From: an uncultured Muribaculaceae bacterium
GTDB taxonomy: Bacteria; Bacteroidota; Bacteroidia; Bacteroidales; Muribaculaceae
Length of the DNA stretch: 43,049 nt
Assembly (NCBI GenBank): GCA_947629175.1
Contig: CANRCT010000028.1
Coordinates: 1 to 43,049, forward strand
Direction of reading: 5' to 3'
Part shown: piece by piece, positions 1 through 43,049 of the stretch
Layout: each line of letters starts with the position of its first letter
How positions within the stretch are numbered: position 1 is the first letter of the stretch
Notes under the pieces: generated by a model
What the model was told of the DNA's origin: nothing
The model's input: the letters and a program-made list of their open reading frames with translations, nothing else
The model's database searches: none
Made by a program: the position numbers and the translations under genes

Positions 1-81
1 AGACTCGAACACCGTAAAATCAGCGTTCGAGCCATACTATATTGCGTTATCCCACTTTTATCGGACAGCAATAATAATTTT

Positions 82-399
82 ATGGCAGAATTTATCCAGA
101 TAGAAAAATCCGTACTTGAAGACATACTCGGTCGGGTTAACTATCTTCACAAAGTATCGCGCTCTCTATATGAGCGTGTAAGAAACAAAGAACCGGACGA
201 CTGGCTTACAATGGAACAGCTATGCGGATTGCTCCATATCTCGGAATCCAAAGTACGCTCATTGAAGAAAAGCGGACGTATCGGATTTGTGAAATGTGGC
301 AAAGGTTTCCTTTATAGCGCGAGTGATGCTTTTGGATTGCTTGAACGGATAGATGCAGATACCGACAATGGCAGAAACCTATTCCGCAGAACACCTTAA
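82..399 (+). CDS. helix-turn-helix (excisionase-like) protein
   Basis: A 105-residue protein. The first ~35 residues are amphipathic and probably helical. Residues ~40-92 form a winged helix-turn-helix of the MerR/excisionase type (HTH_17-like): 'WLTMEQLCGLLHISESKV' is followed by 'IGFVKCGKGFLYSASDAFGLL', the usual helix-turn-helix plus wing that ends in an acidic helix. Such proteins are common in Bacteroides integrative and mobilizable elements, where they act as directionality factors or regulators of excision. It overlaps the next, similar gene by 32 bp and converges on the integrase at 714-1946, which supports a mobile-element role. The exact function (excisionase versus regulator) cannot be told from sequence alone. 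Confidence 0.8.
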   Translation: MAEFIQIEKSVLEDILGRVNYLHKVSRSLYERVRNKEPDDWLTMEQLCGLLHISESKVRSLKKSGRIGFVKCGKGFLYSASDAFGLLERIDADTDNGRNLFRRTP

Positions 400-652
400 A
401 GGCTTTTATGCCGACAGTCTGGCAATCCTTGAAATAATGGAGCGTCTGAACAAGGATGTCACTCCCTCTTTCTTAGGCAAAAGATTCTATACCGATGCCC
501 AGCTTTCGGAGATACTCAACATTTCACGACGCACTTTGCAAGAATACCGCGACAACCGACTCATCGCATATTATCGTCTTGACGGCAAGATACTTTATGC
601 CGACGATGATGTAGAGGCTTTTTTGAAAAGCACTTATTGTCCCAAATACTGA
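368..652 (+). CDS. helix-turn-helix (excisionase-like) protein
   Basis: A 94-residue protein starting at the ATG encoding 'MAETYSAEHL'; an in-frame ATG at 353 would add five residues. The C-terminal half is again a MerR/excisionase-like winged helix: 'FYTDAQLSEILNISRRTLQ' followed by a wing 'LIAYYRLDGKILYADDDVE' and a final helix. It overlaps the upstream helix-turn-helix gene by 32 bp, so the two are probably translated from one message. Paired small HTH genes like these are typical next to integrases of Bacteroides mobile elements. A strong hairpin terminator follows at once. Its precise role is unknown; recombination directionality factor or transfer regulator are the likely options. Confidence 0.8.
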   Translation: MAETYSAEHLKGFYADSLAILEIMERLNKDVTPSFLGKRFYTDAQLSEILNISRRTLQEYRDNRLIAYYRLDGKILYADDDVEAFLKSTYCPKY

Positions 653-657
653 AATTG

Positions 658-696
658 AAATGCGGCCACCGGATAATACCGATGACCGCATTTTTT
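658..696 (+). terminator. rho-independent terminator after the HTH pair
   Basis: AAATGCGG (658-665) pairs with CCGCATTT (686-693), and a run of T follows through 696. It sits between convergent genes. It ends the rightward HTH transcript and may also partly stop integrase transcription arriving from the other side. Confidence 0.75.
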
Positions 697-713
697 ACGT
701 TGTAAGGGATTTC

Positions 714-1946
714 TTATACAACCTGAATGTTGTTGAACTTGCTGCGCATTGTCGCCATACCGTCATAGACAGCCTGATCCTGCATCTTGGCATAGATTTG
801 CGTGGTCTTGATGTCGCTGTGTCCCAGCATCTTTGAGATTACCTCTATCGAAACATTGTTGCAGAGCGACATTGACGCGAAAGTGTGCCGGGCGACATGG
901 GTGGTGAGATGCTTTTTGATTTTCGCGAGATCCGCAATCTCTTTGAGGTATGCGTTCATCTTCTGGTTGGTTATCACGGGCATCACCACCTCCTTTGCCT
1001 TGACAACCGGATGGTCGGCATATTTGAGAATGAGCTGACGGGGAACCTCCAACATGGGGACTATACACATCTCGCCAGTCTTGGCACGGGCCTTGCGTAT
1101 CCACGTGTTGCCCTTGTCATCGTCCTGAATGTCGTCGGGCGTGAGTGCTTTCATGTCACAGAAGGCGAGGCCGGTGAAGCAGCAGAACACGAATGTGTCG
1201 CGCACTATCTCCAGACGCGGCAGTTCTTTCAAGTCAAGTTCCATTATGACTTTGAGTTCAGCCTCCGTCAGAAACTGGCGCTCGCTGTACGTGCGCTGAT
1301 ATTTCTTACCGATGAAGGGGTCGTGCGTAATCCACTTGTGTGCCAGCGCATACTGCAATACATTTTTCACACAGCGCAGATAGCGGACGGCTGCATTGTT
1401 GGCACATCCCTTTTTCATTCGGAGAAAGTGCTCGAAGTCATCAAGCATACCGGATGTAACCTCCTTTATAGGAAGGTCAGGGGCATTGTAGTGTAGTTGG
1501 AAGAAATCTTCCAGATAGTCGGCGCAGCGAGTCCAACGCTGATAGGTGGGTTTCACTATGTCGCCTCTGTCAAGTTCTTCCTTGCGTTTCTCGTTAGCCT
1601 CACGGAATACCTCGCACATCATCTTCGGCTTTTCCATAGTGCCGAGATAATGGGCTTTGAGGACAGCAGGATTTACCAACTTGTTCTCACGGATTAGCAT
1701 GTTGTGGATCTCGCAGAAGCGGGCCCGCACCATTTCAAGAAATTTGTTTAGTTCCTTGTCGCGGCGCGATGTGCCGTCGCTCACGTTACGCTTCTGGTTC
1801 CAGTGCTTTGGATTCACTGAACGACCGATTGTAAACTCAGTCATCTGCCCGCCGACCGAAATGCGGGCATAGAGCGGATATTCGCTCTTGTCGGTCTTTG
1901 GCTTTCTGGCGTAGAAAGTCAGGGTAAAATAAGAATCGGATGTCAT
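714..1946 (-). CDS. tyrosine-type site-specific integrase
   Basis: A 410-residue tyrosine recombinase of the Bacteroides type. It has an N-terminal arm-binding region (about 1-105), a SAM-like core-binding domain (about 110-215) and a catalytic domain (about 220-400). The box 'HVARHTFASMS' gives the H-x-x-R pair, followed by 'LGHSDIKTTQIYAKM' with the second histidine and the nucleophilic tyrosine. At the first catalytic arginine position the motif reads 'TGLAFCDMKAL', with alanine where 'TGLR' is classical. The CTnDOT integrase also lacks this arginine, so activity is not excluded. It should insert and excise the element whose end lies at the left edge of the window. It faces the HTH genes, and its upstream side carries a dense repeat cluster that could be the attachment region. 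Confidence 0.93.
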   Translation of the reverse strand: MTSDSYFTLTFYARKPKTDKSEYPLYARISVGGQMTEFTIGRSVNPKHWNQKRNVSDGTSRRDKELNKFLEMVRARFCEIHNMLIRENKLVNPAVLKAHYLGTMEKPKMMCEVFREANEKRKEELDRGDIVKPTYQRWTRCADYLEDFFQLHYNAPDLPIKEVTSGMLDDFEHFLRMKKGCANNAAVRYLRCVKNVLQYALAHKWITHDPFIGKKYQRTYSERQFLTEAELKVIMELDLKELPRLEIVRDTFVFCCFTGLAFCDMKALTPDDIQDDDKGNTWIRKARAKTGEMCIVPMLEVPRQLILKYADHPVVKAKEVVMPVITNQKMNAYLKEIADLAKIKKHLTTHVARHTFASMSLCNNVSIEVISKMLGHSDIKTTQIYAKMQDQAVYDGMATMRSKFNNIQVV

Positions 1947-1970
1947 TTCTCTGTGGGTTTAATGGTTACA

Positions 1971-2001
1971 TAAATATAATCATTTTCCCCGACATATCAA
2001 A
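1971..2001 (-). promoter_or_regulatory. Bacteroidetes-type promoter for the integrase
   Basis: On the minus strand TTTG (1998-2001), a 19-bp spacer and TATATTTA (1971-1978) match the -33/-7 pattern with one mismatch in the -7 box. It lies 25 bp before the integrase start. Confidence 0.5.
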
Positions 2002-2040
2002 ACGAAGAAAAACATCTGACTTAGCAGGAATGGTCATTGC

Positions 2041-2362
2041 GGCGACTCACACCTGTTTCACCGGCAAACCGTGAGTACGGCTCACGGTACAAAATGGCGC
2101 AAAGCGCAGAAATCGGTATCATGGAGTAGTTTTAAGCGGGATTTATAGTTAAATAATATTTCAAGAGTTAAATAGTGTTTAGAAACTCCGAAAATTGCGA
2201 CCCTAACCGGGTCAGAGGTTCGCTCCCATGCTCAAAACCCCACTCTGTGAGGCGTGATGACGGTCTAACTTACGCTGTGTCAGCCGACTCACTGATGATT
2301 TCCGCCAACAGTGAGTCGAATTACTCACAAACGTGAGTACTCACTAATGACTCACTCACCAC
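2041..2362. repeat. cluster of GTGAGT/ACTCAC motifs, candidate attachment region
   Basis: No gene is seen between the integrase and tRNA-Lys. The strip carries about eight copies of GTGAGT or its complement. Three inverted pairs are visible: ACCGTGAG/CTCACGGT at 2068-2088, GACTCACTG/CAGTGAGTC at about 2286-2317, and TACTCAC/GTGAGTA at about 2322-2339. A separate small hairpin, GACCC/GGGTC, lies near 2200-2214. Such a density next to an integrase and a tRNA is what integrase or excisionase arm sites look like, but the assignment is inference. Confidence 0.45.
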
Positions 2363-2398
2363 CGCTGTATTCTGCGCCGTTCTGAAATTTTGGCAAAT

Positions 2399-2435
2399 TA
2401 AAAAAGCACTGAAAATCAAGTGATTTCAGTGCTTT
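2399..2435 (-). terminator. rho-independent terminator of the tRNA unit
   Basis: AAAGCACTGAAA (2403-2414) pairs perfectly with TTTCAGTGCTTT (2424-2435), a 12-bp stem with a 9-nt loop. On the minus strand it is followed by a T run (complement of the A run at 2400-2405). It lies 25 bp downstream of the tRNA-Lys 3' end. Confidence 0.85.
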
Positions 2436-2459
2436 GCGGCGTTTTGCCATTTTGCTTTG

Positions 2460-2532
2460 TGACCCCGGAGAGGCTCGAACTCTCGACCCAATGATTAAGA
2501 GTCATTTGCTCTACCAACTGAGCTACGGAGTC
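2460..2532 (-). tRNA. tRNA-Lys (anticodon CTT)
   Basis: A 73-nt cloverleaf on the minus strand. The acceptor stem pairs GACTCCG (5') with CGGGGTC (3'), with discriminator A. The D arm contains AGCTCAGTTGGTAGAGC, the anticodon loop reads CTCTTAA (anticodon CTT), and the T arm has GGGTTCGAG-type sequence. CCA is not encoded. It lies 83 bp downstream of tRNA-Tyr and has its own upstream promoter-like boxes. Confidence 0.95.
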
Positions 2533-2564
2533 ATTGTTTTGCGGTCCCTTTCGGAATTGCGATG

Positions 2565-2594
2565 CAAAGTTAGCTCTTTTTTTATATCTCCAAA
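2565..2594 (-). promoter_or_regulatory. promoter for tRNA-Lys
   Basis: Minus strand: TTTG (2591-2594), an 18-bp spacer, TAACTTTG (2565-2572). The 15 bases around the -7 box are nearly the same as those before tRNA-Tyr. Confidence 0.6.
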
Positions 2595-2615
2595 ATATTT
2601 TTGAAGATTTTTTTG

Positions 2616-2698
2616 TGGGCGAAGATGGATTCGAACCACCGAAGGTAAAAACCAGCAGATTTACAGTCTGCCCCATTTGGCCACTCTGGTATTCGCCC
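2616..2698 (-). tRNA. tRNA-Tyr (anticodon GTA)
   Basis: An 83-nt class II tRNA on the minus strand. Acceptor strands GGGCGAA and TTCGCCC pair and the discriminator is A. The anticodon loop reads CTGTAAA (GTA), the variable arm is long as expected for bacterial tRNA-Tyr, and the T arm carries GGTTCGAATCC. CCA is not encoded. It is followed by tRNA-Lys on the same strand. Confidence 0.96.
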
Positions 2699-2715
2699 TT
2701 GAGCCGTTTGCGATG

Positions 2716-2746
2716 CAAAGTTAGTCATTTGACGGATTCCGGCAAA
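2716..2746 (-). promoter_or_regulatory. promoter for tRNA-Tyr
   Basis: Minus strand: TTTG (2743-2746), a 19-bp spacer, TAACTTTG (2716-2723), an exact match to TAnnTTTG. It starts 17 bp upstream of the mature tRNA 5' end. Confidence 0.7.
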
Positions 2747-2826
2747 ATGATTTTAGTATTTTTATTAGTATAAAAGTGATAATCTATTGCTCATCTGCTG
2801 CTTGTGGTCGGGCAGGGGGGCGGTTG

Positions 2827-4041
2827 TCACCGGCTTCTGGCTGATTCATAAGCCTGGAGGCAGATGCGTGTCGACGCTTCCGCTTCGGAAATGGTGGCTC
2901 GCATGACATGCGATGGGTCGCGTATGGCAGCCAGGAAGTCGGCGATCAATGCGTGGTCGGCTCCCGAATGAAACGGACCGGGGGCAAATTCAAGCGTTGT
3001 AGTCTTGCCGGAGCCTAACTGGGAATAGGCGAGCGTCAGCTCGTCGCCATGGATTTCACCGTGAGTAAGCACTATGTCGGTGGTGCGCCGTGCGTTTTCG
3101 CCGAGCATGTCCATTGTCAGCGTGGCTATGCATCCTTTGTCGGTAGTCAGACATATTGTCTGGGAGAGCGGTGCATCAGTGCGGCAGGTGTAGGCGCATC
3201 GGCCGAATCTCGTCTGCCGCAGGTAGCGGTCGACGGTCATCTGGCGGGTTTCGCCAGGAAGAGGATCAAAGTTGTCGGTCCAGACCTGTCGGCGGCCATA
3301 TAGGTCGACAGCGGAGAAAGGGCATCTTTTTTCGGCATGACAGTCGATGCATCTGTCGGAAGCGTCAGGCGGCATGTCGTGGCGCAGCAGGGCAGGGGAG
3401 GATGCTGATGAAGTGACGGCAGAAGCCGCTGTCGCGCCGGTAAGCCAAAGAAGCAGGTCGGCGTCGTGACAGCATTTCGACAATATCGGGGGGCTTGTCA
3501 GACGGCTGTCGGCCCACGGGCCTCGGACAAATGTGTGCAGAGCACGGTCGAGCCCTACACTGAGACGGTGGTGTATGGCCACCGGGCGGCCGAGTGTGGC
3601 TGACGACACGAGATCATGGAGCTTCACGAAGTAGGGGTGATACCGGAGGACATGACAGACCCCTGCCACGAGCCGGCGGCGTGATGCTTCGCTTGCGATC
3701 TCGGACACTTCTGCCGCGCTGCAGGCCACCGGCTTCTCGACCAGTATGTGGCAGCCCGCTTTAAGGGCGCTCATGGCCTGTTGGAAATGGTATCGGTCGG
3801 GGGAGGCAATGATCACGGCGTCAATTTCCTTCGAGTGGCTGTCGAGCATCGTTGCGTCGGAGTCGAAGAGCCTTGAGGTGTCAAGCGCTGTCTCTGCCGC
3901 AAAGCGTTCAAGCCGCCGGATGTCAGGGTCGGCGGCCGCGACGAGCGTGGCCTCTTCGGGATGTGAGAGCAGGTATCTGACGTAGGTGCGGGCACGGTTG
4001 CCGGTGCCTACTACTGCTATGTTGAGCGGTCGGCCGGTCAT
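2827..4041 (-). CDS. Gfo/Idh/MocA family oxidoreductase
   Basis: A 404-residue NAD(P)-dependent oxidoreductase. Residues 7-17 'NIAVVGTGNRA' form the Rossmann glycine motif, and 'VEKPVAC' at 101-107 is the family's EKP signature, with the lysine expected in catalysis. A short cysteine cluster near 230-240 ('CIDCHAEKRC') is seen in a subset of sugar-related members. The family usually acts on sugars, inositols or their derivatives; no substrate can be named here. The gene begins one base after the end of polA on the same strand, so it is probably cotranscribed with polA, although the pairing makes no obvious metabolic sense. Confidence 0.85.
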   Translation of the reverse strand: MTGRPLNIAVVGTGNRARTYVRYLLSHPEEATLVAAADPDIRRLERFAAETALDTSRLFDSDATMLDSHSKEIDAVIIASPDRYHFQQAMSALKAGCHILVEKPVACSAAEVSEIASEASRRRLVAGVCHVLRYHPYFVKLHDLVSSATLGRPVAIHHRLSVGLDRALHTFVRGPWADSRLTSPPILSKCCHDADLLLWLTGATAASAVTSSASSPALLRHDMPPDASDRCIDCHAEKRCPFSAVDLYGRRQVWTDNFDPLPGETRQMTVDRYLRQTRFGRCAYTCRTDAPLSQTICLTTDKGCIATLTMDMLGENARRTTDIVLTHGEIHGDELTLAYSQLGSGKTTTLEFAPGPFHSGADHALIADFLAAIRDPSHVMRATISEAEASTRICLQAYESARSR

Positions 4042-4042
4042 G

Positions 4043-6814
4043 TCAGTGAGCTTCGAGCCATGTGCGGCCGCTTCCGGCCGCTACCTCCATCCTGACGTGG
4101 CCCACATAGGCATTCTCCATCAGGCGGCACACTATTTCCTGAAGCCGTGGCAGCTCATCGGGAACGACATTGAACACAAGCTCGTCATGAACCTGTATGA
4201 TCATTCTCGATTTAAGGCCTGCCTCGCCTATGGCACGGTAAATGTCGACCATGGCGCGCTTGATGATGTCGGCGGCGGAGCCTTGGATGGGCGCGTTGAC
4301 AGCATTGCGCTCGGCGTAGCTCCTTACGGTGGCGTTGCGGCTGTTGATTTCCGGGAGGAACCGCTTGCGTCCCATTACAGTGGTGACATACCCTTTTTCG
4401 CGGGCGCTCTCTACATTATTGTCCATGAACAGGCGTATGCGCGGATATGTGGCGAAGTATCCGTCGATTAGCTGGCGCGCTTCGGCGCGGGGTATGCCGA
4501 GGCGCTCGGAGAGGCCGAACGCCGATATTCCGTAGATGATGCCGAAATTGGCGGTCTTGGCGTTGCGCCGCTGTGTCTCGCTGACGTCGGCCGGTGCGGT
4601 GTGATAGATCTTTGCGGCTGTGGCTCTGTGGATATCCTCGCCGGAGCTGAATGCCTCGATCATGTCGGGGTCGCCGCTGAGGTCGGCGATAAGACGCAAC
4701 TCTATCTGGGAATAATCGGCGCTCATGATGATGTCGCCCGGATCTGCCACGAAGGCGCTTCTGATCTCTCTGCCGTCGTCGGACCGGATGGGGATGTTCT
4801 GCAGGTTGGGGTTGGCCGACGATATCCTGCCCGTTGCCGTCACAGTCTGGTTGTAGGAGGTGTGGATCTTCCCGGTCCGGGGGTTGATCATGCCCGGCAA
4901 CGCGTTTACGTAGGTGGTCAGCAGCTTCCTCAATGCTCGATATCGGAGAATGAGATCCACTATGGCGTGGTTGGGCCGCAGTTTTTCGAGTATCTCCTCG
5001 GTGGTGGAGTATCCGCCCTTTTTCGTGCGTCGGCTTTTGCCTCCAATCTGAAGTTTGTCGAAAAGAATGTCTCCTACCTGCTTAGGTGACGCGAGGTTGA
5101 AGGGTTCGCCTGCAAGCCGGAATATCTCCATTTCCATCTCTTCGAGGCGATGGGTGAATCTCTTGGACATCTCCGTCAGGACGGCGGTGTCGATGCGCAC
5201 TCCGGTATATTCCATCTCTGCGAGTACTCTGATCAGAGGAAGCTCGATCTCCCTGAGCAGCGGCATGAGTCCCTGACGTTCCACCTCGGCATTGAGAAGG
5301 CTGTAGAGCCGCAGGGTGATGTCGGCATTCTCACACATGACGACAGCTGCCTCCGCACCCGGTATCGGCTGAAACCGTTTTAATCCGGTGCGGTCGTCGG
5401 GCTGCTCGGCCATGTTGTATTTGAGATACTTGAAGGCCAGACCGGATATGCGGTGGCTCGTCTCCGGGTCTATCAGATAATGGGCCAGAGAGGTGTCGTA
5501 GTAATTACCGATCGCGATTCCGTGGCGCCGGAGTACGATAATGGCCCGCTTGACATCATGGCTCACGACTGTCGCCACGCCGTCGAAAAGCCGCTTAATC
5601 TCTTCGGTGAACGACCTGAGCTGGGCCTCCGGAGCGTCTTCCCCGGGCGCCTCCGCATAGACGGCGGATCCTTCCGAGACGGAGAAGGCTATCCCCTGCC
5701 ACTGTGCCGTCATGGCACTTTCGCCTGCGGCATAGACAGTGACGCCTACAGGCGCCTTGGCTGCAATGGCTCGGTCGACAGCCGCATGCAGGCTCTCGGT
5801 ATCCGTTATACAGACATAGTCGTGAGCGGCGGTCGACATGTCTGTCGCTGCCGATGTTTCCGGCTCGTCGAAAAGCGAGCCGATATATCCTTCGGGTTGG
5901 GATGCAGGGAAAGGCTGTCGGGCGGGCGTGAGTTGACCCGCGCTCTCCATGCGTTTGAGGAAAGTGCGGAATTCCAGCTCGCGGTAGATTTCAGCCAGAG
6001 CTTCATAATCGGGTTCCGTGCGCGACAGTTTGTCGGGCCTTATGTCGGGAGGCAGTGGTACATCGGTCTTGATCGTCGCAAGAAATTTTGAGAACACAAT
6101 CTGCTGCTGGTGCTCCTCCACCCGACGCCGTGTGGCCCCGGTCAGCTGTGCACTGTTGGCGATAAGATTCTCCACCGAACCGTATACTTGGATGAGTTTA
6201 GACGCCGTCTTCTCGCCGATGCCGGGGCAACCGGGTATATTGTCGGAGACATCGCCTTCAAGCGCAAGCAGATCGATGATCTGCCGCGGACTCTCTATGC
6301 CGTAGCACTCGCACACTTCTCTGGGCCCTCTTATCTCGAATCCTTCTCCGCGCAGCGCAGGCCGATACATCCTGATGCGGTCAGTCACAAGCTGGCCGTA
6401 ATCCTTGTCGGGAGTCATCATATAGGTGTCGTATCCGTCTTTGTCGGCCATCTGTGCCAGAGTGCCTATGACGTCGTCGGCCTCGTAGCCGTCTACCTCC
6501 ACCACAGGAATGTGCATGGCATTGAGTATCCTTTTGATCCATGGCACTGACTGGGTGATGTCCTCGGGCTGCTTTTCACGCTGAGCCTTGTATTCTTCGA
6601 ACGCTTCGTGGCGGAAAGTCGGCCCTGACGGGTCGAAACATACCGCTATGTGTGTAGGCTGTTCCTTGTTGAGCACTTCGTTGAGGGTATTGATAAAACC
6701 GAACACGGCCGAAGTGTTCAACCCTTTCGAAGTGATACGCGGCGAGTGTATCATCGCATAATATGCGCGATATATCAGCGCATAGGCGTCAATCAGGAAG
6801 AGTCGTCGTTGCAT
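4043..6814 (-). CDS. polA: DNA polymerase I
   Basis: A 923-residue family A polymerase. The chosen start gives 'MQRRLFLIDAYALIYRAYYA', the usual N-terminus, and lies just below a promoter; a longer reading would begin at 6871. Domains: 5'-3' exonuclease (about 1-290; 'VDGYEADDVIG' and 'GDVSDNIPGCPGIGEKTA' carry metal ligands and the helix-hairpin-helix); a 3'-5' exonuclease-like domain (about 330-520); polymerase (about 550-923) with motif A 'DYSQIELR' near 695, motif B 'RRNAKTANFGIIYG' and motif C 'QVHDELVF' near 873. In the middle domain the DxE motif (DTET in E. coli) is replaced by 'VTVYAAGE', and the lysine-proximal aspartate is lost ('SHDVKRAI'), so proofreading is probably dead. Its role is Okazaki fragment maturation and repair. 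Confidence 0.97.
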   Translation of the reverse strand: MQRRLFLIDAYALIYRAYYAMIHSPRITSKGLNTSAVFGFINTLNEVLNKEQPTHIAVCFDPSGPTFRHEAFEEYKAQREKQPEDITQSVPWIKRILNAMHIPVVEVDGYEADDVIGTLAQMADKDGYDTYMMTPDKDYGQLVTDRIRMYRPALRGEGFEIRGPREVCECYGIESPRQIIDLLALEGDVSDNIPGCPGIGEKTASKLIQVYGSVENLIANSAQLTGATRRRVEEHQQQIVFSKFLATIKTDVPLPPDIRPDKLSRTEPDYEALAEIYRELEFRTFLKRMESAGQLTPARQPFPASQPEGYIGSLFDEPETSAATDMSTAAHDYVCITDTESLHAAVDRAIAAKAPVGVTVYAAGESAMTAQWQGIAFSVSEGSAVYAEAPGEDAPEAQLRSFTEEIKRLFDGVATVVSHDVKRAIIVLRRHGIAIGNYYDTSLAHYLIDPETSHRISGLAFKYLKYNMAEQPDDRTGLKRFQPIPGAEAAVVMCENADITLRLYSLLNAEVERQGLMPLLREIELPLIRVLAEMEYTGVRIDTAVLTEMSKRFTHRLEEMEMEIFRLAGEPFNLASPKQVGDILFDKLQIGGKSRRTKKGGYSTTEEILEKLRPNHAIVDLILRYRALRKLLTTYVNALPGMINPRTGKIHTSYNQTVTATGRISSANPNLQNIPIRSDDGREIRSAFVADPGDIIMSADYSQIELRLIADLSGDPDMIEAFSSGEDIHRATAAKIYHTAPADVSETQRRNAKTANFGIIYGISAFGLSERLGIPRAEARQLIDGYFATYPRIRLFMDNNVESAREKGYVTTVMGRKRFLPEINSRNATVRSYAERNAVNAPIQGSAADIIKRAMVDIYRAIGEAGLKSRMIIQVHDELVFNVVPDELPRLQEIVCRLMENAYVGHVRMEVAAGSGRTWLEAH

Positions 6815-6831
6815 AATCTCCAATTTTTCCG

Positions 6832-6862
6832 CTAAGTTAGGAATAATATCCCGAATAGCAAA
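6832..6862 (-). promoter_or_regulatory. promoter for polA
   Basis: Minus strand: TTTG (6859-6862), a 19-bp spacer, TAACTTAG (6832-6839; one mismatch to TAnnTTTG). The implied transcription start falls about 12 nt before the ATG at 6814, which supports that start rather than 6871. Confidence 0.6.
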
Positions 6863-6929
6863 GGAGACCATGACACATCAATGATGATAAAAACATGCGG
6901 CATGGCGTAGTTTTTTCCGAAAATTAAAT

Positions 6930-6937
6930 TATCTTTG
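6930..6937 (+). promoter_or_regulatory. -7 box for the Na/Pi cotransporter gene
   Basis: TATCTTTG matches TAnnTTTG exactly and lies 72 bp before the chosen ATG at 7010. The -33 region is a T run without a clear TTG, so the call rests on the -7 box alone. Confidence 0.45.
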
Positions 6938-7009
6938 CGGCAGGAAGGATGCGGCGACGCTTGTGCGTCAGTAGGCCGGGCCGACCTGCAAACCATATAT
7001 TCAGACATA

Positions 7010-8830
7010 ATGAACTATAGTTTTTTGGACTTTCTGGGGTTGCTCGGAGCTGTCGGGCTTTTCCTTTACGGCATGAAAGTGATGAGCGAAGGGCTTCAGA
7101 AAGCAGCGGGTGACCGCCTGCGCAACATCCTCTCCGCCATGACCCGCAACCGCTTCACGGGCACACTGACAGGCTTCGCTATAACGGCCCTTATCCAGAG
7201 CTCCTCCGCGAGCACGGTGATGGTGGTGAGCTTCGTCAACGCTGGACTTATGTCGCTGGCCCAGTCTATGGCCGTCATCATGGGCGCCAATGTGGGTACT
7301 ACATTTACGGCATGGGTTATAGCTCTGTTCGGCTTCAAGGTCAACATCTCTGCTTTTGTGTTGCCGCTGATAGGCCTCTCGATACCCTTGCTGTTCACCA
7401 AGAGCGGGCGCAATAAGTCGATCGGCGAGTTTCTGATAGGATTCGCTTTCCTCTTTATGGGGCTTGACCTGATAAGCCATTATGTCCCTGACCTGCAGAG
7501 CAACCCCGAAATGTTCGCCTTCCTGCAGCGTTATGCTTCGATGGGCTATCTGTCGGTATTGATTTTCTTGGCGGTGGGCATATTGCTGACTATGGTCATC
7601 CAGTCGTCGGCGGCGACATTCGCCATCACGCTTATAATGTGTTCGAAGGGATGGATCGACTTCAATCTGGCCTGCGCGCTTGTGCTCGGCAGCAATATCG
7701 GTACAACGATAACTCCGATACTGGCTTCGATGAGCGGCAATGTCGCTGCCAAACGCACGGCGATGGGCCATCTGCTTTTCAATCTGCTGGGAACGGTGTG
7801 GGTGCTGGCGCTTTATTTCCCCTTCGTGCATTTCAACGCCTGGCTGACAGAAGCCCTCGGTCAGGGGGACCCGACAGCTCTTCAGGGTTTTGTCAACCAT
7901 ATAGAGGCTACAGATCCTGAGGTGTACAATCATCTTTTTGACGGCTCTCTTCCCGACAGTCATCCCGTGGTGGCGCAGGTCGGGCAGATGCAGATGAGTG
8001 TGTCGATAGGCCTTTCGATATTCCATACGGTCTTCAACCTGATCAATCTCTCGGTGATGATATGGATGACCAATCTGTATGTGAAGATCGTCATGAAGCT
8101 TGTCCCTACCAAACACAAAGAGGACGAGGAATTCCAACTCAAGTTTATATCCGGCGGTCTGATGAATGCATCGGAGCTGAATATCGCCCAGGCTGAGAAG
8201 GAGATCGCGGTGTTTGCCGAACGCGTCCAGCGGATGATAGGCATGGCCCAGACCCTTGTCCATACAAAGGAGGGCACGGAGGAGTTCAACAACTCGTTCT
8301 CGCGGCTTGAAAAATATGAGGACATATCCGACCGCATGGAGATCGAGATAGCCCATTACCTCAACCGGTGCTCCGAGGGACGACTGTCAAACGAGGGCAA
8401 ACTTAAGATCGCCGCCATGCTGCGCATCGTCAGCGAGATAGAGAGCATAGCCGACTGCTGCCTGGGAGCCGGCAAGATACTTATCCGCAAGCAGCAGAGC
8501 CATATCAACTTCAATGAAGAGATATATGCCAATATCGACACGATGTTTGGCTACGTGGAGAATGCCATGGGCAATATGGTGGCTCTTCTCACCGATATGG
8601 ACAACGCCCGCGAGCAGGAGATCATAGTCAGCTACAACCGCGAGCGCGAGATCAACAACTTCCGCAACCAGCTGCGCACTTCGAATATCGAGAACATCAA
8701 CGAGTGCCATTACGAATATCAGGCAGGCATTTATTATATGGATCTTGTAGCTAATCTTGAGAAGACGGGCGACTATATCATAAATGTGGTGGATGCAGTG
8801 CGTGAACAGGTGAGAAGCAAGGTGGCTTGA
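7010..8830 (+). CDS. Na+/phosphate cotransporter with PhoU-like domain
   Basis: A 606-residue membrane protein starting 'MNYSFLDFLGLLGAVGLFLYGM'; a TTG at 6935 would add 25 residues that do not look like this family. Residues ~5-370 are the NptA/PNaS transporter with two inverted repeats, each marked by a QSS motif ('ALIQSSSAST' and 'MVIQSSAATFA') that helps form the sodium and phosphate sites. Residues ~400-606 are a helical PhoU-like domain. Family members import phosphate with sodium across the inner membrane. It stands alone, divergent from polA, with no Pho regulatory genes nearby. Assignment to the family is firm; the exact substrate is not proven. Confidence 0.92.
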   Translation: MNYSFLDFLGLLGAVGLFLYGMKVMSEGLQKAAGDRLRNILSAMTRNRFTGTLTGFAITALIQSSSASTVMVVSFVNAGLMSLAQSMAVIMGANVGTTFTAWVIALFGFKVNISAFVLPLIGLSIPLLFTKSGRNKSIGEFLIGFAFLFMGLDLISHYVPDLQSNPEMFAFLQRYASMGYLSVLIFLAVGILLTMVIQSSAATFAITLIMCSKGWIDFNLACALVLGSNIGTTITPILASMSGNVAAKRTAMGHLLFNLLGTVWVLALYFPFVHFNAWLTEALGQGDPTALQGFVNHIEATDPEVYNHLFDGSLPDSHPVVAQVGQMQMSVSIGLSIFHTVFNLINLSVMIWMTNLYVKIVMKLVPTKHKEDEEFQLKFISGGLMNASELNIAQAEKEIAVFAERVQRMIGMAQTLVHTKEGTEEFNNSFSRLEKYEDISDRMEIEIAHYLNRCSEGRLSNEGKLKIAAMLRIVSEIESIADCCLGAGKILIRKQQSHINFNEEIYANIDTMFGYVENAMGNMVALLTDMDNAREQEIIVSYNREREINNFRNQLRTSNIENINECHYEYQAGIYYMDLVANLEKTGDYIINVVDAVREQVRSKVA

Positions 8831-9011
8831 TATGCGATGGTTAAAATGCCGTCACAAAAACGCTTCAATTTGGTTACGCATGCCTTGTGCAGTCGTTTTA
8901 TTGCCTATCTTTAATGCGTTTTTCAGATCGGGGCGTCTTGGCGCAGCCAATGGCTGAAAAGTCAGCGATGTCCATTCATCATGTTGTTATTTTCGATAAC
9001 CAAAACCAAAA

Positions 9012-9692
9012 ATGTCTGAACGCATATTGATAGTTGACGCCGACTGCCTTGCCTGCGAATTACTTCAGTTCAAGTTTGAGAACGAAGGATTCAAGGTCGA
9101 TGTGGAGCACGACTGTCATGCAGCCATGCAGCGGACTCTCTCCGATTACAATCTTTTGCTGGTAGACATGATGGATGCGGATTTCAACGGTATAAAGTTT
9201 ACCAGAGAAGTCCGGGAAAATTCTGAAACGGCCAATCTCCCGATCATACTGCTGACTGCCCGTGCTTCGGAGGACAATGTGGTGAACGGTCTTGACGCAG
9301 GTGCCGATGATTTCATGCAGAAACCGTTCTCTACGCGTGAACTGGTGGCGCGCATACGCTCGGTATTGCGCCGCCGCCGTGTCATGTCGGCGCGGCGCAT
9401 GAGCAATATTATGCGCTATAAGGGCCTGACAGTGGATTTCGGAGTCGGCACTGTGACAATAGACGGCGCTCCGCTGATGCTCACCCGCACGGAATACCTG
9501 ATTCTGGCCATGTTCCTTCGTCACCGCAACCAATTCTTCGAGAGGGCCGAGATACAGCATGAAGCGTGGGAGGAAGATGGCATATCGGAGAGAGCGGTCG
9601 ACACCAATATCTCGCGGCTCCGTAAGAAGCTGGGAGAATACGGCAGGAACATAGTTAACCGACAGGGCTTTGGCTACGGCTTTATTGAATAA
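9012..9692 (+). CDS. OmpR-family response regulator (orphan)
   Basis: A 226-residue DNA-binding response regulator: receiver domain (1-120) and a winged-helix effector (130-226, '[18 protein letters not shown]' to '[12 protein letters not shown]'). The phosphoacceptor is D52 ('LLLVDMMD'), the switch threonine T82 ('LLTARA') and the conserved lysine K104 ('MQKPFS'). The acidic pocket is odd: the N-terminal motif is 'VDAD', with alanine (A10) at the place of the second magnesium-binding acid. No histidine kinase is adjacent. It is followed, with overlap, by rnhB and namZ. The target genes are unknown. Confidence 0.9.
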
Positions 9693-10296
9693 TCCGCTTC
9701 CGCCGTGTTTTCAGCGGGGAAGGCATGAGGCCGGTTGCGACGAAGCCGGACGCGGATGTCTTGCAGGGCCGGTTGTGGCTGCGGCGGTGATTCTCCCCGA
9801 CGATTTCAGTCATCCGTTGCTCAACGATTCAAAAAAACTCACCGAGCGTCAGAGAGACCGGCTCCGGCCGATAATAGAACGGGAGGCTGTGGCATGGGCA
9901 GTCGCCGAGGTGGATAATCTTGAGATCGACAGGATCAACATACTGCGGGCGTCGATTCTGGCAATGCATCGTGCGCTCGATATGCTCCGGACTGAACCCG
10001 GAGCTGTGATAGTCGACGGCAACAGATTTACCCGTTGGCGCGACAAGGATTGTCGTACTTTTGTCAAGGGCGACGGCCGGTTTGCCAATATCGCGGCCGC
10101 GTCGATTCTGGCAAAGACTCACCGCGACGAGATCATGCGTTCGCTCCACCGACAATATCCCGTCTACGGATGGGATGTCAACAAAGGATATCCGACAAAA
10201 GCACATCGTGCGGCTATTGAGGCCAACGGGCCATCGCCGCTGCACAGATTGACGTTCAGACTTCTGTCTGACTCACAACTGACATTGGAATTATGA
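9685..10296 (+). CDS. rnhB: ribonuclease HII
   Basis: About 203 residues. It degrades RNA in RNA-DNA hybrids and removes single misincorporated ribonucleotides. Signature motifs: '[15 protein letters not shown]' (catalytic D-E pair), 'NDSKKL', 'VIVDGN' and '[19 protein letters not shown]' with the remaining acidic residues, and '[14 protein letters not shown]'. No ATG precedes the first motif. The best start is TTG at 9685 (gives a leader of usual length), with TTG at 9670 as the alternative. Either way it overlaps the end of the response regulator (8 or 23 bp) and its own end overlaps namZ by 4 bp (ATGA), so the three are coupled. Confidence 0.93.
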
Positions 10297-11477
10297 TACG
10301 ACGAATACTGACGTTAATATTTGTAGCGGCTGCAGCGGCCGCGTTTGCAGCATCATCTGAAAACGCATCCGACAGAGTGACTGTCGGGGCAGAGCGCACA
10401 GATGTCTACACCCCGATGCTGAGTGGCAAGCGTGTGGCGCTGTTCAGCAACCATACCGGTATCGTGCCCGACGGGCGTCACACTCTTGACGTGATGCTCG
10501 ACGCCGGCATTGATGTGCGGCTTCTGTTTGCGCCCGAACATGGATTCAGAGGCACTGCCGACGCCGGAGCCAAGGTGAGTGATGCCACCGATAAGCGTAC
10601 CGGCCTGCCTGTACGCTCGCTTTACGGGGCCGGGCGAGCCAAAGCGTTGTCTAAAGCGTCGCTCGACAGCATCGACGTCATCGTATGTGATATTCAGGAT
10701 GTCGGGCTGCGCTACTATACTTATTACATCACTATGGCGGAGCTGATGGAGGCTTCTGCGGCTTACGGCAAAGAGTTTGTGGTGCTCGACCGTCCGAATC
10801 CCAACGGCATGACGGTCGACGGCCCGGTGCTCGATATGGCTTACCGTTCAGGCGTGGGCCGGTTCCCTATGCCGACGATGCACGGGTTGACGCTTGGCGA
10901 GATGGCCCGGATGGCTGTCGGCGAGGGGTGGATAAAAGGTGCCGGCAAACTGCGCCTTCATGTGGTGCCGTGCCTCGGATACACCCATGCCACACGCTAT
11001 CGTCTGCCCGTTGCCCCGTCGCCTAATCTGAAGGATATGAAAGCGGTGTATCTCTACGGTTCGACATGCTACTTTGAGGGAACGCCTGTCAGCCTCGGTC
11101 GCGGCACGGATATGCCGTTTACGGTCTACGGGCATCCTGATATGAAAGGGCCTTTCAGTTTTACTCCCCGCAGCGTGAAGGGAGCCATGAATCCGCCGCA
11201 GAAAGGGCGTGAGTGTCATGGCCGCGATCTGCGCACGCTCGACGACGAGGAGATCATCGCCCGCGGAGTCGATTTCAGTTATGTAGTCGACGCTTACCGT
11301 TCGCTCGGTATCGGGGAGAAATTCTTTACAAGGATGTTTGATCTGCTTGCCGGCAACGGAGAGATACGCCGTATGATTATGGATGGGGACACCCCCGATG
11401 AGATCCGCCAGTCGTGGGCCGACGATGTAGAGGCTTTCCGCGAGCGGCGCAAGCCCTATCTTCTCTATCCCGAATGA
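10293..11477 (+). CDS. namZ: DUF1343 exo-beta-N-acetylmuramidase (NamZ-like)
   Basis: A 394-residue exported protein. Residues 1-20 are a signal peptide ('[19 protein letters not shown]'). The rest matches DUF1343, now glycoside hydrolase family 171: '[13 protein letters not shown]', '[17 protein letters not shown]', '[17 protein letters not shown]', '[11 protein letters not shown]', '[18 protein letters not shown]'. Known NamZ enzymes release terminal MurNAc from peptidoglycan fragments in the periplasm, feeding cell-wall recycling; in Bacteroidetes such as Tannerella this is linked to MurNAc salvage. The start overlaps rnhB by four bases. No other muropeptide genes are visible nearby. The gene name follows the family and is not verified for this protein. 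Confidence 0.87.
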
Positions 11478-11509
11478 CCTCTCATCATCGGGCGACCGAT
11501 ATGTGGCGT

Positions 11510-12616
11510 TCAGTCGCCGACGGTTCGGTGTGAGCGGCTGAAATAATAGTCAAGCACGTGGCGTGCCGCGGCAAACGATGTCTGACGGTTGGCGAGCACA
11601 AGGCGTTCGCCCTCCGCAAGCTGACGTTCTATCTCCGGATCGTTGTAGAAGCTTGCGCGCAACTGCTCGTCGATGGTCTCGTACATCCAGTAGCGGCTCT
11701 GTTCGGCCCTACGGCGCTCGAAATAGCCGTTTTTGTCGACAAAAGCGAAATACCGGTCGATCATGTCCCAGATCTCCGGAATGCCCAGTTCGAAATAGCC
11801 CGAATATGTCAGTACTTCAGGATCCCAGCCCGACGCGGCCTTGGGGAAGAGCCTGAGCGCCGAGCGGAACTGTGCCTGTGCAAGGCGTGCGCGCTCCAGA
11901 TTGTCGCCGTCGGCCTTGTTGATGACTATGCCGTCGGCCATCTCCATGATGCCGCGCTTGATGCCCTGCAGCTCGTCGCCGGTGCCCGCGAGCTGTATGA
12001 GCAGGAAGAAGTCGACCATCGAGTGTACGGCAGTCTCGCTCTGCCCTACGCCGACGGTCTCGACGAAAATATTGTTGTAGCCTGCGGCCTCGCAGAGTAC
12101 GATCGTTTCGCGCGTTTTCCGCGCCACTCCTCCCAGAGAGCCGGCCGACGGACTCGGGCGAATGAATGCCGACGGATGCAGCGCCAGCCGCTCCATGCGT
12201 GTCTTGTCGCCGAGAATGCTCCCTTTTGTGCGTTCGCTTGAGGGGTCTATGGCGAGCACAGCAAGCTTGCCTCCGCTTTTAAGCACATGCAGTCCGAATG
12301 AGTCGATAGATGTGGATTTGCCTGCTCCGGGCACTCCGGTGATGCCGATGCGGCGCGAGCGGCCGGAGTGGGGCAGACACTTCTCTATCACTTCCTGTGC
12401 TATGGCATGATGTTCCGGCATCAGGCTCTCGACGAGAGTGACTGCTCTCGAAAGCATCGTGACGTCGCCTTTGAGTATTCCTTCCACCATTTCCGCCGCT
12501 GTAGGGAGCGGTTTGCGTCGGCGACGCTGCATATAGGGGTTGACCGAAGGGGGCGCAGCCACTCCCGGATTTACTGTCAGGCCATTGTAGCGTGGATCGT
12601 TTTCTGGATGTTGCAT
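11510..12616 (-). CDS. meaB: methylmalonyl-CoA mutase-associated GTPase MeaB
   Basis: A 368-residue G3E-class GTPase (ArgK/MeaB family). Walker A 'GVPGAGKS' spans 94-101, the switch region includes 'AIDPSSERTKGSILGDKTRM', 'FVETVGVGQSE' follows, and 'NKAD' is the base-recognition motif. It guards methylmalonyl-CoA mutase by controlling adenosylcobalamin loading and removing damaged cofactor, in the cytoplasmic succinate-propionate pathway. The mutase genes are not in this window. It lies 20 bp behind a DUF1573 gene on the same strand and is probably the last gene of that operon; it faces namZ convergently. Confidence 0.95.
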   Translation of the reverse strand: MQHPENDPRYNGLTVNPGVAAPPSVNPYMQRRRRKPLPTAAEMVEGILKGDVTMLSRAVTLVESLMPEHHAIAQEVIEKCLPHSGRSRRIGITGVPGAGKSTSIDSFGLHVLKSGGKLAVLAIDPSSERTKGSILGDKTRMERLALHPSAFIRPSPSAGSLGGVARKTRETIVLCEAAGYNNIFVETVGVGQSETAVHSMVDFFLLIQLAGTGDELQGIKRGIMEMADGIVINKADGDNLERARLAQAQFRSALRLFPKAASGWDPEVLTYSGYFELGIPEIWDMIDRYFAFVDKNGYFERRRAEQSRYWMYETIDEQLRASFYNDPEIERQLAEGERLVLANRQTSFAAARHVLDYYFSRSHRTVGD

Positions 12617-12636
12617 GGTGGAAAGAAAATGGATGG

Positions 12637-13761
12637 TTAAGGTTTGCCGGTAGGTTCGCCTACGACCCTGACAGTCTGCGAGGGGGCCGAGGGCGCATTG
12701 GTGATAAGTGTTATCCGAGCGTTGAGCAGCTCGTCGGATGCAATCTTGCCCGGATCGACAGTGACGCTGACTATGGCTTCTTTGCCCGGCTTGATACGTG
12801 TGGACGAAATGGTCGCCTTTACAGCCTTGTCGGGTGTGTGAAGCCTTCGTACAGTCAAAGGGGATTTGCCTGTATTGGTCACGGTGAATTTCATGACTAT
12901 CGGTTTGGCCGAACGCTCTATCCGTCCGAAATCAAGAGTCGTCCGGCTCAAGGTCGCTTCAGGGGCTTTCTCGCGATCCTCGATCGACATCGAGGAGAAA
13001 TCCTCTTTGATTATGGCGACAGTGCTTACCATGTGTGAAGCGCCACGGCCGTCGCTCAGTGAGATTGAGTCGGTGACCACTCCCCATGTGGGGCACTTTT
13101 CGGTGTCGAAAGTAGCAAATATCACAAACTGCTCACCGGGGCCTGCCGTCGAAGGCTCTACTATGGCTTTTATGTATGACGGCAGCATGCTGACGGTGGG
13201 ACGAATCGAGTCGTGGGATGCATTGTAAGCCCTCAGGGTGTGCTTGCCTGTGCGTCCCTTTTTAAGTTCGCCGAAGGGCATCACTGATGCTCCGAGACGC
13301 ATGTCGCCGATTTCCACGGGATAACGTCCGCGTAGTGAATTTGAGGTTCCGATGACGGTGCCCCGGATGCTGAGAGTCGACTGTTCCTCGGCATTTGTCA
13401 CGATATAGACTTTCTTTTCAAACCGTCCCGGCCGCCCGGAGGCATCATATGCCACGCTTACGGTCAGTGTGTCGCCCGGAGCTACAGGGCCGGGTGCGTA
13501 TTGCGGCCGGGTGCAGCCGCAGTTGGCCCTTGCAGAAAGAACTACGAGCGGTTCGTCGCCCGTGTTGATGGCCTGGAAACGGCATGTCACGCGCCCGAGA
13601 CTTTCGTCGAAAGCTCCGAAATCGTATATCTTCTCGATCCACTCGGCTTTGGGACCGACCGGTTTCTTGCGGGGACGAGGAGATGCGGCCGCAGCCAGCG
13701 AAACGACGATGGCCGCCGCTATCCATGCAATTCTTAAAGTGGAAGCATGCTTGCAGTACAT
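12637..13761 (-). CDS. DUF1573 exported protein, two-domain
   Basis: A 374-residue protein with an N-terminal signal peptide (about 1-26, 'IAWIAAAIVVSLAAAA'). At least two DUF1573 immunoglobulin-like beta-sandwich modules follow. The first (about 38-125) contains 'IYDFGAFDESLGRVTCRFQ' and 'RANCGCTRPQYAPG'; another near 275-370 contains 'LDFGRIERSAKPIVMKFTV'. The CGC motif after 'L.V....A/N' is typical of the family, which is abundant in Bacteroidetes and thought to act in the envelope; the function is unknown. It starts 7 bp after the end of the smaller DUF1573 gene and precedes meaB by 20 bp. Confidence 0.82.
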   Translation of the reverse strand: MYCKHASTLRIAWIAAAIVVSLAAAASPRPRKKPVGPKAEWIEKIYDFGAFDESLGRVTCRFQAINTGDEPLVVLSARANCGCTRPQYAPGPVAPGDTLTVSVAYDASGRPGRFEKKVYIVTNAEEQSTLSIRGTVIGTSNSLRGRYPVEIGDMRLGASVMPFGELKKGRTGKHTLRAYNASHDSIRPTVSMLPSYIKAIVEPSTAGPGEQFVIFATFDTEKCPTWGVVTDSISLSDGRGASHMVSTVAIIKEDFSSMSIEDREKAPEATLSRTTLDFGRIERSAKPIVMKFTVTNTGKSPLTVRRLHTPDKAVKATISSTRIKPGKEAIVSVTVDPGKIASDELLNARITLITNAPSAPSQTVRVVGEPTGKP

Positions 13762-13768
13762 TGCTCGA

Positions 13769-14149
13769 TCATTTTGGGATTATCATTCCGTTGAAGGAGA
13801 GTATTACGGGCTTGGAGGATGCGTTGGTGCGCACTTTCACTTTACGGTCGAGCTGTCCGCGGCGTCCCTCGGGGTTGAATGTGATCTTTATCTCGCCCGA
13901 TTTGCCGGGTGCGACCGGTTGTGCCGGGAATGCCGGCTTTGTGCAACCGCAGCCGCCGTTGCTGACTGATATGATGACGAGCGGTTCGTCGCCTGTGTTA
14001 GTGAACCGGTAAGTCCAGCTGACAGCACCCTTGTCGGCACGAATCGTGCCACAGTCGTGAGCCGTGGTGTCAAATGTGATTTCGGGCCCGGCTGCCATTG
14101 CTGCCATGGCCCATATGGAGGCAATCAGTGCTAATGCTAAACGTTTCAT
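13769..14149 (-). CDS. DUF1573 exported protein, single-domain
   Basis: A 126-residue protein with a signal peptide (about 1-19, 'LALALIASIWAMAAMA') and one DUF1573 module: 'TAHDCGTIRADKGAVSWTY', 'FTNTGDEPLVIISV', 'NGGCGCTKPAFP'. It reads like a single-module version of the next gene and starts the operon DUF1573-DUF1573-meaB. The function is unknown; the beta-sandwich fold and export suggest a periplasmic or surface structural role. Confidence 0.85.
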   Translation of the reverse strand: MKRLALALIASIWAMAAMAAGPEITFDTTAHDCGTIRADKGAVSWTYRFTNTGDEPLVIISVSNGGCGCTKPAFPAQPVAPGKSGEIKITFNPEGRRGQLDRKVKVRTNASSKPVILSFNGMIIPK

Positions 14150-14188
14150 TGTTACTGCATCTTGGTCATTTGCTTATTTTTAATAACC

Positions 14189-14196
14189 CAAAATTA
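14189..14196 (-). promoter_or_regulatory. possible -7 box for the DUF1573-meaB operon
   Basis: TAATTTTG on the minus strand fits TAnnTTTG and lies 39 bp before the start codon. The -33 side is weak. Confidence 0.35.
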
Positions 14197-14293
14197 CACA
14201 AAGCGGATGTCAGTGAAGTCGGTTTGAGTGTTAAAAATTATAAAACGGAGCTTGCGTCTGTCCTTAACGTATCATTGAAGATACATGAATCTC

Positions 14294-14324
14294 TTGACTC
14301 TGCCCGCATTTTTTGCTACATTTG
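14294..14324 (+). promoter_or_regulatory. promoter for the AlbA_2-WYL gene
   Basis: TTG (14294-14296), a 20-bp spacer and TACATTTG (14317-14324) match the Bacteroidetes consensus. It lies 38 bp before the ATG. Confidence 0.65.
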
Positions 14325-14362
14325 CCGAATAATCATATAATATATTTTAATTTCATACAATA

Positions 14363-17300
14363 ATGGAAAAATCGAATCAACCGCCATTCTGGCTACAGGT
14401 TAAGGAAGATTATATTTTTGACAATTTTGACGGTCTGCTTAAATACCTTGAGAATTACAATTACAATCATAGCGAGAACCCTAAACGTGACAATCCCGAT
14501 TATGAGTCGTCGCTTGAATGTATGAAAGGGATGCTTGACCGTATAACCGAACGCCTTGACCGCCACCAGTTCAGCCACCCGTTTCCCGATGATATCGACC
14601 GTCTTTCCTATCTTCGTCTGTATGCCGCAACAATATTAGCCGATCTGAAGGCAGGCAATCAGCCCCATTATTATATGACCGGAATGCTCAATCTGCTTGC
14701 GCTGACTCAGAAGAATACAAAGGATGAGACATTCAAGAAACTATGGGATATAGCAGTGGCCTGTCTGCGACGGCGCCGGATCACGCGGATGCGTATCAAC
14801 TGGTCGAATATACGCAATCTCGACGCCAGTCAGCTTCCGACATTCATCATACGCCTTGCAGACGGCACGGAGTTCGGCCCCGACACGGATCCACGCACTT
14901 TTTATTACGAACATTGCGGCACGCTTGCCGTCGGGCCCGATGATGTCAGTCTGGCGGCCTGCAACCTTGAACAGTTCTGTAAAATGAAACGGGCGTCGTT
15001 CGCCAGTCTCGACGGACTTCTGACTATTGTGGCTGACAGAGGGGATACCAAGTCGGAGCCCTCGTTTGACGATTTTCAGAAGCGGTCAAATGTGATGCTT
15101 CAGGGATTGAAGAATTTCAAGCCTTCGGGACGCAGGCTCAAACGAATTTACAACGATGGCGAGGAGGTCTACGTCAAAGTGACAGGTATCGATGGCGACA
15201 GGATAAAGGTGATGACGATTGATCCGGCATATGAGCCGATAAAGGGAGAGCTGTTCCGTTATTTCTCACAGCCGACAGATGCGATACCGGTGCCTGACTT
15301 TTCGGCGCTGCTGAAGCTGACGCGTCCCGACGGGCCGGAAGAGGAGACCGGACTGGCGGTGGGCGACGTGATGCGTGTGAAGTACAAAAAGAATGTCTCC
15401 AACAAGTTTGATGTCAGGCCCGCGCTTGAATCATTTTACCGTCAGCTTGCCAAAAGCAGCTGCGCTCAGGTGTTCGACGGCATCTATGCCGGGGTGTTCG
15501 GCAGCGATTCAGGTACGCTGTGGCGTCTCAGCAATGGGCTGACTGTGGCCGTACACCGCAGCAAGTACGAGGGGGTGCCCGCCGACTATGTGGAAAGTGT
15601 GGGCGTCGCGGCCGAGGAGGGCACGAGCATCAGCCTGCAGACGTATAAGGATGTCAGCGACCAGCAGCCTCTGCGTGTCTACGCCCAGTTTGATATGTTT
15701 TATCCTTACCGCTTCGGAATGGATAATTTCAAGCCTGCGGATGCCGACCGCAACTTTCTGTATAATTTCCTGAACGACTGCAATGCCAACTGTCCGTTTG
15801 ATGACGAGCAGGAACCGTCGAGAGAGATGGTCGACGATCCCAGGGGTATAAGGCTTCTGGCAAATTTCATGAGCCATATACTGCGTAACGGAGATTTCGG
15901 TTCGGTTGAAAAGCTTGAATACATCACCGCCGCACATATCCTGGCGCTGATGTCGGACAGGCCCGATGATGTGGCATATATGGAGCTGCAGCGTCAGTAT
16001 CTGGTCAGACTTGTGGCGTTCAGCCGCAACCGTGAGGTGGATGGTCTTTCACGACAGGCGAGCGACTCACTCGCTTCAAATCCCGACGTGGTGCTGTGGC
16101 AGCGCATCATCAGCGAGCTCAACCGCTACCGCCATCCTGAGACGCTGACGCTCACTACTGAAGTGCGCGACAACCAGGACGCCAGTATCAACAAACTCAT
16201 TGATGCGTCAAATTCGCTTATAGGCATAATCAGTGAGACGGAGCTTAACAATATCAAGAAATCGATAGCCCAGAAACTGGGAGTGGACGACGAGTATGTG
16301 GCGATTGATTCCAACCGCACCTTCTACGGCGAGGAGTCGTCGACTCTCGAACTGAAAAAGTCGATCGTTTTTCCGCCTGTCAACCGCCGGCGGTTCAAGG
16401 AAGTGGAGGCCGAGCCTGATGTGCAGAAGTGGGCGATACTCAAGACCGTCTGCGGCTATCTTAATTCGGAACTCGGGGGAGACCTGCTGCTCGGCGTCAA
16501 TGACAACGGTTATGCCGAAGGCCTGGACGCCGATATCAGGGAGCTTGTCAAGGAGTCCAGAATCAAAGTGGCGAGCAACGATGCCTACAGCCGCTACGTG
16601 CAGTCGGTGGTGGAGGACGCTTTTGTCGATGCCGACAATTCCAATCCTATCGGCGACGTTCTCGGGTCGGATATCACTTATGCCATTGAGACGAGCAAGG
16701 AGGGCAAGGACGTCCTCAGGATTCGTGTGAAACCCTATACATTCGGTCTGGTTAGATTCAAGTCGGGGCCGAGACCCGACGGACTGCAGGAGGCCTACGT
16801 GAGGCAGAGCGGCAAGACTGTTCCCATGACCCAGGCGCTCGCCGCAAGACTGCGGGCGCAGCGTACGGCACGCGATACTTCCGACATGGCTCTGCTCCGC
16901 AAGGCGGCGGCCGAGAAGCGTGTGGCTGTGCTCAAGGGCTATGCCTCGTCGTCGAGTCGCGACGACCGCCATATCGAGGTCTACAAGATATGGGAACAGC
17001 GGCGGACGATCTGCGGCTACGACATACTGGAGAAAAAGACACGTCTGTTCAAGCTCACGAGGTGTGAGAGTGTGGAACTGACGCCACAGACCTGGAGCCG
17101 CGCCCACGGGACGACCAATCTCGATATAGACCCGTTCGGAATGAGCTACGAGCAATTCAAGGCATCTGAAATCGCCGTAAGGCTTTCGACCTACGGCTAC
17201 AGACTGATGGTGGAGGAGTTCCCGATCGCGCGTCCTCTGATCCAGCCGTTGGGAGAGGCTGACTGCAATGGCGCCACGTATGAGCTGCGGTGCTCGATCA

Positions 17301-17434
17301 GCAGTCCGGAGGGAATAGGACGATTTGTCATGGGGCTGCCGGGGCATGCATGGATAGCTGAAGGCGACAGCCTGAAAAATTATATAGAACAGAAATCAAA
17401 AATACTTTTGCAATGTATAGATTCAGTCAACTGA
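14363..17434 (+). CDS. large AlbA_2 (Schlafen-type) protein with WYL-like C-terminus
   Basis: A 1023-residue protein. About 1-640 has no domain I can name; 'EEVYVKVTGIDGDRIKVMTI' near 270 resembles a small OB/S1-like barrel. Residues ~650-840 are an AlbA_2 (Slfn-type) domain: 'SSTLELKKSIVFPP', 'ILKTVCGYLNSELGGDLLLG', then 'YVRQSGKTVPM'. Residues ~870-910 look like a WYL domain ('RRTICGYDILEKKTRLFKL'), and ~970-1020 like the WCX extension ('YELRCSISSPEGIGRFVMG'). AlbA_2 proteins bind nucleic acid and WYL domains sense ligands or nucleic acid, so a regulatory or defence role is possible; it is inference. It has its own promoter and overlaps the lactonase gene by 22 bp. Confidence 0.7.
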   Translation: MEKSNQPPFWLQVKEDYIFDNFDGLLKYLENYNYNHSENPKRDNPDYESSLECMKGMLDRITERLDRHQFSHPFPDDIDRLSYLRLYAATILADLKAGNQPHYYMTGMLNLLALTQKNTKDETFKKLWDIAVACLRRRRITRMRINWSNIRNLDASQLPTFIIRLADGTEFGPDTDPRTFYYEHCGTLAVGPDDVSLAACNLEQFCKMKRASFASLDGLLTIVADRGDTKSEPSFDDFQKRSNVMLQGLKNFKPSGRRLKRIYNDGEEVYVKVTGIDGDRIKVMTIDPAYEPIKGELFRYFSQPTDAIPVPDFSALLKLTRPDGPEEETGLAVGDVMRVKYKKNVSNKFDVRPALESFYRQLAKSSCAQVFDGIYAGVFGSDSGTLWRLSNGLTVAVHRSKYEGVPADYVESVGVAAEEGTSISLQTYKDVSDQQPLRVYAQFDMFYPYRFGMDNFKPADADRNFLYNFLNDCNANCPFDDEQEPSREMVDDPRGIRLLANFMSHILRNGDFGSVEKLEYITAAHILALMSDRPDDVAYMELQRQYLVRLVAFSRNREVDGLSRQASDSLASNPDVVLWQRIISELNRYRHPETLTLTTEVRDNQDASINKLIDASNSLIGIISETELNNIKKSIAQKLGVDDEYVAIDSNRTFYGEESSTLELKKSIVFPPVNRRRFKEVEAEPDVQKWAILKTVCGYLNSELGGDLLLGVNDNGYAEGLDADIRELVKESRIKVASNDAYSRYVQSVVEDAFVDADNSNPIGDVLGSDITYAIETSKEGKDVLRIRVKPYTFGLVRFKSGPRPDGLQEAYVRQSGKTVPMTQALAARLRAQRTARDTSDMALLRKAAAEKRVAVLKGYASSSSRDDRHIEVYKIWEQRRTICGYDILEKKTRLFKLTRCESVELTPQTWSRAHGTTNLDIDPFGMSYEQFKASEIAVRLSTYGYRLMVEEFPIARPLIQPLGEADCNGATYELRCSISSPEGIGRFVMGLPGHAWIAEGDSLKNYIEQKSKILLQCIDSVN

Positions 17435-18570
17435 CGGCCGCTGCTGTTGCGGTGTCAATAGGTGTGTGTATGGCCGGATGCGGGCAACGTGCCGATATGA
17501 AAGAGTCGACGCCTGTGATGCTTCTGTCGGGAAGCTATTCGCCTTCCGACAGCGCAGGGGTGAAAATATGGAGTTTCGATCCCCTGACGGGGGAGCTCCG
17601 GATGACGGGCGGGGTAAAAGGTGTCAGCAATCCGTCTTTTTTACACGTAAGCGCTGACAGCAGCCGCATTTATGCCGTAGGGGAGGAGGCCGGTGTGGCG
17701 TCGTCGGTCAACATGATATCATTTGATGCCGGCAACGGCATCCTTGCCCTTGAGGCTTCGGACACCACCGGCGGGGGCGCGCCATGCTACGTCAATCTGT
17801 CGCCCGACGGAAGATATGTCCTTACGGCCAATTATCTCGGAGGCAATGTGACTATATATGCTCTTGATTCGGCCGGACGTCCGGTCGGCGAGCCCCAGAT
17901 ACTGGAGTTCGCCAACGGTGATCCGACCACCCAGAGCAAAGGAGAGCCTCGTCTGCACAGCGTGACATTCACGCCTGACGCCTCGCTCCTTGTCTGTGCG
18001 GATCTGGGCACCGACAGGCTTCATGTCTTCCCGGTGAACGATGCCGGATCCTCGACTCTTGTAGATCCGGCAAACATGCGTGATGTGGAACTGATACATA
18101 ATTCCGGTCCGCGGCATATCGTTTACTCCCGCAAAGGCACAGGCTATCTGATCAACGAGATATCCGGTCAGGTGACTGTGCTTGAACGTAGCGGAGATAC
18201 TTTCGTCCCGGTACAGTATATAGCCTCCGACACGGTTGGCGCACATGGGAGCGGCGACATTCATCTCTCGCCCGACGAGAGGTTTCTTTATACTTCAAAT
18301 CGTCTTAAAAACGATGGCATAGCTGTGTTTGCTGTCGATTCGCTGTCCGGACGGCTTACACGCACAGGATATATGACGACCGGCCCGCATCCGCGCAATT
18401 TCGCGATTTCGCCCGACGGACGATGGGTGCTTGTGGCGTGCCGCGACAGCGATAGGATAGAGGTATATGAGCGTGATCCCTTGTCGGGACAGCTTATGCC
18501 CTCCGGCAGGTCGTTCTACGCTCATCATCCGGTATGCCTGAAGTTTTTTGGAAACTCTGATCCGCATTGA
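17413..18570 (+). CDS. lipoprotein lactonase, 7-bladed propeller family
   Basis: A 385-residue protein with a lipoprotein signal ending in 'VCMAGC' (lipid-modified C23). The rest is a seven-bladed beta-propeller of the lactonase/Pgl family (6-phosphogluconolactonase-like): repeated 'LSPDGRYVLTANY', 'LSPDERFLYTSNR' and 'ISPDGRWVLVACR' mark the blades. Cytoplasmic homologs hydrolyse 6-phosphogluconolactone; this one is exported and anchored, so its substrate is probably another lactone or it has a different role. It overlaps the preceding gene by 22 bp. Confidence 0.85.
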   Translation: MYRFSQLTAAAVAVSIGVCMAGCGQRADMKESTPVMLLSGSYSPSDSAGVKIWSFDPLTGELRMTGGVKGVSNPSFLHVSADSSRIYAVGEEAGVASSVNMISFDAGNGILALEASDTTGGGAPCYVNLSPDGRYVLTANYLGGNVTIYALDSAGRPVGEPQILEFANGDPTTQSKGEPRLHSVTFTPDASLLVCADLGTDRLHVFPVNDAGSSTLVDPANMRDVELIHNSGPRHIVYSRKGTGYLINEISGQVTVLERSGDTFVPVQYIASDTVGAHGSGDIHLSPDERFLYTSNRLKNDGIAVFAVDSLSGRLTRTGYMTTGPHPRNFAISPDGRWVLVACRDSDRIEVYERDPLSGQLMPSGRSFYAHHPVCLKFFGNSDPH

Positions 18571-18612
18571 TCCGGTCGGGGGTGTCTCCGGTTTAATCCG
18601 GCATCCGATAAG

Positions 18613-18644
18613 TTTGCGAGGTTCGTCGTTTTTGCGTAAATTCG
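18613..18644 (+). promoter_or_regulatory. promoter of the glycine cleavage operon
   Basis: TTTG (18613-18616), a 20-bp spacer and TAAATTCG (18637-18644; one mismatch to TAnnTTTG). A leader of about 75 nt follows. I see no glycine riboswitch fold in it. Confidence 0.55.
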
Positions 18645-18723
18645 CACCCGTATAATAAAGGCCTTGCGGGATTGCGCAGGTCTGTAGTTAAAATCATAAA
18701 TTACCTTAAAACAGAGATATAAT

Positions 18724-19827
18724 ATGCCAGAAAACAAAGAAACGTGTCTCCACTCGCGCCATGTGGCGCTCGGAGCGCAGATGAGCCCTTTCGGCGGCTT
18801 CGACATGCCCATACAGTATGAGGGCATCACGGAGGAACATCAGGCAGTGAGAAATCATTGCGGGGTGTTCGATGTGTCCCACATGGGGGAGGTATCGGTG
18901 ACAGGCCCTGATGCCGAGCGGTATATCAACCATATATTTACCAACGACTTGACAGGTGCGCCCGACGGGAAGATCTTCTACGGAATGATGCTCCGCGAGG
19001 ATGGCGGCACGGTCGACGATCTGCTCGTCTACAAGCGCGGCGACAACGATTTCTTCCCCGTGATAAATGCTGCCAATATCGACAAGGATCTGGAATGGAT
19101 GCGCAGGAACGCATCCGGTTTCGACGTTAAGATCACGGATCTAAGCGATTCGATGGGCGAGCTGGCCGTTCAGGGCCCGGAGGCCGAGCGGGTGATGGAG
19201 GAGGTGCTCGGGCTACCATGCAGCGAGCTGACCTTCTATACTTTCAAGGAACTTGACAGGGATGGGAAGCATCTGATCATCAGCCGTACGGGCTATACTG
19301 GCGAGGATGGCTTCGAGATATATGCCGATTATGAGGCGACTGGGCAGATGTGGGACCGTCTGATGGAATCGGGCCGCTGCGCGCCATGTGGTCTCGGATG
19401 CCGCGATACGCTGCGCTTCGAGGTCGGTCTGCCGCTGTATGGCGACGAGCTTGCCGACGATGTCACGCCGCTTGAGGCTGGTCTGGGCATCTTCGTGAAG
19501 CTCGACAAGAATGGCGGTTTCATAGGCTGCGAAGCTCTCCGTAAGCAGAAAGCCGAGGGACTGAAAAGGAAGCTCGTGGGCCTGGAGATACATGACCGCG
19601 CCATAGCCCGCCATGGCAGCGAGGTCATAGATCCCGCCGACGGACACGTGATCGGACATGTGACTACAGGCTATCGCGGTATCTCCGTCGACAAGAGCGT
19701 GGCGATGGCCATGATTGATGCGGCCTATGCGGAGAAGGGCGCGGAAGTGGCGGTGAAAGTGCGCAGAAAGACGTTCCCCGCTACCGTCACAGCCAAAAAA
19801 TTCTACAAGAAAAGCTATAAGAAATAA
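18724..19827 (+). CDS. gcvT: glycine cleavage system aminomethyltransferase (T protein)
   Basis: A 367-residue protein of usual length. It takes the aminomethyl group from the lipoyl arm of H protein and transfers the methylene to tetrahydrofolate, releasing ammonia. Signature stretches: 'MPIQYEGITEEHQAVRNHCG', 'FDVSHMGEVSVTGPDAE', 'NDLTG', 'SRTGYTGEDGFEIY', 'CRDTLRFEVGLPLYGDEL', 'TPLEAGLG'. It is the first gene of an operon gcvT-gcvH-gcvPA-gcvPB-lpdA that encodes every component of the system. Confidence 0.97.
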   Translation: MPENKETCLHSRHVALGAQMSPFGGFDMPIQYEGITEEHQAVRNHCGVFDVSHMGEVSVTGPDAERYINHIFTNDLTGAPDGKIFYGMMLREDGGTVDDLLVYKRGDNDFFPVINAANIDKDLEWMRRNASGFDVKITDLSDSMGELAVQGPEAERVMEEVLGLPCSELTFYTFKELDRDGKHLIISRTGYTGEDGFEIYADYEATGQMWDRLMESGRCAPCGLGCRDTLRFEVGLPLYGDELADDVTPLEAGLGIFVKLDKNGGFIGCEALRKQKAEGLKRKLVGLEIHDRAIARHGSEVIDPADGHVIGHVTTGYRGISVDKSVAMAMIDAAYAEKGAEVAVKVRRKTFPATVTAKKFYKKSYKK

Positions 19828-19871
19828 CAATAAACAATCACATATCAAGCAACAATCAAACATCAAGGAAT

Positions 19872-20252
19872 ATGAGCAAGACTTATTACAGCCGCACACA
19901 CGAATATGTGACTGTCGACGGCAACATCGGTTATGTAGGCATCTCGGATTACGCCCAGAAAGCTCTCGGAAACGTGGTCTACGTGGATATGCCCGAGCAG
20001 GGCGACGACGTGACTGCCGGTGAGGAGTTCGGCGCCGTGGAGAGTGTGAAGGCCGCCAGCGATCTGATCGCGCCCGTAAGCGGAGCAGTGGTTGAAAGCA
20101 ACGAACTGCTTATCGACAATCCGCGCCTGATCAATCAGGACGCCATGGCCAACTGGATCATCAAGGTAGAACTTTCAGATCCGGCAGAGCTCGACGAGCT
20201 GATGGACGAAGAGGCCTACAACGCTTTCTGCGCCACAGAGGGAGCCCATTGA
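19872..20252 (+). CDS. gcvH: glycine cleavage system H protein
   Basis: A 126-residue lipoyl carrier. The lipoylated lysine is K60 in 'GAVESVKAASDL'; 'YVGISDYAQKALG' and 'VYVDMPEQGDDV' are typical of the family. It shuttles the aminomethyl group among P, T and L proteins. It sits 44 bp after gcvT and 18 bp before gcvPA. Confidence 0.97.
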   Translation: MSKTYYSRTHEYVTVDGNIGYVGISDYAQKALGNVVYVDMPEQGDDVTAGEEFGAVESVKAASDLIAPVSGAVVESNELLIDNPRLINQDAMANWIIKVELSDPAELDELMDEEAYNAFCATEGAH

Positions 20253-20270
20253 CCCATTATTCAGGAAGGA

Positions 20271-21602
20271 ATGATCCACCATTATTTCCCACATACGGCC
20301 GACGACATCCAGCGGATGCTCGGCCGTTGCGGCATGAAGGAACTCGACGAACTGTATGCCGACGTTCCGGCCGATCTGCGCCTGAAGGGTGACTATGATC
20401 TCCCCGCGGGCCGCAGCGAGAAAGAGATACGCGATTTTTTCAATGATCTGGGCAGCCGCAACCGTCAGCTGACATGTTTTGCCGGCGCGGGATTCTATCA
20501 TCACTACACTCCCTCGGTGATCCCTTATATCCTGAGCCGGTCGGAATTTCTGACAGCCTATACGCCCTATCAGCCAGAAATCTCGCAGGGCACACTGCAA
20601 TATATCTTCGAATATCAGTCGATGATGAGCCGGCTGACCGGCATGGAGGTGTCGAACGCGTCGATGTATGACGGCGCTACGGCTACAGCCGAGGCTATGA
20701 TGATGGCAGTGAGCGCGTCGCGCAAGCGCGACAGGGTGCTGATCGCCTCGACGGTCAATCCGTCGGTGCGCCGAGTCGTGGCTACCTATGCCCGCTATCA
20801 TGGGGTAAGACTCGACGAGATCGCCGAGGCCGACGGCGTCAGCCAGCGCGACGATCTGGAAGCCAAGCTCGCCGAGGGCGATGTGGCCGGAGTGATCGTG
20901 GCTGCTCCAAACTATTATGGTATTCTTGAGGATTATGCCGGATGGGCCGATGCCTGCCATCGCGCGAAGGCTCTGTTTATCGTCAACTGTATTCCGGCCG
21001 ATCTCGCCCTTATGAAGACTCCGGGCGAGTGGGGCGCCGACATAGCCTGCGGCGACGCCCAGTCACTCGGCATGCCGCTGCATTACGGAGGCCCGTACCT
21101 CGGTTTCCTCTGCGCTTCAAAGTCGCTGATCCGCAAAATGCCCGGACGAATGGTGGGAGCTACGACCGATGCCGACGGACACCGCACGTTCGTGCTGACG
21201 CTGCAGGCCCGCGAGCAGCATATCCGCCGCGACAAGGCTACCAGCAACATATGCTCCAACCAGGGACTGATGGCGCTCCATACTGTGGTCTATCTGAGCC
21301 TTCTTGGCTCCGACGGTCTACGCGAAGCGGCGATGCAGGGGCTCAACGGAGCGCATTATCTTGCCTCGCGGCTTGAGGCCACGGGGATGATGCGCATGTC
21401 GTTCCCCGGCAAGCCGTTTATCAACGAGTTTGCAATGGATACCGACTTCGAAGTGGACGACCTCGAACGCCTGTGCATAGAAAACGAGATACTCTGCGGA
21501 GTGAAGATCGCGCCCAAGCGGATCCTGATAGCCGTCACCGAAATGCAGACACGAGAGGATATGGACCGACTGGTAGAAACCGTCAAAAAGCTGAAATCAT
21601 GA
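20271..21602 (+). CDS. gcvPA: glycine dehydrogenase (decarboxylating) subunit 1
   Basis: A 443-residue alpha subunit of the split P protein, usual length. 'CFAGAGFYHHYTPSVIPYI', 'YTPYQPEISQGTLQ', 'FEYQSMMSRLTGMEVSNASM' and 'DGATATAEAM' are family hallmarks. With GcvPB it decarboxylates glycine and loads the aminomethyl group on GcvH. It overlaps gcvPB by four bases (ATGA), which fits equal synthesis of the two subunits. Confidence 0.97.
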   Translation: MIHHYFPHTADDIQRMLGRCGMKELDELYADVPADLRLKGDYDLPAGRSEKEIRDFFNDLGSRNRQLTCFAGAGFYHHYTPSVIPYILSRSEFLTAYTPYQPEISQGTLQYIFEYQSMMSRLTGMEVSNASMYDGATATAEAMMMAVSASRKRDRVLIASTVNPSVRRVVATYARYHGVRLDEIAEADGVSQRDDLEAKLAEGDVAGVIVAAPNYYGILEDYAGWADACHRAKALFIVNCIPADLALMKTPGEWGADIACGDAQSLGMPLHYGGPYLGFLCASKSLIRKMPGRMVGATTDADGHRTFVLTLQAREQHIRRDKATSNICSNQGLMALHTVVYLSLLGSDGLREAAMQGLNGAHYLASRLEATGMMRMSFPGKPFINEFAMDTDFEVDDLERLCIENEILCGVKIAPKRILIAVTEMQTREDMDRLVETVKKLKS

Positions 21603-23074
21603 ACAAGGAATATTACGGCAAGCTCATTTACGAGCTTTCGCGGGCTGGCCGACGGGGAGCGTCGCTGCCCGACAACGGCACTCCTGACGCCACCGCCTCG
21701 ATACCGGCCGGCCTTCTGCGCACCGAAGCGCCCCGTCTGCCTGAAGTGGACGAACCGACAGTGGTGCGCCATTACACCAATATGAGCGCCAATAACTTCG
21801 GAGTCGATACGGGATTCTATCCTCTCGGATCGTGCACGATGAAGTATAATCCGAAGATCAACGAGGAGATAGCTGCCCATCACGCGTTTGCCGATCTGCA
21901 TCCGATGCAGCCGGCATCGACCGTACAGGGCGCTCTCGAAGCTTACTGGACTCTTCAGAACGCTCTGGCCGAGATAGGCGGTATGAGCGAATTCACGCTC
22001 AATCCGTTTGCGGGAGCTCACGGCGAGCTGACCGGACTGATGGTCATAAGGGCCTATCATCAGGCTCGCGGCGATCACAGGCGCACGAAAGTGATAGTGC
22101 CTGATTCGGCCCACGGCACCAATCCTGCATCGGCAGCGGTAGCCGGACTGAAAGTTGTGGAAGTCAAGAGTCTGCCCGACGGCACTGTCGATATCGAGGC
22201 TCTCCGCCCGCTTCTTGACGATACTGTGGCGGCCATGATGATGACCAATCCCAATACGGCCGGAATCTTCGAACATGGTGTGAAGGAGATATGCGATATG
22301 GTGCATGCTGCCGGGGGACTGATGTATTACGACGGAGCCAACCTGAACCCGATGCTCGGCATGGCCCGACCGGGCGACATGGGATTTGACGTGATGCACA
22401 TCAATCTTCACAAGACTTTTTCCACGCCTCATGGCGGCGGCGGCCCGGGCAGCGGCCCGGTCGGAGTCCGCAAGGGTCTGGAACAGTTCCTGCCCGATCC
22501 CCGCGTGCGCCGCGAGGCTGACGGCAGTTTCACGGTGACGCGCGACAACGGTGACGCGCTCGGCAGCATATCGGCCACGCTCGGCAACTACGGCGTGCAG
22601 CTGCGTGCGTTGGCATATATCATGTCGCTCGGGCGAGACGGTCTGAAGATGGCCGGTCCGCTGGCCACGCTCAATGCCAATTATATCAAGGAGTCGCTCC
22701 GCGATCTGTATCTGCTGCCGCTCGACAGGGTGTGCAAGCATGAATTCGTGTTCGACGGCCTGCGCGACAAGTCGACCGGTGTCACGACGCTCGACGTGGC
22801 CAAGCGTCTGCTTGACTTCGGATTCCATGCGCCGACGATCTATTTCCCGCTTCTCTTCCATGAGTCGCTCATGATCGAGCCGACCGAGACGGAGAGCCCC
22901 GAGACGCTTGATGCCTTCATCGACACGATGCGCGCCATCGCCAGGGAGGCGGCGGAGAATCCGGAGGTGGTGAAAAGCGCTCCGCACACCACTCCGATCA
23001 GCAGGCCCGACGATACAGCGGCCGCTCTGAATCCGGTGGTGACATATGATGACCTAATTGCAGCGCAGGCATGA
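21599..23074 (+). CDS. gcvPB: glycine dehydrogenase (decarboxylating) subunit 2
   Basis: A 491-residue PLP-bearing beta subunit. The start 'MNKEYYGKLIYELSRAGRRG' at 21599 overlaps the gcvPA stop (ATGA); a longer frame would begin at 21473. The PLP lysine lies in 'INLHKTFSTPHGGGGPG' near residue 271. Other motifs are 'RHYTNMSANNFGVDTGFYP', 'GSCTMKYNPK' and 'PDSAHGTNPASA'. It ends with a 4-bp overlap into lpdA. Confidence 0.97.
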   Translation: MNKEYYGKLIYELSRAGRRGASLPDNGTPDATASIPAGLLRTEAPRLPEVDEPTVVRHYTNMSANNFGVDTGFYPLGSCTMKYNPKINEEIAAHHAFADLHPMQPASTVQGALEAYWTLQNALAEIGGMSEFTLNPFAGAHGELTGLMVIRAYHQARGDHRRTKVIVPDSAHGTNPASAAVAGLKVVEVKSLPDGTVDIEALRPLLDDTVAAMMMTNPNTAGIFEHGVKEICDMVHAAGGLMYYDGANLNPMLGMARPGDMGFDVMHINLHKTFSTPHGGGGPGSGPVGVRKGLEQFLPDPRVRREADGSFTVTRDNGDALGSISATLGNYGVQLRALAYIMSLGRDGLKMAGPLATLNANYIKESLRDLYLLPLDRVCKHEFVFDGLRDKSTGVTTLDVAKRLLDFGFHAPTIYFPLLFHESLMIEPTETESPETLDAFIDTMRAIAREAAENPEVVKSAPHTTPISRPDDTAAALNPVVTYDDLIAAQA

Positions 23075-24420
23075 CACACTGCGACCTTATAGTGATAGGT
23101 GCCGGCCCCGGCGGCTACGAGACAGCCGCCAGGGCCGCTGCACGCGGACTCGACACGGTGATAGTGGAACGCGATCTTCCGGGAGGCACATGCCTTAACC
23201 GCGGCTGTATCCCGACGAAGGCTCTATGCCGGTCGGCTGAAGTGGCCACCACCGTCAGAGAGGCATTTGACTTCGGGGTGGCTGCAACCGGTTTTACTCT
23301 CGACTATGCGGCGGCGTGCGCGCGTCGCGACGCGATTGTAGGCGAACTCCGCCAGGGAGTGGAGACGCTTCTCGGAGGAGTGAGAATGATTCGCGGGGAG
23401 GCTCGCTTTACGGGCCAGCGGAGCATTCAGGTCGGCGAGGAAGAGCTGACCGCTCCGCGCGTCATAATCGCCACCGGATCGCGGCCGGCTCCTCTCCGGG
23501 CCGAAGGGGCCGAACTGGCAATCGACAGCGACCGTCTGCTGGCGCTTGACCGTCTGCCCGCGGAGGTAGCCATAGTGGGCGGCGGAGTTATCGGAATGGA
23601 ATTCGCCTCGATTTTCGCCGCATTCGGCAGCAAGGTGAGCGTGCTTGAGTTTTGTCCGGAAATCCTGCCGCCGTTTGACCGAGAGATAGCCAAGCGACTG
23701 CGCATGGCGATGAAGCGGCGTGGCGTCGATGTCGTCACTCAGGCCGCTGTCGGTGCTATCATAAAGGATGATGCCGCCCGGCTGGAGATACGTTATGCCT
23801 GCAAGGGAAAAGATAAGGCCCTCACGGCCGACATGGTGGTTTCGGCGGTGGGACGTCGTCCGGTGATTCCCGATGGGCTTGACAAGGCCGGAGTGGCGCT
23901 GACCGAAAGAGGATTCATCAAGGTCGACGCTTCGATGCAGACTTCGGCCCCCGGCGTGTATGCCATCGGCGATGTCAACGGACTCTGCATGCTCGCTCAT
24001 GCGGCTTCGGCCCAGGGCAGGGTAGTGCTCGGCGAAAAGGTGGATCTCGATGTGATGCCGTCGGCTGTATTCACTGAGCCCGAATGCTCGATGGTCGGAC
24101 TGACGGAGGAGCAGTGTGCCGCCCAGGGCCTGGATTTCGTCACTGCGACGTCGACTTTCCGCGCCAACGGCAAGGCAATGGCGATGGGATCGACTGACGG
24201 CCTGGTAAAGGTGATCGTCGGACGCCATGACCGTCGTATCCTCGGGTGCCATATCTGTGGCCCTCATGCGGCTGACCTGATAGAGGAGATAGCTGTCGCT
24301 ATGGTGGCAGGGATGGATTCCGACCGGTTCACATCGGTGATACATGGTCATCCTACTCTGTCGGAGACGGTGGCCGCGGCGATGGAGAAAGCCGACGAGG
24401 CGGCAGGGAAGCATGACTGA
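23071..24420 (+). CDS. lpdA: dihydrolipoyl dehydrogenase (L protein)
   Basis: A 449-residue FAD flavoprotein that reoxidises the dihydrolipoyl arm of H protein with NAD+. FAD motif 'VIGAGPGGYETA' at 8-19, redox disulfide C41/C46 in 'GGTCLNRGCIPTKAL', NAD motif 'VAIVGGGVIGMEFASIFAAF', FAD motif 'VYAIGDVNG' and C-terminal 'HGHPTLSETV' with the catalytic His-Glu pair. Its place behind gcvPB (ATGA overlap) suggests it serves the glycine cleavage system. It could also serve 2-oxoacid dehydrogenases encoded elsewhere. Confidence 0.96.
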   Translation: MTHCDLIVIGAGPGGYETAARAAARGLDTVIVERDLPGGTCLNRGCIPTKALCRSAEVATTVREAFDFGVAATGFTLDYAAACARRDAIVGELRQGVETLLGGVRMIRGEARFTGQRSIQVGEEELTAPRVIIATGSRPAPLRAEGAELAIDSDRLLALDRLPAEVAIVGGGVIGMEFASIFAAFGSKVSVLEFCPEILPPFDREIAKRLRMAMKRRGVDVVTQAAVGAIIKDDAARLEIRYACKGKDKALTADMVVSAVGRRPVIPDGLDKAGVALTERGFIKVDASMQTSAPGVYAIGDVNGLCMLAHAASAQGRVVLGEKVDLDVMPSAVFTEPECSMVGLTEEQCAAQGLDFVTATSTFRANGKAMAMGSTDGLVKVIVGRHDRRILGCHICGPHAADLIEEIAVAMVAGMDSDRFTSVIHGHPTLSETVAAAMEKADEAAGKHD

Positions 24421-25405
24421 ACAGCGTCGCCCCAAGGTGAGCGTGCTGATGATAGCCTACAATCAGGAGGCTTACATCGGCGAGGCTATAAGAGGCGTGG
24501 TGAGCCAGAAGGCGCCTTTCGCGTTCGAACTGATCGTCGCCGACGACGCGTCGACTGACTCCACGGCCGACGTGGCTTCGGCATGGGCTGACCGCTATCC
24601 CGATATCGTGAGGCTGTTGCGCCGTCCGAAAAATCTCGGACTGCAGGCCAACTATCTCGATGCTTATTCGCATGCCCGCGGAGAATACATAGCGATCTGC
24701 GAGGCCGACGACTGGTGGTGTTCGCGCCATAAGCTTGCGCGGCAGGCCCGGATGCTCGACGAGCATCCCGACTACGGATTATGCTTCCACCGCGTGATCA
24801 ACTACTATCAGACCGACGGGTCGATGTCGTTGAGCAATCCGCATCAGCCCCGAAGGATGGAACTTGATGATCTGGCGCGCGCAAATGTCATCACAAATCT
24901 GAGCGTGATGTATCGTGCTATCCCTTACGGTGAGTTGCCGCAATGGCTGTCATCAATCAGATTGTTTGACTATGCCATGCACTCGCTTCATGCCGGGCGA
25001 GGTCCAATCGGCTTCCTGCCTCATCCGATGGCGGTCTATCGCCGTCATGACCGGGGCATATGGAGCGGCGACCGCCGGCGTGGATGGCTGATGGCCATGG
25101 ATGTGCGCGAACGGCTGATCGGACATTTCCTCGACAGTCGGCGCAAGGCTGTCGGGAACTTTGCTGACGCTTATCTGGAGATAGCAGCCGCGCTGGAGGT
25201 CGATGGTGACGGGGATGCTCGCAGTCGTGCCCTGGCGTTTCTTGCCGATAAAGATATCCCGGTAAACGAGGATGACTTTGCGGCCCGGGTGGAGCGTCGA
25301 CGAATGAAGGCGTTGGCCAAGCAAGGATTACTCTCGGCGGTCAGGCGTCGGGTGAGCCGTCTGCTTCCGGCGCCCAGGATATGGTTTGGAGCCCGTCAGA
25401 TATAG
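24413..25405 (+). CDS. family 2 glycosyltransferase
   Basis: A 331-residue GT-A glycosyltransferase; the ATG at 24413 ('MTEQRRPKVSVLMIAYNQ') overlaps the end of lpdA by 8 bp. 'SVLMIAYNQEAYIGEAI', 'ELIVADDASTDSTADVA' and 'AICEADDWW' (with the metal-binding DD) are the usual GT2 motifs. No membrane segment is evident. It probably adds a sugar to a surface glycan or lipid; donor and acceptor are unknown. Being coupled to the glycine cleavage operon is odd, since no glycan genes are near. A strong hairpin follows it. Confidence 0.85.
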   Translation: MTEQRRPKVSVLMIAYNQEAYIGEAIRGVVSQKAPFAFELIVADDASTDSTADVASAWADRYPDIVRLLRRPKNLGLQANYLDAYSHARGEYIAICEADDWWCSRHKLARQARMLDEHPDYGLCFHRVINYYQTDGSMSLSNPHQPRRMELDDLARANVITNLSVMYRAIPYGELPQWLSSIRLFDYAMHSLHAGRGPIGFLPHPMAVYRRHDRGIWSGDRRRGWLMAMDVRERLIGHFLDSRRKAVGNFADAYLEIAAALEVDGDGDARSRALAFLADKDIPVNEDDFAARVERRRMKALAKQGLLSAVRRRVSRLLPAPRIWFGARQI

Positions 25406-25423
25406 GTCGACGGCCTTCATCCC

Positions 25424-25470
25424 TGTAAAAATACCGGGCGCTGCGTTCTTTGAAGGACACAGCGCCCGGT
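25424..25470 (-). terminator. strong hairpin terminator between the GT2 gene and rpiB
   Basis: ACCGGGCGCTG (25433-25443) pairs perfectly with CAGCGCCCGGT (25460-25470), and the inner GTTCTT/AAGGAC extends it. The T run is on the minus strand (complement of TAAAAAT at 25426-25432), so it mainly ends rpiB; the stem may also slow rightward transcription. Confidence 0.8.
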
Positions 25471-25531
25471 CGTCATACTAAAAAATGTGCGGTCAGTGCC
25501 CGTCGGGCAGCCTGCCTGCGGAAAAATACGT

Positions 25532-25990
25532 TTATTGAGCCACCGGTATCTTGGCTATGCGGCGGTCGTGGCGCCCTCCCTCGAATGGTTCGGCGATAAA
25601 TACGTCGAGCATCTCCAGGCCGAGCGACGGCTCGATGAAGCGGGCCGGAAGCACGAGCACGTTGGCATTGTTGTGCGCTCGGGCCAGGCGTGCGAGTTCG
25701 GGAGTCCAGCAGATGGCCGCACGGATGGCCTGATGCTTGTTGAGGGTCATGGCTATACCGTTGCCGGAGCCGCACATGGCTACTCCGAAAGCTGCCTGGT
25801 CGTCCTCTATGGCCTTGGCGCACGGATGGGCGAAGTCGGGGTAATCGCACGATGCTTCCGAATCGGTGCCGAAATCCTTCACTTCATATCCCAGATTGGT
25901 GAGACGCCGGATGATGGTCTGCTTCAACTGATAACCGGCGTGGTCGGAGCAAACGGCCACAACGGCCGGAGGTGTGGGGAGTTTTGTCAT
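25532..25990 (-). CDS. rpiB: ribose 5-phosphate isomerase B
   Basis: A 152-residue LacAB/RpiB family enzyme that interconverts ribose 5-phosphate and ribulose 5-phosphate in the pentose phosphate pathway. 'CSDHAGYQLK' near 14-23 binds phosphate, 'DYPDFAH' and 'GVAMCGSGNGIAMTLNK' (catalytic cysteine) follow, and 'RAAICWTPELARLARAHNNANVL' is the substrate-binding end. Single gene with its own promoter and terminator. It marks the last core gene before the accessory block. Confidence 0.95.
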   Translation of the reverse strand: MTKLPTPPAVVAVCSDHAGYQLKQTIIRRLTNLGYEVKDFGTDSEASCDYPDFAHPCAKAIEDDQAAFGVAMCGSGNGIAMTLNKHQAIRAAICWTPELARLARAHNNANVLVLPARFIEPSLGLEMLDVFIAEPFEGGRHDRRIAKIPVAQ

Positions 25991-26016
25991 TTTTGGTCAA
26001 TGATGATTATCTTCTG

Positions 26017-26047
26017 CAAAATTAGCCAAAATCGCCATTAGCCCCAA
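26017..26047 (-). promoter_or_regulatory. promoter for rpiB
   Basis: Minus strand: TTG (26045-26047), a 20-bp spacer, TAATTTTG (26017-26024), an exact TAnnTTTG match, 26 bp before the rpiB ATG. Confidence 0.7.
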
Positions 26048-26054
26048 TTTTTTG

Positions 26055-26300
26055 TCAGGAAAATAGCGTAAATCGTTTCGCGCAGGTTCGGCGTTGGTTC
26101 GGCTCAGGTTCGGCGTAAATCGTTTCGTCAGTATGAGAGATACGGGCGCCCATATGGGCAAGAAGTTCCTTGACCTGCGTTGCCTTCGCGCTTTCAGGAA
26201 TATAGAAATCCTGCAGGGGTGCCTATTCCGGCTTATAGGCTTCAGGTTTTCTCAATGATTTGAGTTGCTGTTTCTCGGAAAGAATGGGACTCGCTTGAAA
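26055..26300 (-). pseudogene. broken C-terminal gene fragment, possibly a transposase tail
   Basis: On the minus strand a frame runs from 26300 to a TGA at 26055-26057 and is cut by an in-frame TAG at 26223-26225. It reads 'PILSEKQQLKSLRKPEAYKP', then after the stop 'PLQDFYIPESAKATQVKELL' and 'AHMGARISHTDETIYAEPEP'. It has no start and stops abound upstream. The end contains a duplicated 15-mer (GCGTAAATCGTTTCG at 26066-26080 and 26113-26127) around two AGGTTCGGCG copies. The coding look and the setting among mobile debris suggest a transposase remnant, but I cannot name the family. Confidence 0.4.
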
Positions 26301-26394
26301 TTACAAGGGTTCTCATAGAGCCACTCAGGGAAACTAACAGTATTCTACGATGCAGTGTGTAGAACACGTTGCCGCTCAACGGATTGCAATTCTT

Positions 26395-26479
26395 CGGGTA
26401 CAAAAGCCCGGAAATGCTCCGTTTTTACCTTCTGAAAATCGCTTTTTCCGACCCTCTCGGGCCTGTGTTTTTGTACCCG
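26395..26479. repeat. 85-bp imperfect inverted repeat
   Basis: CGGGTACAAAA (26395-26405) is the exact inverse complement of TTTTGTACCCG (26469-26479). The pairing continues with GCCCGG/CGGGC after a small bulge. Read leftward it is the first sequence behind the promoter at 26480-26511, so it would form the 5' end of a folded transcript. It may be a leftover element end or a structured leader. Confidence 0.5.
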
Positions 26480-26511
26480 CAAAGATAGCTGTTTTAACTA
26501 ATATGTGCAAA
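26480..26511 (-). promoter_or_regulatory. orphan leftward promoter
   Basis: Minus strand: TTTG (26508-26511), a 20-bp spacer, TATCTTTG (26480-26487), a perfect match to the Bacteroidetes consensus. It points into the inverted repeat and the broken frame at 26055-26300, with no intact gene downstream before rpiB. Confidence 0.6.
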
Positions 26512-26535
26512 CGGCCGATACAAGGTCATTATCGA

Positions 26536-26619
26536 TTCGTTTGAAAAAGTGTAGCAATCCCTCGGTTGTTCGTTCGAAAAAGTGTAATGGAGGCATGGTT
26601 ATTCGGTCGAAAAAGTGTA
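26536..26619. repeat. three 18-bp direct repeats with exact 33-bp period
   Basis: TTCGTTTGAAAAAGTGTA (26536-26553), TTCGTTCGAAAAAGTGTA (26569-26586) and TTCGGTCGAAAAAGTGTA (26602-26619) start exactly 33 bp apart, about three helical turns, with unrelated 15-bp spacers. The layout resembles multiple transposase-binding sites at the end of an IS21-family element or an iteron/operator array. No istA/istB genes are present in the window, so it would be a remnant. Confidence 0.6.
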
Positions 26620-26667
26620 ACTCTTGTTCTACTCAATTGAAGAATCCAGGCCTTAAAAAGAATTTAA

Positions 26668-27186
26668 TCAATCCTCTGCGTATTCGTAGTAGATGTCCCA
26701 CAATGTATCCGGGAAGCCATATCCACAACATTCCACAGACTCAATCATCTTTTTCATGCGTGGCGAGTATTCGGGCATCAGTCCGTTGATAGATATGAAT
26801 TTGACCGCTTTGTTGAAATTGTTTTCAAGAGCGGTATAAAACGGATCGTCGTAATCGCCGTATTGTGCGGTCAGGCTGCATCCTTGTTCCACATAGTAGA
26901 GCATCAGGTCCGCAATGGCATGTGGGTCAGGTACAAGTTTCTTGAATGAGGTTATCAGTTTATTGCATTCTCTGAAACTCGGATCTTTAGGCCAGTCGTT
27001 ACGACCAAAGAACTGATTGCGGATTGTCTTCTTGTATTTTTCAAGCTGGGCATCGCTATTGGGTTCCATATAGAACTCAAGCCATGCGCTCGCTTCCTTG
27101 CTCGCATCGTATAACTGGAGCATTATATCGACTACCTGTTCTTTTGAAAGAGCCGACATATATTTTTTTAATTTTGCTTTTGACAT
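26668..27186 (-). CDS. DUF6155-like protein
   Basis: A 172-residue soluble, helix-rich protein, 'MSKAKLKKYMSALSKEQVVD' at the start. The overall pattern ('LKKY...LSKEQ...LY', 'WLEFYMEPN', 'FISINGLMPEYSPRMKKMI') fits the DUF6155 family as I remember it; no catalytic motif is visible and the function is unknown. It starts 21 bp behind hipT on the same strand and may be the fourth gene of that operon. DUF6155 genes are often seen in accessory regions, so the link with the toxin module may be incidental. Confidence 0.6.
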   Translation of the reverse strand: MSKAKLKKYMSALSKEQVVDIMLQLYDASKEASAWLEFYMEPNSDAQLEKYKKTIRNQFFGRNDWPKDPSFRECNKLITSFKKLVPDPHAIADLMLYYVEQGCSLTAQYGDYDDPFYTALENNFNKAVKFISINGLMPEYSPRMKKMIESVECCGYGFPDTLWDIYYEYAED

Positions 27187-27207
27187 TTTGGTACAGTTAA
27201 AGTGGGA

Positions 27208-28212
27208 TTATTCTGAAAATCTGTTGAAACGGTTTATTCGCTCGTTTACGATGCGGACATAATTGCGTTTCAGTTTGTCGGTGAGAAAACTATGGTCAAC
27301 AAGTCGCTTTGCACCTTCAGGGAAAGCGGTGTATTTGTTTAGGATTCTATCAATACGTTTTTTTACCAGGCCAATTTTGTCTCCGAATTTCTCAAAGTCG
27401 AGGCGGCATGGGTGTCCGGTTCTGTCGTAAACGTCGCTTTTTTCTATATCGTATGCCAGTCCACCGTCAAGGCCGAAGTCATCTCCATTAACATGCAGGC
27501 TGGTATTGATAAGATCGTAAGCAGGAGCCAGACGGTAATCCTGTCCTGTCAAAATCAACGAGAAATTCTTAAGGTGGTCATCGCCGTTAGCATAAATGTA
27601 ATTGAAAACCACCAGTTCAAAGAACCGCTCCATGTCAACCATCCATGCGGATACATTTGCCCTAATCGCCTTGGCAATATCCTCATAGCAACCGTTGTAT
27701 TTGAACTGAAGGCCGGCAGTCTGTTCATTCTTGCCTATTATCGAAGCGAAATCCTCCATTGGTAATTTTGACCCGTCGGGGAGGATGTCGAAACGGCGGG
27801 TAATATATACCGGCTGTCCTTTGGGCGTAAAACAAAGACCATTAGCCGCGGTCTGTATTCCGTAAATCTGTGAGGCAATCTGCATCGTAAGATGCTCGTT
27901 GGCAGGAATCATCTTGCGGTCACGAAGAGTCTTGTCCCACGGTGCAGGTTTCAATATATGTGTCGAACGCTCATTGTCGCCTGCTATATTGATTGCATCT
28001 GCATTTATAATAGCCGGGAATTTTTCCTGAACGCCGGAGACCGATATGCGGTGCATGGCATCCGCAATCTCGCCGACATTCCGGAACTCGTCAATGTCAA
28101 ATCCAAGTACCGGATTCACTTTTGTTTTACCAAATAGTAATTTGGCGGACTTCGGGCTATAAGTGTTAAATCCCTCTGCAAGAGAAGAAGGACAGTTCTT
28201 TATTTCAATCAT
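27208..28212 (-). CDS. hipT: HipT-like serine/threonine kinase toxin (HipA C-terminal)
   Basis: A 334-residue HipA-fold kinase that lacks the N-terminal HipN domain of classical HipA, as in the three-gene HipBST systems. The Gly-rich loop reads 'HRISVSGVQEKF', with S57 and S59, the positions I recall as autophosphorylated in E. coli O127 HipT. K88 ('HILKPA') fits the ATP-binding lysine. 'NGDDHLKNFS' (209-218) is the catalytic loop and 'APAYDL' with D233 the metal site. Known HipT phosphorylates tryptophanyl-tRNA synthetase; the target here is unknown. It overlaps hipS by 8 bp. Toxicity is inferred, not shown. Confidence 0.87.
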   Translation of the reverse strand: MIEIKNCPSSLAEGFNTYSPKSAKLLFGKTKVNPVLGFDIDEFRNVGEIADAMHRISVSGVQEKFPAIINADAINIAGDNERSTHILKPAPWDKTLRDRKMIPANEHLTMQIASQIYGIQTAANGLCFTPKGQPVYITRRFDILPDGSKLPMEDFASIIGKNEQTAGLQFKYNGCYEDIAKAIRANVSAWMVDMERFFELVVFNYIYANGDDHLKNFSLILTGQDYRLAPAYDLINTSLHVNGDDFGLDGGLAYDIEKSDVYDRTGHPCRLDFEKFGDKIGLVKKRIDRILNKYTAFPEGAKRLVDHSFLTDKLKRNYVRIVNERINRFNRFSE

Positions 28213-28534
28213 TGGTAATCCTCCTTACATTAACGGCTCCTATAAAATCTCTGTCGGCCATCGCTTCAAGCAGTCCGAAAAAATCCTGTTCATCAATTTT
28301 CAACGAGCGGCAAATCACACGGCGGTTTGCTCCCTCCGGAATCATATTAGAGAAGAAAGGGAACAAGTGCTCAGAATAAAAAGCATCTGTTCTTTTGGGT
28401 AGCGTCGCAGAAATCGGGGGCATGGGAGAGTCAAGATAATCTTTACAATATTGGAAAGAATATCCGATTCCCGGGTGCTTCTCCGTCAATATACCGGCTT
28501 TTATTTCATTGAAATATACCTCAAGCTGTTTCAT
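28205..28534 (-). CDS. hipS: HipS-like small HipN-domain protein (probable antitoxin)
   Basis: A 109-residue stand-alone HipN (couple_hipA) domain: 'LEVYFNEIKAGILTE', 'PISATLPKRTDAFYSEHLFP', 'FFSNMIPEGANRR'. In HipBST this piece, homologous to the HipA N-terminus, is a separate protein that neutralises HipT. I recall a tryptophan of E. coli HipS entering the kinase site; this protein has no tryptophan at all, so any such contact must use another residue. It overlaps hipB by 4 bp and hipT by 8 bp, which fits tight coupling of antitoxin and toxin. Confidence 0.83.
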   Translation of the reverse strand: MKQLEVYFNEIKAGILTEKHPGIGYSFQYCKDYLDSPMPPISATLPKRTDAFYSEHLFPFFSNMIPEGANRRVICRSLKIDEQDFFGLLEAMADRDFIGAVNVRRITND

Positions 28535-28731
28535 ACGGTCTGCCTTATGCGATATTCAATCTCAATGCCAAGAACATCAAGAATTTTCTTCACGGTGCTA
28601 AGTGCAGGATTACCCTTGCCACGCTCAATATCCTTGATTGTGGCAAGACCCACTTGCGACATTTCAGCAAGATCCTGTTGGGTGAGGGAAAGCGTTTCCC
28701 TACGCTGTTTCATTATATCCATCAGTTCCAT
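28531..28731 (-). CDS. hipB: HipB-like XRE-family regulator
   Basis: A 66-residue helix-turn-helix of the Cro/CI (XRE) type: 'RRETLSLTQQDLAEMSQVGL', then 'TIKDIERGKGNPALSTVKKI'. It is the first gene of the hipB-hipS-hipT operon and is expected to bind operators in its own promoter. Two identical-architecture 20-bp palindromes upstream are good candidates. The start at 28731 is the longest; Met4 and Met7 are possible alternatives. Confidence 0.88.
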   Translation of the reverse strand: MELMDIMKQRRETLSLTQQDLAEMSQVGLATIKDIERGKGNPALSTVKKILDVLGIEIEYRIRQTV

Positions 28732-28755
28732 AGTCTGACATAATCAACTTTTTCG

Positions 28756-28787
28756 CAAAAATAAGGAGAATTTCTGAAACTGCCAAA
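28756..28787 (-). promoter_or_regulatory. promoter of the hipBST operon
   Basis: Minus strand: TTTG (28784-28787), a 20-bp spacer, TATTTTTG (28756-28763). The proximal operator (28791-28810) begins 3 bp upstream of the -33 box, so HipB binding there should affect polymerase access. Confidence 0.7.
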
Positions 28788-28790
28788 CGA

Positions 28791-28810
28791 AAGTATAATA
28801 AATCATACTT
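28791..28810. promoter_or_regulatory. HipB operator candidate, proximal
   Basis: AAGTATAATAAATCATACTT, a 20-bp site with AAGTAT/ATACTT half sites and an 8-bp centre, next to the hipB -33 box. A second copy with the same design lies at 28852-28871. Confidence 0.65.
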
Positions 28811-28851
28811 TCGACCATTCTATTATAGTTGGTATTGAAATTGGTCGAATA

Positions 28852-28871
28852 AAGTATAGTATATCATACTT
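28852..28871. promoter_or_regulatory. HipB operator candidate, distal
   Basis: AAGTATAGTATATCATACTT, same half sites and centre length as the proximal site, starting 61 bp from it. It lies 21 bp upstream of the rightward promoter at 28893-28924, so it could couple both divergent units. Confidence 0.65.
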
Positions 28872-28892
28872 CTGTCGCTTGTGAAAAATTTA

Positions 28893-28924
28893 TTTGGCTG
28901 ATCTGTGAAAAAGTATTAACTTTG
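28893..28924 (+). promoter_or_regulatory. rightward promoter for the small ORF / RNA ligase leader
   Basis: TTTG (28893-28896), a 20-bp spacer, TAACTTTG (28917-28924), a perfect consensus match, pointing away from hipB toward the 52-aa ORF. Confidence 0.7.
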
Positions 28925-28945
28925 CGCCCAATTAAAACGAAACAA

Positions 28946-29104
28946 ATGGCAAGACAGCATTGCAACATACTAATCATCAAAGGTATTCAAAGCTTAAAAG
29001 GCTTTGAACGCAATGCATGTGTGCTTATGCCGTCAACAACAGGCACATCATATGGCGGAGCTGTCCGACCGTTTCGTTTCAGTAATCCAACTGATATAAG
29101 TTAG
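28946..29104 (+). CDS. 52-residue small protein, possible leader ORF
   Basis: ATG at 28946 opens a 52-codon frame, 'MARQHCNILIIKGIQSLKGF' to 'RFSNPTDIS'. It starts about 15 nt after the expected transcription start of a consensus promoter and ends just before a small hairpin (TAGTCT/AGACTA) and then a strong terminator. It has no transmembrane segment or motif I recognise. It could be a true small protein or a leader peptide for attenuation of the RNA ligase gene downstream. The promoter and terminator framing is the main support for it being real. Confidence 0.45.
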   Translation: MARQHCNILIIKGIQSLKGFERNACVLMPSTTGTSYGGAVRPFRFSNPTDIS

Positions 29105-29132
29105 TCTACAAATACAGACTACTGAGATATAA

Positions 29133-29178
29133 CGATTGTCGGAAAGTCCTTACCAAGCTTCCCGACAGTCGTTTTTTT
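29133..29178 (+). terminator. intrinsic terminator/attenuator upstream of the RNA ligase
   Basis: CGATTGTCGG (29133-29142) pairs with CCGACAGTCG (29162-29171; one T-G wobble), followed by seven T (29172-29178). It ends a ~245-nt transcript that includes the small ORF. The next gene on this strand, the RNA ligase, starts 90 bp later, and I find no clear separate promoter in between. Confidence 0.8.
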
Positions 29179-29268
29179 GTGTCCAAACCGATATAACCTT
29201 CTCCATCGCGATTAGCTGCGGACACACATTTCAATAACCGCGCCTTATGGCGCATAACATCTAAGAAA

Positions 29269-30306
29269 ATGATCAATTTCAAAAAGTACAGTTCCATCGA
29301 CAATGTCATCACACGCGACTTCATGGAGCGGGTCTGGGCAGAAATGCCGGCAGACCTTGAATGGGTAGTGCAAGAGAAGGTGCACGGTGCAAACACCAGT
29401 TTTCTCTGCGATGGCGAAGAAGTAAGATTCGCAAAGAGGACATCAGTGCTCTCCGGTGATGAAAATTTCTACGACTTCCTGTCATTGCTGGAGGCTTACA
29501 AGCCAAAAGTGCTGTCCCTGTTCAAGAGAATCCGCGCGACACATCCCGCAGTTACCGCCATCTCCGTGTTCGGCGAGATGTTTGGCGGACGTTATGCCCA
29601 TGAAGGGGTGCCCGCCGTCAAGGGGATGACCCTGATCCAGAAAGGAGTGAACTATACTCCAGTCCATGAGTTTTACGGGTTCGATATCTACCTCTTTGAG
29701 GGAGAGACAGGGTGCTATCTTTCGGTAGATGAGGTAAACTCTCTCTTCGAGGCCGAGGGCTTTTTCTATGCACGGACGCTGAAGAGAGGTTCACTTGCAG
29801 AATGCCTGAAATATCCCAACGCATTCCAGAGCAAAATCTCACAGTGGCTTGGCTTGCCTGACATCGACGACAACATCTGCGAGGGTGTCGTGATCCGTCC
29901 CGTCACGCCGCAGTATCTCAGGAATGGTTCCAGAGTACTGATAAAGAGCAAGAACGCCAGATTTGCCGAAAAGAAATCAGTAAAGACCCGCAACAAGCTC
30001 TTCACAGAACCAGTACCCTACAGCGACTCATTGAAGGCGATGCTTCCCGAGCTGGAGGCTTACGTCACCGAAAACAGGCTGAACAATGTTATCAGCCATA
30101 TCGGTGAGGTTACGCTTCCTAAGGATTTCGGGAAAATCATGGGTATGTTCTCAAAGGATATCCTTGAGGATTTTATGAAGGAGCATGGTGGTGCATACAC
30201 CGCTCTCGACAAGTGCGAGCAGAAATCACTCAACCGAGAGCTCAACAAGCTCGCCACCGGCTTCGTCAAGGAGATTCTACTCAGCAAAGCATATATAATT
30301 CCCTAA
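29269..30306 (+). CDS. Rnl2-type RNA ligase
   Basis: A 345-residue ATP-dependent nucleotidyltransferase. Motif I 'EKVHGAN' has the adenylated lysine K37, motif Ia 'AKRTS' R57, motif III region 'FGEMFGG' E103 and 'FYGFDIYL', motif IV 'EGVVIR' E205, and motif V 'LIKSKN' K226/K228. These sit at nearly the same positions as in T4 Rnl2. The C-terminal ~110 residues are helical, as in the Rnl2 C-domain. It should seal 3'-OH and 5'-phosphate RNA ends. Two metallophosphoesterase genes follow at once on the same strand, suggesting RNA end repair. No polynucleotide kinase is present. Confidence 0.88.
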   Translation: MINFKKYSSIDNVITRDFMERVWAEMPADLEWVVQEKVHGANTSFLCDGEEVRFAKRTSVLSGDENFYDFLSLLEAYKPKVLSLFKRIRATHPAVTAISVFGEMFGGRYAHEGVPAVKGMTLIQKGVNYTPVHEFYGFDIYLFEGETGCYLSVDEVNSLFEAEGFFYARTLKRGSLAECLKYPNAFQSKISQWLGLPDIDDNICEGVVIRPVTPQYLRNGSRVLIKSKNARFAEKKSVKTRNKLFTEPVPYSDSLKAMLPELEAYVTENRLNNVISHIGEVTLPKDFGKIMGMFSKDILEDFMKEHGGAYTALDKCEQKSLNRELNKLATGFVKEILLSKAYIIP

Positions 30307-30380
30307 TCATCAGCTATTCATCTCCGGTGCTCTCCGCCGGAGATGGATTCAGCTTTATTTTAACGAATTATTGAAGAATA

Positions 30381-31166
30381 ATGAAAATACAATACGCATC
30401 TGACCTCCATTTGGAGTTTCATGAAAACAGCCGTTGGCTTAAAGAGAATCTGCTGGCAGCAGTCGGCGACGTTCTGATATTAGCCGGAGACATCGGCTAT
30501 CTCGGTGATGACAACTACGTGCATCATCCCTTCTGGGACTGGTGTGCAGAGTCTTTCCGTCAGACTATCGTAATTCCCGGCAACCACGAGTTATACAAGA
30601 GTTTCGACATCAACGACCTTCACGAAGGCTGGCAGCAAGAAATGCGTCCGAATGTAAAAGCCTGCTATAACTGTGTGATTCAGTTGGCTCCCAACATCGA
30701 TCTCATCGCGTCAACTCTTTGGGCAAAGATTCATCCTTATGATGAGTATCAGACCGAACGCGGAGTAACTGACTTTCATCGTATCAGAAACGGACAGTTC
30801 CGTCTCTCGGCCCAGCGTTTCAATCAGGAGCATGAGCGTTGCCGTGAGTTTATCGAGAGAAGTGCAGAGCAGAGCAACGCAAAGCACATTATCGTCGCCA
30901 CTCACCATGTGCCGTCGTTCGAGCTTATGGCAAACGAGTTCAAGGGTAGCCCGATAAACGGGGCCTTTACATCCGAACTTGGCGACTTTATCGCCAGCAG
31001 CCGTATCGAATACTGGATATACGGCCACTCGCATCGAAACATAAATAAAACCATCGGCAATACCCGGTGCATCTGCAATCAGCTTGGTTACACCTTTCAT
31101 GGTGAGCAGGCCGATTTCCGCCGGGATGCTGTAATAGAAATAAATGACAATGAATTTCAAATTTGA
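30381..31166 (+). CDS. calcineurin-like metallophosphoesterase
   Basis: A 261-residue binuclear metallophosphoesterase. Metal ligands: D8 and H10 ('ASDLHLEF'), D37 ('LAGDIGY'), N68-H69-E70 ('IPGNHEL'), H175/H176 ('ATHHVPS'), and 216-HSH-218 ('YGHSHRN'). It starts 74 bp after the RNA ligase and overlaps the next phosphoesterase by 23 bp. In the bacterial Pnkp repair enzyme a domain of this superfamily removes 3'-phosphate and 2',3'-cyclic phosphate ends before ligation, so a similar task here is plausible; it is inference. It could instead act on nucleotides. Confidence 0.87.
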   Translation: MKIQYASDLHLEFHENSRWLKENLLAAVGDVLILAGDIGYLGDDNYVHHPFWDWCAESFRQTIVIPGNHELYKSFDINDLHEGWQQEMRPNVKACYNCVIQLAPNIDLIASTLWAKIHPYDEYQTERGVTDFHRIRNGQFRLSAQRFNQEHERCREFIERSAEQSNAKHIIVATHHVPSFELMANEFKGSPINGAFTSELGDFIASSRIEYWIYGHSHRNINKTIGNTRCICNQLGYTFHGEQADFRRDAVIEINDNEFQI

Positions 31167-31725
31167 CGGTGACCGGTTGTTTTTCACTTCCGATACACAT
31201 TTCAATCATACCAACATACTGCGATATTGCAATCGCCCGTTCAAGACTGTCGATCAGATGAACGAAACCATCATCACTAACTGGAACAATGTGGTTGGGC
31301 CTGATGATATAGTCTTCCATCTCGGAGACTTCTGTCTCGGTGGAGCTGAAGAGTGGAATAAGATTCTCGATCGACTGAACGGCAGAATCTATCTCATTCT
31401 TGGCAATCACGACCTCAAGAATATCCGGCAAGGATTCATAGACAGGTTCGAGCACGTTGCAATGTCGATGTGCATTCAGGTTGGCAAAAAGAAAATCTAT
31501 CTGAATCACTTCCCTTATCTGTGCTTTGATGGTGGCTATCATAATGACGTGTGGCAACTCTTCGGACACGTTCATACCCGCCCATCGAACACCGGGATTG
31601 ACGCCGGACGCCTTCAGTACCTCTTCCCGACACAACTTGATGTCGGGGTAGACAACAATAACTTCACGCCTCTGTCTTTCGATGAGGTACGCGCCAAGAT
31701 TCAAAAGCAGATTGAATCGAACTAA
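31144..31725 (+). CDS. second calcineurin-like metallophosphoesterase
   Basis: A 193-residue compact phosphoesterase of the phage/bacterial small type. Ligands: D17 and H19 ('TSDTHFNH'), D62 ('HLGDFCL'), N88-H89-D90 ('LGNHDLK'), H122 ('LNHFPY'), H142/H144 ('FGHVHTR'). The start overlaps the previous gene by 23 bp (an ATG at 31150 is the alternative), so the two are translationally coupled. It differs enough from its neighbour to suggest a different substrate. A clear terminator follows, closing the ligase-phosphoesterase unit. Confidence 0.87.
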   Translation: MTMNFKFDGDRLFFTSDTHFNHTNILRYCNRPFKTVDQMNETIITNWNNVVGPDDIVFHLGDFCLGGAEEWNKILDRLNGRIYLILGNHDLKNIRQGFIDRFEHVAMSMCIQVGKKKIYLNHFPYLCFDGGYHNDVWQLFGHVHTRPSNTGIDAGRLQYLFPTQLDVGVDNNNFTPLSFDEVRAKIQKQIESN

Positions 31726-31738
31726 GTATTTACCTTCT

Positions 31739-31782
31739 CGACGGCGTCTTGTCTGCTAACGAGGCGCCGTCGTCTTTCTGTT
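31739..31782 (+). terminator. terminator after the phosphoesterase genes
   Basis: CGACGGCG (31739-31746) pairs with CGCCGTCG (31765-31772), followed by the T-rich TCTTTCTGTT. It closes the RNA ligase unit and lies between convergent genes. Confidence 0.75.
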
Positions 31783-31805
31783 TATAAAGTTTTTGATTAT
31801 GCTCT

Positions 31806-32837
31806 TTAATCCGGATAGATGGCAGTTTTGATGACGCCGTCTGAGCGGTTGGCGAAGAGGGCATAGGCTTCCTGGATGCGGCTAAGAGGGTAGCGGTGGG
31901 TTATCAGATGGGTTGTGTCAATCCTGCCTTCGGAAATCAGTTGCATGATTTTGTCGCAGTCGCAGGCATCGACACCGCCGGTCTTGAATGTCAGGTTCTT
32001 GCCATACATCCACGGAAGGGGCAATATCTGTTCCTTCTCGTAGAGTGCGACAATCGTAACGATGGCATTCGGTCGGGCACAACGCCATGCGAGTTCAAAC
32101 GTCTCCTCGCCTCCGGCAACCTCAATCACTCGATCAGCTCCTCTTCCCTCTGTCAATGACTTAAGGTTCTCAAGACATTCTGTCGGCTCAACTACATCGA
32201 CATTTGGATAATGCCGGCGCACAAATTCGCGGCGACTTTCATCAGCCTCGCAAATTACTATCTGACGAGGCTTATACAACTGCACACATTCGAGAGTGCA
32301 TAACCCTGTCGGTCCGGCACCGATGATAAGTACAGTGTCTTCCTCGGAAATTTCAGAAATCTTGGCTGCCCAATAGCCTGTGGCGAGTATATCGCCGACA
32401 AACAGAGCCTGCTCATCGCTCACGTTATCAGGAATCGGAGTCAGACCATTGTCGGCGTATGGCACACGGACATATTCCGCCTGACCACCGTCGATGCGGC
32501 ATCCCAGCATCCAGCCTCCGGAGGTGCAGTTGTTCACAAATCCCCGTTTGCAATAGAAGCACTCGCCACAGAACGTCTCGACATTTACGGCAACCCTGTC
32601 GCCCGGCTTAACCTTGGTGACCTCCGAACCGACTGCCTCAACGACGCCAACCAGTTCATGCCCAACGGTAATGCCGACCTCCGCTTGTGGCACAGCCCCA
32701 TGCAAAATGTGAAGGTCCGACGAGCAGATGCTCGAAAGATTAACTCTCACCACGGCATCCTTTGGGTTCAAAATCTCCGGTTTCAGTTTCTCAATCAGCT
32801 CAAACCGCCCAGGCGCAATATATGTCAAAGCTTTCAT
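31806..32837 (-). CDS. zinc-dependent alcohol dehydrogenase
   Basis: A 343-residue medium-chain dehydrogenase. The catalytic zinc site is formed by C38 ('SSICSSDLH') and 'GHELVG'; the structural zinc site is 'CGECFYCKRGFVNNC' with four cysteines. The NAD(P)-binding glycine motif is 'VLIIGAGPTGL'. It oxidises an alcohol or polyol; the substrate is unknown. It starts 8 bp behind rhuM on the same strand, making it the last gene of a leftward accessory operon, an unusual partner for such genes. Confidence 0.88.
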   Translation of the reverse strand: MKALTYIAPGRFELIEKLKPEILNPKDAVVRVNLSSICSSDLHILHGAVPQAEVGITVGHELVGVVEAVGSEVTKVKPGDRVAVNVETFCGECFYCKRGFVNNCTSGGWMLGCRIDGGQAEYVRVPYADNGLTPIPDNVSDEQALFVGDILATGYWAAKISEISEEDTVLIIGAGPTGLCTLECVQLYKPRQIVICEADESRREFVRRHYPNVDVVEPTECLENLKSLTEGRGADRVIEVAGGEETFELAWRCARPNAIVTIVALYEKEQILPLPWMYGKNLTFKTGGVDACDCDKIMQLISEGRIDTTHLITHRYPLSRIQEAYALFANRSDGVIKTAIYPD

Positions 32838-32845
32838 CTCAAATT

Positions 32846-33868
32846 TTATTCTATGTCCAATGGCAGGAGGTTGTCATCGTTGAAGCGGTCGAAATCGGAC
32901 TGAAAGAGCTTGTCCTGAATGACGCGATATTTCTCAAACTCAGTTTCAGCGTATTCTTTAGCTTGTTCGGCTGATACATGTCCGGCATCAGTCAGAACGG
33001 GACGGTCGGTAAGATCAAGAAACCTATCAATACGCTTAGCCCAGTCTTCCATTGTCATAGGAACATGACGCTTTGCCATATCTTCCGCCAAATCAAGAAA
33101 TGAGTTGACAATTCGTCCCATATCCTCCAGCTCACTCTCTTTGAGATAATTTTTGGCAATGATGACATCCGGCTTAACAATCTTCCCGTTGGGAGCATTT
33201 TCCCATGTTGTGAGACCCATATGCTCCTTTTCAGCATTAGCCCGGTCAATTATCAGTTCAGCCGCCGTATGACCATGAACAGCGTAGTGCATCTTATTCT
33301 GAACCTTCTTGAAGAATAGTCTTGTGGTAGGGGCATCTCTGTTGTAGTCGATGGCAGTAGCATAAATATCCGTCAGCTTCTGATAGAAACGTCGCTCGCT
33401 GAGGCGAATCTCTCGTATCTCAGCCAATAAATGCTCAAAATAGTCCTCGCCAATAAACGAACCGTTTTCCATCCTCTTCTTGTCGATCACATATCCGCGT
33501 ATGGCAAACTGACGCAAAACAAACGTACACCATTGCCTGAATTGTGTGGCTCGTGTACTGTTAACACGATACCCGACACTGATAATGGCATCGAGATTAT
33601 AGAAAGTCGTATTATAGTTCTTGCCATCTGAGGCAGTTGTTTCCATTTTGGAAATAACTGAATTTTCCGAAAGTTCTCCACTTTCGAAAATATTCTTTAG
33701 ATGCTTGCTAATGGCTGGAACTCCTACATCAAAAAGTTCTGCCATAGCTTTCTGCGTACACCAAACAGATTCGTTATGGTAGACTACCTGCACGCCATCT
33801 TCCTTCCCCTCAATCTGAAAGATCAGGAATTCCGCAGTGCTGTTTAGTATTTCAAACTTCTTCGGCAT
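32846..33868 (-). CDS. RhuM family protein
   Basis: A 340-residue protein of the RhuM family: 'VWCTQKAMAELFDVGVPAIS', 'NTTFYNLDAIISVGYRVNS' and 'FRQWCTFVLRQFAIRGYVID' are its signature, and the second half is helical ('TTRLFFKKVQNKMHYAVHGH'). I chose the ATG at 33868; a GTG at 33877 would add three residues. RhuM was first noted on a Salmonella pathogenicity island and is widespread in mobile and defence-rich regions; its function is unknown. The N-terminal part looks like a DNA-binding module related to phage Bro/KilA-type proteins. It follows the VbhA-like ORF by 24 bp. Confidence 0.88.
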   Translation of the reverse strand: MPKKFEILNSTAEFLIFQIEGKEDGVQVVYHNESVWCTQKAMAELFDVGVPAISKHLKNIFESGELSENSVISKMETTASDGKNYNTTFYNLDAIISVGYRVNSTRATQFRQWCTFVLRQFAIRGYVIDKKRMENGSFIGEDYFEHLLAEIREIRLSERRFYQKLTDIYATAIDYNRDAPTTRLFFKKVQNKMHYAVHGHTAAELIIDRANAEKEHMGLTTWENAPNGKIVKPDVIIAKNYLKESELEDMGRIVNSFLDLAEDMAKRHVPMTMEDWAKRIDRFLDLTDRPVLTDAGHVSAEQAKEYAETEFEKYRVIQDKLFQSDFDRFNDDNLLPLDIE

Positions 33869-33892
33869 AATGGTCACAAATCAGTAAAAACG

Positions 33893-34069
33893 TTAGATAT
33901 AGGAAATATTGATATTCATAGTCTGTTCAAGCAGAAATTCCGACGGCTTTAATCGGTCAACATCCTGCAAACCGATAGCCATCGACCAGTTACGCGCATG
34001 TTCCTCCACTCCCGGTTTCCGGGAAGCAAGATACTGCTCAAACTCCTTATATCTGTCTTCGCCCGCCAT
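33893..34069 (-). CDS. 58-residue VbhA-like antitoxin ORF without its Fic partner
   Basis: A short frame, 'MAGEDRYKEFEQYLASRKPG', then 'ARNWSMAIGLQDVDRLKPSE' and 'FLLEQTMNINISYI'. The pattern W-x-x-AIGLQ-x-VD-x-LKPSE-x-L resembles the small antitoxin of VbhA/VbhT Fic modules, but it stops just where the inhibitory helix motif should be and no Fic gene follows; rhuM does. It may be a truncated antitoxin left after loss of the Fic toxin, or a separate small protein that works with RhuM. It lies 23 bp after the DUF2075 gene and 24 bp before rhuM. Confidence 0.55.
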   Translation of the reverse strand: MAGEDRYKEFEQYLASRKPGVEEHARNWSMAIGLQDVDRLKPSEFLLEQTMNINISYI

Positions 34070-34092
34070 AATGTCCTGTATTTATCGAAGCA

Positions 34093-36228
34093 TCATATTT
34101 CTTCCATGCCGAGGCTTTTGAAGTAGCGGTAGGTGCAATCATAAAACGACGGCAAACGAGTAGAGTCTTCAGGAAAACCTTCCGGAGTTGTATGTCCGTT
34201 GCCTTCGGGGACACATATCACCATTCCCTGACGGGCACGTGTCAGCAGCACACGATACGCATTCAGCATATATTTTTGCACTTCAAGATTTCTTTCTGGC
34301 CTCCATTCAGTCCGGCCGTTGAATTTCCAGAACGTCCATTCGCCATTTTCATAACGCATGTCTGCATCCCAAAGCACACAGGAGAAATCTACTTCAAGTC
34401 CTTGCACCTGTATTTCGGTAGCCGCTTCCTCAAGATAATTCGATGACCTTACGTCAGTTTTATCCTCAAGAAACCAGTGCACGGCATTGTCTTCGTCTTG
34501 TGGAAGCACATGCACGGCTAAAGGCTTGAATCGGGCTGAAGCTTTTGAAATAAGGATACCTGTTTGCTGAGAACCACGAGCTTGTTGCCTAAGCCACTGT
34601 CGGGCTTTATTCATGTCGCGAGTGAGCATTATTGGATATCCGTGACTAACAACATCCTTATATAAATCAACAGCATCGGAGTTGAACGATAGCAGGGAAT
34701 GAACAAATGCTGATAATCGTTCTGCTCTGAAAGAACGAAGACTTACGCCGAGATGGAGTTTATCTGAAAATACAACATTCTGGTTGTATTCAAGTAGTTC
34801 GTTAACTTTTCCTTCAGCATATTCAGGTTCAGTCAATTTGTTGGAAATATAAACATTCCAATGGGGAAAGTGCTCATTGAGTGCTATAATCCATTCGGAA
34901 ATACCGGCTTCTCCTGTATTTATTTCTTGTCCACCTCCTATAAGGCATATAATAGTAGCCCAATCTTCTCTTTGGTCGAGCGACCAGATAAGAAATGCAG
35001 CTTCTGACATAGGGAAGTTGGGAACCTTAAGCTTGTTTCCGTATGTACCACCTCGTTTTAGATAGTCAGCAATTCGTTTGTGGGTCCAGGCTCGTTGTGC
35101 TTCATCAAATATCGCGACATGTTCAACTTCTCCATATCCACTTTGCTGAAGTTTAACGGCTTTATCGGGATCGATTTCGAGTTTGCCGTCTACTACCGGG
35201 TTCTTGATCTTAGCAAGCATATTATCTCTATATCGGTGGATAATCTGGATGAACTTACTAACCTCCCGGCGCGAATCCGAAAGCTTTTTACTTTCGCCAT
35301 TTTCTTTCGATTTCCTATAGTCGTCACGCGCAAGAGCTTCTGTCAAAACGGCTACAAGAGGGCCATTGCCTGAAAGGTAAACGGCGCCGTCATCCTCATT
35401 GAATGTCCCGTCATCCTGATAAGATTGTTTGACAGCTACATCAAGACCGACTAACGTTTTTCCCGCGCCGGGGACACCGGTAACAAAACAAATACTCTTC
35501 TCACCCTTTTTCTTCGAACGATTTATTACTGCAAGAATATATGCGATAGTGGCGTCGGTAGTTACTTTATCTGCCTCGTGTCTGGTTATGTCCTCTACTG
35601 AATGATTTTCGTATAGAGAACGCGCAGCTTCGATAATCGTAGGCGTGGGAGTATACGGACTGATAATCCAGTCTTTTATAGTGCCTAGCTGATTTGCATT
35701 TTCATGACTAAGCACTTCGAAAATAATCTCATGGAGACCAGCCTCTCCTGTGATAAGAGGATTGTAAATTGAATCATCATATACCGACGCAGTAAACAGC
35801 CTCGACGAAGTTTCGTGCTTGGTAGGTATTAAAACCGGGACAATAATGCGATCATGGCTAAAGCGATGAAAATTCTTTAGATCAAGCGCATAGTCCATCA
35901 CTTGTTCTACGTCTGACTGCAGAGCATCCTTCTGCCCCACTTTGAATTCAAGGCAGAAAATGATTCCTCTCAAAAGTAAAACGCCATCTATGCGTTTACC
36001 GAGACGCGGTATATCATATTCAAATATAATATCAGCTTCTTCTTCCTTCCATGGTAAAAGAACATCTTGCAGCAGGTGGATTTCTCCTAACCAAGCCTCG
36101 TCAGTCGTAGTCAACGTTTGTCCATGAAACGCATCGTGAATGCGTCCCAGAACTGAATACGGATCGGATTCAATGAAAGATTTGAAATCCGATTTATATA
36201 GACATCTATTTGTCGGTTTAATGGCCAT
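34093..36228 (-). CDS. PD-(D/E)XK nuclease-DUF2075 helicase-like protein
   Basis: A 711-residue protein. Residues ~60-130 look like a PD-(D/E)XK nuclease core: D81 in 'GKRIDGVLLL' and E94-x-K96 in 'IFCLEFKVGQ'. Residues ~245-700 are a superfamily 1 helicase-like ATPase of the DUF2075 (Schlafen group 3-like) type: Walker A 'GVPGAGKT' 251-258, Walker B 'VAIFDEAQRAW' with D375-E376, 'LIGGGQEINTGEAG', and motif VI 'RVLLTRARQGM'. Nuclease-helicase fusions of this kind are frequent in anti-phage and mobile-element conflict systems; such a role here is inference. First gene of a leftward operon with the VbhA-like ORF, rhuM and an alcohol dehydrogenase. Confidence 0.85.
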   Translation of the reverse strand: MAIKPTNRCLYKSDFKSFIESDPYSVLGRIHDAFHGQTLTTTDEAWLGEIHLLQDVLLPWKEEEADIIFEYDIPRLGKRIDGVLLLRGIIFCLEFKVGQKDALQSDVEQVMDYALDLKNFHRFSHDRIIVPVLIPTKHETSSRLFTASVYDDSIYNPLITGEAGLHEIIFEVLSHENANQLGTIKDWIISPYTPTPTIIEAARSLYENHSVEDITRHEADKVTTDATIAYILAVINRSKKKGEKSICFVTGVPGAGKTLVGLDVAVKQSYQDDGTFNEDDGAVYLSGNGPLVAVLTEALARDDYRKSKENGESKKLSDSRREVSKFIQIIHRYRDNMLAKIKNPVVDGKLEIDPDKAVKLQQSGYGEVEHVAIFDEAQRAWTHKRIADYLKRGGTYGNKLKVPNFPMSEAAFLIWSLDQREDWATIICLIGGGQEINTGEAGISEWIIALNEHFPHWNVYISNKLTEPEYAEGKVNELLEYNQNVVFSDKLHLGVSLRSFRAERLSAFVHSLLSFNSDAVDLYKDVVSHGYPIMLTRDMNKARQWLRQQARGSQQTGILISKASARFKPLAVHVLPQDEDNAVHWFLEDKTDVRSSNYLEEAATEIQVQGLEVDFSCVLWDADMRYENGEWTFWKFNGRTEWRPERNLEVQKYMLNAYRVLLTRARQGMVICVPEGNGHTTPEGFPEDSTRLPSFYDCTYRYFKSLGMEEI

Positions 36229-36252
36229 TGAAGATTTGGATATTCTTATTTA

Positions 36253-36282
36253 CAAATTTAGCTATAAACCCTGACATGGCAA
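36253..36282 (-). promoter_or_regulatory. promoter of the DUF2075-RhuM operon
   Basis: Minus strand: TTG (36280-36282), a 19-bp spacer, TAAATTTG (36253-36260), an exact TAnnTTTG match, 24 bp before the ATG. Confidence 0.65.
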
Positions 36283-36301
36283 TGAAACATGCTGAGAAAC
36301 A

Positions 36302-36341
36302 TAAAACGCCCCGGCAAGAAGGAGAGTCTTATCGGGGCGTT
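36302..36341 (-). terminator. terminator for the leftward mobilization region
   Basis: AACGCCCC (36305-36312) pairs with GGGGCGTT (36334-36341). On the minus strand the stem is followed by TTTTAT. It closes transcription coming from the pseudogene and mobilization genes to the right. Confidence 0.7.
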
Positions 36342-36375
36342 GGTCAAAGGGTTATGGGCGTATTAGCGGATGGAA

Positions 36376-36884
36376 TCAGAGGCGGATGCAGGCGATGCGG
36401 CAGCCGGGCATTTGTCCGGTGATGAGGGGCTGGCTGTCTTCGTCGGCGAAGTGGAGGACCGCGAAGCATAGGCGATGGCTTGTCCGAGCCAACCCGTGAG
36501 TCTTGGCGGTCTGTTTCAGCCAGTGGATGAAGTGTTGGCTCGGTCCAGCCTCGCCGCTGCTACGCGGTCATCTCGGCATGGATGACATCCTGTGTGCCTC
36601 GGATGCTGATGCGGATGATTATGAGCGTCATGTCGGGAATTCCGAGATGGCCTTCGGAGCGCTCCCCACAGGCGGAACTGGATGGTGCGGTCCTCGCCGA
36701 AGTAGTGGATGCAGGCTCCGACGGAGTTCCAGTCGAGAGTGGCATCATCGGGGTCGCTGCCGAATACTTCTGTGATATATGCGCGGAAGTCGAGGAAGAA
36801 GTCCACGATGGCGTCGCGGGTTGTGGATTTGATTTCTTGCATGTGTGGTGCGGGTGTTAAAGGGTTAAACAAGCGATTTTGCAT
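36376..36884 (-). pseudogene. frameshifted paralog of the 139-aa gene at 36857-37276
   Basis: Three frames together rebuild a protein like its intact neighbour. Frame 1: 'LDWNSVGACIHYFGEDRTIQ', 'FRLWG' (to about 36670). Frame 2: 'SEGHLGIPDMTLIIIRISIR' to 'IHAEMTA' (stop near 36560). Frame 3: 'EAGPSQHFIHWLKQTAKTHG' to 'TGQMPGCRIACIRL' with a TGA at 36376-36378. The neighbour reads 'LDWNCVGATARYHGQNRAFE', 'HFGIPDMTVIV' and 'VPGCKIACLTL' at the same places. Two frameshifts therefore break the copy. A start at 36884 overlaps the paralog's end; Met at 36842 ('MQEIKSTTRD') is the alternative. The function is unknown. Confidence 0.7.
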
Positions 36885-37276
36885 CCGGGTACCTGATTTG
36901 GTGCGTCCGTGGGGGCGTGGCTCTCGTCGGCGATGTGGCGGAATCCGTTAGCTTTTGCCGCATCGCGTAGCCATAAAGATACGGCATCGGCTTCTGCCTG
37001 AGGTTTCGCCGCGAGCCAGGAGATGTGGAACACGGAAACGATGACGGTCATGTCTGGTATTCCGAAATGTCCGTCAGAATGTTCCCACAGGCGGAACTCG
37101 AATGCTCGGTTCTGTCCGTGGTAACGAGCTGTTGCACCGACGCAGTTCCAGTCGAGCATGAGCTGGTCGGTAGTTGCTGAATAGTTCTCTACCATGAATT
37201 CGCAGAAGTCATAGTAGAAGGCCTTGATACTCATCTGAGCACCTGCCGAGATGGGATTGAAAGAATTTGATTGCAT
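36857..37276 (-). CDS. conserved accessory protein of unknown function
   Basis: A 139-residue protein, 'MQSNSFNPISAGAQMSIKAF' at the start; a longer reading would begin at 37336. I do not recognise the family. It has no signal or membrane segment. A tandem, frameshifted copy lies directly downstream, so the gene was duplicated. The shared core is 'LDWN.VGA...Y.G..R...FRLW' followed by 'GIPDMT', and both copies end in 'PGC.IAC'. It belongs to the leftward run behind the relaxase and is likely cargo or an accessory gene of the mobilizable element. Confidence 0.65.
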   Translation of the reverse strand: MQSNSFNPISAGAQMSIKAFYYDFCEFMVENYSATTDQLMLDWNCVGATARYHGQNRAFEFRLWEHSDGHFGIPDMTVIVSVFHISWLAAKPQAEADAVSLWLRDAAKANGFRHIADESHAPTDAPNQVPGCKIACLTL

Positions 37277-37302
37277 TGTTTGTTGAGTTTGAGGTTTGTG
37301 AA

Positions 37303-38088
37303 TTACCAGAGTAGATTGCCTGATTCCGGTGTCCATGAGTCGGAGGGTCGGAAATAGACGTGGGTACGCTCGGCGCGTTTGCGGCGTTCATGTCGGATGG
37401 TCATTGCCTTTATGCTGTCCTGTTCCTGACGGGTTCCGACCATCATTGCCTCTTCGCGGAGCATCATGTTGCGGATGCCTTCGGTGTCATAGCTAACGCG
37501 CTCGTAACGGTAGAGCCATTCGACTTTCTGGAGGTGCTCGTTCTCTTTATAGAGATTGTAGCACCAGATGCCAAGACCGACAGCGATAAGCAATAAGGCT
37601 CCCGCAACGGCATAAACCCATTTGGGAATTGCCGCCCAGATAGCGCCGTTGACGATGCTATACATCCGGTCTGTGAGTCGCTTTGCGGATTCATTGAGTC
37701 CGTTAATCTGGCTTGTGAACTCATTCCGGATACCGATATGAAGGGCCTTAGCGACGTTCTTGTCAAGTCCGTCCTTGAAGGCTTGGACGAAGGCTTCTGC
37801 TATTTCCTTCGGGAACTGAGAGAAGTCGAGACTTTTGAGTGCATCGACTTTTTGTTTGACGAATGCTGCATCAACGAGCTTTTTCACTGACTCGTTGGTG
37901 GCGATGTTCTCGGGCAGCTCCACTTGGATTTTCTCCGGGATTGCCGATGCCGACGGTTCCGTCTGCACAGGCTCGGATACCAGTCTGGTGTCAATTCCTG
38001 TAAGTATATCCTTATTCTCTTTCGCGATTTTGAGAAGGTCGTCAATCTTCTCGTCTTGTTTCTTGACGAGTGAGTATAAATCTGCCAT
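37303..38088 (-). CDS. coiled-coil membrane protein downstream of the relaxase
   Basis: A 261-residue protein with an N-terminal coiled-coil stretch (about 1-35, 'LVKKQDEKIDDLLKIAKENK'), a helical middle, one membrane segment at about 158-178 ('WVYAVAGALLLIAVGLGIWC') and a charged C-terminal tail rich in R and E. The start codon shares one base with the relaxase stop (TAATG), so the two are translated together. Genes in this place in Bacteroides mobilization regions often help couple the relaxosome to a transfer channel; that role is inference. Confidence 0.7.
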   Translation of the reverse strand: MADLYSLVKKQDEKIDDLLKIAKENKDILTGIDTRLVSEPVQTEPSASAIPEKIQVELPENIATNESVKKLVDAAFVKQKVDALKSLDFSQFPKEIAEAFVQAFKDGLDKNVAKALHIGIRNEFTSQINGLNESAKRLTDRMYSIVNGAIWAAIPKWVYAVAGALLLIAVGLGIWCYNLYKENEHLQKVEWLYRYERVSYDTEGIRNMMLREEAMMVGTRQEQDSIKAMTIRHERRKRAERTHVYFRPSDSWTPESGNLLW

Positions 38089-39035
38089 TACAGTGATCTT
38101 CCTTTTTTCTTTTTGGGTTTCTTTTTCATTCTGTTGATAAAGGATTGTTCCTCGGGGTCATAGCCGGGCCCGACTTGGAACAGTCCGCCGATAGCCTGAC
38201 ATCCGGTTTCGATTATGTTCTCCACGACGTTCGCCACCGGAGCCTCCTTGACCTTTGCCATTACCGAAATCGGTGCCGATTGCTGAGGCTGTGTCTCTTT
38301 TATTCCGGCATTCTTGGCAAAGAATTTATCAAGACGCTTGTAGGAAAAAGCGCGGTCAATCTTCGAGCCGTTGAAGGTGAATTCGTCGTCGGAGAAGCGT
38401 ATGCCCTGCGGTTTGCCTGTGTCGCGGTCGTTGTAAAATTCGACTGTTATACCAGCCGGAGCGAGGCGACGGCGGAACTCGTCCCACGATTTGCAGCGGT
38501 ACATCGCCGCCTGAATCTTAGGCTTCATCTCGGCAATAGCATCCTCATACAGCCTCTTTTTCGGCGAAATAGTCAATCCGTATTTCAGTTTGATAGCCTT
38601 GGTCGCATCACGGCTTTTGTCAAAATTTTTACTTTCGTCAATGGCTTTACCGTGGAGATTGACGCGATTATAGACGATATGAAAGTGCGGAGAGCCGGTT
38701 TCGAGATGACGCACAATCATATATTGCGTGTCCCGAATGCCCATACATTCCATATATTCTTTAGCCAGCTGCACCATAAACTCATCGGTGAGACGGGGCA
38801 AATCTGCCCTGTCGAAACTCACGGCGATATGTCCGATGGGCTTGCTGATTCTCTTGTTGAGACTCGCCCCGATGTCGAAACTGTCCACAATTCGGCGGTA
38901 ATCGTTGCCGAGAATCCCGTCGGAATCTATCACTCGCCAAGTATCGTCGGTGAACTGTTCCTTGTCGTGAAACTCACGCATAACATAGCCGACAATATCG
39001 GCTGCGGCTCCTTTTGCGAGTATTTTTGCTATCAT
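38088..39035 (-). CDS. MobA-type relaxase / mobilization nuclease
   Basis: A 315-residue relaxase. The start 'MIAKILAKGAAADIVGYV' at 39035 overlaps the mobC stop (ATGA); a longer frame begins at 39125. The relaxase core includes Y17, a candidate nicking tyrosine, and the three-histidine metal motif 'VRHLETGSPHFHIVYNRV' (H110, H117, H119). It should nick the oriT strand, bind its 5' end and lead it during conjugal mobilization. The region after ~130 is a C-terminal extension typical of Bacteroides mobilizable elements. No type IV secretion genes are seen, so transfer would need a helper. Confidence 0.9.
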   Translation of the reverse strand: MIAKILAKGAAADIVGYVMREFHDKEQFTDDTWRVIDSDGILGNDYRRIVDSFDIGASLNKRISKPIGHIAVSFDRADLPRLTDEFMVQLAKEYMECMGIRDTQYMIVRHLETGSPHFHIVYNRVNLHGKAIDESKNFDKSRDATKAIKLKYGLTISPKKRLYEDAIAEMKPKIQAAMYRCKSWDEFRRRLAPAGITVEFYNDRDTGKPQGIRFSDDEFTFNGSKIDRAFSYKRLDKFFAKNAGIKETQPQQSAPISVMAKVKEAPVANVVENIIETGCQAIGGLFQVGPGYDPEEQSFINRMKKKPKKKKGRSL

Positions 39036-39418
39036 AACAGAGAGGAATTTGATGTTTTCAACTTGCCGAGAGTGGCTAAAATTCCATCGAGACAAGCCTC
39101 GGCTTTTCGCTTTGTCGAGGGCCATGCGTTAGCCTGACACGCCTTGACTTGAGCGTTTAGATTCTTGCCTTGATACATCAGTTCGCGTATTGCTTCACGT
39201 TCAAAATCGGTGAGACGACCGACAACCGAGAGCCGGAAGGCTGCGATTCTAAGCAGTTCGGCAATGCTGACACCAGCGGCTGCGGCCTTGGCTTTCACCT
39301 CACGCTCTTCCGCATCGGTAAAATTCACAGAGACTTTTCGGTCTCTCTTATCACTGTATTCCTTCTTTGGTCGCCCGCGGAGTTTCACACCGGGAGCGTC
39401 CTGATTGAACTTTCTCAT
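39032..39418 (-). CDS. mobC: MobC-like relaxosome accessory protein
   Basis: A 128-residue protein with a ribbon-helix-helix part (about 25-65, 'RDRKVSVNFTDAEEREVKAK') and a MobC-type C-terminus ('LTDFEREAIRELMYQGKNLN'). MobC binds near oriT and helps the relaxase open the nick site. It is the first gene of the mobC-relaxase-membrane protein operon. Directly upstream lies a region of nested inverted repeats that is the likely oriT. The stop overlaps the relaxase start by four bases. Confidence 0.88.
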   Translation of the reverse strand: MRKFNQDAPGVKLRGRPKKEYSDKRDRKVSVNFTDAEEREVKAKAAAAGVSIAELLRIAAFRLSVVGRLTDFEREAIRELMYQGKNLNAQVKACQANAWPSTKRKAEACLDGILATLGKLKTSNSSLL

Positions 39419-39425
39419 TCGTTGG

Positions 39426-39528
39426 GTTGGGGATGGTGCCCGCAGGGAACAGAGAGCGTCCTATGGGATGCGAGGGGGTTCGGGTTGGGAATTTTTTACC
39501 TCCCGAAACATACCCTTGCATCCCCAAC
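39426..39528. other. candidate origin of transfer (oriT), nested inverted repeats
   Basis: Just upstream of mobC. Outer pair GTTGGGGATG (39426-39435) and CATCCCCAAC (39519-39528), exact. A second pair GGGATGCGAGGG (39465-39476) and CCCTTGCATCCC (39513-39524), one wobble, competes with or extends the outer pair. An inner pair TTCGGG (39479-39484) and CCCGAA (39502-39507) surrounds a T-rich loop. Position and design fit an oriT, but the nick site is not identified. Confidence 0.55.
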
Positions 39529-39547
39529 TAATCCACTATCGTTTCTT

Positions 39548-40444
39548 AGAGGGTGTTTCATAACAACCGTTAAGAATCCCCATCAAAAATGCCTCTGCTA
39601 AAGGAGAGGGCATTTCTAAATTGTTTATTTGTTGACAATTAAAAGAAAGGATTTAGAAATGTACACCTCTGATTTAACAGAAGCACAGAAAGCTTTCATA
39701 AAAGAAACAATTCCAATGGATAATTGGACGAGCAAACATGATTTTTTTCTTGTCTTTGATGCGGTTTTATACGTGGACAAGACCGGCTGTCAATGGCGTA
39801 ATCTTCCACATGACTTCCCGGCATGGCAGACCGTATATTACTATTTCCGTGTATGGAGTGCCATCGGCGAATTCAAGGAGTTGCTTGACAGCCTTGTCGC
39901 ACAAGTGCGATTTCAGGAAGGTCAGGCTCCGGAACCAAGTGTCGCGGTTGTCGATGCCCAAAGTGTGCGGGCTGCCTCATATCCCTCACCGAAAGGTTTT
40001 GACGGCAACAAGAAAGTCAAGGGAATAAAACGGCAGATTGCAGTTGACAAGAACGGACATCTACTTGATGTCAAGACAACTACCGCTAACATACATGACT
40101 CCAAAGGCGGTCTGATGCTTCTGGCTTTACTTGCTGCCTCGCATCCGGCCATCAAGAAGATTCTTGCAGACAGAGGCTATCGCGGAGATTTGATTGAACT
40201 TGTGAGAAATGCTTTTGGTATGAACGTGGAAATCACTTTGTCGGGTTCTTCTGACGGAAAGTTCATTCCCGCAAAAGGCAGATGGGTAGCGGAGCGTTCT
40301 ATCTCTTGGCTTGACAACTTCCGACGATTATGCAGAAATTATGAGGATACATTGGAGGTCGCACGACAGATGGTTATCATTGCAGGAATGGCAATGCTCT
40401 TGAACAGGCTTCCTGCAAATTAACAATCGTTATGAAACACCCTC
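39548..40444 (+). mobile_element. IS5-family insertion sequence, complete, 897 bp
   Basis: The ends match as inverted repeats: GAGGGTGTTTCATAAC at 39548 and its complement ending at 40444, with similarity for about 25 bp (positions 39548-39572 and 40420-40444). A TTA target duplication flanks it (39545-39547 and 40445-40447). One transposase gene fills the inside. Intact ends, an intact gene and a clear duplication indicate a recent insertion. It entered the last codons of the helix-turn-helix gene on the minus strand. Confidence 0.9.
39659..40423 (+). CDS. IS5-family transposase
   Basis: A 254-residue DDE transposase starting 'MYTSDLTEAQKAFIKETIP'; a TTG at 39629 would add ten residues. The N-terminus carries the usual IS5-group domain ('DKTGCQWRNLPHDFPAWQTV'). 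Catalytic residues: D in 'VAVVDAQSVR', D in 'ILADRGYRGD', and E in 'RWVAERSISWLDNFRRLCRN' (the Y-(2)-R-(3)-E-(6)-K type box). Its stop lies inside the right inverted repeat. It appears intact and should be active. Confidence 0.93.
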   Translation: MYTSDLTEAQKAFIKETIPMDNWTSKHDFFLVFDAVLYVDKTGCQWRNLPHDFPAWQTVYYYFRVWSAIGEFKELLDSLVAQVRFQEGQAPEPSVAVVDAQSVRAASYPSPKGFDGNKKVKGIKRQIAVDKNGHLLDVKTTTANIHDSKGGLMLLALLAASHPAIKKILADRGYRGDLIELVRNAFGMNVEITLSGSSDGKFIPAKGRWVAERSISWLDNFRRLCRNYEDTLEVARQMVIIAGMAMLLNRLPAN

Positions 40445-40803
40445 TTAGGCTTTCGTTTTACTGAGCCTGTCATCATCTGGGTTATTTCCTCCAGACTCAT
40501 CTTGCTTATTCGGCGGCTGTCTTCAACCCATTTAATGAGTTCGGATCGTCGGAACAGCAACTCTTTGGCGGGCTTATAATGTGGGATGAGACCTTTCTGG
40601 GCCAGCTTGTAGATAGTCGGCTTCTTCAGATGGACTACCTCACAGGCAGTTTCAAGGTCTATGAAGCCTTCGGCCGGTATCATTTTGGATTGACTCTGGA
40701 GCCTTTTGGACATACTCGTGAGTTCCTTGGTCATGTAGGACATCTGTTCCATCATTTCCGCGAGCATTTTAGGCATTGTATCGAACGAGGGTGTATTCTC
40801 CAT
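40420..40803 (-). CDS. helix-turn-helix protein with its C-terminus rewritten by the IS
   Basis: A 127-residue protein. Residues ~10-40 form a coiled coil ('MLAEMMEQMSYMTKELTSMS'), and ~45-92 an excisionase/HTH_17-type winged helix ('DLETACEVVHLKKPTIYKLA', 'YKPAKELLFRRSELIKWV'). The last residues 'VFHNDC' come from the right inverted repeat of the IS. Joining 40448 back to the sequence left of the IS with one TTA restores an ending '...KRKPKKR' and stop, so only the tip has changed and the protein may still work. Such proteins regulate excision or mobilization in Bacteroides elements. Confidence 0.8.
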   Translation of the reverse strand: MENTPSFDTMPKMLAEMMEQMSYMTKELTSMSKRLQSQSKMIPAEGFIDLETACEVVHLKKPTIYKLAQKGLIPHYKPAKELLFRRSELIKWVEDSRRISKMSLEEITQMMTGSVKRKPKRVFHNDC

Positions 40804-40851
40804 ATTATTCTAATTTTCAGACTTGATTGCGGTTGGAATTTACTGTTTATT

Positions 40852-41538
40852 TTAGAAGCGGGTAGCCGGAAATACATGAGGGATGAGAGGTTGGTCAAGC
40901 GGTATGAGCTTGAGAGTGAAAGACCCTTCTTTGATAGCCAGTTTTGTCTGGATGGTGTCAACGGCAACCTCTGAAAACATTAACTTGAAGGTATCCTTAA
41001 GGAACCAGGCTATCTGTATATTGGATCTTTTGAGACGTTTTCCGATATTCCAGCCGAAATGATACAGGTCATTGGAGGTCACGCCATCCAATTTAACTGT
41101 AATATCATCTGACACATCTTTACCTTTGGCAAGCTGCTGAATATTGTTACAGAGCGTTTGAATCTGAGCCTCAGTCAGATGTTTATCGAATGTGAGGGAT
41201 GAATATGAAAGAATATCATCCATGATGCCGGATTCGGTATTTGAATCGGTTCCTATAAGGAAGTCAGTTTGCTGTCTGTCGCTTTCCTCGTCACTTGATT
41301 TGCATGCAATGTGTGCAACGTATAATTTGGGGACAATATAGTATGCAGATATGAGATATATCAGATATCCTGTGCCGCATACAAGTGATAATACGAATAT
41401 CGTATGAAAGACAGCAAGGAAAATATCGGAAGTTTCCGTTATCATTCGTGTATAATCGGAAACACCGATGCCAAGCGCCGACATCGTTACAACGGTGAGA
41501 TATGCTCTTGTCCAAGGGGATTTATAAGGGGCTTTCAT
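40852..41538 (-). CDS. two-helix membrane protein of unknown function
   Basis: A 228-residue protein from the ATG at 41538 ('MKAPYKSPWTRAYLTVV'); a TTG at 41562 would add eight residues. Two hydrophobic helices at about 11-30 and 38-66 ('VFHTIFVLSLVCGTGYLIYL') are followed by a ~150-residue cytoplasmic or periplasmic domain with 'LTFDKHLTEAQIQTLCNNIQ'. I do not recognise the family. It lies between the integrase and the helix-turn-helix gene of the mobilizable element, on the same strand. Confidence 0.6.
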   Translation of the reverse strand: MKAPYKSPWTRAYLTVVTMSALGIGVSDYTRMITETSDIFLAVFHTIFVLSLVCGTGYLIYLISAYYIVPKLYVAHIACKSSDEESDRQQTDFLIGTDSNTESGIMDDILSYSSLTFDKHLTEAQIQTLCNNIQQLAKGKDVSDDITVKLDGVTSNDLYHFGWNIGKRLKRSNIQIAWFLKDTFKLMFSEVAVDTIQTKLAIKEGSFTLKLIPLDQPLIPHVFPATRF

Positions 41539-41692
41539 CTTTACGATATGTATTAATTTCAATTATGAGTTCGTTATTTTCTAATAGAATAACGCATGAG
41601 AAATGCCCTGAAAATCAATGTTATGATTTGTTATAAAGTGCGTCAGAATTTATATTTCCGTCCATTTCGGCTGAATGGAAATCCATCGTGAA

Positions 41693-41715
41693 CTCAATTC
41701 AAAAATTGAATTGAG
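41693..41715. repeat. perfect palindrome in the integrase-side noncoding strip
   Basis: CTCAATTCAA (41693-41702) and TTGAATTGAG (41706-41715) with a 3-base centre. It stands in a ~310-bp AT-rich strip without genes between the integrase end and the membrane protein gene. It could be a regulator or integrase-accessory binding site; nothing else in the strip is identified apart from the terminator. Confidence 0.45.
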
Positions 41716-41799
41716 CCCATGACTGAAATTCTATTGAACCGAAATCTTTCAAGTTCTGACATTTACAAATACTGAGATATATTAGGCATATTTAACGCA

Positions 41800-41825
41800 C
41801 AAAAGGACACCCCGAAGGGCATCCT
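41800..41825 (-). terminator. terminator of the right-hand integrase gene
   Basis: On the minus strand AGGATGCCC and GGGTGTCCT pair around a TTCG tetraloop (41804-41825), followed by TTTT. It starts 24 bp after the integrase stop. Confidence 0.85.
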
Positions 41826-41849
41826 TTCAACAAGAGGTACAAATAAGGA

Positions 41850-42953
41850 CTATTTCAGTTTTATCTTATCGACGGTTTCTCGCTTCTTGGAAGACACGAG
41901 ATCCGCGTATATCTGGGTAGTTACGACTGATTTGTGAGTCAGCATCTTTGAGACCGTGTATATGTCTGTTCCTGCGGCAATCTGAAGTGTTGCGTATGTA
42001 TGGCGGAAACAGTGGAACGTGATATGCTTCTTGATGCCGGAAGCCTCAATCCAGTTCTTGAGCGGCACATTGATCATTGAACGTGTCAGTCCCTTGAAGA
42101 CCTTGCCTTCACCACGTTCTCCACAAAGTTCAAGAGCCTCGTAACTTATCGGCAGGATAGCCTCGGTGGATGTCTTCTGCGTCCTGATTCTGACACATGG
42201 ACCTTTATCGGGAGCAATGCGGAGATTGTTCCATGTTAGGTTCTCTATGTCACTGATACGCAACCCCGTGAGGCAAGAGAACAGGGACGCTCTTTTCAGG
42301 ACATCAATCTTGCAGGGCGTTTTGGCGAGTATTATGAGTTCGTCCTGAGTGAGATACTCTTTTTGAACGTCTTCCCATTCTATCTTGTCGAGATAGTCGT
42401 TGATGTTCTCTTTCAATAGCTTATCCCTGTAAGCTACTTTCAGTAGCCCTCTGAAAGTCGAGAAGTAACCGGCGATAGAGTTCTGTGAAAGTTTTCTATG
42501 CGTCAGGCGCAGATTATTGGCTGTCAGAAGGTATTCACGGAACTTTGTGCATAGTTCCACCGTCACCTCTTCAAAGAGACATTTCCCTTTTACGAAGATC
42601 TCGAAGTGACGATAGACAATTTCCCATTTCTGGGGTTTTCCTTTGCACATCTTTTTGAAGTAGTCAAGGAAGTCTGCCTTCTCCTGATGTCGGTCCATGA
42701 ATCCGAACTGCTTGTTGATTACCTGTTCCTGACGACGGCAACGGATGAGTTCGCCCTGGGTGAGCATTGCTTCATTATAATCTCTTTCTATGTCATTCTT
42801 CGGTTCGGCGTAGATATAGAAGCCGAGAAACTCCCGGCGAGACAGACGCCCAGTATGGGGATTACGGACTGCAGGCCAGTAATCCAGATACAGTGACATG
42901 CGGCCTTTTGTTATAGGTTTCTGCCGCAGATATACCTTAGCACATGTAGCCAT
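41850..42953 (-). CDS. tyrosine-type site-specific integrase
   Basis: A 367-residue tyrosine recombinase. It has an N-terminal arm-binding part (1-85), a SAM-like core-binding domain (about 92-190) and a catalytic domain (about 200-360). All catalytic marks are visible: R in 'TGLRISDIENL', 'HCFRHTYATL' (H-x-x-R), 'LTHKSVVTTQIYADL' with the second histidine and the nucleophilic tyrosine. Unlike the integrase at 714-1946 it keeps the first arginine. It is the integrase of the mobilizable element holding the relaxase genes; the attachment site probably lies just right of the window. Its stop is followed by a good terminator. Confidence 0.94.
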   Translation of the reverse strand: MATCAKVYLRQKPITKGRMSLYLDYWPAVRNPHTGRLSRREFLGFYIYAEPKNDIERDYNEAMLTQGELIRCRRQEQVINKQFGFMDRHQEKADFLDYFKKMCKGKPQKWEIVYRHFEIFVKGKCLFEEVTVELCTKFREYLLTANNLRLTHRKLSQNSIAGYFSTFRGLLKVAYRDKLLKENINDYLDKIEWEDVQKEYLTQDELIILAKTPCKIDVLKRASLFSCLTGLRISDIENLTWNNLRIAPDKGPCVRIRTQKTSTEAILPISYEALELCGERGEGKVFKGLTRSMINVPLKNWIEASGIKKHITFHCFRHTYATLQIAAGTDIYTVSKMLTHKSVVTTQIYADLVSSKKRETVDKIKLK

Positions 42954-43049
42954 AGTTTCTCTTTTTTCTGCAAATAGTAGTGGTGCGATAAAAATCTTAC
43001 CACTGTTATTAAAATATTAATATTTAGTCAAATACAAGAGGACATTGAT

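Follow-up and report, generated by a model that had tools for sequence, protein, structure and literature searches.

The tripartite HipBST system is established (PMC6581861, PMC10627512, PMC10653801, PMC9325769, PMC9438503), and in the published accounts of E. coli, H. influenzae and Legionella the antitoxin is HipS, not HipB. In E. coli, the W65A change in HipS is reported to abolish neutralization (PMC10627512). Legionella HipS has I65 and M66 at this site, where M66A is described as merely weakening neutralization, and the P-loop is reported to be ejected in both the E. coli and the Legionella HipBST complexes, the Legionella HipS being without this tryptophan (PMC10653801, PMC9325769). By published structure, E. 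coli combines an S-x-S P-loop with the tryptophan and Legionella has neither; published reports on the toxicity of E. coli HipT S57A conflict. Legionella-type HipBST is described as widespread across the FCB superphylum, including Bacteroidota (PMC10653801). As far as these accounts extend, HipBST experiments are apparently limited to a few Gammaproteobacteria. A literature search whose scope excluded most subscription papers turned up no paper with experiments on HipBST from Bacteroidales, and the main text of PMC8262856 makes no mention of "Bacteroid-".

Here we describe a locus on a 43,049-nucleotide contig of an uncultured Muribaculaceae bacterium (CANRCT010000028.1), the whole of which is referred to as the window. 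Its sequence points, with a probability of roughly three in four, to a type II toxin-antitoxin operon of the HipBST type, which an integrative mobilizable element of a Bacteroidales genome carries as cargo.

Results

Gene content and structural models

The open reading frames of the window place hipB, hipS and hipT in a one-strand, three-gene operon at 27208-28731, all on the reverse (-) strand. The hipB gene (28531-28731) encodes a 66-aa XRE/Cro-type regulator (HTH_3, 5.7e-15) whose match to TIGR03070 (9.2e-18, 64 bits) lies below the family cut-off of 71.65. The hipS gene (28205-28534) encodes a 109-aa stand-alone HipA N-subdomain-1, the presumed antitoxin (Couple_hipA PF13657, 1.6e-20), and hipT (27208-28212) a HipA-type Ser/Thr kinase of 334 aa, presumed to be the toxin (HipA_C PF07804, 8.6e-42). 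hipB and hipS overlap by 4 bp (28531-28534), and hipS and hipT by 8 bp (28205-28212). An earlier note on this DNA had proposed three genes of these lengths, order and overlaps within a Bacteroidales accessory island, and the reading frames and domain profiles agree; its text correctly ran the kinase down to 27208, and the coordinates that it gave for the module, 28205-28731, span hipB and hipS only. The N-domain and the kinase lie on separate reading frames, and the one-chain arrangement of HipBA is thus absent from the window. Judged by its sequence, the locus is a HipBST-type module; the kind is familiar, and the branch to which it belongs is apparently untested.

In sequence searches against solved structures, HipT matched HipT(Lp) best (1.3e-27, 100 bits), with a further match to E. 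coli O127 HipT (3.9e-15, 59 bits) and a weak one to E. coli HipA (2.4e-4, 23.5 bits). HipS matched HipS(Lp) at 3.5e-14, HI_0666 at 7.9e-10, E. coli HipS at 1.7e-7 and HipA at 8e-5. AlphaFold models were built from the window protein with 46 named relatives for HipT (47 sequences; pLDDT 80.9) and with 51 named relatives for HipS (pLDDT 91.0). The best Foldseek matches were 7wcf for HipT (3.7e-21, TMq 0.77) and 7vkb_B for HipS (6.4e-10, TMq 0.85). The structural comparison with E. coli HipBST called for earlier, made on single-chain models, bore out the likeness, with TMq 0.83 for HipS (7ab3_E) and 0.76 for HipT (7ab5_F), the latter versus 0.61 for HipA (2wiu_C). HipBST proteins ranked at the top for both chains, above HipA, the one exception being HI_0666 (7czo), which came 18th for HipS.

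HipT is without N-subdomain-1 and retains the P-loop, catalytic and Mg-binding motifs. Its Gly-rich loop, I56-S57-V-S59-G-V-Q-E-K64 (28021-28047, reverse strand), has serine at 57 and 59, and residues 53-60 are modelled with low confidence (pLDDT <50). The presumed catalytic Asp211 in NGDDHLKN (27580-27582, reverse strand), which aligns with E. coli HipT residue 210, and the presumed Mg-binding Asp233 in APAYDLI (27514-27516, reverse strand) are both invariant in the 47 sequences. S57, S59 and D233 had been pointed out before as falling at the E. coli HipT residue numbers, and those numbers are the ones in the published accounts (PMC6581861, PMC10627512). Also as previously remarked, HipS contains no tryptophan over its 109 aa. 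In the stretch E67-G68-A69-N70-R71 (28322-28336, reverse strand), Ala69 aligns with E. coli Trp65, and Ala69-Asn70 stand at the start of helix 68-78 of the AlphaFold model. As Ala69 occupies the place of Trp65, the window HipS is unable to use a Trp wedge.

Relatives in the order and two lineages

HipT relatives (E <= 1e-10) were present in 105 of the 295 genomes of the order that were searched. Among named genomes that were scanned, 79 HipT loci were recovered, 43-96% identical, mostly with Bacteroidales titles; L074, L077, L110 and L111 bear Clostridia or Bacillota names, and all four are metagenome assemblies. With copies of the window or of the genome's second locus left out (L001-L005), 170 loci, these two included, yielded 173 HipT frames; the loci are not independent, L035-L037 for example being near-identical. 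A separate adjacent HipS frame accompanies 160 of the 173 frames and both HipS and HipB accompany 153, and no fused HipS-HipT gene was found among the 173 frames of the 170 loci. The 13 frames without HipS comprise eight cut by contig ends, the two pieces in L112, one in L113 and two in L166. Broken HipT copies were also seen, with the frame in pieces in L112 (5932-6575) and stops within the match in G177:C171, G169:C170 and G220:C11.

The genome itself carries a second hipBST locus (L114, contig C58, 4579-6087), with PEGW in HipS and T-V-T for S-V-S in HipT. Relatives were assigned to type A by a best BLAST score to the window HipT and to type B by a best score to this second HipT, which makes the second locus type B. 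Motifs were counted on 158 of the 160 S-T pairs, leaving out L107, cut by a contig end, and L130, with a stop inside the matched stretch. Among the 121 type A pairs, the lineage of the window, S-x-S occurs in 119 (the others have one S-x-P and one C-x-S). The Trp at HipS 65 that marks the E. coli type is absent from the window and from all 121, the position being held by Ala in 63, Val in 15, Ser in 14, Thr in 9 and other residues in 20. The wedge site of type A reads E-G-x-N-[RK], with E and G in 121/121, N in 119/121 and R or K in 120/121. The 37 type B pairs have no S-x-S, have Trp at the W65 position in 33, and show L or Q where type A has N. A Trp-free HipS is not a trait of the whole lineage, because 39 of the 121 type A rows have Trp elsewhere in the HipS frame. 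Thinning to <72% identity left 36 type A pairs (35 S-x-S, 0 Trp) and 26 type B pairs (0 S-x-S, 22 Trp). In type A, hipS and hipT overlap (by 1 bp or more) in 102/121 pairs, including 46 with a 4-bp and 33 with an 8-bp overlap. A distinct type A subgroup, L132-L138, reads MGFSISGVQRK or AGFSISGVQPK, with Glu or Phe at the wedge site and two Trp at other places in HipS. Three relatives from viral contigs (L188-L190) were compared by motif only; two have type A motifs and the third has S-x-Q with Pro at the site.

In the tree, type B groups with the E. coli fragment (96/91), whose branch is long (3.11). Bacteroidales rows with a Legionella-like S-x-Q stand next to that fragment (94/76, not starred), in the other lineage than the window. 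Type A forms one side of a weakly supported branch (86/45 with the E. coli fragment and 47 without; not starred), and the idea of type A as a proven clade was dropped on these values. The outgroup consisted of full-length HipA rows, a distant sort among which E. coli HipA was not included; no Legionella sequence was in the tree, and the Legionella affinity is a pairwise best match only. Fisher's test on raw counts associates S-x-S with the absence of Trp (6e-30). Despite this value, functional coupling of the two traits was dropped, because each changed only about twice on the tree, where the two independent pairs are too few for a test; the co-distribution is a clade marker. The type A and type B motifs are thus clade markers of about one split and no proof of a new mechanism. 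As E. coli has both features, Legionella neither, type A S-x-S only and type B Trp only, all four combinations exist.

Promoter and candidate operator

A Bacteroidales-type promoter lies upstream of hipB (28756-28787, reverse strand), composed of TTTG at 28784-28787, a 20-bp spacing and TATTTTTG at 28756-28763, the TTTG partner having been read by eye. The pattern TAnnTTTG, which we take to be the Bacteroidales -7 element, occurs 45-25 bp before hipB in 26/27 close relatives (shuffled mean 0.8), 56/77 other type A loci and 26/30 type B loci. A proximal 26-bp palindrome, CGAAAGTATGATTTATTATACTTTCG (28788-28813, reverse strand), the presumed HipB operator, abuts the TTTG partner, and a distal palindromic copy, AGTATGATATACTATACT (28853-28870, reverse strand), is also found in L035. 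AGTAT-N6-10-ATACT occurs upstream of hipB in 11/27 close relatives (shuffled mean 0.05), 3/77 other type A loci and 0/30 type B loci.

Mobile element and neighbouring genes

GC content drops from ~0.59-0.62 (21-26 kb) to 0.40-0.44 (26-29 kb) and is 0.43-0.51 further on (29-36 kb). The low-GC stretch holds genes for RNA ligase 2, two metallophosphoesterases and RhuM together with mobilization genes, and at 34093-42953 are an SLFN-g3 helicase, a MobA/VirD2 relaxase, a NikA-like protein, an IS4/5-family transposase, HTH_17 and a tyrosine integrase. This stretch, which carries hipBST, is an integrative mobilizable element, in keeping with the accessory island proposed earlier. No attachment repeat was found between 25401-26700 and 42801-43049, where the longest exact match is 11 bp. 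HipT relatives were present in 564/72,556 plasmid records (best Segatella copri, 62%), in 0/50,697 phage records and at 3 loci of a viral-contig collection.

The RhuM-family protein (32846-33877) strongly matches the PADLOC candidate defence family PDC-S05. A T4 Rnl2-type RNA ligase (29269-30306) is divergent from hipB; L036, which has the RhuM-to-DUF6155 stretch in common with the window and an integrase-like ORF downstream (by eye), has no RNA ligase match and has an unrelated 376-aa ORF at the same place. A DUF6155 gene (26668-27186) follows hipT by 21 bp on the same strand and was rejected as a fourth core gene, being near hipT in just 6/79 named loci, of which three are near-identical and one has the gene 630 bp away. 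A calcineurin-like metallophosphoesterase is found close to both hipBST loci of the genome (30381-31166, and 6374-7207 of L114; 64% identical). It occurs at 6/79 named loci, but on the HipT-match contig in no other of the 295 genomes, and as a partner phosphatase it is unsupported beyond close relatives.

Discussion

In the toxin-antitoxin operon that we favour, the HipT kinase, with a putative toxicity and a putative target, would stop growth. HipS would dock at the site where HipA's own N-subdomain-1 sits and would probably keep the Gly-rich loop ejected and unable to bind ATP without a Trp wedge; such ejection is expected because Legionella, likewise without the Trp, ejects its P-loop. HipB may act as repressor of the operon at the palindromes flanking and adjoining the promoter; it would also enter the complex. 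Four observations count against this proposal: Ala69 is the same change as W65A, reported to inactivate E. coli HipS (PMC10627512); the tree places the E. coli fragment with type B and not with the window's type A; 16/27 close relatives are without the exact palindrome pattern; and the P-loop has a pLDDT <50 in the model. The earlier note had reasoned that a HipS without Trp should block the kinase in a manner unlike E. coli. This holds in so far as Ala69 allows no Trp wedge; the step to a new mechanism was overstated, because a Trp-less HipS with P-loop ejection and its spread in Bacteroidota are, by published accounts, already in print (PMC10653801, PMC9325769). That N70 and R71 of HipS do the work is a guess. 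On a bolder reading, the window would belong to a third lineage of HipBST that inhibits its kinase by a chemistry of its own, in which N70-R71, the near-invariant Asn-Arg/Lys at the HipS helix start, and not Trp, would engage the Gly-rich loop, perhaps doubly phosphorylated at S57-x-S59, with the kinase's autophosphorylation state serving as the readout of HipS binding. We consider this unlikely; if true, a single cell would operate two HipBST switches, each locked in a different way.

The same three genes could also be a split HipBA, in which HipS and HipT would jointly form the active kinase like the two parts of HipA, and HipB would be the real antitoxin. HipS indeed scores strongly on general HipA N-domain models (PF13657; TIGR03071, 5e-26), and is without the Trp wedge as is E. 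coli HipA at the same place in the alignment. However, HipT is closer to HipT proteins (100 and 59 bits) than to HipA (23.5 bits), Foldseek agrees, and HipS rather than HipB is reported to neutralize in three tested tripartite systems, including Trp-less Legionella, which makes a split HipBA improbable. Far less probable still is a recently frameshifted or decayed hipA that is tripartite in appearance only. Such decay would fit the short overlaps (4 and 8 bp), which are out of frame, and the broken copies in L112, G177, G169 and G220, yet the catalytic residues are invariant, full-length HipA matches are distant (42-49 bits), and the S-T overlap is kept in most type A pairs. A frameshifted two-gene HipAB in relatives, the outcome that the earlier note had named as telling against itself, is refuted as far as the 173 HipT frames of the 170 loci extend: none is fused, and 160 have a separate HipS.

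The alternative that seems most open to us, possible rather than probable and compatible with the toxin-antitoxin proposal, is that the same parts serve as a phage-defence or element-maintenance device and not as a growth switch. The operon lies beside RhuM, with its PDC-S05 match, the SLFN-g3 helicase and the RNA ligase within a mobilizable element, and a Shewanella genomic island is reported to be stabilized by a HipAB pair (PMC8978831). Against this, the neighbours are not kept with the module (DUF6155 and the metallophosphoesterase MPE1 each in 6/79 named loci), and HipS and HipT themselves have no more than weak, partial PADLOC matches.

Comparison with known systems

Among known systems, the HipBST of Legionella pneumophila (Lpg2368-2370; 7vkb, 7vkc, 7wcf, 8ezr) has the same B-S-T genes, is the nearest match to HipS and to HipT in sequence as in fold and, like the window, has no Trp at the wedge position; it differs in having one P-loop serine (S54, MSVQG) versus S57-V-S59, and I65/M66 in HipS versus A69/N70. 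E. coli O127:H6 HipBST (7ab3-7ab5) shares the gene order, the S-x-S P-loop numbers 57/59 and D233, but its HipS needs Trp65 where the window has Ala69, and its HipT is ~22% identical to the window HipT in the fold alignment. Haemophilus influenzae HI_0666 (HipA-N, 7czo) is described as a stand-alone N-domain antitoxin with HipB as helper (PMC9438503), and in the alignment it has Trp, in PEGW, whereas the window HipS has none. HipBA of E. coli K-12 and Shewanella oneidensis shares the kinase and N-domain folds and an HTH regulator with the window, but is a single chain with HipB as antitoxin. Type B HipBST, in L114 and other Bacteroidales, has the gene order, split and overlaps of the window; the L114 HipT is ~31% identical to the window HipT, and type B P-loops read [TAS]-x-[TP] or S-x-Q. 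The double serine and the Trp wedge occur together in E. coli but apart in the Bacteroidales, and this set thus offers natural material on what HipS needs for P-loop ejection. The addition over prior work is the window's lineage with S-x-S and no Trp, together with a second lineage with Trp and no S-x-S, one HipBST of each being carried by the same genome.
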